Virus record (IMG/VR): IMGVR_UViG_3300034374_006526 | Coordinates: 1 to 38,540 of that record | Source: a virus | DNA: 38,540 nt | Direction: 5' to 3' (one strand) | Shown here: one piece after another, positions 1-38,540 of the stretch | Layout of the letters: the number at the start of each line of letters is the position of its first letter | Position numbering within the stretch: the stretch's first letter is position 1 | The notes under the pieces: generated by a model | Seen by the model: the letters and a program-made list of their open reading frames with translations, nothing else | What the model was told of the DNA's origin: nothing | Database searches by the model: none | Program-made: the position numbers and the translations under genes

Positions 1-43
1 TCTCCACCGAAAGTATAAAAATATAACAAATTGATAAACATTG

Positions 44-51
44 ATATTTAT
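44..51 (+). promoter_or_regulatory. Candidate late promoter (ATATTTAT)
   Basis: The octamer ATATTTAT lies 17 bases before the start codon of the beta-helix gene. The same octamer occurs upstream of ten other genes in the window. A late-promoter role is inferred from this recurrence and from the T4 late promoter, which likewise consists of a single AT-only -10 element. Confidence 0.5.
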
Positions 52-68
52 TTAAAAATAGAATTAGA

Positions 69-2333
69 ATGGCTTTTACACCAGATTTTATAGGAAACGT
101 TTTATGGGTAGATAGTATACATGGAAATGACTCTACCGCAAAACCTGATAGACAAGAATATCCTTACTTAACAATAGCAGCAGCATTAAACGCAGCACCC
201 ACTTCAGGGTCAACTGTATTAGTTAGACCTGGTGTTTACGAAGAAGAAGGGTTAGTAGTAAATGGAAACGTATCTTTAATAGGTGAAGGTGGTTGGCAAG
301 TTACTACCATTGGTCCATCACCAGCTTCCGCTACGACAGATATTATAGAATTAAAACAAAACGCTTATATTGAGGGTGTTAGTGTTAATGTACCACAAGG
401 TAGTTTTAATGGTATATTTGCTAGTAATGCGGCTGGTACTAATAGTGCTTATAACGTAACTTTTTATGGTAATGGAACTACAGGTAGTACAGGTGTTGGT
501 ATGTTTAAAAGTGGTGGTGGTAAACTTATTGGTACTGGTATTAGAGTAGAGGGTGGTGGTATGCAAGATTGTCTAAAAGTAGATTCGGGTGTGTTAGCGT
601 TAGAAGGTATTCACGTACCACAATCTTCAGGTTCCATAGAAAATGTATTATTGGTTACAACTTCTGGGGGAACATTAGCGGGTAGAGCACAAATGTTAAG
701 TTTTAACTCAGGTAACAATAACGTAACCAATGTTGTAAAAACAACTGGTGGTAGTACTGGAGTTATACCAACCGCATTAATATTTACACCTAATATCTTT
801 AACGCCACTAATGCTTATGTGGGTGATGGTGAATTTGAGACTTTTAACGCTTTAGGTGGTAGGTTTGAAAATGTGACTTATGCGGTTAAATTAGATTTAG
901 CGGGTACTGCACAAGAGGCAACATACAGAATAAACGCCAATCACCAACCTTTATACCTTTACAATAAAGAAGCTGCGGCTTTAGCGGAATTTAGTTTAAA
1001 CTTTACACAACAATCTACAGATACTTTTGATTCTAGTTTTAACATCTTTGGTGCTGAACAAATGTCGGTTGGTTTTGCGGAAAGAGGAACTTCGGTTTCT
1101 GTTGGTAGGGGGGCACCTTATACAACAGGTATGGTAGTTTATACAACTGATAATACCGCAAGTAGTTCATCAGATGGTGGTAATATAACTGATGTAACTG
1201 ATGAGGCGAAAAGTAAAACAGGAAGTACATTTACTTTTCAAGGGGCAGGAACTAATCATACAATATTAATAGGGGTTCAAAGACAAGATTTAAATGGTGA
1301 CCCACTTAAGTTTTATGGTTTAGAAACATTTGTTAGTTCACAAGCGTCATCTGGAGGTACATATGTCTTTGAATCTTGGAACGGTTCTCAGTGGGTTGAG
1401 GTTATGGGTATGTGTAGTAGTGTTGATAAGGGGTTTTCATATGGTATAGATTATTTTATAAGACCTAATAGCAATGAATTTGTTAGAGTAGGTTTAGATG
1501 AGTTTATTGAATCCCCTATTGCGGATTTTGGGGTGTCTGCAGTTACTTGGTCTAACAAAACTATTAATAATGTAGATGCGTATTGGTTAAGAATTAGAAT
1601 TGATACTGCAGTAACTACTTTACCTAATTTTGAAAGGTTTAAAATTTTAGATAGTGTTTATTCATTTTCTAAAAATGGTGTTCCTGCTGCATACGGTCTA
1701 GCACAATTTAGAAAAACCATAAACTTAAATGGTAATATATGGTCACAATCGGGTGGTGGAATGTCATTAACGGATTATTCAAGGACTCTTGGTACTGGTA
1801 CAAATGCTTATACACATTACTTTGATAAGTCATTAATTGACACAGTGGGAGAGAGTGTTAGTATACAATTCCCGTTACCTATAGGTACATGTACCGCATT
1901 TCCATTAACAATGAAATTAGTTATGGAAGTACCAAATGGTGGAGGGACTATAGATAGTAATACAATAGAAATAATCACAAGTGCGTTACCTCAAGCAGTT
2001 GTTGGTACTTTAATTGCGGATTCTAGTGGTGGTGTTACACCAATAAAAAGAACAATCGCCCAAACAAAAACACTAGATTCTTTAAATCCATATGAGAATA
2101 TTGTAGATGTTTTACCTGAAGGGTATACTCCAGGTGTTACTACTTGGGTAGATTTAAGAGATAAAATATTTGAGATTGATTTGGGACAAATAAACGTTCA
2201 GACAATATATGAGGGGGACACTGTTTTTTTACAGACAGGAATCAATGCACTAAATACAACAGGTACTGGTCAGGTAGTTGTCTATGCTTTAATAATAGAA
2301 GGTGTGTCACATCAAGACGGTAAAGGTATATAA
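69..2333 (+). CDS. Right-handed beta-helix virion protein (tail or neck fibre-like)
   Basis: A 754-residue protein. Residues 14-60 carry the opening of a pectin-lyase-like beta-helix: WVDSIHGND, then a proline-tyrosine-leucine-threonine segment, an alanine-rich helix and VLVRPGVY. The next 200 residues are Gly/Ser/Thr/Asn-rich short strands with the rhythm of a parallel beta-helix. The middle (about 420-520) holds aromatic strand motifs such as SWNGSQW and YWLRIRI, like a jelly-roll or carbohydrate-binding domain. The remainder is beta-rich and unassigned. No signal peptide or membrane segment is visible. This fold is common in phage fibres, spikes and decoration proteins. Its place directly before a SET protein and the tail sheath supports a virion role. 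Whether it has enzymatic activity or is only structural cannot be read from the sequence. The start is well placed behind a candidate late promoter. Confidence 0.75.
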   Translation: MAFTPDFIGNVLWVDSIHGNDSTAKPDRQEYPYLTIAAALNAAPTSGSTVLVRPGVYEEEGLVVNGNVSLIGEGGWQVTTIGPSPASATTDIIELKQNAYIEGVSVNVPQGSFNGIFASNAAGTNSAYNVTFYGNGTTGSTGVGMFKSGGGKLIGTGIRVEGGGMQDCLKVDSGVLALEGIHVPQSSGSIENVLLVTTSGGTLAGRAQMLSFNSGNNNVTNVVKTTGGSTGVIPTALIFTPNIFNATNAYVGDGEFETFNALGGRFENVTYAVKLDLAGTAQEATYRINANHQPLYLYNKEAAALAEFSLNFTQQSTDTFDSSFNIFGAEQMSVGFAERGTSVSVGRGAPYTTGMVVYTTDNTASSSSDGGNITDVTDEAKSKTGSTFTFQGAGTNHTILIGVQRQDLNGDPLKFYGLETFVSSQASSGGTYVFESWNGSQWVEVMGMCSSVDKGFSYGIDYFIRPNSNEFVRVGLDEFIESPIADFGVSAVTWSNKTINNVDAYWLRIRIDTAVTTLPNFERFKILDSVYSFSKNGVPAAYGLAQFRKTINLNGNIWSQSGGGMSLTDYSRTLGTGTNAYTHYFDKSLIDTVGESVSIQFPLPIGTCTAFPLTMKLVMEVPNGGGTIDSNTIEIITSALPQAVVGTLIADSSGGVTPIKRTIAQTKTLDSLNPYENIVDVLPEGYTPGVTTWVDLRDKIFEIDLGQINVQTIYEGDTVFLQTGINALNTTGTGQVVVYALIIEGVSHQDGKGI

Positions 2334-2367
2334 TTTACAATATTTTTTTTTGTAGTATTATAGTAAA

Positions 2368-2772
2368 ATGAAAACTGTTTTATATAAAAACAAATCAATT
2401 GAACCTAGAAAAAGTGACGTACATGGTTGGGGTGTATTCACAAAAGAAAAAATATCTAAAGGAGAAATATTAGAAGAATGTCATTGTTTATACATGACAG
2501 AAGATGACGCTTCTTATACACACCATTTAAAACCAATAAGAATAAATACTATTAGAGTAGAAGATAATGGTACATTTCCTTATGTTATTCCTTTTGGTTA
2601 TGGAGCGTTATTTAATTCATCTAACGACCCAAATATAATTTATAAGTGGGATAATGAAAATAAAATATTAGTATTCTACGCATTAAGAGATATTGAAAAA
2701 GAAGAAGAATTATTTTTAAATTATGAATTTAATAGGGTGTTAGCTAATACAGATTTATTTTCATTTAAATAA
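2368..2772 (+). CDS. SET-domain protein (putative protein-lysine methyltransferase)
   Basis: A compact 134-residue protein that is essentially one SET domain. The N-terminal SAM-binding motif is H19-G-W-G22-V-F followed by K-x-I-x-K-G-E, as in SET proteins (GxG then a KGE turn). The central motif, usually N-H-S, appears as F82-N-S-S-N-D-P-N. The C-terminal catalytic Tyr block is E113-E-L-F-L-N-Y119-E-F. No pre-SET or post-SET cysteine clusters are present, as in the short bacterial and viral SET proteins. The likely reaction is AdoMet-dependent methylation of lysine in a protein, but the substrate is unknown. It lies 34 bases after the beta-helix gene and overlaps the end of the converging minus-strand gene by 8 bases. 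His replaced by Ser in the NHS motif is a deviation that may alter activity. Confidence 0.75.
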   Translation: MKTVLYKNKSIEPRKSDVHGWGVFTKEKISKGEILEECHCLYMTEDDASYTHHLKPIRINTIRVEDNGTFPYVIPFGYGALFNSSNDPNIIYKWDNENKILVFYALRDIEKEEELFLNYEFNRVLANTDLFSFK

Positions 2773-2923
2773 GTTCATCACCATAGATATCAGTCTTAGG
2801 TTTACACTTTTCTTTGATTAGTTTTTCCACAAAGGCAAACATTTTAAGACCATTCTTTTCACAATACTCTTTTAATATTTTATGTGTTTGTGGTGTAATT
2901 TTTAAGTTTTTATCCCTTTTCAT
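2765..2923 (-). CDS. Small basic protein, possible ribbon-helix-helix-type DNA binder
   Basis: This is the only convincing minus-strand gene. It encodes 52 residues from an ATG at 2923 to a TAA at 2765. The protein begins MKRDKNLKIT and continues with a PQTHKILKEYC helix, a GLKMFAFVEKLIKEKC helix and a polar DIYGDEL tail. A short basic strand followed by two helices (strand, K-x-x-x-E-Y-C, then F-V-E-K-L-I) is the layout of ribbon-helix-helix repressors and of small host-like relaxosome or antitoxin proteins. The family assignment is inferred from pattern only. Repeats of AGTATGA lie 17-47 bases upstream of its start and overlap a TACTTTTG element, which would suit autoregulation. Its reading frame overlaps the SET gene tail to tail by 8 bases. 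Confidence 0.65.
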   Translation of the reverse strand: MKRDKNLKITPQTHKILKEYCEKNGLKMFAFVEKLIKEKCKPKTDIYGDELI

Positions 2924-2939
2924 ATTATATAAATATGAA

Positions 2940-2970
2940 AGTATGACAAAAGTATGATAAAATTCATACT
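2940..2970 (-). promoter_or_regulatory. Operator-like repeat cluster overlapping a -7 element
   Basis: AGTATGA occurs at 2940-2946 and 2951-2957 as direct copies 11 bases apart, and in inverted form (TCATACT) at 2964-2970. On the minus strand the element TACTTTTG (2954-2947) fits the Bacteroidota -7 consensus TAnnTTTG and lies between the repeats. No matching -33 TTG was found. The layout suggests an operator controlling the 52-residue minus-strand gene. This is inference. Confidence 0.45.
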
Positions 2971-2972
2971 AT

Positions 2973-2995
2973 TTTTTGTTGTAAAACAACAAAAA
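2973..2995. terminator. AT-rich hairpin between divergent signals
   Basis: A perfect 10-base stem (TTTTTGTTGT paired with ACAACAAAAA, 3-base loop) lies between the minus-strand operator region and the tail sheath leader. It is followed on the + strand by TAATTTTTTC. It could terminate transcription or insulate the sheath gene, but the stem is AT-rich and weak. Confidence 0.35.
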
Positions 2996-3017
2996 TAATT
3001 TTTTCAAAAATATCTGC

Positions 3018-3025
3018 ATATTTAT
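3018..3025 (+). promoter_or_regulatory. Candidate late promoter (ATATTTAT) of the tail sheath gene
   Basis: ATATTTAT lies 44 bases before the sheath start codon, followed by an A-rich leader without a Shine-Dalgarno site. A highly expressed structural gene is where a late promoter is expected. Confidence 0.5.
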
Positions 3026-3069
3026 TATAAAAAAGAAATTAATAATAAAAATTTAAAAAATAAAATTAA

Positions 3070-5919
3070 ATGGCATCAACAGACAGAATTTTTGTAAGTC
3101 CAGGTGTATTCACATCAGAGAAGGACTTAACATTTGTTACGAGACAAGTCGGTGTTACAACGTTGGGATTGTTGGGAGAAACTCCTAAAGGACCTGCGTT
3201 TGAACCCGTATTTATCTCTAACTACGATGAGTTTATTAGTTACTTTGGTGGACTTAACACAGAAAAGTTTAAGGGAACAGGTTACCAAAAGTACGAACTA
3301 AACTATATCGCCAAATCATTTTTAACTCAAACTAATCAACTATACGTAAGTAGGATTTTGGGTTATTCGGGGTATAAAGCGGGTGATGCATGGTCAATCA
3401 CATTAGACTCCGCAGAGGATCCTGACACAGTAGGAAGTGCGGGAACGGCAACTTATACAGGTGGGACACAACCACTTTTAACCTACACCGCAGAAACAAC
3501 GGGAGCACCAGTCTCTTTAACTTGGGCAGACGCAAATTTAGAAGCGTTATACAATGACGGACAATTTTCATTATCGACATTAGGACTATTAGACGTAGGA
3601 CAAGTTATTTCTGAGTCCGATCCAGTATATGTTAAAACAAATTGTGACTTTAGTGGGGCAACTTTTGATATGGAAGTAACTGCAACAGGAACAAGTGGAA
3701 GTTATGTAACTGGTACTACAAGTGGTACGGTTGTTAGTTATACCGCAACTTGTTTAACAGACATAGATGGTAGTGTAATTGCAACTTTGAGATCGAGAGG
3801 TACTTATAACGCAGATGAGGAGTTAGTATTTGAAGTTACTGGTAATTCAGCGACAATGAGTAATACTACAAGTATTGCGAGTAACGCATTAGCATCGTTT
3901 ACTATCGGTGGTACCGCAACAAACGGTAACACATTTAGTTATGATGTATCTATGGACAGAACTAAAAAGAATTATTTACCTAGAGTATTCGGTTCTTCTA
4001 CACAAGATAAAGAAACTGAATTATGGGTTGAGGAAATATATGAGAATGTGTTAGTAGATTTAATCGCTAAAGATCAAGTTAGAGGTTTGGATGTAACTTT
4101 CAACACTATTAGTGGAGATTCAACTAATAATTTAAATAATTATCAAGAACAATGGAAATCAGCGGCTTCACCTTGGGTACTTTCAGAACTAATGGGTACA
4201 GGATCAGGTGCAACTTTACAAAGACTATTTAGATTCATTACAATATCTGATGGTAACGCAGCGAATGAAGACGTTAAATTCTCAATTGTTAATATCAGAC
4301 CTGACAATAGAACATTTGACTTATTAGTTAGAAGTTTTAATGATACTGACGCTAACCCATCAGTAGTCGAAAAATTCTCAAATATTAGTTTAGATGTAAA
4401 CGCAACAGGATTTATCGGAAGAAAGATCGGTACTTCTAACGGAGAATATCCATTGAGAAGTAGGTATATTATGGTTGAGTTGTATGACGAAAACGACCCT
4501 AGTTTAGCAAGTAGAGTACCTGCAGGATTCGAAGGGGTATTAAATAGAACATACATTGGAAGTAGAACTTCTCTACCACCAAAAATTGAATATAAAACAC
4601 AATACCCAACGTCATTGACTACCGCACAATTAAGAAGAACTTATTTAGGTTTAAATTCTGAAATTGGTGTAGATCAAGACTTCTTTGATTACAAAGGTAA
4701 AAACGCAGTTAACAACGGTGTATATACAGGAAAAACAGATGGTTTCCACTTAGACGTAAACGCAAATGGTGCGGAAGTTAATTTAGGAGATGATAGTTAC
4801 GTCCCAACATTACAAGTTGGTGTATCTGCTTTTACTAACGATGCTAGTTTAGTGGGTGGACCTTATGAAAGATTATCAGCTAGAAAATTCACATTCACAT
4901 CATTCGGTGGATGGGACGGATGGGATGAATACAGACTACAAAGAACTAATACGGATAATTATACTAAAACTGGTTCTAAAGGTTCTCTTGGAGAATCAAA
5001 AGGAGTATTCTCATCATTTGTAACAACTGAAGGTGATCAAGGAATCACTTCTGACTATTACGCATACTTAAACGGTATTTACACTTATAACAATCCTGAA
5101 GCGGTTAACATTAACGTATTCGCAACACCAGGTATTGATTTAAGAGATAATATTGGATTAGTAGATAACGCAGTAGATATGGTAGAAGTTGATAGAGCGG
5201 ATTCACTTTATGTTATTACAACACCTGATACTGATAGTGATGGACAAGCAATTACACCAGACGAAGCGGTAGACATTATAGAAGATTCGGCAATCGATTC
5301 TAACTACTCCGCTACATACTGGCCGTGGTTACAGATGAATGATACAGAAAATAACAGATATGTATGGTTACCACCTACAGTAGAGGTTATGAGAAACATC
5401 GCACTTACCGATAATGTAGCGTTCCCTTGGTTCGCAGCAGCAGGTTTAAATAGAGGTACAACAAACGCAATCAAAGCGAGAGTGAAACTTAAATTAGATG
5501 ATAGAGATGACTTATACGAAGGAAGAATTAACCCAATGGCGACATTCTCAGATGTAGGAGTTGTAATCTTCGGTAATAAAACTTTACAAGTTAAAGAAAC
5601 CGCACTTAACAGAATCAATGTTAGAAGATTGTTGTTACAAGCGAGAAAACTTATTTCAGCGGTGTCAATCAGATTGTTATTCGAACAAAATGATGATGTT
5701 GTAAGAAATCAGTTCTTAAGTTTGGTTAACCCAATTTTGGATAACATTAGAAAAGAGAGAGGTTTAACTGACTTTAGAGTGGTATTAGATGATACACCAG
5801 AGTCTATTGATAGAAACGAACTTAATGGTAGAATATTTATTAAACCAACAAGATCGTTAGAATTCATTTCGATTGAGTTCAACATCACTAACACTGGAGC
5901 ATCTTTCGATGATATTTAA
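3070..5919 (+). CDS. Contractile tail sheath protein (T4 gp18-like)
   Basis: A 949-residue sheath subunit. The N-terminus (FVSPGVFTSEKDLTF, then TTLGLLGETPKGPAFEPVF and a DEF-x-x-YFGG motif) is the classic start of T4-type sheath proteins. The C-terminal third has the conserved core: AVDMVEVDRADSLYVITTPD, the WPWLQMND strand, a VPPTVEVM-like segment (LPPTVEVMRNIALTD), N-P-M-A-T-F, a two-helix segment ending RKERGLTDF, and a terminal strand FISIEFNITNT that forms the sheath lattice handshake. T4 gp18 has about 660 residues. The extra length here is largely a beta-rich, Thr/Gly/Ser-rich block at about residues 110-300, probably an inserted surface domain. The gene is followed by a strong terminator, so it is a single-gene transcription unit. 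The identification is firm; the role of the insertion is not known. Confidence 0.95.
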   Translation: MASTDRIFVSPGVFTSEKDLTFVTRQVGVTTLGLLGETPKGPAFEPVFISNYDEFISYFGGLNTEKFKGTGYQKYELNYIAKSFLTQTNQLYVSRILGYSGYKAGDAWSITLDSAEDPDTVGSAGTATYTGGTQPLLTYTAETTGAPVSLTWADANLEALYNDGQFSLSTLGLLDVGQVISESDPVYVKTNCDFSGATFDMEVTATGTSGSYVTGTTSGTVVSYTATCLTDIDGSVIATLRSRGTYNADEELVFEVTGNSATMSNTTSIASNALASFTIGGTATNGNTFSYDVSMDRTKKNYLPRVFGSSTQDKETELWVEEIYENVLVDLIAKDQVRGLDVTFNTISGDSTNNLNNYQEQWKSAASPWVLSELMGTGSGATLQRLFRFITISDGNAANEDVKFSIVNIRPDNRTFDLLVRSFNDTDANPSVVEKFSNISLDVNATGFIGRKIGTSNGEYPLRSRYIMVELYDENDPSLASRVPAGFEGVLNRTYIGSRTSLPPKIEYKTQYPTSLTTAQLRRTYLGLNSEIGVDQDFFDYKGKNAVNNGVYTGKTDGFHLDVNANGAEVNLGDDSYVPTLQVGVSAFTNDASLVGGPYERLSARKFTFTSFGGWDGWDEYRLQRTNTDNYTKTGSKGSLGESKGVFSSFVTTEGDQGITSDYYAYLNGIYTYNNPEAVNINVFATPGIDLRDNIGLVDNAVDMVEVDRADSLYVITTPDTDSDGQAITPDEAVDIIEDSAIDSNYSATYWPWLQMNDTENNRYVWLPPTVEVMRNIALTDNVAFPWFAAAGLNRGTTNAIKARVKLKLDDRDDLYEGRINPMATFSDVGVVIFGNKTLQVKETALNRINVRRLLLQARKLISAVSIRLLFEQNDDVVRNQFLSLVNPILDNIRKERGLTDFRVVLDDTPESIDRNELNGRIFIKPTRSLEFISIEFNITNTGASFDDI

Positions 5920-5931
5920 TAATAGTATATG

Positions 5932-5962
5932 ATAATGGGTGGGTAACCGCCCATTATTTTTT
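5932..5962 (+). terminator. Rho-independent terminator after tail sheath
   Basis: The stem ATAATGGG / CCCATTAT, extended by inner GG/CC pairs, is followed by a run of T. It lies 12 bases after the sheath stop codon. Confidence 0.9.
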
Positions 5963-5975
5963 AAATTTAAATTTT

Positions 5976-6320
5976 ATGAAAAAACTAGTTAGAATCACTG
6001 AATCCGATTTACAACGAATTGTTAAAAAGGTAATCAGAGAAGAATATGAAGAAGATTTTGATCTTCCAATAGAAAAAAAATTAGATGATATCTTTTTTGG
6101 TAGTGACAGAGATAATGTTTTCACACCTCAAGGTGAGTATGGTTATTTATCACAAGAAAAAAGACTAAGTAAACAAGTTACCCCTAGACAAAGAAAAAGA
6201 AGGATACAACAAGTAGTCAACCAACTTGAAAACTATATTAGTTATTTAAAATCAAGAGTTGGGGAGGAAGATGTTTTTATAGGTAATAAAGAGTATAAAG
6301 ATGTTTGGGGTGACTATTAA
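5976..6320 (+). CDS. Small protein with N-terminal ITESDL sorting-type module
   Basis: A 114-residue basic and acidic mixed protein with no recognised domain. Residues 5-22 are an amphipathic helix module (RITESDLQRIVKKVIRE) nearly the same as in the next gene (LSESDLRRIVKRVITE), although the rest of the two proteins differ. The module ends at I20-R-E22, matching the (I/L)-x-E cleavage rule of T4-type prohead protease. Residues 60-105 are rich in Lys/Arg/Gln and probably helical. No membrane segment or signal peptide is seen. It starts right behind the sheath terminator without an obvious promoter of its own. I infer a virion-associated protein that carries a removable N-terminal targeting peptide; its own function is unknown. 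Confidence 0.65.
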   Translation: MKKLVRITESDLQRIVKKVIREEYEEDFDLPIEKKLDDIFFGSDRDNVFTPQGEYGYLSQEKRLSKQVTPRQRKRRIQQVVNQLENYISYLKSRVGEEDVFIGNKEYKDVWGDY

Positions 6321-6366
6321 TGATAATAAAAATTTCATCGTTTAATTAACTTTTTAAAAAATGATG

Positions 6367-6374
6367 ATATTTAT
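6367..6374 (+). promoter_or_regulatory. Candidate late promoter (ATATTTAT)
   Basis: ATATTTAT lies 33 bases before the start of the 151-residue tagged protein. It is followed by an AAT-repeat leader (ATAATAATAATAA) and an A-rich run before the ATG. Confidence 0.5.
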
Positions 6375-6407
6375 AAATAAATAATAATAATAATAAAAAT
6401 TAAAAAA

Positions 6408-6863
6408 ATGAAAATTAGAAAAAACGGAAAAGTAATTAATTTATCTGAGTCTGATTTAAGAAGAATCGTTAAAAGAGTTATTACTGAACAAAAGGACGAT
6501 AAGAGTTGGTGGGAGGAAATGAAACGAGATGCTAATTATATTAAAGATGATATAGTAAGAGCTTTTGGTGAAACTTCTGAAATACCTGCGAGTTTTGGTA
6601 AATTGTTTAATTATGTAACTAGTCAAGACTATTCTAAAATTATGGGAGATGCTTTTGAACAAGCCAAAAAAGATCTATATAATGACGCAAAAGATGTTTG
6701 GAATACAGTATCTGGATGGTTTAATGAGTCATATTTAGCAGAACAAGAGGGTGAAATGGGTCCAATTGCAAAATATTTTAAAAGAGTTAAAGATAAAAGA
6801 ACACTTAACAGAGTTCTTAAAAATTTAAAAAAATTCGCAGGTAAAATATTAGATAAAGAGTAA
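6408..6863 (+). CDS. Small protein with N-terminal LSESDL sorting-type module
   Basis: A 151-residue protein of no recognised family. After a basic start, residues 11-27 repeat the module seen in the preceding gene (NLSESDLRRIVKRVITE), ending I25-T-E27 before Q28, a fit to the (I/L)-x-E prohead-protease rule. The middle, about 30-105, is amphipathic helix with several Trp and Phe, and a second candidate cleavage motif, Y-L-A-E-Q, lies near residue 110. The last 35 residues are strongly basic (KYFKRVKDKRTLNRVLKNLK), compatible with nucleic-acid contact. It looks like a small internal or ejected virion protein by analogy with the T4 internal proteins. That role is inferred, not shown. The ATG is chosen because it follows a candidate late promoter and A-rich leader. 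Confidence 0.65.
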   Translation: MKIRKNGKVINLSESDLRRIVKRVITEQKDDKSWWEEMKRDANYIKDDIVRAFGETSEIPASFGKLFNYVTSQDYSKIMGDAFEQAKKDLYNDAKDVWNTVSGWFNESYLAEQEGEMGPIAKYFKRVKDKRTLNRVLKNLKKFAGKILDKE

Positions 6864-6896
6864 TTTTAGATAATATTTAATTTTTTTAATAAATTA

Positions 6897-6928
6897 TTTG
6901 GTAGATTGGTTTTTTATTCATATATTTG
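6897..6928 (+). promoter_or_regulatory. Bacteroidota-type promoter (TTTG-N20-TATATTTG)
   Basis: TTTG at 6897-6900 and TATATTTG at 6921-6928 are separated by exactly 20 bases. This fits the primary-sigma promoter consensus of Bacteroidota (-33 TTTG/TTG, -7 TAnnTTTG). The small membrane protein starts 20 bases further on. Confidence 0.7.
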
Positions 6929-6948
6929 TTTTAATAAAAATTAATAAT

Positions 6949-7251
6949 ATGAAAAGTTTAAAAGAAAAATCAGTAAAAAAAATGGGATTTATTAAAAACA
7001 CTACAATTGATATTGTTTTTGGTATTTGTTTAGTTTTGTTAGGATTTGGGGTATTCCCTAGTGATTATCAACACAACGCACCAACAATGTTTGTGTTATT
7101 TAGTTTAATTGTGTATGGATTGGGTAAAATGTTATCTAGATTTACAATTAAAACTATAGAAAGTAAAGTAGACGGTGGGAATAAATTTTTTGATTACTTA
7201 AGATTTGTCCCAATTACATTAATTTTTTTAATTATGTATATAACCGCATAA
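6949..7251 (+). CDS. Small membrane protein with its own host-type promoter
   Basis: The protein has 100 residues when started at the ATG at 6949. An upstream in-frame TTG at 6898 is rejected because it lies in the -33 box of the promoter. The N-terminus is basic (MKSLKEKSVKKMG). Two or three hydrophobic segments follow: TIDIVFGICLVLLGFGVF, a middle one around MFVLFSLIVYGLG, and a C-terminal PITLIFLIMYITA. It is therefore an inner-membrane protein with a cytoplasmic basic start. It differs from its neighbours in being bounded by a Bacteroidota-type promoter and a perfect palindromic terminator, so it forms an independent cassette inside the late tail region. That suggests early expression and a role in modifying the host membrane, for example superinfection exclusion, but no family is recognised. 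Confidence 0.7.
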   Translation: MKSLKEKSVKKMGFIKNTTIDIVFGICLVLLGFGVFPSDYQHNAPTMFVLFSLIVYGLGKMLSRFTIKTIESKVDGGNKFFDYLRFVPITLIFLIMYITA

Positions 7252-7272
7252 AAATTTAATAAATTTAATTTT

Positions 7273-7299
7273 AAAACCCATCGATCGATGGGTTTTTTT
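7273..7299 (+). terminator. Palindromic terminator
   Basis: A 24-base perfect palindrome (AAAACCCATCGA and its complement) runs directly into a T tract. It closes the small membrane-protein cassette. Confidence 0.85.
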
Positions 7300-7309
7300 A
7301 TTTATAAGA

Positions 7310-7317
7310 ATATTTAT
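7310..7317 (+). promoter_or_regulatory. Candidate late promoter (ATATTTAT), very close to start codon
   Basis: ATATTTAT ends only 5 bases before the ATG of the HAD-type gene. If it is a -10 element, the transcript would begin at or near the start codon, giving a leaderless or almost leaderless message. Confidence 0.45.
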
Positions 7318-7322
7318 AATAT

Positions 7323-8147
7323 ATGAATATTAAACTTACAGAGTCACAATATAAATTATTAAAAGAATTTAAGAAAAAGGCGTATTCATTTGATTGGGAT
7401 GATAACATATTAATTATGCCCACAAGAATACATTTGGATTATAGAATTGGTAATACGGATGCATATGTACCAGTTTCGGTTTCTACAGAACAATTTAGAA
7501 GTGTTAGACATAAGTTAGGTAATGAGTTTAGATATCTTAATAATGATATCGCACAATCATTTAAAGATTTCAGAGATTATGATGCATTTATAGAAGACAC
7601 AAAAAGAGCATTATATCAAAATAGAATTGGACCTAGTTTCCAAAAATTTAAAGAGGCGTTAATAAGTGGTAGTGACTTTTCTATAATCACCGCCAGATCA
7701 AATCCACCACAGGCGATTAAAGAAGGTATTAAAGTAATCATAAATAATGCGTTTAGTTATGTGGAAAGAAAAGAGATGGAAAAGAACCTTAATGGTTTAT
7801 CTATAGATGAATATTTAAATCTACAAGATTATCATCCAGTATCTTCATCAGAGTTCGCCAAACAATTCGGATTAGAAAGTGTGGGGACAAATCCCGAAGA
7901 AGGGAAGAAAATTGCGTTTAAAAGTTTTGTTGATAGAATTGTAAGTCAAATATCTAAAATAAAAGATGACGATGATTTTGAAGGTATTAGTGTTGGGTTT
8001 AGTGACGATGATTTAGGAAACGTAGAAGTGGTAGAAGATTTAATTAGAGATGAATTAAAAAATTTATATCCCGAAATTAATTTTATTGTTTACGATACCT
8101 CAGATCCAAAAGATACAAAAAAGAAAAGAATAATAATTAAAAAATAA
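7323..8147 (+). CDS. HAD-superfamily hydrolase-like protein with N-terminal tag
   Basis: A 274-residue protein. Residues 4-15 are the LTESQYKLLKE module shared with the 814-residue protein further on, ending L13-K-E15. HAD motif I follows at once as F-D24-W-D26-D-N (nucleophile Asp and general acid Asp). Motif II is S-I-I-T123-A-R-S, and motif IV is G-F-S-D228-D-D-L. A Lys-rich segment near residues 190-198 may provide motif III. Between motifs I and II lies a helical cap region of about 90 residues. HAD enzymes with this arrangement are phosphatases or phosphotransferases, and the substrate cannot be told from sequence. It sits between sheath and tube genes behind a candidate late promoter. 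The N-terminal module suggests that the enzyme is carried in the virion; this is inference. Confidence 0.75.
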   Translation: MNIKLTESQYKLLKEFKKKAYSFDWDDNILIMPTRIHLDYRIGNTDAYVPVSVSTEQFRSVRHKLGNEFRYLNNDIAQSFKDFRDYDAFIEDTKRALYQNRIGPSFQKFKEALISGSDFSIITARSNPPQAIKEGIKVIINNAFSYVERKEMEKNLNGLSIDEYLNLQDYHPVSSSEFAKQFGLESVGTNPEEGKKIAFKSFVDRIVSQISKIKDDDDFEGISVGFSDDDLGNVEVVEDLIRDELKNLYPEINFIVYDTSDPKDTKKKRIIIKK

Positions 8148-8164
8148 TTTTTTTTAAAAACTGA

Positions 8165-8172
8165 ATATTTAT
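8165..8172 (+). promoter_or_regulatory. Candidate late promoter (ATATTTAT) of the tail tube gene
   Basis: ATATTTAT lies 48 bases before the tail tube ATG, followed by an A-rich leader like that of the tail sheath gene. Confidence 0.5.
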
Positions 8173-8220
8173 ATAATAAATAAGATAATAACTATAACAA
8201 AGAATTAAAAAAAGAAAAAA

Positions 8221-8709
8221 ATGGCAGATTTATTAATGAGAATGCCTGTTCCTTACGAACCGTTAAGAAAGAATAGGTTTATTTTGAGATTCCCAGATGA
8301 ATTAGGGATTCAAGAATGGTGGGTTTCTACTACATCTAGACCTAAATATACGAGTCAGGAAGTGGAAATTCCATTTTTAAATACATCTACTTATGTGATT
8401 GGTAGATTTAATTGGGATTCTATTTCCGTAACATTTAGAGATCCTATCGGACCTTCCGCAACACAAGCGTTGATGGAATGGGTACGTTTACACTCAGAAT
8501 CAGTAACAGGTAGACAAGGTTACGCTGCGGGATATAAGAAAGACGTAGAATTAGAAATGTTAGACCCAACTGGTGTTGTTGTTCAGAAGTGGATTTTACA
8601 AGGTACACAATTGAATGACGCAGATTTTGGTTCATTAGACTATTCATCTTCAGATTTGGCGGATATCACTTGTACGCTCAGGTTTGATAGGGCGATAAAC
8701 GTGTTTTAG
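8221..8709 (+). CDS. Tail tube protein (T4 gp19-like)
   Basis: A 162-residue protein, almost the same length as T4 gp19 (163). It begins MADLLMRMPVPYEPLRKNRF and continues with the conserved LRFPDELGIQEWWVSTTSRP segment, a W-D-S-I-S-V-T-F-R-D-P strand, a helix around ALMEWVRLHSES, Y-A-A-G-Y-K-K-D-V-E-L-E-M-L-D-P and a C-terminal strand ADITCTLRFDRA. These are the hallmarks of the T4-type inner tube fold shared with Hcp-like tube proteins. The protein polymerises as hexameric rings inside the sheath. A terminator follows, so like the sheath it is its own transcription unit, suiting the high copy number needed. Confidence 0.95.
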   Translation: MADLLMRMPVPYEPLRKNRFILRFPDELGIQEWWVSTTSRPKYTSQEVEIPFLNTSTYVIGRFNWDSISVTFRDPIGPSATQALMEWVRLHSESVTGRQGYAAGYKKDVELEMLDPTGVVVQKWILQGTQLNDADFGSLDYSSSDLADITCTLRFDRAINVF

Positions 8710-8737
8710 GATATTAGAATATTTAATTTTATAAAAG

Positions 8738-8769
8738 AATCCTTATCATTAGTTTGGTAGGGATTTTTT
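8738..8769 (+). terminator. Rho-independent terminator after tail tube
   Basis: An 11-base stem with two G-T pairs (AATCCTTATCA with TGGTAGGGATT, loop TTAGTT) is followed by six T. Confidence 0.85.
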
Positions 8770-8780
8770 GTTATTTGTGT

Positions 8781-8788
8781 ATATTTAT
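8781..8788 (+). promoter_or_regulatory. Candidate late promoter (ATATTTAT)
   Basis: ATATTTAT lies 14 bases before the start of the MORN-repeat gene and directly after the tail tube terminator. Confidence 0.5.
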
Positions 8789-8802
8789 ATAAAAATGTCT
8801 TT

Positions 8803-10098
8803 ATGAAAAAACTTAACACATTAAACGAGGAAATAAATCGAATGAAGTCATTATTCGGTGAAAGTCGTTTATATGGTAATCTGGTGGAACAAACTGAAGA
8901 AAAAACAGGTTGTATAGAGGGTGATTGTGAAAACGGAAAAGGAACTTTGACTTTCTCTGATGGATCTAAGTATGAAGGAGAATTTAAGGATGGTTTCTCA
9001 AACGGAAAAGGAACTTATACTTGGCCTGATGGATCTAAGTTTGAAGGAGACTTTAAGCGTGGTAAACAAAACGGACAAGGAACTTTGACTTATTCTAATG
9101 GATCTAAGTTGGAAGGAGAATGGAAGAATGGTAAACGTAAGGGACAAGGAACTATTACTTATACTAATGGATCTAAGTATGTAGGAGAATTGAAGGGTGG
9201 TAAACGTAACGGAAAAGGAACTTTGACTTCGAGTGATGGAACTATAATATATGATGGTTTGTGGAAGGATGATAAAAAAGTAGAAACTGAAGAAAATACT
9301 GACACATCAAAAGAAACTGAACAAAATACTGACACATCAAAAGAAACAGAAACTGAACAAAATACTGACACATCAAAAGAAACTGAAGAAAAAACAGGTT
9401 GTATAGAGGGAGATTGTGAAAACGGAAAAGGAACTATGACTTATGATGATGGATCTAAGTATGTAGGAGAATGGAAGGATGGTAAACAAAACGGAAAAGG
9501 AACTATTACTTCGAGTAAAGGAGATAAGTATGAAGGAGAATGGAAGGATGGTATACCAAACGGAGAAGGAACTATGACTTATTCTGATGGAGAGAAGTAT
9601 GAAGGAGAATTTAAGGATGGTGATTTTAACGGAAAAGGAACTAAGACTTATTCTAATGGAGATAAGTATGAAGGAGAATGGAAGGATGATCGCAAAAACG
9701 GAAAAGGAACTTATTTCTATAATAATGGAGATAAGTATGTAGGAGGATGGAAGGATGGTAAACGTAACGGACAAGGAACTTATACTTATTCTGATGGGGA
9801 GAAGTATGAAGGAGAATTTAAGGATGATAAAAAAGTAGGTTCAGGAGATATAATTGGAGTAAACTATAGAACTGGTAAGAAAACTATTGATGGTGTTCTT
9901 AAAAAAGTAAAAGATAAAGATGGGGAGACAACATTCATAATTAAAAATAGAAAGGTACCGATACTAAATCCTCGTAGAAATGGTTTTATAGATGATGACG
10001 CAAAAAGAGGTGTTATGGATGCATTAAAAAATATAGGTATTGATACGACAAATAAAACTATTAATGTTATAAATGATAGAAAATTTACCATAAAATGA
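8803..10098 (+). CDS. MORN-repeat protein with N-terminal tag and internal duplication
   Basis: A 431-residue protein. Residues 1-29 hold the tag module (LNEEINRMKSLF, then RLYGNLVE), ending L27-V-E29. An EKTGCIEGDCENG segment with two Cys follows, then five 23-residue MORN repeats (pattern GKGT-x-T-x-x-D-G-x-K-Y-x-G-E-x-K-D-G) at about 46-160. A Thr/Glu-rich linker has three copies of NTDTSKET. The EKTGCIEGDCENG segment then repeats and six more MORN units run to about 342. A non-MORN C-terminal domain of about 90 residues ends the protein. MORN arrays form extended beta-sheets that bind lipids or proteins, and they are rare in phage. The duplicated cassette points to recent internal duplication. 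The stop codon overlaps the next start (ATGA), so the two genes are translationally coupled. I infer a virion-associated, envelope-contacting protein. Confidence 0.8.
   Translation: MKKLNTLNEEINRMKSLFGESRLYGNLVEQTEEKTGCIEGDCENGKGTLTFSDGSKYEGEFKDGFSNGKGTYTWPDGSKFEGDFKRGKQNGQGTLTYSNGSKLEGEWKNGKRKGQGTITYTNGSKYVGELKGGKRNGKGTLTSSDGTIIYDGLWKDDKKVETEENTDTSKETEQNTDTSKETETEQNTDTSKETEEKTGCIEGDCENGKGTMTYDDGSKYVGEWKDGKQNGKGTITSSKGDKYEGEWKDGIPNGEGTMTYSDGEKYEGEFKDGDFNGKGTKTYSNGDKYEGEWKDDRKNGKGTYFYNNGDKYVGGWKDGKRNGQGTYTYSDGEKYEGEFKDDKKVGSGDIIGVNYRTGKKTIDGVLKKVKDKDGETTFIIKNRKVPILNPRRNGFIDDDAKRGVMDALKNIGIDTTNKTINVINDRKFTIK
8892..8946 (+). repeat. 55-bp direct repeat, copy 1
   Basis: This copy matches 9381-9435 with a single mismatch. 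It encodes the two-Cys segment that precedes each MORN block and marks the duplicated cassette. Confidence 0.85.
9295..9386 (+). repeat. Three short linker repeats
   Basis: The unit beginning AATACTGACACATCAAAAGA occurs at 9295, 9325 and 9361. It encodes the NTDTSKET linker between the two MORN blocks. Spacing of 30 and 36 bases shows unequal copies. Confidence 0.85.
9381..9435 (+). repeat. 55-bp direct repeat, copy 2
   Basis: Near-identical to 8892-8946 (one base differs). It opens the second MORN block. Confidence 0.85.
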
Positions 10099-11054
10099 GA
10101 AAAAATATAAAAACAATAAACGAAGAGATTGATAGAATAAAATCTTTATTTACCGAAGAAAGATTATTTGGTAATCTTGTGGAACAAGAAGAAGATCCTT
10201 TCTCTAAAAAAAGTGCGAGAAAAAGTAAAAAAGTACAAACAAAAGATGATAAAGATATTGCGAAGAAAAAAGAAAAACGTGATAGTAATATAAAAAAAGA
10301 TAAAAGACAATATAGGAGAGCGTTAAGTAAATTTTGTAAAAAGGAAGTTGGTAAATTAGTTAATGTTTTTATTGAGAAAAAGAATAGGTTAGAAGTAAAA
10401 CCAAAAGGACTTAGTACGACATGGGACGAATTATTAAAAACATATAAATTAAAATATCCTACCGAAACAAAAGTTTCAAACGATGAAGGAAAAGAAAATT
10501 TTAAAACGGAGGAAAAAACTTATTCTGAAGTTCTACAAGGATGTTCAACTGCATTTAATTCTGAAGAATTAGGAATTAAGTCTTACGCAGGTAAAGCACC
10601 AAAAGACATATTACAAATATTGTTTGGGATTACTGATACTACAAAAAGTACTGATGAAAGAAATAATTTATTTATTAATTTAGAAGGTGGAGTTAAAGAA
10701 AAAGTTAAAGATGTTACAGGTATAGATACATTAAAGGCAAAATTAAAAAGTATTGGGGCATCAACATTTAAGAATGACAAAAATCTTACCGCAGGTGAAC
10801 TATTTGTTAATTTAGATAACGATGGATTTGTATATTTAATAAAACCATCTGGTAAGTTTACACCAGTAAAAGAATTGGTTGGTGGTAAATTTGGTTTGTA
10901 TGATGATTTTAAAAAAGGTATCGAAGTCGCAGTAAAAGATTTAAAAACTAAAGTAGAAAAAGAAAGTGCGGAGTTAAAAGATAAATTACCAGATAGTTTA
11001 GATGGTATTACATTTATAGATAAGAAAAAATTTAGATTACCTAAACCTCAATAG
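10095..11054 (+). CDS. Lys-rich accessory protein with RLFGNLVE-type tag
   Basis: A 319-residue protein starting in the ATGA overlap with the MORN gene. Residues 8-30 carry the tag module (INEEIDRIKSLF, then ERLFGNLVE), ending L28-V-E30 before Q, and match the MORN protein start closely while the rest is unrelated. Residues 35-75 are a very basic, probably disordered stretch of Lys/Arg/Asp. The remainder is mixed alpha/beta with two Cys (at the F-C-K-K and Q-G-C-S positions), and no domain is recognised. A high Lys content together with a removable leader fits an internal head protein that lies against DNA, as T4 internal proteins do. This function is inferred from composition only. Confidence 0.65.
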   Translation: MRKNIKTINEEIDRIKSLFTEERLFGNLVEQEEDPFSKKSARKSKKVQTKDDKDIAKKKEKRDSNIKKDKRQYRRALSKFCKKEVGKLVNVFIEKKNRLEVKPKGLSTTWDELLKTYKLKYPTETKVSNDEGKENFKTEEKTYSEVLQGCSTAFNSEELGIKSYAGKAPKDILQILFGITDTTKSTDERNNLFINLEGGVKEKVKDVTGIDTLKAKLKSIGASTFKNDKNLTAGELFVNLDNDGFVYLIKPSGKFTPVKELVGGKFGLYDDFKKGIEVAVKDLKTKVEKESAELKDKLPDSLDGITFIDKKKFRLPKPQ

Positions 11055-11055
11055 A

Positions 11056-13500
11056 ATGAAAATTATATTAACAGAATCTCAGTACAGACGTGTCTTTTTA
11101 AATGAACAATCTTCTATTGATGATATTATAGTATATTTTAATGAAGATAAGGGTACTATTGTTGAACAAACCGCAAGACTTTATAGATTGTGGGCAAATT
11201 CCACACCTGAGTTATCAAAAAAATATGGTAAGGAAAGTGAGTTTGATTTGGACGCAATTAGAAAACCTGCCAATAGTGGTACTTTCGAAAAATCTTTTTC
11301 TAAGGGAAAATCTCAGTTTGATAAAGATTATTTAATTGTCCCTAATAAATATAGTTTTAAAGATGGTGTTAATGTTATCAGTGATCAAAATAAAAGTTTA
11401 TATATAACACAAGGTGGTAGAGTTAAATATAAAGTTAATACTAAAAAAGTATTACCTGAAAAATTATCTACAGATGATTTAATTTACGATAGTAATGGTA
11501 ATATCATTAGAGGTGGTAAAAAGACTGATTATTCAGGTAAAAAGGTTTATTACACTTATTATGAAGGTACTGGGCCTGAAATAATAAAAAAAGTAAGGAA
11601 TATATACTCTTCCCCAAATACAAAAAGGGCAACTAATGTTACACAAAAAGAAAAAGAATCTGATATTGAAAAAAAATTAGTTTCTTTTAGAAATACTATA
11701 GATTATTTAGAGGACATCGGGTTAGGTGTTAGAGATCCACTTAGGGGTAGGTTAATTCCTTATAAGAAAACTGATACATTTAAATACGCAGAAGATATTC
11801 CTTCTGATAACTATTTATTTGCAAGAACCGCAATTAATGCTATGAAATATTTAGATTATCTAAAGGCAGATAAAACAATTTCAGGTGTTAAAGGAGACTC
11901 AACAGTATGTGTCACTAAATTAGGAGATAGTTGTAAAGGTGCGGCACCTTATATTACATCTAATACTTACACATTAAATTTGGCTAAAGTTTTGGGTAAT
12001 AAAAAAATAGGTAACTATCCCGCAAACTACGTTGTATATGATCATGGTTTTTATTTTGATTGGGGTAAAATTGTGGAGGATTTAGAAAATAAATTTAAAA
12101 GTGATAAATTCTCATATAAGAGTAGTTTATTTCCAGATGGTTGGTGGAATTATTTTACACAATCTTATAATATTGGATCAACGGGTAGTTTTAATAAAGT
12201 TGTAAGTTCAATTAACTCTATAAGTAGTGGTGACATACCAAAAATAAATACTCTTAATAAATATGAAGGTGGTGGTAGTTTTATCTCTTGGTTAGAGAGT
12301 TGGGATGAACAAGATTGGATAGATGCTGCGTCTATTATATTATATCTAATACCGACACCTATGACTTGGGCTGCGGCAACTGGTTTAGAGGTATTAAATG
12401 CGGGTATATCTGTAAGTAAAGGTGAATATACCGATGCTGCTTTGAGAAGTGGATTTTTAATCGGTGGGGCTTTACTTTCTAAATCACTATCAAGTAGTTA
12501 CAAAGTTAGTAAAGAAGCCGCAGAGGAGACAACTAATTTATTAACAAAAATAGATGGGGTTTCTAAAAAAGAAGCTAACGAAATTATAAAGAAAGAATAT
12601 AAAATTATGAGATCTGATTCTAAAAAGTTATTAGATGATCTTATGAATAGGTCAAATAAACAAATAAGTGAATTACAAAATTTGGCTAAGAAGAATCAAG
12701 AATTTATGAATAAGATCGATGAATATATGAAACCACCATATAATTTTAAAGAATCTAAAGCAGTTAGACGGGCAGGTGTCGATACTTGGGGTGAAAATGA
12801 ATTTCAAAAGTACTGGATACATATTGCACCTACCACAAAAACTGAAGCAATAATAATGTCTTTACTATATGGTGGTATGCAATTATATAGTTATACTAAG
12901 TTTGAAGAAAGTTTGATGGAAAAAGGAGCTTCTAAAGAAGAGGTTAAATTATCTTTATCTAAAATATTACAAGATTTTAACGTAAAAACTGAAGAGGAGG
13001 TTGAGGCAGCATTAAATAAATGTAATTCTGCATTAGAAAAATATGATAGTTATGGTTTTATAGATCCCTTACCAATATATAATAAGTTTACTAATAATTG
13101 TACACAAGATTTCGAATCTATTAGTGATAAAAATGAAAATGAAAAAATAAAAAATGGTGGAATAACTGTTAAAGGTGGTGGTCCATATGACTATAAAATA
13201 TATCCTGATATAGATTCTGAAGATTCTTGGGTTTACACAAAAGAAAAGAGTTCAGATAATTGGAGAAAGGGTAACTGCGAAACTGCAAAAATAATATTTA
13301 AAACATATTGTAAAACTAATCAAACTTTTATAGATACTAGTGAAGGACAATCTTGTATTAAAATGTTAGGTGGGGAAGAATGGGAAAAGGCTATGGCATT
13401 TATTTCTTTAAATTACGATTCTAATGATGAAATAAGTATAGAAGATATAGATGGTGCAGATGAAATAATTGATTGGGTAATTGATTTTACTTTTGAATGA
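11056..13500 (+). CDS. Large accessory protein with LTESQY tag and hydrophobic centre
   Basis: An 814-residue protein starting one base after the preceding stop. The first 17 residues are the module MKIILTESQYRRVFLNE, ending L15-N-E17 before Q; the HAD-type protein begins with the same LTESQY. Residues about 60-400 are polar and mixed. A hydrophobic, Gly/Ala-rich stretch at about 418-475 (DAASIILYLIPTPMTWAAA, later FLIGGALLSKSL) could form one or two membrane hairpins. A long helical segment at about 480-580, rich in Lys/Glu, probably forms a coiled coil. The C-terminal third contains several Cys (for example around NKCNSALEK, NNCTQDF, KGNCETAK, TYCKTNQ and QSCIKMLGG) that could form disulphides. 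No family is recognised. The combination of tag, membrane-active stretch and coiled coil resembles proteins ejected with phage DNA. That is a hypothesis. Confidence 0.65.
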   Translation: MKIILTESQYRRVFLNEQSSIDDIIVYFNEDKGTIVEQTARLYRLWANSTPELSKKYGKESEFDLDAIRKPANSGTFEKSFSKGKSQFDKDYLIVPNKYSFKDGVNVISDQNKSLYITQGGRVKYKVNTKKVLPEKLSTDDLIYDSNGNIIRGGKKTDYSGKKVYYTYYEGTGPEIIKKVRNIYSSPNTKRATNVTQKEKESDIEKKLVSFRNTIDYLEDIGLGVRDPLRGRLIPYKKTDTFKYAEDIPSDNYLFARTAINAMKYLDYLKADKTISGVKGDSTVCVTKLGDSCKGAAPYITSNTYTLNLAKVLGNKKIGNYPANYVVYDHGFYFDWGKIVEDLENKFKSDKFSYKSSLFPDGWWNYFTQSYNIGSTGSFNKVVSSINSISSGDIPKINTLNKYEGGGSFISWLESWDEQDWIDAASIILYLIPTPMTWAAATGLEVLNAGISVSKGEYTDAALRSGFLIGGALLSKSLSSSYKVSKEAAEETTNLLTKIDGVSKKEANEIIKKEYKIMRSDSKKLLDDLMNRSNKQISELQNLAKKNQEFMNKIDEYMKPPYNFKESKAVRRAGVDTWGENEFQKYWIHIAPTTKTEAIIMSLLYGGMQLYSYTKFEESLMEKGASKEEVKLSLSKILQDFNVKTEEEVEAALNKCNSALEKYDSYGFIDPLPIYNKFTNNCTQDFESISDKNENEKIKNGGITVKGGGPYDYKIYPDIDSEDSWVYTKEKSSDNWRKGNCETAKIIFKTYCKTNQTFIDTSEGQSCIKMLGGEEWEKAMAFISLNYDSNDEISIEDIDGADEIIDWVIDFTFE

Positions 13501-13501
13501 T

Positions 13502-13509
13502 ATATTTAT
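13502..13509 (+). promoter_or_regulatory. Candidate late promoter (ATATTTAT), very close to start codon
   Basis: ATATTTAT ends 5 bases before the ATG at 13515, the same tight spacing as at the HAD-type gene. It begins directly after the stop codon of the preceding gene. Confidence 0.45.
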
Positions 13510-13514
13510 ATAAT

Positions 13515-14087
13515 ATGAATAACTTAAAAGAAGAAATAGAAAGAATTAAATCTTTATTTAGTGAAGAAAGATTATATGGTAATTCAATTAATGAGACGTG
13601 TGATGACGAGGAAGAGGCTAAAACTTTTTTAATGAGTAAAGGTTATTCTGTTTATGATTTAAATAAAACGGCAGAGGAACAGAAAGAAATGTGTAAATTC
13701 CCTTCAGATAATTTAGATTGTGTAACAAAAGCCTTAAGAGATAATAACATAAAATATTCCCAGTTTGATCATGAAGGTAAATGTGTTATAACAGTATCCG
13801 ATTCATCAAGTGATGAAGATAAAACATATATGTTTGTGAATAAAAATAATGAATATGCTTATCTTAAAATTTTTAATACCCCTAAAACTTTTAAAACATT
13901 AGATGATACTGAAACTATAAAATATAAACAAGTAGAATTTAGGGGTGAGTTCATTTGTGTTGGTGAAGGTATACAAGTGGAAGGGAGTTGGGTTAGATTT
14001 TTAAAAGATGGGTCGACTAAATGGGAAGAAGTAAAAAGAGGTAAAAATCTTAAGGTTTCGTTGACGTTAACAAATATACAAAAATAA
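13515..14087 (+). CDS. Accessory protein with RLYGN-type tag
   Basis: The protein has 190 residues from the ATG at 13515. The in-frame ATG at 13497 overlaps the upstream stop and would add six residues encoded by the promoter-like octamer, so it is not favoured. Residues 4-27 are the tag module (LKEEIERIKSLF, then ERLYGNSINE), ending I25-N-E27. Next comes a Cys-containing alpha/beta region (ETCDDEEEAKTFL, EQKEMCKF, LDCVTKALRDNNI and GKCVITVSD) that looks like a small SPOR/ACT-sized fold. The C-terminal half is beta-rich (YMFVNKNNEYAYLKIF, then VRFLKDG). No family is recognised. The Cys pattern suggests possible disulphides after delivery to the periplasm, which is speculative. Confidence 0.65.
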   Translation: MNNLKEEIERIKSLFSEERLYGNSINETCDDEEEAKTFLMSKGYSVYDLNKTAEEQKEMCKFPSDNLDCVTKALRDNNIKYSQFDHEGKCVITVSDSSSDEDKTYMFVNKNNEYAYLKIFNTPKTFKTLDDTETIKYKQVEFRGEFICVGEGIQVEGSWVRFLKDGSTKWEEVKRGKNLKVSLTLTNIQK

Positions 14088-14093
14088 ATAAAA

Positions 14094-15881
14094 ATGAAAA
14101 ATTTAAATGAAGAAATAAAAAGAATGAAATCATTATTCGATGAGAGTCGTTTATATGGTAACTTAAATGAATCTACAGGTGGTAGGTTTGGTTGGTTAGA
14201 TGATTTATTTAGTGTAATAGATGACGCCCATGCAAGTAAGGGTATGAAAAAATGGAGTGAATTTTCTATGACATATAAAAATGCGGATGAATTTTTAAAT
14301 TTAGTTAAAAGAAATCCCGATTACGTAAAATTAATTGACGAAGACTTTCCTACATATATTGGTAAACTAATAGATGAAATAGCTACTACAGGTTCTGTAA
14401 CCAAAAGAACTACAGATTTATTATCTGATGGTTATATGAAATCTATTTTGGATACATTTAGAAAAAATGGTGCAGATATTACAATGGATATTAACTACAA
14501 CGGTATTAATAAAAGCATAAGTCAGCACATACAAGACGCTTGGTCAACTAGCACTCAAAAACAAATGATAGATGACCTTCAAACACAAATATTAAAAAGG
14601 ATTGAGAGTGAAGCCACTTGGCACCCAGATGTTAATGTAGAAGAAATTTTTAGTGACATTAGGAGTCAATATGGTGATGAAATAAAATTATTAAAAACAT
14701 CTGATACGTCAGATGATGTAATAACTAAAACTATTAATACTATTAACGGCATAAAATTGTCTAAAAATATAGACTATGCAAAAGTTATGAAAAAGATGGC
14801 AGATGATGCCGCAAGGATTGGTGCGAAAGAAGATATTGGTAAATTACACGCCGAATACGTAAGTATGGTTAGAGATTTAAAACGGAGGTATGCGACTAAA
14901 TTAAATAAAATTATTGGTGGTGATATAAACCCTAAAAAGGCTATATTTACACCAGATAACCCTATTGTTAGTAGATTGGCAAAAATAAAGGCTTGGGAAA
15001 ACACTAAATTAAGTGAAGATAGAATTATCAGATTATTAGGTGATTTTGATGACGATAGAATAATACCACTTTTAAATACAGAAGGTTTATCGGATTTATT
15101 TCTTTTAGGACAAGGTAAAACTTTACATGCTTTTATTAAAAAGTGGTCTGCAGGTGGTAAACTACTGAAAGATACCAAAATCAGATATAAGCTTTTTATA
15201 TATGGATACTCAATTGCCCAAAATTATCTGATTTTTTACGTACTTACGGATCTTTGGAAGATTATATGGAATAATATCCCATTTTTAGGTGGATTATCCC
15301 CAACTGAAAAACTATATGAAAATCAGGAAACTTACATTTTTAATTTTGGGGGTATGTTAAGTTCTGAGTGTTATGAATTAAAAGGATATGAAGACGGTAC
15401 TTCTGAAAAAAGTATAGAAACTAAATCTGGTGTCTATAAAGAAAAAAATGAGTATATACTATGGGTTAAAAAACAAAGAAGACAAAATGGAGATGAATGG
15501 TTTCCTGAAAACTTTTGTGAATATTTTATATGTAAAGATGGAAAACCTGTTAGTGTTAGTTGTGCGAAATATTCACCTTTGGTGGGGGAAGAAGGTACAT
15601 TAGGTGATAAATATGAAACAATTGATAATATTGGTAATAGCATTGAAGAAATTAAGGACTATGTTTCAGATTCATTAATTAATAATAAAATTCCAGATCA
15701 GTTTGACAATATTATGGACAGTGTAAAAGTTAAGTATGATAATCAAAAAGAAAACTTTATTGATTCTGAATTTTTTAAAAAATTAACCCCAGAACAACAA
15801 AAAAAATTGTTAGAAGCTTTAGATGAAGAAATAGAAGAAACTGCAAATACTATGACGTCAGAAGAAGCAGGTATGGACTAG
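14094..15881 (+). CDS. Accessory protein with RLYGN-type tag and one or two membrane segments
   Basis: A 595-residue protein. Residues 3-26 are the tag module (NLNEEIKRMKSLF, then SRLYGNLNE), ending L24-N-E26. Residues 40-360 are largely helical with alternating charged and hydrophobic positions. Around 363-400 lies a hydrophobic stretch (KLFIYGYSIAQNYLIFYVL, then IIWNNIPFLGG) that should span a membrane once or form a hairpin. The C-terminal part contains paired Cys (SSECYELKGY, ENFCEYFICKDG and VSCAKYS) and a terminal acidic helix with a T-P-E-Q-Q-K-K-L-L-E-A-L motif. No family is recognised. Like the 814-residue protein it joins a tag, long helices, a membrane stretch and a Cys-rich tail, so the two may act together, for example in a channel for DNA entry. 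Confidence 0.65.
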   Translation: MKNLNEEIKRMKSLFDESRLYGNLNESTGGRFGWLDDLFSVIDDAHASKGMKKWSEFSMTYKNADEFLNLVKRNPDYVKLIDEDFPTYIGKLIDEIATTGSVTKRTTDLLSDGYMKSILDTFRKNGADITMDINYNGINKSISQHIQDAWSTSTQKQMIDDLQTQILKRIESEATWHPDVNVEEIFSDIRSQYGDEIKLLKTSDTSDDVITKTINTINGIKLSKNIDYAKVMKKMADDAARIGAKEDIGKLHAEYVSMVRDLKRRYATKLNKIIGGDINPKKAIFTPDNPIVSRLAKIKAWENTKLSEDRIIRLLGDFDDDRIIPLLNTEGLSDLFLLGQGKTLHAFIKKWSAGGKLLKDTKIRYKLFIYGYSIAQNYLIFYVLTDLWKIIWNNIPFLGGLSPTEKLYENQETYIFNFGGMLSSECYELKGYEDGTSEKSIETKSGVYKEKNEYILWVKKQRRQNGDEWFPENFCEYFICKDGKPVSVSCAKYSPLVGEEGTLGDKYETIDNIGNSIEEIKDYVSDSLINNKIPDQFDNIMDSVKVKYDNQKENFIDSEFFKKLTPEQQKKLLEALDEEIEETANTMTSEEAGMD

Positions 15882-15918
15882 TAATGTTAGTTTTATTTAC
15901 AAAAAAAATATTTTAACT

Positions 15919-15926
15919 ATATTTAT
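15919..15926 (+). promoter_or_regulatory. Candidate late promoter (ATATTTAT) of the gp26-like gene
   Basis: ATATTTAT lies 17 bases before the ATG of the gp26-like gene, in the short gap after the last tagged protein. Confidence 0.5.
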
Positions 15927-15943
15927 TATAAAAGTTTTATATT

Positions 15944-16714
15944 ATGGAAAATACAATGGATCCAAATTTCGTACCTGATGAATATAAGGTACCTTATGAT
16001 GTTATAGAATTACCCTCACAGGGTTTATTATACCCCAATAAGAAAAGTAGTGTTAAAATAGAATATTTAACCGCTATGGATGAAAATGTTTTATCTTCAC
16101 CAAATATATTAGGCACAGGTAAAGTATTAGATGTTTTAATAGAAAGGAAAGTAAAAGATTTGGGGTTCCCTGTTGATGAATTATTAGAGGGAGATAGACT
16201 AGCAATCATAGTATTTTTAAGAACAACTGCTTTCGGTGTAGAATATAAACAGGCAGTATTAAACAGTAAAAACGAAGTAGTTGAGGGTACTATAGATTTA
16301 TCTAAACTTGAACAAAAAAAATTAATTATAAAACCAGATGAGAAAAACGAGTTTGACTTTGTTTTACCACAAAGTAAAAAAAACATAAAGTTTAGGTTTT
16401 TAAATTCTAAAGATGAAAAAGATATTTTAGAAAAAGATGAATTTACTAAGAAAAAATTCAATACTGAAGTTTCATTTTACAGTACTTTAAAATTGGGTAA
16501 AATGATTATGGAAATTGATGGGAATAGAGATAAAATGGCAATAACTAATTTTATCGAAAAAAAGATGACTATTATGGATAGTAGAAAATTAAATAAATAT
16601 ATTTCTGATAATGAACCAGGATTAAAATTTGAAACAATTGCGCGGACTGAGGGGGAGGAGTCCGTAAATTGCTTTCTTAGACTGGGAAAATCTTTTTTCT
16701 GGCCTGAATTCTAA
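15944..16714 (+). CDS. Baseplate/tail-assembly protein (T4 gp26-like), zero-frame product
   Basis: A 256-residue protein. Its start (PYDVIELPSQGLLYPNKKSS, then a K-I-E-Y-L-T-A-M-D-E-N segment) matches the opening of T4-type gp26 baseplate proteins, which run from 'ELPSKGLLYP' to a 'LTAKEE'-like block. The mid-region motif E-G-D-R-L-A-I-I-V-F-L-R-T-T-A-F-G-V-E-Y is the other hallmark. The rest is mixed, with a helical segment around 175-230. In this class of tail clusters the protein before the tape measure helps build the hub and the tail length machinery. The last 13 codons overlap a +1-frame open stretch that continues for 46 codons, so this is likely the shorter of two products. It begins behind a candidate late promoter. 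Confidence 0.75.
   Translation: MENTMDPNFVPDEYKVPYDVIELPSQGLLYPNKKSSVKIEYLTAMDENVLSSPNILGTGKVLDVLIERKVKDLGFPVDELLEGDRLAIIVFLRTTAFGVEYKQAVLNSKNEVVEGTIDLSKLEQKKLIIKPDEKNEFDFVLPQSKKNIKFRFLNSKDEKDILEKDEFTKKKFNTEVSFYSTLKLGKMIMEIDGNRDKMAITNFIEKKMTIMDSRKLNKYISDNEPGLKFETIARTEGEESVNCFLRLGKSFFWPEF
16643..16664 (+). promoter_or_regulatory. G-rich stem-loop, candidate frameshift stimulator
   Basis: CGGACT (16643-16648) pairs with AGTCCG (16659-16664). The loop includes GAGGGGGAGG, a strong Shine-Dalgarno-like run in a genome that otherwise avoids G. The codons used are GAG GGG GAG GAG, where the phage normally prefers GAA and GGA. It lies 8 bases before the TGC TTT CTT stretch at 16673. Confidence 0.5.
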
Positions 16715-16847
16715 TTATATATCATCAATAATAAAAGAAGTTTTTCATTTAGTTAAATATGGTAATTTCACATATAGTGACATTATGATTATGCCTACAT
16801 ATATGAGAAGAAACTTCCTATCACAACTTTATCCTGATAACGAATAG
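16668..16847 (+). CDS. +1-frame extension of the gp26-like gene (candidate programmed frameshift)
   Basis: A 59-codon reading frame, open from just after a TAA at 16665 to a TAG at 16845, in the +1 frame relative to the gp26-like gene. It encodes LDWENLFSGLNSN, SIIKEVFHLVKYGNF and DIMIMPTYMRRNFLSQL. A helix, then 'L-V-x-Y-G-x-F-x-Y', then 'M-P-x-Y-x-R-R-x-F' is the pattern of tail-assembly chaperone C-termini. The frame has no ATG before position 16785, so independent translation would lose most of the domain. Possible slip sites are TTT C at 16673-16676, where tRNA-Phe can re-pair by +1, and the T run at 16693-16698. Either gives a fused product of about 300 residues. The gene lies directly before the tape-measure region, where frameshifted G/GT-type genes are usual. 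Confidence 0.6.
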   Translation: MAFLDWENLFSGLNSNYISSIIKEVFHLVKYGNFTYSDIMIMPTYMRRNFLSQLYPDNE

Positions 16848-16866
16848 AATTTTTTTATTTTTCTAA

Positions 16867-16874
16867 ATATTTAT
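16867..16874 (+). promoter_or_regulatory. Candidate late promoter (ATATTTAT)
   Basis: ATATTTAT lies 16 bases before the ATG of the 234-residue protein and just after the frameshift-product stop. Confidence 0.5.
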
Positions 16875-16890
16875 TAATAAAACTAATGTA

Positions 16891-17595
16891 ATGAATATAA
16901 ATGAGCATAATAAACTAATTGATGAAATTATAAGTGAGATAGATTATATTTTAGAAAATAAAAGTAAAAAACCAATTAATGAGTTTATTGGTTTAATTAA
17001 GACAGGTGTACAACTATTTGGACCCAAAATAGTTAATTCTATTTTGGATGCTGGTGGTACAGAATTTTTAAAACAAAAAATTAAAAACAGTATTTCATTA
17101 AAAAATATTAATGTATCTAGAGAAATTAATGACTTATTAAACACTAGACCTTCAGTTGTTGATGTAGACTCTGAGGTTGAAAAACAAAAAAGAATATATC
17201 AAGATATTATAAATAAAACATCTGGTAATTTTTCAGATGAGTATGATAGTAGTGACACATATAGTGATATAGAATATGGGTACAGTGAAATTAAGATAAG
17301 ATTTAAAGACGATTTTAAATTGGAATTAGTTGCAGATGTTAATAAAAAATATGATTTAAATTATAAATATGGACAAAGAGATAAATTTAATGTATTGACT
17401 ACTAAAAAAACTTCTCAAGGGTACATACTCAACTTAGATAATAATGACTTACAAAGAAATGTTAGTTTGTTATTATATATAGACAATTTTAAAACTTCTG
17501 GTCAATTAAGGTGTAGTTTACAATTAACATACAGAAATGGTGCATATAATGGAAATAGAGTTTCTGGTGATATAGAAATATTAAGTTTAAGATAA
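16891..17595 (+). CDS. Unknown tail-cluster protein with helical start
   Basis: A 234-residue protein between the gp26-like gene and the tape measure. Residues 1-30 form an acidic amphipathic helix (NKLIDEIISEIDYILENK). The following K-P-I29-N-E31-F also meets the (I/L)-x-E rule, although this N-terminus belongs to neither tag family. Residues 34-60 are mildly hydrophobic (IGLIKTGVQLFGPKIVNSIL). The C-terminal half is a beta-rich domain (YSEIKIRFKDDFKLELVAD, then LLLYIDN, then RCSLQLTYRNG). No family is recognised. Its place suggests a tail-completion or chaperone function, or a further member of the putative packaged set. It has a candidate late promoter of its own. Confidence 0.6.
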   Translation: MNINEHNKLIDEIISEIDYILENKSKKPINEFIGLIKTGVQLFGPKIVNSILDAGGTEFLKQKIKNSISLKNINVSREINDLLNTRPSVVDVDSEVEKQKRIYQDIINKTSGNFSDEYDSSDTYSDIEYGYSEIKIRFKDDFKLELVADVNKKYDLNYKYGQRDKFNVLTTKKTSQGYILNLDNNDLQRNVSLLLYIDNFKTSGQLRCSLQLTYRNGAYNGNRVSGDIEILSLR

Positions 17596-17613
17596 AAATT
17601 ATAAAATAATAGT

Positions 17614-19677
17614 ATGTCAGTACAAGATGCAATAGATATTCTTTATGGTACAAAAACAGGTGATAAAGATGATGCTAGAAAGACACTAGAAAATTATGTT
17701 TTAAAATCTACAGAAGATCTTGAAGACGCACAAAAAAGAGTAAATCAACAATATAAGAAATCTAGTGACTTATCTAAATCAATTTTAGGTGATTGGGAAA
17801 ATACAAACAATGTACTTAAATATGTCGCAAATCAACAATATTCTGTTTTAATAGATTCAGTTGCTTGGTTAAAAAATACTAAAGAACAATATATTTATGC
17901 AGAAGGTATTGCTAAAGAATATAAAAAATTAGGTAGAGATATAGGTTTAGGTGCTGCACAATCAAAAGCACTAGCAGACAGTTTTAAAGAATCATTACCC
18001 GCCTTTGCTAAGTTAGGTTTAGACGCTGATGATTTATCGTCAACATTAGAGTCAATTTCAGATAGTAGTGGTAGATTTAAAGGGTTTTTCCCCAAAGAAG
18101 ATACCGAAAAAATGGCACAGATGATAGCAGGTTTAGGTATGTCATCTGAATCCGTAGGTGAATTAACTGATAGATTTGATTTAATGGGTGTTAGTGTTGC
18201 TAGAATGTATGAAGGTATTTCGGAAGTATATGGGGACTCACAAGCTTTAGGTTTAAACGCAAAAAAGGTTACTGATGTATTAGAAAGAAATTTTGCTTCG
18301 ATGCAAAGAATGTCATTTAAAGGTGGGGTTAAAGCAATGACTGAAATGGCTAAATTAGCGGTAGATATGAGAATGGATGTTGCTGATATGTTAGGTATGG
18401 CAGATAAATTCTATAATCCTGAAGCTGCGATAGAAGCGGCAGCAGAACTACAATTAATGGGTGGAGATATTGCAAAGGCATTTGGTGACCCTTTTGAGGT
18501 TATGTATATGGCTAGAAATAAACCAGAGGAATTAGCTAAAAAACTCGAAGAGATGACTCAAAATATGACAGTATTTAATGAGGAAACTGGCGAATACACT
18601 TTACCTGCAGAGGCTAAACAACAATTAACATTTATGGCAGATAAATTAGGTTTATCAAAAGACAATGTAATTGATATGGCTTACCAAACGTCAAAACTTA
18701 AAGATATAAAATCTGCTTTTGATGGAACTAGTATGTTTAGTGAAGAAGAACAATCTGCAATTGCATCTATGGCTAAATTTAATACGAATACAGGTAAATG
18801 GCAAGTTGAATTTGGTGGAGAAAAAATTGAGCTAGATGATAGTGGTGCTTTAAGATCCGCAGTAGAAAATGGTATGTTAACTACACAACCTGATGAAGAC
18901 CCTATTAAACAAACTGCACATGCAACTCTTACAACTTCTGAAATCGCAAAAAACACATTAGAAGAAATAAAAGCACAAACTATAGCAACGGTAGACTTAT
19001 ATAAAACTTTAGAGGCTGGTTTAGTTAAACCACAAAATGAATTAACTACATTATTAACTGATTTAGTTAGTAATACTGGTGATTTGTTAAAAGATGAAGA
19101 TGTTGTTGGTAGTGCCATTGCAGATTTTATGAAAAATCCTGAAGTAAAAGCAAAAGAACTAGGTGATGAAATTGCAACTCAAATTAATTATTTAAACAAT
19201 AATATAAACGCCTTATTTAGTGGAGATGAAACATTACTAAGTTTATTAACAACACAATTTCAGTTATTAAATAATAATTTAACTTCAATCGCAAAGGGAG
19301 GTACTTCAATACCAACACCAGACGGTATTATGACACCTGGTGGAAATAGTTTAGTTAGGATGCCTAAAGGTACTATGTCTGCGGTAATTGAACCAGATGT
19401 TAATGACTACGCTTTTTTCATACAAAAAGATAAAGTTACTAAAGGTGGTGATAAAACAACTACAACTAATAATAATACCAATCAAACTACAACTCAAAAC
19501 GTTAATTTTAACGCCACTATTAAATTAGAGTCTAATAATCCTTCTTTAGATTTATCAGGTATGGAAGATACAATATCAAAAACTGTGTCTAATATGTTCT
19601 TAAACGCTAAAGGATCAATTGACGGAAATAATACTTCAAAAAGTAACCGAACTATGGTTAGTGGAGGAGTATTATAA
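17614..19677 (+). CDS. Tail tape measure protein (T4 gp29-like position)
   Basis: A 687-residue, mostly helical protein. It contains long heptad-like stretches (about 15-110) and a conserved helical core (QSKALADSFKESLPAFAKLG, MIAGLGMSSESVGELTDRFD, then MQRMSFKGGVKAMTEMAKLA). These resemble the central segment of phage tape measures in T4-like marine phages. An Ala/Met-rich stretch follows at about 240-300. The C-terminal 100 residues are Asn/Thr-rich with a terminal strand-helix (NFNATIKLESNNPSLDLSG). With about 1.5 angstrom per residue a tail near 100 nm would result, close to T4. T4 gp29 has 590 residues. The place after the gp26-like gene and before baseplate genes supports the call. No obvious transmembrane helix is seen. 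Confidence 0.75.
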   Translation: MSVQDAIDILYGTKTGDKDDARKTLENYVLKSTEDLEDAQKRVNQQYKKSSDLSKSILGDWENTNNVLKYVANQQYSVLIDSVAWLKNTKEQYIYAEGIAKEYKKLGRDIGLGAAQSKALADSFKESLPAFAKLGLDADDLSSTLESISDSSGRFKGFFPKEDTEKMAQMIAGLGMSSESVGELTDRFDLMGVSVARMYEGISEVYGDSQALGLNAKKVTDVLERNFASMQRMSFKGGVKAMTEMAKLAVDMRMDVADMLGMADKFYNPEAAIEAAAELQLMGGDIAKAFGDPFEVMYMARNKPEELAKKLEEMTQNMTVFNEETGEYTLPAEAKQQLTFMADKLGLSKDNVIDMAYQTSKLKDIKSAFDGTSMFSEEEQSAIASMAKFNTNTGKWQVEFGGEKIELDDSGALRSAVENGMLTTQPDEDPIKQTAHATLTTSEIAKNTLEEIKAQTIATVDLYKTLEAGLVKPQNELTTLLTDLVSNTGDLLKDEDVVGSAIADFMKNPEVKAKELGDEIATQINYLNNNINALFSGDETLLSLLTTQFQLLNNNLTSIAKGGTSIPTPDGIMTPGGNSLVRMPKGTMSAVIEPDVNDYAFFIQKDKVTKGGDKTTTTNNNTNQTTTQNVNFNATIKLESNNPSLDLSGMEDTISKTVSNMFLNAKGSIDGNNTSKSNRTMVSGGVL

Positions 19678-19816
19678 ATTTTTTTCATTCAACTATTGAC
19701 TTTTCAATAAAAATTTACTATTATTACTGTGACCAGAATTATACAAGAATATTAATATTTAAAAATAATTCAAGTATAATAAATATAATTTAATTTTCCT
19801 GAATTTTATTGATGTA

Positions 19817-19824
19817 ATATTTAT
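19817..19824 (+). promoter_or_regulatory. Candidate late promoter (ATATTTAT) of the baseplate operon
   Basis: ATATTTAT lies 20 bases before the ATG of the 1178-residue baseplate protein, in a 167-base gap that otherwise holds only AT-rich sequence and a weak TATTGA/TCAATA hairpin at 19694-19709. The three following baseplate genes have gaps of only 5 and 11 bases and probably share this promoter. Confidence 0.5.
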
Positions 19825-19844
19825 ATAATAAGAAATTATTATAT

Positions 19845-22800
19845 ATGGCAGGAATATTAGATCATCAAGGAATATTTTATCAACAAGGAGTATTATCAAC
19901 ACAACAATTTAGAGATAGTATTCTGGGTAGAAATTTACCACCACCCGTTAATGAAACTTTAACCCAATCAGGTTTAGTTTCTAAATTGGATGATATTGGT
20001 AGAGTTATTAATGTACCAATATTTGGAACAGGTGATGAGAATATTCCTATACATTATGATGAAGATAAGAAAATGTTTCCTTTAGGAACTTTTTTTAGAA
20101 CAACTCAAAACGTTAATTTAAATCCATATTCACCACAAAATGATGAGTATGTTACATATAATTTAACAATTCCACCAACCTTACCAAAACCTGTTCCCGA
20201 AGAATTTGGGGAAAGAGAAAGAAAACCGTATCCAACATCCTATTCTTCTGATAGATTTGGATTGATACCTAATGGTGATAGTGTTGGTGTTGAACTTCCA
20301 TTTAATGTTATTGATAATTATAAAGGATTGAATTTCCAAAGTGAAACATCTTTGGGACTTGTTGGTGGTGTTGAGTTAGAAAATAGTATTATTAATAAAA
20401 TTGCACAAGTTGAGGATGAGGCGAACCCAAATACTGATAGTACAGGTTATATAACAGAACCTTTGGGTAATATAGTTGACAATTATGTAAATAAATTAAG
20501 GGGTAATCCTGTTATTTCTGATTCATTACCAAACGATGCGATAGGGTGGAATGAGTACAATAGTAGTAATAAAATACCTGGTGGTGATCCTGACGCACAA
20601 GAAGGTGTTGAACCAACAATGGGTGTAGAAATTAGAATGGGTAGTTTATTAGAAAGAACTAGTCTATCACAAGTACAATTTACTTTCGAGTTATTAAATA
20701 GAAATTCATATCGTCCATTATATAATGATAGAAGATTACAAGGTACATCTGAAGAAGGTACGAATGGAAGATATTATATTGGTTCAGAAAAAAGTACAAA
20801 TAGAGGTGCATTAATTACGAAAACTTTTGATAGTTCTGATTTTAATGGAGATGTAGACACTAGTGGTAATGGACAAAGAACTGACATAGAAGGGGTAGGA
20901 GAACCTTTCGGTGAACCAAACAAATTCTTTTGGACTACTGGTGGTGAACAAAACTTTAATGAAAAAACACTATTATATAAAACACAACAATTAGTTGATA
21001 ATAATCAAGACGGTGTTTATATTAATCAAACTAAAAAATTCTTTAAAGATAAAAAACAAAATAGATTAATTAGTAGGGGTAACGCTATTAGTGAATCATT
21101 ATTAATAGATGCGGAAGCAAATGGTAATTATTGTAGGGTATGGACTGTTAATGATAGGTATAATTACAGAAACGCAATAAGAAACACAGGTTTATTCACA
21201 TCACCAAAAGGTAATAAAGGTTTTTCTACTACAAGTATTAAAAAATCTTTAAGTGTATTAACTGACGCAGGACAACCTAAATATTATCCTACATTAGAAG
21301 ATTCGACATCCACTAAAAAGAAATTTATGTTATCTATAGAAAATTTAGCTTGGTCGGATAATTTAGCAGATTTACCTGTAAGTGAAATTGGACCTGGTGA
21401 TAAATTAACAGGTAATAAAGGTAGGATAATGTGGTTTCCACCATATGATTTGACATTTGATGAAAACACATCTGCAAATTGGAATAAAACAGATTTTATT
21501 GGTAGAAACGAACCTGTATATACTTATAATAATGTTACAAGAACGGGTTCATTAAGTTTTAAAATAGTTGTTGATCATCCTAGAGTTATTAATGGATATA
21601 GAGGGAAAAGTAATAATTTAATAGAAAGATTTTTAGCGGGATGTGTTGCACCCGATGACTTTCTTAATGCTTTAGACAATACGGTTTCACAAGGAGATAA
21701 AGATGAAATATTAAAAAAATTAAATGAGAAAAAAACTCAAAAAGTGGATAATAGTTCTGAAACTTTTAAAGAAGAAGCCAATTTAGAATATAATTGCCCT
21801 ACTGATAATTCTGAATGTAATGCATCTGACAAAGTATACGATGAAAATCAATTAAATACTATTGTTAGCAAGATACAAGGTCAATTAGATAAATTAGTAG
21901 GCACAGATAATCCTAGTATAAAGGTAACTGTTGATGGGTACTCAGGAAAAGAAGAAAAAAGAAAAGAAGGTTTAAATCTAAACCAAAAAACTAAAGAAGC
22001 TCAAAAAGATGCTGACGATAGAGCGACTGAAGTTAGAAATGAACTTAGAAATCAGTTAGGTACTAAAAATATAAAATATGTAAAAAACGGAGTGGTTAGA
22101 GATGGTACTGAAGCTTATGTAGAAATAACATATCAGAATGATTCAGAGAGTGCTAAAAGTGCGCAGGCTAAAAAAGAAGAACAAAAAAATGCTGCAGGTA
22201 CATACGACCCTGAAGATATTAAGTTAATTGATAGTATTTTAATAGATGAAAGTGCTTATTTTGATTTTATAGATGAAAACTACCCAAATTACTTTAAAAC
22301 AATATCGGAAAAAATAAAATATTTTAACCCTACATTTCATAGTATCACACCTGAAGGTTTAAATAGTAGATTAACATTCTTAAATCAATGTTTAAGACAG
22401 GGACCTAGTATATATGATAAAGGTGACGATATAAGACCACAAAACCTTTCGTTTGGTAGACCACCAATATGTATATTGAGAATAGGTGATTTTTACTATA
22501 CAAAAATTGCAATACAAAGTTTGTCTGTAAGTTACGATGCGGGAGGTGGTATTAAATATGATTTAAATCCTGAGGGTATTGGGGTACAACCTATGATTGC
22601 TACTGTACAAATGTCTATAGACTTAATTGGTGGACAATCACTAAACGGACCTATCAATAGATTACAAAATGCAGTGTCGTTTAATTATTATGCCAATACT
22701 GAAATATATGACCCTAGATCGGACACAATTAAAAATGGTAAAATAGTAGACGGTTTGAAATTGGGTGAAGTTAGGAAGGAAGGGTTAGGTGGACAAGAAG

Positions 22801-23381
22801 CTCTAAATCAATTTATTGAAGATTTAAAACAAGAAGGTGTGATAGATCAGTTAGAAGACTCAGAAACTGGTGATGATGCAGATGGGGATGGTGATAATGT
22901 TTTAGAAATAGTTGCAGGTACAGGTTTAAGTGTAACTATTAAATCAAAAGATGGAACACCACCCGCAGATATTGTTATAGGTAATGATCCTAATCCGAAC
23001 AATAAGATAGAGTATAAAATTAAGATAGGTTCTAAAGAAAAAGAAAACACTACAGATACAGACTCTTCTGGTTCTATTTCATTAAAAGAAATAAATGGTG
23101 ATATAGCAGACCCAACAATATTATCTACAAACGATTCAGATCTTAATGCTAAACAACAAGAATTAGAAACTGCAAAAGATAATTTCAAAACATTTAAGAC
23201 ACAACAATATAAAAAAGCATATAATAAAGCTATCGAATCATTAAAGGATCAAGAAAAGAAAAATAAAGATTATACTAAACGCACAGAAGATAAAGTTAGA
23301 GTTGTCGCCTTTTTAAGTGAAAATAAGAGTAAAACTAAAATCACTAAAACATTTACAATAACAAAAGATGGTTTAACTTAA
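19845..23381 (+). CDS. Large baseplate protein with OmpA-like segment
   Basis: An 1178-residue protein directly after the tape measure, where T4-type phages place tube-initiator and baseplate genes. Residues about 490-590 hold a structural motif common in T4-like virions (R-I-M-W-F-P-P-Y-D-L-T-F, later GRNEPVYTYNNVTRTGSLSF and VDHPRVI). Residues about 660-770 look like an OmpA-type peptidoglycan-binding domain: IKVTVDGYSG, a long Asn/Lys helix, D-R-A-T-E-V-R-N-E-L-R-N-Q-L-G, then AYVEITYQND. Residues about 850-960 form a second conserved block (ICILRIGDFYYTKIAIQSL, then DLNPEGIGVQPMIA, then RLQNAVSFNYYANTEIYD). The C-terminus is a charged, coiled tail. The domain order suggests a baseplate protein that reaches the cell wall. 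The OmpA call rests on pattern only. Confidence 0.7.
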   Translation: MAGILDHQGIFYQQGVLSTQQFRDSILGRNLPPPVNETLTQSGLVSKLDDIGRVINVPIFGTGDENIPIHYDEDKKMFPLGTFFRTTQNVNLNPYSPQNDEYVTYNLTIPPTLPKPVPEEFGERERKPYPTSYSSDRFGLIPNGDSVGVELPFNVIDNYKGLNFQSETSLGLVGGVELENSIINKIAQVEDEANPNTDSTGYITEPLGNIVDNYVNKLRGNPVISDSLPNDAIGWNEYNSSNKIPGGDPDAQEGVEPTMGVEIRMGSLLERTSLSQVQFTFELLNRNSYRPLYNDRRLQGTSEEGTNGRYYIGSEKSTNRGALITKTFDSSDFNGDVDTSGNGQRTDIEGVGEPFGEPNKFFWTTGGEQNFNEKTLLYKTQQLVDNNQDGVYINQTKKFFKDKKQNRLISRGNAISESLLIDAEANGNYCRVWTVNDRYNYRNAIRNTGLFTSPKGNKGFSTTSIKKSLSVLTDAGQPKYYPTLEDSTSTKKKFMLSIENLAWSDNLADLPVSEIGPGDKLTGNKGRIMWFPPYDLTFDENTSANWNKTDFIGRNEPVYTYNNVTRTGSLSFKIVVDHPRVINGYRGKSNNLIERFLAGCVAPDDFLNALDNTVSQGDKDEILKKLNEKKTQKVDNSSETFKEEANLEYNCPTDNSECNASDKVYDENQLNTIVSKIQGQLDKLVGTDNPSIKVTVDGYSGKEEKRKEGLNLNQKTKEAQKDADDRATEVRNELRNQLGTKNIKYVKNGVVRDGTEAYVEITYQNDSESAKSAQAKKEEQKNAAGTYDPEDIKLIDSILIDESAYFDFIDENYPNYFKTISEKIKYFNPTFHSITPEGLNSRLTFLNQCLRQGPSIYDKGDDIRPQNLSFGRPPICILRIGDFYYTKIAIQSLSVSYDAGGGIKYDLNPEGIGVQPMIATVQMSIDLIGGQSLNGPINRLQNAVSFNYYANTEIYDPRSDTIKNGKIVDGLKLGEVRKEGLGGQEALNQFIEDLKQEGVIDQLEDSETGDDADGDGDNVLEIVAGTGLSVTIKSKDGTPPADIVIGNDPNPNNKIEYKIKIGSKEKENTTDTDSSGSISLKEINGDIADPTILSTNDSDLNAKQQELETAKDNFKTFKTQQYKKAYNKAIESLKDQEKKNKDYTKRTEDKVRVVAFLSENKSKTKITKTFTITKDGLT

Positions 23382-23386
23382 AATAG

Positions 23387-23710
23387 ATGGGAAAAGAATA
23401 TTATGATAGATATCAAAGTTTTAAAGTAGACGGTACTTATAAACCACTACCTTTTATAAAGTTAGACCCGAAATCTACAGATAAAAGTGTTGTTTATAGA
23501 TCAGAATTTAGTAGATTAGATAGATTAAGTCAAAAATATTATGATAATCCATATCATGGTTGGTTAATATTATTAGCCAATCCACAATATGGTGGAGTAG
23601 AAGAAAACATTCCAAATAATGAAATAATAGTAATACCTTTCCCCTTTAGAGATAGTTTACAACAATACATTGATAAAGTAGAAGAGTATAGAACTCTATA
23701 TGGTATTTAA
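23387..23710 (+). CDS. Small baseplate protein, LysM/gp53-like
   Basis: A 107-residue protein 5 bases after the large baseplate gene. The central motif (S-R-L-D-R-L-S-Q-K-Y-Y-D-N-P-Y-H-G-W-L-I, then LLANPQYGG, then N-N-E-I-I-V-I-P-F-P) follows the 'D-x-L-A-x-x-Y-Y-x-x-P-x-x-W-x-I-x-x-x-N' pattern of LysM-like tail proteins, which includes T4 gp53 and the P2 gpX family. The N-terminal part (YYDRYQSFKVDGTYKPLPFI) resembles the start of gp53-type wedge proteins. It probably links baseplate wedge and hub. The short distance to both neighbours makes it part of one baseplate operon. Confidence 0.7.
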   Translation: MGKEYYDRYQSFKVDGTYKPLPFIKLDPKSTDKSVVYRSEFSRLDRLSQKYYDNPYHGWLILLANPQYGGVEENIPNNEIIVIPFPFRDSLQQYIDKVEEYRTLYGI

Positions 23711-23721
23711 AATATAGTTTT

Positions 23722-26700
23722 ATGGGTGACGGTGTAGAAGAAATAGGTACAGGTACTGGTAATGGAAAAGTATTTGTTGTTGATACGGTTTTACCGAACA
23801 ACGGAATACATCCTGCGGAAGATATGTTTATATATGTAAAGTTTTCCGCATTCCCAAAAAGTAGGGTTACTTATAATGGTGACGATTTTTTAAAATTTGG
23901 TGTTGAGGATGAAGTTAATTTTATTTCTACAAAAATAAAATATAATACTGAAGGTAAATTAGACCCTAAAGAACAAAACACATATGCAACAACTAATTGG
24001 ACAGAGATTGGTGGTTTTACAAACGCAAATACTACAAGTGGTGGTATTCTTGAAGGTTTTGGTATTAAGTCTATTAGTATAAAATATGATGCAAGTTTAG
24101 TACCTAGAGTAGATATAACATTTACAGATGTTAGAGGAGGCGCATTATTTGACACAATTACTAATAATGATATATTATCACCTTATGCGGTATTTTTCAA
24201 ATTGCCTTATCCGTTATTTAAATTATCTGTTAAAGGATATTTTGGGCAAAAAGTAGATTTTTGTTTACATATGTTAAATTGGACATCTAATTTTGATGGT
24301 AGTACAGGTAATTTTGATATTACTGCAAATTTTGTAGGATATCAACAAGCATTCTTAAATGATATGGTATTGGGTAATATTATAGGTGCGGTAAATACTG
24401 AAGAAGGGTTTCAAAAATTAAATGATATATTTAATAGATCGGAAAGTGAAGAGTTAAGTAAACAAAAAACATTAGGAATAAGAAAAATAGACGACTTTTT
24501 TGTAAAAATTTCTAACCTAACAGTAGAAACAGAATCAATTAAATTAGACAGTGATAATTTTTCTTTATTAAAGTTTTTAAATACAAAGTTAAATTTATTA
24601 AAAAACATTCAATCATTTTTAGGTACCCCCATTTCAAAACAAAGTGACCAACAAAGTAAATCGACAGACGGATTTACTTTTAAAGGAGAGAATAGTACAC
24701 AAAAAGAATATTTAAAAATAAAAAATGATAAAACACAAATAGAAACTTCTAATATTGATTCACTAGGTGTTTTAAATTTAAGTAACAATTATTGGTCTAT
24801 TAGAGATTATCTTTTAATTAATATTGTTAATTTATCTGATTATAAAAATTACATAATTCAGTTAGATGATGCGATGAAAACATATCAAGAATATGTCGCA
24901 TCTAATGAAGACGTGAAACAAAATTCTAAAAATAGTTTACAAAAATTAAAAAACAAAAATAGTGAAAAAATAAAAAATATTGGATCAGGTATTTCATCAG
25001 TATTTAATTTTTTAGAAAAAGACACAAAAGAAAATGATTTTTTAAAATTATTTGATTTAAATAATGGAACAGATAGTTGGAAAAGGTATATAATACCTAC
25101 ACAAGTAAATGATTTAACTAACAATAATTTTGTTCTCAGTAATGTTTTGGAAGAAATGTATACTGAAAACAGTTCTTTAGGTATATACCTTAAAAAAAAT
25201 TATGAAAATGATAAGTCGGGGGTTAATAGTGACTTTGATGTAGAAAATTTTAAGTTTGAGGTAGAAGATGGTAGTTTTTTCAATGCGACAATGTTAAATC
25301 AAACTAAAGTAATTGTAGTAGATTTTAGAGAAATAAGAGCAACATTACAAGATCAGATTAATGATTTAGAAAGTATCATTGAAACCCAAAGAGAAATTGT
25401 ACAAGTAGAAAGTAATGATATTTTATTCGAAAATTTCCAAAAAAATAATGGATTTTTACCAAACATAAAAAATTGTTTTGAAATTATTGCTAATAATACG
25501 CAAGCGATGGTTGAAACAATATCTGAAATAACAAAAAAATCAGAAAAAGTAAGTACTAATGGTAGGAAAAATATATTGAATAGATATAGAACAGATATAC
25601 CAGATAGTTTATTAAATGGTAATGAAAATAGTGTTGCTTGGCCAACAATTTATAGAGAAAATGGAGATGAATCTATACAAGAAATATATATTGGGGAAAT
25701 TAAAGAAGCTAGAAGAACAGATTTTCCAGAGTATGATTTTGTTGAAAGGGTTTTTGAAAACTTTATTAAAAGAAAAAGTGACTTACAACAAATTTCGGTA
25801 AATAAAAAAAGTATAATTGATACAGATAATTGGTTTCCTATAAACCCAATTGACTACCAACAAAACCCATATCTATTGTTTAGAAGTTACAACGATGAAC
25901 CAACAGTAAAAGAAAACTTTATATCCACTACTTTTGAGAGGTTAAGTATATTAGAAAATTATTCACTTTTTAATAGTAAAACAGGTGGATCTTACGAAAA
26001 TTATGGTAAATTCGATGCGTTAAATGCTTATGAGACATTAAAAATAGATAATACTAAATTATTGTTAATAAAAAATGTTTTAGAACAAATGAAGTCAGGT
26101 AATTTTACTACTAATGATTACATAACTAAAAGTAAGTTTTATAGAGACAATATAGTTATAAAAGGTATTGGTGTAGGACAACCATCTTTTAAAGAACCAT
26201 TAAAATTTGGAAGTTATTTGTTGGGAGAAGATAGGGATAACCCTTCTATAGATTTTATATTATTTGATGAAAACGATATAATCAATAACGCTAAAAAAAT
26301 TACTACTAAAATAAAAGAAACTGATGAGTATAATAATATAACAAATGTTGACAATGGTAATGCAAATGATATACAAACCACAGGTTCTTTATATTATAAA
26401 ACTTTTTACAATTATAATAATTTAACTACCAACAATACTATAAATGTATGGGATAAAAATGTTGGAAAAAATATTATTACATCTAACGATAACAAATTTG
26501 ATACATTATCTAAAACTAAAATATCGGATATTAATATAAGTGGTAAAACTAATCAAGTAGGAGAATATTTAAATGTAACACAATTTAATCCTAATAACAA
26601 AACCGAGGAATTTGAAAGTGAGTTGGTTGGTGGAGAATTCTATAACCAACAATCAAAAGAATCGAAAGCTTATTTATTGTTATCTACATTTCCGTTTAGA

Positions 26701-29262
26701 AATTTTAAAGAGGGGTTTTTAGATTCTGTTTTCTATAGTGCTCCCACATACAACGGTGCGAGAATAGTACAACTACCTTCATTATATGTCTATTTTATTG
26801 GTGGTTTATTATGGAGATATAGTCAAAGCGTTGATCCAATAAAATTTACAGGTAAATACAGTATTTTTGACACACCTAAAAACGAGTATTTATCCAAAAT
26901 GACATACTTAGGATATGGTAGTAATGTAGATAAATCTAAAATTAAAAGTGTTCCTATAGAAGATAGTTTACTGAAATTACCTGTAAGTGTTAAAAATGCA
27001 TTTATAAATGAATTTAAAAGTTTTGTTTCTATTAATTTCGGTACTAGTCAGAATCCAGGTAAATTCGAAGTGAATATAGTAGAATATACTGATGAGGCGT
27101 TTGGGGAAAATAATAATAAACGAGGTGCTAATTTTATTTTAAACCAAATAAAAGAAGTTAAAAATTTAATAATATTAAAACCAAATGTTTTTAATCCTAA
27201 ACCACAAGAAAACGATCCTTTTTCTATAAGTATAAGTTCGTATAATAAATATATTTCTGAATTTAAAAGTGTTTTTGATTCCCTAACTTCTAAAGATAAT
27301 AATACAGGAGAAAAAAATACTGAAGACGATAAGAAGAAAAATCAAAATAATTTAATAAAATTAGAAATATATAATTATTTTAAAAATATAAATAACAAAT
27401 GGATATCGTCAAACGATAAAAGTTTTTCTTTATGCGGTAATGATAATAAACAAAAAGACTTAATTAAATATTTTAAGTTTATTGATAGAGGGTGGAGAGA
27501 TATAGGTAGTGAAGTTACAATAAATCTTAAAAGCTTGTTAAATACTAGTAAAGATTTAGATAATAGTATATACCTTATGATGTCTCAAATATTAAGAGAT
27601 AACAATTTTTTATTTCAAATATTACCTACATACATTAATTATAAAAATGCTACAGAAATTAGTAAAATATTTAAACCACAAGTTAATATAAGTGATAATA
27701 GTGCTTCTGGACCTATATTTTGTGGAATATATGTTGGTGGTGTTTCTGAATATTTAGATATAAAAGAAAGGGATAATTATTACTTTAATAATGATGGTTA
27801 TTCATTTAAAAATGGAGAAATTCCACCTGATATGTTAGACACTAAAAAAGCAACAGACTCAAATCAAGAAGAATACTCCTTAGTTGCATTTAGAGTTGCT
27901 TTTGGTGCACAAAATCAAACTATATTTACCGATGTTTCTTTAAGTCAACAAGAACATAAAGAAACTGCAGAATATTTCTCAGTACTTAGTGATACAATCG
28001 ATAAGAGGGGAGCCACACAAGCTTCAAATGTTGGTACTAACCTATTAAGGTTATTTAAAACTAGGTCGTATACTTGTAGTGTAAACGCATTAGGTTGTAT
28101 GAATATACAACCATTAATGTATTTTGATTTACAAAATGTACCATTTTTTAATGGGGCTTATTTAATTACTAGTGTTGATCATAGTATCAGTCCTAACCAT
28201 ATGACAACTAGTTTTAAAGGTTTAAGACAATCACAATATCAGACTAAACCATCAACAGAAATATTAACTACTCAGGATTTAGATTTAAGTGCGACAGATT
28301 CAACACCTAGAATACAATTTACTAATTTAAATTCTACAGATGTACTTTATAGAATAGGTATTAGAGACGAAGTTGCGAATCAACCATTTGACTTTACACA
28401 AATAACACAAGCCAATTTAGAATTGATAGGTGTACCTAATAGTATTATACAGTCTTCAGATATACTAAACAATTTTGAGAGCACCCTAACATCAAATGGA
28501 ATAGTCAGTAACTCACAAGTTACTATGTTTCTATCAAACATTTTAGCACAATCAAACAATTTAAAAAACAATCAATTAAATTGGTCAGAAGGTGAATACC
28601 AAAAGAACGAAGTTAAATTCCCAACATCTTCAGAATTTTCAGGATCTACGGTAAGATATAATAGTTCTAGTATTGAAGTGGTTTCGGGAGATGATAATAA
28701 ATATTTTTCTGTGACACCTACAACTTCTGGGGAAACGCAACAAGGATATAATGTAGATTTGGCATATTATTTTAGATCTTCTACAGATAATTCATTAAGT
28801 GAATGGGAAAATGTTACTTTTTCGGGTGACAAATTAACCACAAAATTATCTGGATTAACTTACTATAATATTTATAAAGGTGATGAATATAGGTATAGAC
28901 CCGCAGGTTATTTATATATGGTGGGTAGAAAACAATATTACGATTACTATGGTGAAAGTGGTTTATTAACACCACAAAATTATTACAATAATAATAAACT
29001 TTCTCTAGATGTGTCAATAAAAGTTTGGAAAAACGCAAAAGAAGTCGGTAGTACAACAGGAAAAACCGCATTTGATTATTCTTCAGAAAAAAATGAAACA
29101 GGTAATTTGGGTAGTAACGTAATGTTTTTAAAAACAAAGGAAATTTCCCAACAATACAAAGGAACTAAAAATGATACAACACTTAAAATTTTTAGAAAAG
29201 TATTAGAAACATTTGTTGATAAAAAAGATAAATTACCACTGATAGATTTATTTAACCCATAA
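23722..29262 (+). CDS. Giant baseplate hub protein with gp27/gpD-like and degenerate GH19-like domains
   Basis: An 1846-residue protein, the largest in the window. Residues about 120-220 contain a block common in large T4-like phages (DVRGGALFDTI, FFKLPYPLFKLSVKGYFGQK, then NFVGYQQAFLNDM). Residues about 1380-1500 carry a hub motif: Y-T-C-S-V-N-A-L-G-C-M-N-I-Q-P-L-M-Y-F-D-L, then F-F-N-G-A-Y-L-I-T-S-V-D-H, then H-M-T-T-S-F-K-G, as in T4 gp27 and P2 gpD. Residues about 1545-1846 look like a GH19 lysozyme: NGIVSNSQVTMFLSNIL, then Y1723-R-Y-R-P-A-G-Y-L-Y-M-V-G-R-K-Q-Y. In GH19 enzymes the first motif ends H-E, the E being catalytic; here the positions are A1609-Q1610, so activity is doubtful. 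Residues about 240-1300 are Asn/Lys-rich and of unknown fold. Confidence 0.75.
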   Translation: MGDGVEEIGTGTGNGKVFVVDTVLPNNGIHPAEDMFIYVKFSAFPKSRVTYNGDDFLKFGVEDEVNFISTKIKYNTEGKLDPKEQNTYATTNWTEIGGFTNANTTSGGILEGFGIKSISIKYDASLVPRVDITFTDVRGGALFDTITNNDILSPYAVFFKLPYPLFKLSVKGYFGQKVDFCLHMLNWTSNFDGSTGNFDITANFVGYQQAFLNDMVLGNIIGAVNTEEGFQKLNDIFNRSESEELSKQKTLGIRKIDDFFVKISNLTVETESIKLDSDNFSLLKFLNTKLNLLKNIQSFLGTPISKQSDQQSKSTDGFTFKGENSTQKEYLKIKNDKTQIETSNIDSLGVLNLSNNYWSIRDYLLINIVNLSDYKNYIIQLDDAMKTYQEYVASNEDVKQNSKNSLQKLKNKNSEKIKNIGSGISSVFNFLEKDTKENDFLKLFDLNNGTDSWKRYIIPTQVNDLTNNNFVLSNVLEEMYTENSSLGIYLKKNYENDKSGVNSDFDVENFKFEVEDGSFFNATMLNQTKVIVVDFREIRATLQDQINDLESIIETQREIVQVESNDILFENFQKNNGFLPNIKNCFEIIANNTQAMVETISEITKKSEKVSTNGRKNILNRYRTDIPDSLLNGNENSVAWPTIYRENGDESIQEIYIGEIKEARRTDFPEYDFVERVFENFIKRKSDLQQISVNKKSIIDTDNWFPINPIDYQQNPYLLFRSYNDEPTVKENFISTTFERLSILENYSLFNSKTGGSYENYGKFDALNAYETLKIDNTKLLLIKNVLEQMKSGNFTTNDYITKSKFYRDNIVIKGIGVGQPSFKEPLKFGSYLLGEDRDNPSIDFILFDENDIINNAKKITTKIKETDEYNNITNVDNGNANDIQTTGSLYYKTFYNYNNLTTNNTINVWDKNVGKNIITSNDNKFDTLSKTKISDINISGKTNQVGEYLNVTQFNPNNKTEEFESELVGGEFYNQQSKESKAYLLLSTFPFRNFKEGFLDSVFYSAPTYNGARIVQLPSLYVYFIGGLLWRYSQSVDPIKFTGKYSIFDTPKNEYLSKMTYLGYGSNVDKSKIKSVPIEDSLLKLPVSVKNAFINEFKSFVSINFGTSQNPGKFEVNIVEYTDEAFGENNNKRGANFILNQIKEVKNLIILKPNVFNPKPQENDPFSISISSYNKYISEFKSVFDSLTSKDNNTGEKNTEDDKKKNQNNLIKLEIYNYFKNINNKWISSNDKSFSLCGNDNKQKDLIKYFKFIDRGWRDIGSEVTINLKSLLNTSKDLDNSIYLMMSQILRDNNFLFQILPTYINYKNATEISKIFKPQVNISDNSASGPIFCGIYVGGVSEYLDIKERDNYYFNNDGYSFKNGEIPPDMLDTKKATDSNQEEYSLVAFRVAFGAQNQTIFTDVSLSQQEHKETAEYFSVLSDTIDKRGATQASNVGTNLLRLFKTRSYTCSVNALGCMNIQPLMYFDLQNVPFFNGAYLITSVDHSISPNHMTTSFKGLRQSQYQTKPSTEILTTQDLDLSATDSTPRIQFTNLNSTDVLYRIGIRDEVANQPFDFTQITQANLELIGVPNSIIQSSDILNNFESTLTSNGIVSNSQVTMFLSNILAQSNNLKNNQLNWSEGEYQKNEVKFPTSSEFSGSTVRYNSSSIEVVSGDDNKYFSVTPTTSGETQQGYNVDLAYYFRSSTDNSLSEWENVTFSGDKLTTKLSGLTYYNIYKGDEYRYRPAGYLYMVGRKQYYDYYGESGLLTPQNYYNNNKLSLDVSIKVWKNAKEVGSTTGKTAFDYSSEKNETGNLGSNVMFLKTKEISQQYKGTKNDTTLKIFRKVLETFVDKKDKLPLIDLFNP

Positions 29263-29293
29263 TTGTATTTTTTAAAAAAAATTATTATATTTG
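29263..29293 (+). promoter_or_regulatory. Bacteroidota-type promoter (TTG-N20-TATATTTG)
   Basis: TTG at 29263-29265 and TATATTTG at 29286-29293 are separated by 20 bases, a full match to the host primary-sigma consensus. The next gene starts only 4 bases further on. Confidence 0.65.
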
Positions 29294-29297
29294 TAAT

Positions 29298-29900
29298 ATG
29301 TATGTTGGAAATATAGTAACAAGTTTTAATTTGGAGTTAGAAAACTTTAAGATTTGTCGTAAGTTAGATACCATTGACGATAGGTTACCTACGTTAATTA
29401 TAGGTTGGGAAAAAACAAAAGAACTTGTTGAAGATGGGGTATCTATTTTACACAAACAAATTAATTCTAAATTATTTTGGACTTTCACAACAAAAGAAAG
29501 AAAATCAGAATATGAATCAGATTTAGATTCATTTATTTCTTTTTGTTATAATTCTTTTGGGGAAAACATCCCATATGTTTATTTGGACTTGTTATATGGT
29601 AAAAAAATGGTAAACTTTAGAATTATAAGAAAAATATTGAGTTTAAAAAACCCAACTACCTATATTTCACCTAATGATATGATTTATATATATGGTGAAA
29701 ACTTAATATTTGGTATAGATTTGAATGTATTATCTTTAATTGAAGGTAAAAAAGAAAAAATAATTAAAACGATTAAAAACTTATCGAATAATACTTTGAT
29801 AGATTCTGAGATATTTAATAAATGTAAGGATTTTATTTATAAAATAAAAAACAAAAACAGATATATTCCCTACATTTATACTTATGGAATCGAACAATAA
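29298..29900 (+). CDS. Unknown protein behind a host-type promoter
   Basis: A 200-residue protein. It begins MYVGNIVTSFNLELENFKI and has segments RLPTLIIGWEKTKELVEDG and IPYVYLDLLYGKKMVNFRI, with alternating strands and helices like a small nuclease-type or nucleotide-binding fold. No catalytic motif is recognisable, and the rest is Lys/Ile/Asn-rich. Its start lies 4 bases after the -7 element, so the message would be leaderless or nearly so. Its end overlaps the next gene by 17 bases, implying coupled translation. The host-type promoter suggests early or middle expression. The function is unknown. Confidence 0.6.
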   Translation: MYVGNIVTSFNLELENFKICRKLDTIDDRLPTLIIGWEKTKELVEDGVSILHKQINSKLFWTFTTKERKSEYESDLDSFISFCYNSFGENIPYVYLDLLYGKKMVNFRIIRKILSLKNPTTYISPNDMIYIYGENLIFGIDLNVLSLIEGKKEKIIKTIKNLSNNTLIDSEIFNKCKDFIYKIKNKNRYIPYIYTYGIEQ

Positions 29901-30294
29901 AATTATAACGCTAGCGTCTTTTGTATATTTGGATAAAATAGATAGTTTTAAGAAATATCTATACAACAGATTTAAAATATTAGATAAAAACATTTTCCAG
30001 TATACCTTTAACGAAGAAGACAAAAAGATTTTAACCTTTATGGTTAGATTAAATCAAGGTCAAAGAGTTGACACAAATTCATTTTACCCACCGACTATTA
30101 TTGTACATAAAAAAGGAGAATGTTTCTATACGATCAACGCACTTAATCAATTAATTGAAATTATAAGTGATACTGATAGTGGGAACATAAATCATCAAGA
30201 TGTAAAAATAGATTGGGACAATTATCAAAATAAAATGTTAATTATTAAAAATGAAGAATTAAAAATATTGACAATTAATAGAGATTTTTCCTAA
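29884..30294 (+). CDS. Unknown protein, weak RegA-like resemblance
   Basis: A 136-residue protein that overlaps the preceding gene by 17 bases. It has an N-terminal helix (DSFKKYLYNRFKILDKN), a strand IIVHKKGECFYTINALNQL and a C-terminal strand MLIIKNEELKILTI. The central T-I-I-V-H-K-K-G-x-x-F-Y-x-I-x-x-L segment recalls the 'HILHKRGxYYIxHFKEL' segment of the T4 translational repressor RegA, and size and layout are similar. The match is short, and much of the rest differs, so this is only a hint. Coupling with the previous gene and the host-type promoter would suit an early regulator. An unrelated fold is equally possible. Confidence 0.55.
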   Translation: MESNNKIITLASFVYLDKIDSFKKYLYNRFKILDKNIFQYTFNEEDKKILTFMVRLNQGQRVDTNSFYPPTIIVHKKGECFYTINALNQLIEIISDTDSGNINHQDVKIDWDNYQNKMLIIKNEELKILTINRDFS

Positions 30295-30301
30295 TTTCTT
30301 A

Positions 30302-30309
30302 ATATTTAT
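30302..30309 (+). promoter_or_regulatory. Candidate late promoter (ATATTTAT)
   Basis: ATATTTAT lies 14 bases before the ATG of the 61-residue protein. It heads a two-gene unit that ends at the terminator at 31279. Confidence 0.5.
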
Positions 30310-30323
30310 AAATAAAAAGTATT

Positions 30324-30509
30324 ATGGAAACTAAAAAAGATACTAAGGAAAAAGAAACTTTGGAAAATAAATTAGATAATTTTCTTAATGACACCAATAA
30401 ACAAAAAGAGTGTGAAGGTGATGAATGTTTAATTAATGACGGAAAAGAAATCGTTGAAAGAGTAAACAAAGTTTATAAGACTAATGATGGTAGACAACTA
30501 TTAATGTAA
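30324..30509 (+). CDS. Small charged protein, possible head-core component
   Basis: A 61-residue protein, highly charged throughout (METKKDTKEKETLENKL, then ECEGDECLINDGKEIVERV). It is expected to be helical in its first half and carries two Cys in the motif ECEGDEC, which could bind a metal or form a disulphide. It lies one base ahead of the acidic 248-residue gene and shares its candidate late promoter. T4 head cores contain small charged proteins next to scaffold genes, so a head-assembly role is possible, but no sequence family is recognised. Confidence 0.55.
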   Translation: METKKDTKEKETLENKLDNFLNDTNKQKECEGDECLINDGKEIVERVNKVYKTNDGRQLLM

Positions 30510-30510
30510 T

Positions 30511-31257
30511 ATGAGTAAGAAAAATTTATTATCCGAAGATTTAAAAAGATATAGACAGTTATTGGAATATACTTTCTATGTGCCAGAAGAAGAAAAAGAT
30601 GAAGATAATCTTTTATTTGATGGTATGTATATAACAGAACAAGACCCACCTGCGGAAGAAGAAGATCCTTTTGCAGATACTGAAGAGACACCAGAAGAAG
30701 TAGAGGATACTACTACAAACACTGAAGAAGAAACTTTAGAAGATCCATTTGGTGACGTTGAAGGTGAAACAGAGGAAGGTGCAGATACTGAGGGTGAAAC
30801 TGATCCTTTTGGTGATACTGAGGTAGAAGATGAATTCGCAACTGAAGAACCATTAGGTGGTGAAGATACCGTAGAAGTAGATGTAACAGATATTGTTGAT
30901 AAAACTGAAGAAACAAAAACTTCTGTTGATGGTGTAAGTACTAAGATGGATGATTTATTAGCTAAATTGTCGGAATTAGAATCACAAGTTTCAGGTATGG
31001 ATAACGTTATTAATAAAATCGATGACTTAGAAAAAGAAATCGAAAGACGAAATCCAACACCTGTGGAGAGGTTAGAAATGAGATCGATGGATTCATTCCC
31101 TTATAGTGTTAAATTAACTGATTATTGGAAAGATAAAGAAGGTTATGAGGCAACAGAGGAGGAAGAAGAATTCACATTAACACAAAGTGATGTTGACAAT
31201 TTTGATGAAAAAGAAATAAGGGCATCGTTTGGTTCAGAAAAAGAAGAAGAAAAATAA
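30511..31257 (+). CDS. Very acidic scaffold-like protein with DPF repeats
   Basis: A 248-residue protein with about 35% Asp and Glu. Residues 1-23 form a basic helix (NLLSEDLKRYRQLLEYTF) and a further motif M-Y-I41-T-E43-Q fits the (I/L)-x-E prohead-protease rule. The region 44-125 is acidic and low in complexity, with three copies of DPF followed by A/G-D: EEDPFADTEE, EDPFGDVEGE and TDPFGDTEVE. Residues about 130-175 form a heptad coiled coil (KMDDLLAKLSELESQ, then VINKIDDLEKEI). The C-terminal part, around SMDSFPYSVKLTDYWKDKEG, is a short conserved-looking strand region. This build, a helix, an acidic disordered stretch and a coiled coil, is that of prohead core or scaffold proteins. No known family is recognised, so the role is inferred. 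Confidence 0.6.
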   Translation: MSKKNLLSEDLKRYRQLLEYTFYVPEEEKDEDNLLFDGMYITEQDPPAEEEDPFADTEETPEEVEDTTTNTEEETLEDPFGDVEGETEEGADTEGETDPFGDTEVEDEFATEEPLGGEDTVEVDVTDIVDKTEETKTSVDGVSTKMDDLLAKLSELESQVSGMDNVINKIDDLEKEIERRNPTPVERLEMRSMDSFPYSVKLTDYWKDKEGYEATEEEEEFTLTQSDVDNFDEKEIRASFGSEKEEEK

Positions 31258-31278
31258 TTTATTATAAAATATCTAATT

Positions 31279-31304
31279 AAAACCTCACATAAGTGGGGTT
31301 TTTC
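31279..31304 (+). terminator. Rho-independent terminator before the replication cluster
   Basis: The stem AAAACCTCAC / GTGGGGTTTT (one G-T pair, loop ATAA) is followed by a T-rich tract. It separates the late unit from the ssDNA-binding protein gene. Confidence 0.85.
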
Positions 31305-31316
31305 TTTTATTACCTA

Positions 31317-31347
31317 TTGACTTTTTGAAAAACTATACGTAATATTG
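31317..31347 (+). promoter_or_regulatory. Bacteroidota-type promoter of the gp32-like gene
   Basis: TTG (31317-31319) and TAATATTG (31340-31347) are separated by 20 bases. The -7 element has one mismatch to TAnnTTTG. It lies 28 bases before the ATG and probably drives the following replication genes. Confidence 0.6.
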
Positions 31348-31375
31348 TATATTAATAATTTAAAAAATATATACA

Positions 31376-32284
31376 ATGAGTAACAGTTTAGATGCTATTT
31401 TGGCTCAGTATGAAAAAAACACTGAACCAACTAAAAGTGGAAACAAAATGTCGAGTGAAGACAGACTTAAAAAGTATTTCACAGAAAAATTACCTAAAGG
31501 GGTAAAAACACAAACAAAAACTTTCAGAATCTTACCTACTAAAGACGGTAAGTCTCCATTTACTGAAGTTTACTATCACGAAAAAAATGTAAACGGAAAA
31601 TGGGAAAAAATCTATTGTAACCATTTAAATGATGGTGAACATTGTCCATTATGTGAGGCGAAAGATGCTTTATATGAGGATGGATCTGAGAAAGCTAAAA
31701 ACTTAGCAAAAGAATTTATTCCTAGAAAATTCTACGTAGTTAAAGGAATTGATAGAGAGAATGAGGATCACGGAGTTAAGTTTTGGAGATTTAAACACAA
31801 AAAGACAGGTGATGGTGTTATGGATAAATTAATTCCTGTGTTTAAACTTAAAGGTGATATCACTGATCCTAGAGAGGGAAGAGATATTATTATTTCTTCA
31901 GGTAGGAATGATAAAGGTCATAGTGTAGTTAATTCTATTATGGCGGATGATGTAACTATTCTTACTGAGAATAAAGAATATGCAAACGAATGGTTTAACA
32001 ATGAAGAATCACACAAGGATGTATACGCTAAAAAGTCTAATGAATATTTAGAAATTGTAGCAACTAATAAAACTCCTATTTGGGATTCTGAACAAAAGAA
32101 GTTTGTTGCAGAAGAAGATAAAGAAGAAAAAGAAACTGCTTCATTGTCAGAAGAAATCAATATGATGAGAACTGAAACTACAAAATCTTTTGAGTCAGAC
32201 TATAACAATGATGACGATGATGAGGATTTTGATAATGATGTTGAGGTATCATCCTTAGACGATGACGATGAATTACCATTCTAA
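31376..32284 (+). CDS. Single-stranded DNA-binding protein (T4 gp32-like)
   Basis: A 302-residue protein, the same size as T4 gp32 (301). A zinc site is visible: H68, C81, C90 and C93, spaced 12, 8 and 2, against H-12-C-9-C-2-C in gp32. The N-terminal basic helix (residues 1-45) is the self-association region, the middle is the OB-like DNA-binding core, and the last 30 residues are very acidic (DDDDEDFDNDVEVSSLDDDD) before a final ELPF. In gp32 that acidic tail recruits helicase-loader and polymerase partners. It heads the replication cluster behind a host-type promoter, with recombinase and 5' nuclease next. The identification is confident. Confidence 0.9.
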   Translation: MSNSLDAILAQYEKNTEPTKSGNKMSSEDRLKKYFTEKLPKGVKTQTKTFRILPTKDGKSPFTEVYYHEKNVNGKWEKIYCNHLNDGEHCPLCEAKDALYEDGSEKAKNLAKEFIPRKFYVVKGIDRENEDHGVKFWRFKHKKTGDGVMDKLIPVFKLKGDITDPREGRDIIISSGRNDKGHSVVNSIMADDVTILTENKEYANEWFNNEESHKDVYAKKSNEYLEIVATNKTPIWDSEQKKFVAEEDKEEKETASLSEEINMMRTETTKSFESDYNNDDDDEDFDNDVEVSSLDDDDELPF

Positions 32285-32292
32285 TTGATGAT

Positions 32293-33345
32293 ATGGCGAA
32301 ACAACCACTAAAGAAAAAAGCATCTGATTTTTCGTCTATAAGAAAGAAGTTTTCCTCTAGTGATAAGTACAAAGAACAAAAGTACTTTGACCTAGGGGAA
32401 GCCTTTCAGAAGGCGACAGGAATACCAGGTCCTGCTATGGGTCAGATTAACATGCTTTTAGGACACTCAGATACTGGAAAAACAACCGCACTAATCAAAA
32501 CTGCGGTTGATGCACAAAGAAAAGGTATCTTACCTGTTTTTATCATTACAGAACAAAAATTTAGTTTTGAACACGCTAAACAAATGGGTTTAGAAACTAA
32601 CTACGTTGAAGAGGTTGATGAAGAAACAGGTGAGGTTATCGGTTATTGGGATGGATTTTTATTATATAAGTTAGGGTTTGATTATATTGAACAAGCATTT
32701 GACTATGTAACAGAAGTTCTAAACGCCCAAAAAAATGGTGAGATACCACACGATATTGTGTTTTGTTGGGACTCTATTGGTACAATTCCTTGTCAGATGA
32801 GTTATGAAGGAAAAGGAGGTAACCAACACACTGCAAGAATTATATCGGAAAAATGGGGTATGGGTATGGCTCAGAGAATTACATCTTCTCGCAAAGTCAC
32901 ATCTGAATACACCAACACTATGGTATTTGTAAACCAACCTTGGGTAGAGTTACCTGATAATCCATTCGGACAACCTAGAATACAACCAAAGGGAGGACAG
33001 TCAATTTACTTATCTTGCGCATTAGTGTTCTTATTCGGAAATCAAAAAAGTTCAGGTGTCTCAAAACTAAATGCTACCAATAAGGGTAGAAAAGTTAATT
33101 TTGCGATAAGAACTAAAGTAGGTATTCATAAAAACCATATGAATGGTTTGGGTTACGCGGATTGTAAAATTCTCGCAACTACACATGGATTTGTTGAAGA
33201 CGATAAGAAATCAATTGATCAATATAAAAATGATTATAAAGATTATTGGGCAGAAGTTTTTGACTCGGTAGGTGATGATGTTATGTCTTTTGATGTGATT
33301 GAAGGAGATATGATAGAGACACCCGTTGATTATTCAGATAATTGA
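32293..33345 (+). CDS. RecA-like recombinase (T4 UvsX-like)
   Basis: A 350-residue RecA/UvsX-type ATPase. The Walker A motif is G57-H-S-D-T-G-K63-T-T. A Walker-B-like strand is DIVFCWDSIGTIPCQ. The L2-like region includes a TNTMVFVNQPWVELPD segment and a GGQSIYLSCALVFLFGN strand, typical of UvsX. T4 UvsX has 391 residues; this one is shorter, mostly at the C-terminus. It promotes strand exchange and recombination-dependent replication together with the gp32-like protein immediately before it (8-base gap). Confidence 0.9.
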   Translation: MAKQPLKKKASDFSSIRKKFSSSDKYKEQKYFDLGEAFQKATGIPGPAMGQINMLLGHSDTGKTTALIKTAVDAQRKGILPVFIITEQKFSFEHAKQMGLETNYVEEVDEETGEVIGYWDGFLLYKLGFDYIEQAFDYVTEVLNAQKNGEIPHDIVFCWDSIGTIPCQMSYEGKGGNQHTARIISEKWGMGMAQRITSSRKVTSEYTNTMVFVNQPWVELPDNPFGQPRIQPKGGQSIYLSCALVFLFGNQKSSGVSKLNATNKGRKVNFAIRTKVGIHKNHMNGLGYADCKILATTHGFVEDDKKSIDQYKNDYKDYWAEVFDSVGDDVMSFDVIEGDMIETPVDYSDN

Positions 33346-33371
33346 TTTGTTTAACGTTTAATCAATGATGA

Positions 33372-34415
33372 GTGAGAATTCCAAGTAAGAAAAAAAGAAT
33401 CCAAAGAACATTATTAGTTGACGGAGACTCGTTGTTAAAAACCGCCTATCATGGGGCTAAAAATCTTTACTATAAAGAAACCCATATAGGTGGTATTTTT
33501 CAATTCTTAACTATGGTTCGTAAAATGTTGAATGAATATAAATTCGACAGAGTATATGTATTTTGGGATGGACAATTTAGTGGTAGACTAAGATACGATA
33601 TTTACAAAGACTATAAGTCTAATAGAGACAAAGATTTCTATAACGAACAACCACCATCAGAAATAGATTTATATTTACAGAAAGAAAGATTGTATTCTTA
33701 TCTTGAAGAGTTATTTATAAGACAATACAGAGATGATATTGTTGAGGCGGATGATTCTATAGGGTATTATGTAAATAATATGTCTGAGGACGAAAGAGTG
33801 GTTATTATGACAAGAGATAGAGATATTTGTCAATTAATCAATGAAAGAGTTTCAGTTTACGATTTAAATCTTAAAAAAATAGTTACTGAAGAAAACTATT
33901 TAGTAGATTTCGATCATCACCCATCAAATTTAAAACTTATAAAAATGATAACTGGTGATGTTAGTGATAACATTAAAGGTATTGTTGGTGTAAGTGAGAA
34001 AACATTGGTGAAATTTTTTCCTGAAATAATGGAAAAAACTTTGACTTTGGGATATATTTTTAGTAAAATTGAAGAAATACAAAAAGAAAGAAAAACTAGA
34101 TTGAAAACATTAGATAACATATTAAATAAAGTTACCAAAGGATCACAAAAAGAAATGATTTATGAGGTTAACGAAAAGTTAATAGACTTATCTAATCCAC
34201 TATTAACTGAAGAGTCTAAAACTGATTTAGATTACCTATTTAGTACTACTATGGATCCTGAAGGTAGAGATACTAAGAACGTAATTAATATGATGATAGA
34301 AGATGGGTTAATGTGGGCGATACCTGGAGGTAGAGAAGGTTATATAAATTTCTTACAACCATTCCTATCGATAATTAAAAAAGAAAAGAATTATTTTAAA
34401 AATGTAAATGTTTAG
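33372..34415 (+). CDS. 5' nuclease of the FEN type (T4 RNase H-like)
   Basis: A 347-residue protein beginning with GTG at 33372, right after an in-frame TGA at 33369, so this is the earliest start possible. The FEN/PIN motifs are in order: D17-G-D19; YVFWDGQFSGRLRYDIYKDY (the arginine and lysine helix); E125-A-D127-D128; T147-R-D149-R-D151; G195-D196-V-S-D199-N. These Asp residues bind the two metal ions. T4 RNase H removes RNA primers from lagging-strand fragments, and the neighbours gp32, UvsX and gp41 fit that. The helix-hairpin-helix around 'VSDNIKGIVGVSEKTL' binds DNA. The last 100 residues are specific to this group. Confidence 0.85.
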   Translation: MRIPSKKKRIQRTLLVDGDSLLKTAYHGAKNLYYKETHIGGIFQFLTMVRKMLNEYKFDRVYVFWDGQFSGRLRYDIYKDYKSNRDKDFYNEQPPSEIDLYLQKERLYSYLEELFIRQYRDDIVEADDSIGYYVNNMSEDERVVIMTRDRDICQLINERVSVYDLNLKKIVTEENYLVDFDHHPSNLKLIKMITGDVSDNIKGIVGVSEKTLVKFFPEIMEKTLTLGYIFSKIEEIQKERKTRLKTLDNILNKVTKGSQKEMIYEVNEKLIDLSNPLLTEESKTDLDYLFSTTMDPEGRDTKNVINMMIEDGLMWAIPGGREGYINFLQPFLSIIKKEKNYFKNVNV

Positions 34416-34418
34416 ATT

Positions 34419-34895
34419 ATGAAAAAGAAGTATAAAAGTTACCCTTATGAGTTTTTGTTTATGATTAACGGAAACCCTATTGTTGGAAGAAATTTTCCAG
34501 TTATGGATTTTAATAAAGATTCGTTAATGTCTTATGAGATTAAAGATTTAGTTGATGGGGTATCAGATATGATAAGAAACTTATTTAAGGAACGTACTTA
34601 TGATTATATGGAAAGATATAGTAATTATTATTCTACTAGTACTGAAGAAGAAACAAAAAATGTAGACATTTACGAAAATGAAGATTTTTTTACTGTACAA
34701 ATTAAGTACAAAGGAAAAGTAGTAAGTGAAAGAATTTTTAGTGGAAATGACTACCCACCAAACGTAAGATATGATGTCGATATAAGAAAAATTATACCTA
34801 AAATCATTGATTATTTGCAACAGGGATTGAGTGCGAAAAATTATACAAAAAATTATTGCGGTTATCAACTTGACGACATATTTATTAATAACTAA
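34419..34895 (+). CDS. Unknown protein in the replication cluster
   Basis: A 158-residue protein, 3 bases after the 5' nuclease and 12 bases before the helicase. It starts MKKKYKSYPYEFLFMINGNP and has a long helix (SYEIKDLVDGVSDMIRNLF), a strand pair around FFTVQIKYKGKVVSERIFSG and a final DVDIRKIIPKIIDYL helix. No known motif, membrane segment or zinc ligand set is seen. Its place inside a tightly packed replication operon suggests a replication accessory role, for example a helicase-loading or primase-related function, since the T4 gp59 and gp61 homologues are not found in the window. That is context only. Confidence 0.65.
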   Translation: MKKKYKSYPYEFLFMINGNPIVGRNFPVMDFNKDSLMSYEIKDLVDGVSDMIRNLFKERTYDYMERYSNYYSTSTEEETKNVDIYENEDFFTVQIKYKGKVVSERIFSGNDYPPNVRYDVDIRKIIPKIIDYLQQGLSAKNYTKNYCGYQLDDIFINN

Positions 34896-34907
34896 ATCAG
34901 ATAAAGA

Positions 34908-36296
34908 ATGGCGAAAAATGAGAGTTTAAATTTAGGTTATTTAGGATATAGTTTCCAAGTAAAATTAGTAAAACAATTAGTAGAGGATCATAAGTTTTCA
35001 GAGAGTATTATTTCTATTATTGATCCTAATTATTTCGACAACGAGTACATGAGACTCGTTGTTGCAGCTATAAAGGATTACTATGAAAAATATGAAACCA
35101 TTCCGTCTTATGAGACTATCTTTAATATAATAAAAAGTGAAGTTAGAAGAGAAATTGCTAGAGAATCTGCTACTGAACTTATTAAAGAGGTTAGAGAATC
35201 TGAAAATAGAGACTGTTTACACACACAAGATGTTGCCATTAAGTTCTGCAAACAACAAGAACTTAAGAAGGCTACTCAAAAAATCCAAAAAATTCTAGAT
35301 GTTGGAGATTTTGATAGATATGATGAATGTGAAGAATTAGTTAAACAGGCTATATCGGTAGGAACAGAAAAAGACGAGGGTGTTGATATCTTTCACGCTA
35401 TTGAAGAAGTTTTAGCTGATGATTTTAGAGATCCTATACCGACAGGATTGGTAGGTATTGATAACCTTATGGGTGGAGGTTTATCTAAAGGTGAGTTGGG
35501 TGTTATTCTAGCAGCATTTGGTGTTGGTAAAACGACATTAATTACTAGAATGGCAAACACTGCGTATTTAGAGGGTAAAAACGTAGTACAAATTTTCTTT
35601 GAGGATAATGTAAAAGTAATCCAAAGAAAACACTTAACATGTTTTACTGAGATAGAACTAAGTGAGTTGGGAGAAAGAAAGGAAGAAGTAAAAGAACTAC
35701 TACCTAGATTCCAAAACTTAGAGGGCAATCTTATTCTTAAGAAGATGTCAAGTGATGGTACTACTATCCCACATATCAAACAATATCTACGTAAATTAAT
35801 ATCTAGTGGTATTAAACCAGACATAGTATTTGTTGATTACATTGATTGTATCCAACCGACTAAACAATTCAAAGATGAGTATAGTGGTGAAGGAAATGTT
35901 ATGAGACAATTTGAAACTATGTTATCGGAGTTAGATATTGCTGGGTGGACTGCGGTACAAGGTAACAGAAGTGCAATTGGTGCAGACTTAGTAGAGGCGA
36001 ATATGATGGGTGGTTCTATTAAGAAAGGACAAATTGGACACTTTATTTTATCAGTTGCTAAGACATTAGATCAAAAAGAAGAGGGGAGAGCAACATTAGC
36101 CATCTTAAAATCTCGATTTGGTAGGGACGGAGTTGTTTTTGACGACATTGTATTTGACAATGGTACGTTAACTATCGACACTAGTGAAAGTACAGATGTA
36201 ACACTATTACAACATGAAAAAGGACAAAAAAGAAAAGAGTCTGATTTCATTAGTGAGACGATAGCGAAGAAGAGAAGTTCAGTAAATAACAATTAA
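34908..36296 (+). CDS. Replicative DNA helicase (T4 gp41/DnaB-like)
   Basis: A 462-residue protein, close to T4 gp41 (475). The N-terminal helical collar region ends near residue 150. The RecA-like ATPase core follows with G-G-G-L-S-K-G-E-L-G, Walker A A-A-F-G205-V-G-K208-T-T, a motif F-F-E-D-N (catalytic Glu region), Walker B I-V-F-V-D-Y-I-D, and the arginine-finger end A-I-L-K-S-R-F-G-R. It acts as a hexamer on the lagging-strand template. It belongs to the same operon as the gp32-, UvsX- and RNase H-like genes. Confidence 0.9.
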   Translation: MAKNESLNLGYLGYSFQVKLVKQLVEDHKFSESIISIIDPNYFDNEYMRLVVAAIKDYYEKYETIPSYETIFNIIKSEVRREIARESATELIKEVRESENRDCLHTQDVAIKFCKQQELKKATQKIQKILDVGDFDRYDECEELVKQAISVGTEKDEGVDIFHAIEEVLADDFRDPIPTGLVGIDNLMGGGLSKGELGVILAAFGVGKTTLITRMANTAYLEGKNVVQIFFEDNVKVIQRKHLTCFTEIELSELGERKEEVKELLPRFQNLEGNLILKKMSSDGTTIPHIKQYLRKLISSGIKPDIVFVDYIDCIQPTKQFKDEYSGEGNVMRQFETMLSELDIAGWTAVQGNRSAIGADLVEANMMGGSIKKGQIGHFILSVAKTLDQKEEGRATLAILKSRFGRDGVVFDDIVFDNGTLTIDTSESTDVTLLQHEKGQKRKESDFISETIAKKRSSVNNN

Positions 36297-36306
36297 AATT
36301 AGTAAA

Positions 36307-36359
36307 AGGGTAATTTTTAAATGATTTAACTATGTGAATCATAAAGGGAAAGAAACCCT
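36307..36359 (+). other. Structured leader of the ribonucleotide reductase gene
   Basis: The 87-base gap before the reductase gene has ATGATT (36321-36326) and its complement AATCAT (36337-36342). AGGG (36345-36348) can pair with CCCT (36356-36359), and an alternative AGGGT (36307-36311) can pair with the same ACCCT (36355-36359). The two options exclude each other. The stems are short, so a regulatory switch is only a suggestion. Confidence 0.3.
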
Positions 36360-36383
36360 CTAAAAAAAGAAAAAATTAAAAAA

Positions 36384-38243
36384 ATGGAGTTATCAAACAA
36401 AATTTTATCAGACATTACCGTACATATGAAGTACGCAAAATTTCTACCTAAAGAAAACAGAAGAGAAACATGGGAAGAATTAGTCACTAGAAATAAAGAA
36501 ATGCACCAAAAGAAGTATCCTACAATAAAGGATGAGATTGAAGAAGTGTATAAAATGGTTTACGACAAAAAAATATTACCTTCTATGAGGTCATTACAAT
36601 TTGGTGGAAAACCTATTGAGATATCACCTAATAGGATATATAATTGCGCATATTTACCTATTGATCATGTTGATGCATTTTCAGAAACAATGTTTTTATT
36701 ATTAGGTGGTACAGGTGTAGGTTTTTCAGTACAAAAACATCATGTTGATGCGTTACCAGAGATTAGAAAACCAAACCCTAATAGAAGTAGGAGATATCTT
36801 ATTGGGGATTCTATTGAAGGTTGGGCAGATGCAATTAAAGTATTAGTAGAATCTTATTTTGGTACTAAATCTTCTACACCAACATTTGACTTTTCGGACA
36901 TTAGGCAAAAAGGGGCGTTGTTAGTAACATCAGGTGGTAAGGCACCTGGACCACAACCATTAAAAGATTGTATTCATAATATTAAGAAAGTTTTAGATGC
37001 TAAAGAAGATGGAGATAAACTATCACCTATTGAAGTACATGATATGGTTTGTCATATTGCAGATGCAGTTCTTGCAGGTGGTATTCGTAGAGCGGCGTTG
37101 ATTAGTTTATTTAGTGCAGATGATGATGAAATGATTTCTTGTAAATCAGGTGCGTGGTGGGAACTAAACGCACAAAGAGGAAGAGCAAATAATTCAGCGG
37201 TACTATTAAGACATAAAGTGACTAAAGAGTTTTTCTTAGATTTATGGAAAAGAATTGAACTATCAGGTGCAGGTGAACCTGGAATTTATTTCTCTAATGA
37301 TAAAGATTGGGGTACTAATCCATGTTGTGAGATAGGTTTGAGACCTTATCAGTTCTGTAACCTATGTGAAGTAAATGCTTCAGATATAGAGTCACAAGAA
37401 GATTTTGAAAAAAGAGTAAGAGGTGCAGCGTTTATAGGAACATTACAAGCGGGCTACACTGACTTTCATTATCTTAGAGATGTATGGAAAAGAACTACAC
37501 AAAAAGATGCATTAATTGGTGTAGGGATGACTGGTATTGGATCAGGTGTAGTATTAGGTTATGATATGAAATCTGCGGCGAAGGCGGTTAAAGAAGAAAA
37601 TGAAAGGGTTGCTAATTTAATTGGTATTAATAAGGCGGCTAGAACAACAACAGTTAAACCATCTGGTACATCATCATTAGTTTTAGGAACATCATCAGGT
37701 ATTCATGCATGGCATAATGATTATTATATTAGAAGAATTAGGGTAGGTAAGAATGAAGCAATTTATACTTATTTATCTATTAATCATCCAGAGTTGGTTG
37801 AGGATGAAATTTTCCGTCCACATGATACTGCGGTTATATCTATACCTCAGAAGTCTCCAGAAGGTTCTATTTTAAGATATGAGTCTCCATTTGAATTATT
37901 AGATAGAGTTAAAAAAGTGTCACAAGAATGGATTAAATATGGGCACAGAGGAGGACAAAATACACATAATGTATCTGCAACAATTTCTTTAAAAGAAGAA
38001 GATTGGGAACTTGCGGGTGAATGGATGTGGGAAAACAGAAAACATTATAATGGTTTATCAGTTTTACCTTATAATGGTGGAACATACCAACAGGCACCGT
38101 TTGAAGATTGTGATGAACAAACCTATAATACTATGATGAATTCACTAACTAGCGTTGATTTAACTAAGGTTATCGAATTACAAGATAATACTAACCTATC
38201 TGGAGAAGTTGCTTGTGCAGGTGGGGCTTGTGAAATAGTTTAA
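36384..38243 (+). CDS. nrdJ: Adenosylcobalamin-dependent (class II) ribonucleotide reductase
   Basis: A 619-residue monomeric-type class II reductase like the Lactobacillus ribonucleoside-triphosphate reductase (739). It carries N-C88-A in 'YNCAYLPID', one half of the active-site Cys pair; the N-P-C314-C-E316 motif with the radical Cys and Glu; C325 in 'QFCNLCEVN'; and a C-terminal C611-x4-C616 pair ('ACAGGACEIV') for re-reduction by thioredoxin-like partners. A glycine-rich block G-G-T-G-V-G-F-S-V lies near residue 110 and 'KPSGTSSLVLGTSSGIH' near 430. It makes deoxyribonucleotides using vitamin B12 coenzyme, without oxygen. The protein is 120 residues shorter than the Lactobacillus enzyme, mostly in the N-terminal and insert regions. 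It depends on the host for cobalamin. Confidence 0.9.
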   Translation: MELSNKILSDITVHMKYAKFLPKENRRETWEELVTRNKEMHQKKYPTIKDEIEEVYKMVYDKKILPSMRSLQFGGKPIEISPNRIYNCAYLPIDHVDAFSETMFLLLGGTGVGFSVQKHHVDALPEIRKPNPNRSRRYLIGDSIEGWADAIKVLVESYFGTKSSTPTFDFSDIRQKGALLVTSGGKAPGPQPLKDCIHNIKKVLDAKEDGDKLSPIEVHDMVCHIADAVLAGGIRRAALISLFSADDDEMISCKSGAWWELNAQRGRANNSAVLLRHKVTKEFFLDLWKRIELSGAGEPGIYFSNDKDWGTNPCCEIGLRPYQFCNLCEVNASDIESQEDFEKRVRGAAFIGTLQAGYTDFHYLRDVWKRTTQKDALIGVGMTGIGSGVVLGYDMKSAAKAVKEENERVANLIGINKAARTTTVKPSGTSSLVLGTSSGIHAWHNDYYIRRIRVGKNEAIYTYLSINHPELVEDEIFRPHDTAVISIPQKSPEGSILRYESPFELLDRVKKVSQEWIKYGHRGGQNTHNVSATISLKEEDWELAGEWMWENRKHYNGLSVLPYNGGTYQQAPFEDCDEQTYNTMMNSLTSVDLTKVIELQDNTNLSGEVACAGGACEIV

Positions 38244-38246
38244 GTT

Positions 38247-38465
38247 ATGACAGTAAATGCTACTAACGATTGGGTACAACAATTATATGTGAGGGAGTTT
38301 GGAAACAAACTCCTTCCTTCTGATTATTACTACGATAAAGATGGAAGAATGGTTATGACTGAATCATATCATATAAGAAGAGGTAGATGTTGCGGTAACG
38401 GATGTTTACATTGTCCTTATGATCCAAAACACGAAAGAGGAAATACAAATGTTGTAACAAAGTAA
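38247..38465 (+). CDS. Small Cys-rich protein (DUF5522-like), candidate reductase partner
   Basis: A 72-residue protein with 3 bases between it and the reductase stop. The core is Y-Y-Y-D-K-D-G-R-M-V-M-T-E-S-Y-H42-I-R-R-G-R-C48-C49-G-N-G-C53-L-H-C56-P-Y. That is the 'YxxxxGxxVFTxxYHLxRGxCCxxxCRHCPY' pattern of a short family found in many Bacteroidota (DUF5522), by recall of the pattern. The C-C-x3-C-x2-C cluster could hold a metal or take part in thiol exchange. The tight coupling to a class II reductase that needs thiol re-reduction makes a redox partner plausible. No function is known for the family, so this is inference. It ends in front of a strong terminator. Confidence 0.75.
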   Translation: MTVNATNDWVQQLYVREFGNKLLPSDYYYDKDGRMVMTESYHIRRGRCCGNGCLHCPYDPKHERGNTNVVTK

Positions 38466-38492
38466 GGGTAAAAGCTTACAAACTTAGTAATA

Positions 38493-38519
38493 AAGTCAGC
38501 CTAACCGCTGACTTTTTTT
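38493..38519 (+). terminator. Rho-independent terminator closing the replication operon
   Basis: The perfect 8-base stem AAGTCAGC / GCTGACTT with loop CTAACC is followed by seven T. It lies 27 bases after the Cys-rich gene. Confidence 0.9.
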
Positions 38520-38540
38520 ATTTTTACTATTTCTTTTAAA

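Follow-up and report, generated by a model that had tools for sequence, protein, structure and literature searches.

Eight otherwise unrelated proteins encoded by the window, that is, the whole 38,540-nucleotide stretch of viral DNA analysed here, begin with short modules that are probably (we put the probability at about 0.83) capsid-targeting propeptides akin to those of T4 but new and expanded in form, which a prohead protease removes inside the head. The observations behind this reading are conservation at the protein level, N-terminal position, a variably spaced (I/L)-x-E site, exchange of modules between bodies, sites kept in fusions, and a protease of the lineage together with a capsid protein carrying a matching site. 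The original prediction proposed the same T4-like logic of an N-terminal propeptide ending at (I/L)-x-E, which we retain, and also sorting of the cargo by two tags, which we do not.

Four of the eight open reading frames carry a type 1 module (T1) and four a type 2 module (T2), at the predicted positions (Table 1). All eight modules end at (I/L)-x-E, with the terminal tripeptides IRE, ITE, LKE, LNE, LVE, LVE, INE and LNE. The start L-T/S-E-S-D/Q predicted for type 1 does not fit the module at 5976, which opens with ITES. Besides the (I/L)-x-E at its end, each module has a second such tripeptide close to its start (L-T-E-S, L-N-E-E-I). Orthologs of the 5976 protein retain ...VIREEYEEDF though their extreme N-terminus is altered, T1-bearing homologs of the 6408 protein are found in contigs L255 and L246, and in the L023 homolog of the 14094 protein T2 ends with ITE↓A. 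Among 13 divergent homologs of the 814-aa protein (11056) nine columns are invariant, and five of these, E17 included, fall within residues 1–17. The MORN assignment of 8803–10098 is solid (Pfam MORN, E = 5e-70).

Table 1. Proposed tags and neighbouring features of the window (an arrow marks the proposed cut).
Feature	Position	Strand	Remarks
Tail sheath protein, untagged	3070..5919	+	PHROG 23, E = 1.5e-58; 0/119 homologs tagged
T1 tag, 114-aa protein 5976–6320	5976..6041	+	proposed cut after IRE (residue 22); ITESDLQRIVKKVIRE↓E
T1 tag, 151-aa protein 6408–6863	6408..6488	+	proposed cut after ITE (residue 27); LSESDLRRIVKRVITE↓Q
T1 tag, HAD-motif protein 7323–8147	7323..7367	+	proposed cut after LKE (residue 15); LTESQYKLLKE↓F
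HAD-motif body	7368..8144	+	motifs DWDDN, TARS, GFSDDD
Tail tube protein, untagged	8221..8709	+	PHROG 4542, E = 2.8e-26; 0/52 homologs tagged
T2 tag, MORN-repeat protein 8803–10098	8803..8889	+	proposed cut after LVE (residue 29); LNEEINRMKSLFGESRLYGNLVE↓Q
T2 tag, 319-aa protein 10095–11054	10095..10184	+	proposed cut after LVE (residue 30); INEEIDRIKSLFTEERLFGNLVE↓Q
T1 tag, 814-aa protein 11056–13500	11056..11106	+	proposed cut after LNE (residue 17); LTESQYRRVFLNE↓Q
T2 tag, protein 13515–14087	13515..13595	+	proposed cut after INE (residue 27); LKEEIERIKSLFSEERLYGNSINE↓T
T2 tag, 595-aa protein 14094–15881	14094..14171	+	proposed cut after LNE (residue 26); LNEEIKRMKSLFDESRLYGNLNE↓S
N-terminal segment of 16891–17595	16891..16983	+	ends INE↓F; without T1/T2 module
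T3 tag (LLSEDLKRYRQLLEYTFY + linker), acidic protein 30511–31257	30511..30639	+	proposed cut after ITE (residue 43), then Q

Two further proteins were originally described as having the tripeptide but no module. This holds for 16891, which lacks T1 and T2, but the 30511 protein does carry a separate conserved module, T3, which in 8/8 orthologs is followed by a linker that differs in length and then by (I/L)-x-E↓QDP. In the 16891 protein, INE↓F and the body after it are conserved in a homolog with a differing N-terminus; the homolog in L023 has INE↓V preceding the conserved body FGPKIVNS.

As had been expected, the modules are conserved at the protein level across relatives. T1 and T2 occur in related uncultured T4-like phages on 282 proteins with 106 unrelated bodies, a count based on stricter clustering, which we adopted because single linkage fused unrelated proteins into two large clusters. 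At a threshold of ≥10 bits, the T1 core profile matches 214/1954 N-termini versus 2/3938 internal segments of the same proteins, and the T2 core profile 108/1954 versus 9/3938; the internal matches are mostly gene fusions. The modules are thus short N-terminal segments common to otherwise unrelated proteins, as a T4-type capsid-targeting propeptide should be. For 21 tail, head-shell and replication proteins, not one of ~330 homologs bears a tag. A Pfam scan of 73 body families (E < 1e-4) returned only four Pfam families, each matching one member; the domains among tagged bodies include M23 peptidase and peptidoglycan-binding domains. Short tag peptides gave no tblastn match in isolate phages, their 28–30 residues being probably below the reach of tblastn, and the T2 DNA pattern had 0 matches in bacterial genomes. 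Our searches found no close cultured relative of the lineage, no virion proteomics for it, and no report of T1-, T2- or T3-type tags in the open-licence literature.

The (I/L)-x-E site follows the T1 core in 92.6% of 74 body clusters (26% in equal body windows) and the T2 core in 90.9% of 35 (24%), at offsets from the core that vary between 2 and 14 residues for T1 and between 1 and 22 for T2. Formal p-values for this excess are 1e-18 to 1e-33, but they and the site counts overstate independence, because the tags descend from one another. The tag segments thereby end as predicted for gp21 substrates. Q occupies the position after the cut (P1') in 41% of tags, versus S/A in the capsid protein, so the protease specificity for the two may not be identical. 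Within tagged bodies (I/L)-x-E is relatively rare (observed/expected 1.03, versus 1.20 in untagged proteins and 1.23–1.29 for three of the control patterns in this comparison), and in the scaffold (I/L)-x-E followed by Q/S/A/N/G/T is enriched 2.7-fold.

Searched directly for Peptidase_S77, the window gave no match; as it is a fragment (38.5 kb), we took this as uninformative and searched its relatives, where the gp21-like protease anticipated by the original prediction is indeed encoded. Five of the 20 related records contain a gp21-family S77 protease (E 1e-24 to 1e-27, all above the curated cut-off); the remaining 15, many of them fragments, gave no match. Three of the five protease-bearing records were examined in full, and tags are present in them too. 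In the records G002, G003 and G008 the protease gene adjoins the portal, scaffold and major capsid genes, and relatives are found in 440 viral stretches. Judged by sequence, the capsid propeptide of the lineage ends with L-[NT]-E↓[SA] in 28/28 distinct N-termini, similar to the LTE↓A of T4 gp23; it is the same kind of site as in the tags.

The 7323 protein was originally called a HAD-type enzyme. The motifs DWDDN, TARS and SDDD are present, but Pfam gave no match, sequence search against the PDB none below E = 0.4, and fold search only a non-significant best hit to the CTDNEP1 phosphatase (8ujm, E = 0.06); since the fold searches had no significant match, we claim the enzyme class from motifs only. 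Across 26 orthologs E15 is invariant and L13 nearly so, whereas LTES has eroded to LNQR or LSQY. The AF2 model places the cut between a low-confidence tag helix (residues 7–15) and the first strand (18–24). In orthologs from huge phages T1 is replaced with the tags MIKKFNQFLEN and MDILRFDQFIRES, which resemble MKTYQEFIAEA of T4 ipII/ipIII.

Tags are also exchanged on other bodies. Two paralogs on contig L014, 68% identical over 204 residues, carry ...KYLLFE↓QSGKRRVFQNLKRAF (T1) and ...KTLITE↓QGGKRRVFQNLKRAF (T2), and a family with ...(I/L)-x-E↓GL[KR]S(T/K)LKGIGGMF has T1 in L065 and L067 and T2 in L101 and L011; homology of differently tagged bodies begins at the cut site. Sorting by two tags is unsupported because the tags interchange, the same body carrying T1, T2 or a T4-like tag, and we dropped the idea of T1 and T2 addressing different places once these swaps were seen. 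Seven records have a T2-tagged protein joined to the end of an 814-aa-type protein, the internal T2 tag and site being retained. In some relatives the HAD-motif body is fused behind a HELTH zincin-like protein, with YLTE↓S or YLVE↓S between both parts; 34 sequences of this fused protein share five invariant columns, E740 among them, and its model shows residues 706–745 as an unstructured linker, with no significant match in fold search. Tag exchange, the tag swap on the HAD-like protein and the sites kept in fusions are all consistent with a cleaved, exchangeable label.

Could the tags act elsewhere than in the head, or at the DNA level only? Contractile injection system payload signals consist of an N-terminal leader on diverse cargo encoded near sheath and tube genes, and the tags are like them in this. 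The window's tagged genes lie in a tail-gene cluster, between sheath, tube and baseplate-like genes, which taken alone would suggest tail cargo and speaks against a head destination. The tags would then load the tube lumen or baseplate, with gp21 cutting elsewhere or never; we consider this improbable, as the 253-kb record G002 has its tagged genes dispersed over the entire genome, the site type matches that of the capsid propeptide and, with gp21, points to the head, and the numerous bodies of up to ~1200 aa seem ill-suited to a tube lumen. That the shared 5′ ends are hitch-hiking DNA, recombination joints or translation signals kept as DNA and lacking a protein function, could explain tags on so many unrelated genes, but is largely refuted and has next to no probability left: synonymous variation is free, differences are most frequent at third codon positions, and several synonymous codons are used for invariant residues. 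DNA-level conservation of the tags was dropped on this evidence.

Other explanations concern what happens to the tag and its body. The modules might be uncleaved helices docking on another phage protein, with the terminal (I/L)-x-E merely part of a conserved helix; they are predicted as helical, with low confidence, and in the common T1 subtype the end residues belong to the conserved block. We find this hardly plausible, since the site persists while its distance from the core varies widely, outlasts decay of the module and its loss in fusions, and marks where homology of differently tagged bodies starts. Less unlikely, though still doubtful, is a sub-case of head packaging that overlaps our main reading, namely core proteins that shape the head, are cleaved and then retained or expelled, and play no role in the host. 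T4 IPIII influences head assembly (PMC9026906), and the acidic, conserved 30511 family (T3) resembles a core protein; however, the tagged gene set varies greatly from relative to relative, tagged bodies are relatively poor in further sites while the scaffold is enriched in them, and some bodies have M23 peptidase and peptidoglycan-binding domains.

The capsid-targeting sequences of T4 (IPI, IPII, IPIII and the propeptides of Alt and gp24) are likewise short N-terminal propeptides on unrelated proteins, ending at (I/L)-x-E and served by a cognate S77 protease; ipI similarly has a longer stretch ahead of its site, MKTFKEFTSTTTPVSTITE↓A. A T1 subtype with 9-residue spacing reproduces the geometry of MKTYQEFIAE (aromatic/Leu at P7, hydrophobic at P4, I/L at P3, E at P1), an agreement in geometry alone. 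Neither T2 nor the common T1 subtype resembles MKTYQEFI.E, which for T2 speaks against our main reading. In T4, residues 4 and 7 matter most for targeting, and residues 8 and 10 for processing; in IPIII, changing E to D abolishes cleavage (PMC9026906). Unlike in T4, there are at least three tag families here, mostly longer (15–43 aa) and with two (I/L)-x-E per tag; Q is favoured after the cut, body families exceed 100, and polyproteins have internal tags.

The giant phages phiKZ and SPN3US (gp245-type protease) have ejection proteins with N-terminal propeptides that a gp21-like protease cleaves after x-x-E, with extra sites inside the propeptides (PMC5694885). However, the SPN3US motif is A-x-E, and propeptides often exceed 100 aa, without a small tag set common to many bodies. 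The T-even proteins Ip1–Ip3, injected anti-restriction GmrSD inhibitors, also combine unrelated bodies with only a packaging leader in common, and their bodies vary between close phages (PMC12373910). Bodies in the present lineage are often far larger, and only MORN, M23 and peptidoglycan-binding domains are recognised among them.

We propose that tagged proteins are synthesised late and that the tag, a short basic start followed by an amphipathic helix, would attach each of them to the scaffold core while the prohead grows. The gp21-type protease would then cut after the (I/L)-x-E at the tag end, and probably also at the one near the tag start, freeing a body that may either leave the head together with the DNA during infection or remain there as an internal protein. 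The tags may be interchangeable cassettes spread by recombination onto more than 100 unrelated bodies, and some cargo may be made as a polyprotein in which a tag or bare cut site is kept between the parts.

The textbook example of proteins packaged in the head and injected is the internal proteins of T4, and few of the T4 type are known because they have been recognised by one short tag. The sequences suggest that a large uncultured T4-like lineage loads a wide range of proteins into its head and frees them there by cutting. Tentatively, a few mutually replaceable labels and a protease-cut code may load tens of different proteins into a single head, some of them self-separating polyproteins, as a delivered arsenal far exceeding the handful in T4. 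If the tags work as proposed, the packaged cargo of any phage in this widespread lineage would be readable from sequence, the >100 unrelated and almost entirely uncharacterised body families would become candidate early host take-over or anti-defence proteins, and the tags themselves would offer new compact signals to load foreign proteins into phage heads.

The 38,540-base viral record carries a tail and replication region of T4-like kind, and the eight ORFs with N-terminal modules (tags T1 and T2) are found in it as originally predicted, each module ending at (I/L)-x-E. A second (I/L)-x-E, absent from the original prediction, lies at the module start (L-T-E-S or L-N-E-E-I). The common sheath family matches only the C-terminal third of the tail sheath protein, which thus possesses large extra domains.

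Coordinates of features in the window, related contigs (L) and related long records (G)
Feature	Location	Length	Remarks
ORF, SET-domain-like by eye only	window 2368-2772	134 aa	HGWGVFTKEKISKGE...LNYEF
Tail sheath	window 3070-5919	949 aa	
Small hydrophobic, probably membrane protein	window 6898-7251		untagged, flanked by tagged genes; start TTG or internal ATG
Tail tube	window 8221-8709		
MORN-repeat protein	window 8803-10098		T2-tagged
Single-strand DNA-binding protein and UvsX-like recombinase	window, downstream		
Zincin-like (HELTH) and HAD-like fusion	L219 290-3286 (= G002 193636-196632); L218, L220, L221, L226, L181	~1000 aa	
Proteins with T1-like motif mid-protein	G003 133075-134367; G006 39999-41279	~430 aa	KIIITESQLSKIEE at residue 175-178

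The sheath protein as query retrieved 80 relatives (72-100% identity), and T2, searched as a degenerate DNA pattern, hit 24 viral-contig stretches. The analysis also covered the whole length of six long related records (125-254 kb). Profile models of the T1 and T2 cores were scored against 1954 N-termini and 3938 internal segments from these proteins: at least 10 bits were reached in 214 N-termini versus 2 segments for T1, and in 108 versus 9 for T2. The 282 clear members are spread over 106 clusters of unrelated bodies (proteins minus their tags); none of ~330 homologs of 21 tail, portal, terminase, scaffold, capsid, protease and replication proteins carries a tag. Codon choice within the tags varies freely among synonyms, hence selection acts on the peptide, and in the 814-aa protein family (window 11056) five of nine invariant alignment columns fall inside the 17-residue tag, including its final Glu. 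The T1-like motif within two ~430-aa proteins might mark an additional internal site or have arisen by chance.

(I/L)-x-E follows the core in 92.6% of body clusters for T1 (26% in body windows) and 90.9% for T2 (24%), at a distance of 2-14 and 1-22 residues, respectively; the enrichment p-values, 1e-18 to 1e-33, overstate independence because the tags share ancestry. Four arguments independent of these p-values (tag swaps, HAD-like orthologs, fusions and a predicted model) show that the tag-end tripeptide behaves as a cut site would.

Two paralogs in contig L014 bear different tags, T1 (...KYLLFE↓QSGKRRVFQNLKRAF; the arrow marks the proposed cut) and T2 (...KTLITE↓QGGKRRVFQNLKRAF), and their homology begins at the site. 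Similarly, a family with E↓GL[KR]S(T/K)LKGIGGMF carries T1 in two contigs (L065, L067) and T2 in two others (L101, L011). Since the tags replace one another on the same body, the proposed sorting of cargo by two tags is not supported.

Relatives of the HAD-like protein (window 7323) possess a degenerate T1 core (LNQRQKSLLIE, LSQYQKNLLLE) with an invariant Glu, and its huge-phage orthologs carry a T4-like tag, MIKKFNQFLEN or MDILRFDQFIRES, comparable to MKTYQEFIAEA of T4 ipII and ipIII. Its tentative assignment as a HAD-type enzyme comes from motifs; fold and sequence searches gave no significant match. In the fusions with the zincin-like protein the HAD-like part is C-terminal; the joint reads YLTE↓S or YLVE↓S in several records and contains a complete internal T1 in L181. 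The alignment of 34 sequences has five invariant columns, one of them the joint Glu; the predicted model places this residue in an unstructured linker (residues 706-745, pLDDT <50). When the HAD-like protein is modelled by itself (mean pLDDT 79.5), the site falls between a low-confidence helix, corresponding to the tag, and the first domain strand. The 11056-type protein is fused to a T2-tagged neighbour type (such as 13515) in seven records, retaining the internal T2 and its site.

A gp21-family protease (Pfam Peptidase_S77) was detected in 5 of 20 related records, always above the curated cut-off, and has relatives in 440 viral stretches. Its gene adjoins the portal, scaffold and capsid genes, identified from position and sequence with no separate profile search. 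The capsid propeptide ends in L-[NT]-E↓[SA] in 28/28 distinct sequences, like that of T4 gp23, and the scaffold shows a 2.7-fold enrichment of (I/L)-x-E with Q, S, A, N, G or T as the next residue. In contrast to the Ser or Ala of the capsid protein, P1′ is Gln in 41% of tag families; within bodies, Gln follows Glu in 3%. Gln exposed as a new N-terminus can form pyroglutamate by cyclisation, which mass spectra would reveal. The observed/expected ratio of (I/L)-x-E is 1.03 in tagged bodies versus 1.20 in untagged proteins (three control patterns, 1.23-1.29), a missing excess that is weak but fits exposure to the protease.

Among 73 bodies scanned, Pfam-level identities were limited to MORN repeats, M23 peptidase and peptidoglycan-binding domains. 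The predicted MORN protein was confirmed (Pfam E=5e-70); such repeats are known best from eukaryotes. Protein 30511, which is acidic, has a conserved tag of a third kind, T3, with (I/L)-x-E↓QDP in 8/8 orthologs; it may belong to the core instead of being injected cargo.

In T4, a 10-19 residue N-terminal sequence draws internal proteins into the prohead core and is removed by gp21 after L/I-x-E, residues 4 and 7 serving targeting and 8 and 10 processing (PMC9026906). This geometry recurs in the T1 subtype whose two Glu are separated by nine residues (P7 aromatic/Leu, P4 hydrophobic, P3 I/L, P1 E). The first Glu is preceded by I/L two residues upstream in 73/74 T1 and 32/35 T2 body families; such paired sites would permit cutting of the propeptide into small pieces, as suggested for long SPN3US propeptides (PMC5694885).

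We found no earlier account of T1, T2 or T3 in the open-access literature searched. T4 already provides the principle; what is new here is that there are separate tag families, a very large body set, tag exchange on one body, pairs of sites, and tags placed inside polyproteins. Tag, site, lineage protease and exchangeability are shown here; a tagged protein would then dock on the scaffold through its tag, be cleaved, reside in the head and be ejected. In this lineage, T1, T2 and T3 are inferred to play the role of the T4 tag.

What the first reader, a model, noticed from the sequence alone, without database searches (positions are those of the whole stretch)
16643..16847. Probable programmed frameshift between the gp26-like gene and the tape-measure region
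A 59-codon frame in +1 follows the gp26-like gene with no usable start of its own, yet its sequence (LVKYGNF-x-Y, then M-P-x-Y-x-R-R-x-F) looks like a real tail-chaperone C-terminus. Upstream sits CGGACT/AGTCCG around a GAGGGGGAGG loop, Shine-Dalgarno-like and odd for this AT-rich genome; GAG and GGG codons are used where GAA and GGA are preferred. A TTT C slip site (16673) lies 12 bases after the G-run, and a T6 run lies at 16693. Lambda G/GT and P2 E/E' show that genes before the tape measure are often frameshifted.
Basis: partly seen in the sequence, partly recalled or inferred. Interest (0 to 1): 0.75.

Follow-up and report, generated by a model that had tools for sequence, protein, structure and literature searches.

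The report
Conserved +1 frameshift makes gp51-like chaperone
This T4-like virus of bacteria appears to make two versions of one tail-building helper protein by having a share of its ribosomes skip one base at a fixed, hairpin-marked spot; the same trick, in one direction or the other, recurs across the T4-like viruses examined, in place of the two separate genes (26 and 51) that phage T4 itself uses.

Summary
The finding holds and is larger than first described. The 256-aa gene at 15944-16714 is a T4 gp26-family protein. A +1-frame ORF (16668-16847) overlaps its end and encodes the C-terminal domain of T4 gp51. The arrangement recurs in more than 115 distinct relatives, so it is not a sequencing error.

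In 32 protein-retrieved members of the window's own clade, TTTCTT (16673-16678) is invariant. Stops in the +1 frame occur at chance frequency upstream of it (16 of 32; 17.2 expected) and never downstream (0; 7.8 expected after excluding CTT). Just upstream lies a 6-bp hairpin with a G-rich loop and compensatory changes; comparable hairpins precede the TTTTTTTGG slip site of the wider family.

In Kyanoviridae-type phages the same domain lies in the -1 frame behind T_TTT_TTC (77 of 77) and is annotated as a truncated 'gp51'. T4 has two paralogous genes instead: gp26 (short) and gp51 (long).

Best explanation: a programmed +1 frameshift yielding a short gp26-like and a roughly 300-aa gp51-like tail-assembly chaperone, a G/GT analogue. 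Efficiency, hairpin function and chaperone role are untested.

The parts
15944..16714 (+). frame-0 gene: T4 gp26-family protein, 256 aa (short product)
   Evidence: relatives hit phrog_150; AlphaFold pLDDT 92.5 and Foldseek matches to 'Baseplate hub assembly protein, bacteriophage T4-like'
16643..16664 (+). 5' hairpin CGGACT / GAGGGGGAGG / AGTCCG (6 bp, 7 with a G-U pair at 16642/16665)
   Evidence: strand folding; compensatory changes; synonymous-codon control
16651..16660 (+). G-rich, Shine-Dalgarno-like run in and next to the hairpin loop
   Evidence: sequence; conserved in the clade alignment; role uncertain
16665..16667 (+). +1-frame stop TAA, upstream limit of the shift
   Evidence: sequence; 16 of 32 clade members have a +1 stop here or just upstream
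16673..16678 (+). shift site TTT CTT (UUU.C to UUC, +1)
   Evidence: invariant in 32 of 32 distinct clade members retrieved by protein alone
16668..16847 (+). +1 ORF encoding the gp51-type C-terminal domain; 56 aa (16677-16844) added after Phe244 give a fusion of about 300 aa
   Evidence: hhalign to the gp51 C-terminus; helical fold, pLDDT 82.5
16691..16705 (+). TCT TTT TTC TGG CCT: homologous place of the wider family's slip motif TTTTTTTGGCCT; probably not the shift site here

Best explanation
The locus is a programmed +1 ribosomal frameshift in a gp26/gp51-type tail-assembly chaperone gene. Most ribosomes end at 16712-16714 and make a 256-aa gp26-like protein. A share of them, with tRNA-Phe on UUU (16673-16675) and CUU next, slip forward onto UUC, continue UUA-GAC... 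and make a fusion of about 300 aa carrying a small helical domain equivalent to the C-terminus of T4 gp51. The hairpin just upstream is unwound by the ribosome and probably re-forms behind it, pushing it forward and blocking backward slips. Short and long forms probably act together on the tape-measure and tube proteins, as lambda gpG/gpGT do. Shown by comparison: conserved overlap, the location of the shift, base pairing with compensatory changes, homology to gp26/gp51. Inferred: the frameshift event itself, its efficiency, the hairpin mechanism and the chaperone role.
For: The +1 overlap is kept in 84 of 84 distinct wider-family loci long enough to judge, plus 32 clade members. In the clade, +1 stops occur at chance level up to TTT (16 vs 17.2 expected) and not at all after it (0 vs 27.6, or 0 vs 7.8 without CTT); TTTCTT is invariant. 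In the wider family the +1 frame often opens only 2 nt before the slip run, confining the shift to the stretch from there to the frame-0 stop. Hairpin: 17 cells with changes on both sides vs 6.8 shuffled, 0/500; mean stem energy -8.0 vs -1.6 kcal/mol for synonymous recodings. Natural contrasts: two loci where the domain is a separate ATG gene lost TTT (TTC CTT, TTC TTG); L050 moved to the -1 frame and has A_AAT_TTC. gp51 link: hhalign E 7.7e-5 for the virtual fusion and 6e-4 for the C-terminal domain alone; in P-SSM2, S-PM2 and HTVC008M the phrog_150 profile itself is split over two frames at this point. Precedent: an upstream 6-bp hairpin stimulates +1 shifting in yeast (PMC3639245).
Against: No protein or ribosome data exist. 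RNAalifold gives only a weak consensus over all 32 sequences because five use a shifted or weaker stem. Sequences are related, so the statistics overstate independence. The window's own proteins match no PHROG or Pfam family directly; the link runs through relatives. CUU to UUA is an alternative slip codon giving the same peptide. The tape-measure gene was not recognised in the window.
Confidence: 0.87

Rival explanations
1. The second ORF is an independent small gene started inside gp26 by the G-rich Shine-Dalgarno-like sequence, or by translational coupling.
For: A Shine-Dalgarno-like run lies 12-17 nt upstream; L099 and L104 do have the domain as a separate ATG gene; most Kyanoviridae have an ATG just after the heptamer.
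Against: No ATG/GTG/TTG from 40 nt before to 45 nt after the site in 20 of 32 clade members and 32 of 84 family members, with no consistent position in the rest; 12 of 77 Kyanoviridae lack the ATG, and the codons before it are conserved in the -1 frame (Arg in 74 of 77 while the frame-0 residue varies).
Confidence: 0.06
2. The shift happens at the downstream T6 run (16693), the homologous place of the wider family's TTTTTTTGG motif, rather than at 16673.
For: That is where the wider family shifts; a TTT is present there in all clade members.
Against: TTTCTT upstream is invariant while the late site varies (TTT TTC, TTA TTT, ATA TTT, TTT TTA, TTT CTA, TTT TGG); the +1 frame has no stop between the two sites in 32 of 32 (7.8 expected).
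Confidence: 0.07
3. RNA polymerase slippage on the T run rather than ribosomal frameshifting.
For: Most of the wider family has T7 at the site.
Against: The window clade shifts at TTTCTT, and other relatives have TTTCTTTGG, TTCTTTTGG or TTTCTATTC, which hold no run of more than four T.
Confidence: 0.03
4. Sequencing or assembly frameshift error in one uninterrupted gene.
For: Single metagenomic contig; overlapping frames are a common error signature.
Against: The same break at the same place in more than 115 distinct loci from separate metagenomes and in isolate genomes (Mel-JY01, immuto).
Confidence: 0.01

Closest known systems
lambda gpG/gpGT tail-assembly chaperone frameshift (and P2 E/E', Mu -2)
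   Same: A gene before the tape measure makes a short and a C-terminally extended form by frameshifting near its 3' end; the review PMC5009743 calls this conserved in long-tailed phages 'except T4'.
   Different: Direction +1, no heptamer, a 5' hairpin instead; the protein belongs to the T4 gp26/gp51 family.
T4 gp26 and gp51 (phrog_150 / IPR024364)
   Same: Homologous family; gp26 ends where frame 0 ends, gp51 continues with the C-terminal domain.
   Different: T4 uses two paralogous genes without frameshifting; here one gene gives both forms.
Kyanoviridae (P-SSM2, S-PM2, HTVC008M) gp26 + short 'gp51'
   Same: Same two pieces in overlapping frames at the same place; Sullivan 2010 noted that cyanophage gp51 lacks the first ~200 aa (PMC3037559).
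   Different: -1 relation with T_TTT_TTC (77 of 77) and GAGGG 9 nt upstream; not recognised as frameshifting in the papers searched.
Listeria phage PSA and haloarchaeal HSTV-2 (+1 shifts)
   Same: +1 frameshifting in a tailed-virus structural or tail gene.
   Different: PSA shifts at CCC in other genes (capsid, tail shaft) with a stop codon or pseudoknot.
prfB (RF2) +1 frameshift
   Same: +1 slip at a pyrimidine-rich codon with Shine-Dalgarno-like sequence upstream.
   Different: prfB needs a stop codon in the A site and Shine-Dalgarno spacing of 3 nt; here no stop and 12-17 nt.
Upstream refolding hairpins (SARS-CoV attenuator; T4 gene 60 5' stem-loop)
   Same: A small hairpin 5' of the site that re-forms behind the ribosome; stimulates +1 in yeast.
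   Different: Not previously linked to tail-chaperone frameshifting in what was searched; spacing here is 8 nt to the P-site codon.

Membership tests
T4 gp26/gp51 family (phrog_150) | Sequence or fold homology of the 0-frame protein | tested here: met
   Window itself has no direct profile hit; relatives at 29-32% identity do, E 1e-8 to 1e-18; Foldseek to 'Baseplate hub assembly protein, T4-like' E 1e-11 to 1e-13
T4 gp26/gp51 family (phrog_150) | Second ORF equals the gp51 C-terminal domain | tested here: met
   hhalign E 6e-4 in register; virtual fusions of L006 and L008 extend the profile match from 233 to 273-274 of 282; cyanophage second ORFs hit 227-281. Foldseek of the small domain alone not significant
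[quoted passage not shown]
G/GT-type tail-assembly chaperone | Lies between the tube gene and the tape-measure gene | tested here: inconclusive
   True in immuto and LIS04 annotation; tape measure not recognised in the window
G/GT-type tail-assembly chaperone | Both products made in a fixed ratio, bind the tape measure, absent from the virion | not testable with these tools
   needs protein experiments
prfB-type +1 frameshift | Stop codon in the A site and Shine-Dalgarno 3 nt upstream of the slip codon | tested here: not met
   sequence; spacing rule in PMC5009743
canonical -1 heptamer frameshift | X_XXY_YYZ and second ORF in -1 frame | tested here: not met
   window ORF is in +1; met in Kyanoviridae instead
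upstream-hairpin-stimulated +1 shift | Conserved base-paired stem just 5' of a +1 slip site | tested here: met
upstream-hairpin-stimulated +1 shift | Stem disruption lowers, and restoration regains, frameshifting | not testable with these tools
   needs a reporter assay

The most novel reading that the evidence does not exclude
Frameshifting of the gp26 gene into the gp51 domain is the ancestral way in which T4-like phages make their tail chaperones: -1 with a Shine-Dalgarno and heptamer in Kyanoviridae, +1 powered by a refolding 5' hairpin (no stop codon, no rare codon) in the window's large uncultured family, and replaced by gene duplication in T4 itself. The sign of the shift has changed more than once at the same site.
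Probability: 0.55. Interest if true: 0.85.

Novelty: new variant of a known kind. Interest (0 to 1): 0.76.

Why it matters
T4 has stood as the exception to the conserved tail-chaperone frameshift of long-tailed phages. This would explain the exception (duplicated genes) and the unexplained 'truncated gp51' of cyanophages, gives gp26 and gp51 a testable common role, and offers a natural family of +1 shift sites with a conserved hairpin upstream, a type of stimulator known mainly from artificial constructs.

Tried and rejected
Shift at the G-run: a +1 stop follows at 16665 here and in half the clade. Shift at the T6 run: late site not conserved. -2 slip: no re-pairing for UUU or CUU two bases back in the window or in TTTCTTTGG/TTCTTTTGG relatives. 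Downstream stimulatory structure: clade mean z +0.38; window fold z 0.16. Pattern-based clade members were set aside for statistics because the pattern fixes TTTCTTAGA; the protein-based search was used instead. PHROG and Pfam on the window proteins: nothing significant. PDB fold search of the short form: no match. Foldseek of the small C-terminal domain: top hit a T4-like 'baseplate protein' but not significant. RNAalifold consensus over the whole clade was weak.

Full report
OBSERVATION. Frame 0 runs 15944-16714 (256 aa). The +1 ORF 16668-16847 begins after a TAA at 16665-16667 and has no usable start codon. CGGACT/AGTCCG with a GAGGGGGAGG loop lies at 16643-16664, TTT C at 16673, and the T6 run at 16693. 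The hairpin folds at -10.2 kcal/mol, z -2.4. The codons are rare in this 30% GC window: CGG is 0.8% of Arg, TCC 3.3% of Ser, GGG 8.5% of Gly, CTT 8.8% of Leu.

RELATIVES. tblastn and IMG/VR searches gave relatives from 74% down to about 30% identity, including Microcystis phage Mel-JY01, Flavobacterium phage immuto ('baseplate hub subunit', just before the tape measure) and LR756508. In virtually all of them frame 0 ends ...FFWPxx* and a +1 ORF overlapping its end encodes FGLxxEYR..LH.EI..LV..G.GF....VYNMPIxLRxFYxxKL. Among 86 distinct wider-family loci the slip place reads TTTTTTTGGCC(T/A/C) 60 times, TTTTTTTACCCT 14, TTCTTTTGG 7, TTTCTTTGG 3, TTCTTTTACCCT 1 and TTTCTATTC 1. 84 of 86 show the +1 ORF; the other two contigs end too soon. 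The +1 frame often opens only 2 nt before the slip run. Three loci depart, and their slip codons change with them: L099 and L104 (TTC TTG, TTC CTT) carry the domain as a separate ATG gene, and L050 (TTC TTC) has it in -1 with A_AAT_TTC.

WHERE THE SHIFT IS. For the window's clade I used only members retrieved by protein: 32 distinct sequences, 21 after 80% clustering. TTTCTT is invariant in all 32; the following codon is usually AGA but can be AGG, ACA, ACG, AAC or CCC. Upstream of TTT, +1 stops are as frequent as synonymous recoding predicts (16 vs 17.2). After it there are none (27.6 expected; 7.8 if CTT itself is excluded). If the shift lay at the later T run, neither the invariance nor the open +1 frame between the two sites would be expected. 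Slip UUU.C to UUC and slip CUU.A to UUA give the same peptide; the invariant C after TTT fits the first.

HAIRPIN. 27 of 32 clade members pair at least four of six positions in the same register, with G-C to C-G, C-G to U-A and U-A to G-C/C-G changes, several of them amino-acid-changing (ACT with GAG, ATT with GAA, ACG with GCG, ATG with GCA). The pair counter finds 77.6% of cells paired vs 64.7% shuffled and 17 both-side changes vs 6.8, 0 of 500 shuffles for each. The other five have a shifted or weaker stem. Best stem energy averages -8.0 vs -1.6 kcal/mol for synonymous recodings, ending mostly 7-9 nt before TTT. The wider family also has a hairpin, ending 3-5 nt before TTT TTT (-4.1 vs -1.8; 23 of 70 at P<0.05), which probably explains its GGG preference at codon -3 (35 of 55, 3.2 expected). 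There is no downstream structure signal in the clade. The G-run is 12-17 nt from the site, whereas +1 Shine-Dalgarno stimulation needs 3 nt (PMC5009743). An upstream 6-bp hairpin stimulates +1 shifting in yeast (PMC3639245), and a 5' stem-loop is the proposed motor in T4 gene 60 bypassing. The hairpin mechanism here is inference.

WHAT THE PROTEINS ARE. Relatives match phrog_150 'baseplate hub'. T4 gp26 and gp51 both match phrog_150: gp26 stops at position 235, gp51 continues to 280. hhalign of the gp26 family against gp51 gives E 6.7e-19 over gp51 6-203; the virtual fusion aligns with gp51 through its end (E 7.7e-5), and the +1 domain alone with the gp51 C-terminus (E 6e-4). The 256-aa form is predicted at pLDDT 92.5 and resembles 'Baseplate hub assembly protein, bacteriophage T4-like' models; its last strand ends at the shift residue Phe244. 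The added domain is helical, pLDDT 82.5; its Foldseek hits are not significant. T4 gp26 and gp51 are listed as hub assembly chaperones (PMC3004832).

KYANOVIRIDAE. Searching reference genomes with phrog_150 gave the clearest link: in P-SSM2, S-PM2 and HTVC008M the profile is split over two overlapping frames, 4-234 and 227-281, annotated as gp26 and a 57-aa 'gp51' in the first two. The junction is NNT TTT TTC in 77 of 77 distinct marine relatives, a canonical -1 heptamer, with GAGGG 9 nt upstream; the -1 frame is open through it in all 77, 12 have no ATG, and the residue after FF in the -1 frame is Arg in 74 while the frame-0 residue varies. Sullivan et al. noted the truncated cyanophage gp51 without explanation (PMC3037559). 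A review states that G-T frameshifting is conserved in long-tailed phages except T4 (PMC5009743). In the open-access library searched I found no report of a gp26/gp51 frameshift; subscription papers and preprints were not covered.

VERDICT. A +1 programmed frameshift producing gp26-like and gp51-like forms from one gene is strongly supported by comparison; expression data are lacking. It works like lambda G/GT; by descent it belongs to the T4 gp26/gp51 family.

Noticed in passing
L050 2423-3259 and following ORF: The same C-terminal domain reached in the -1 frame, with a canonical A_AAT_TTC heptamer and TTC TTC instead of TTT TTT: a natural switch of shift direction. Single contig, so an error is not excluded.
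   Followed up: partly
L283 (P-SSM2), L284 (S-PM2), L285 (HTVC008M), L288-L367: Kyanoviridae gp26 / short 'gp51' look like an unannotated -1 frameshift pair (T_TTT_TTC, 77 of 77).
   Followed up: yes
L099, L104: The gp51-type domain has become a separate gene with its own ATG, and the slip codon TTT is lost.
   Followed up: partly
window 3070-5919, 31376-32284, 32293-33345: T4-type tail sheath (E 1.5e-58), weak gp32-type single-strand binding protein (E 4e-4) and UvsX-like recombinase (E 2e-15): the window is a T4-like phage.
   Followed up: no
window 16891-17595: Pfam Peptidase_M27 match at 16.6 bits, below its cutoff of 27; no HExxH motif in the ORF, so almost certainly spurious.
   Followed up: partly
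window 17614-19677: 687-aa ORF downstream of the chaperone, strongly conserved in the clade but without family match; candidate tape measure, unproven.
   Followed up: partly
window 7276-7293: Perfect intergenic GC-rich hairpin ACCCATCGATCGATGGGT, unusual for this AT-rich window.
   Followed up: no
window 15994-16461 (- strand): A 155-aa ORF antisense to the gp26-like gene, probably a composition effect.
   Followed up: no
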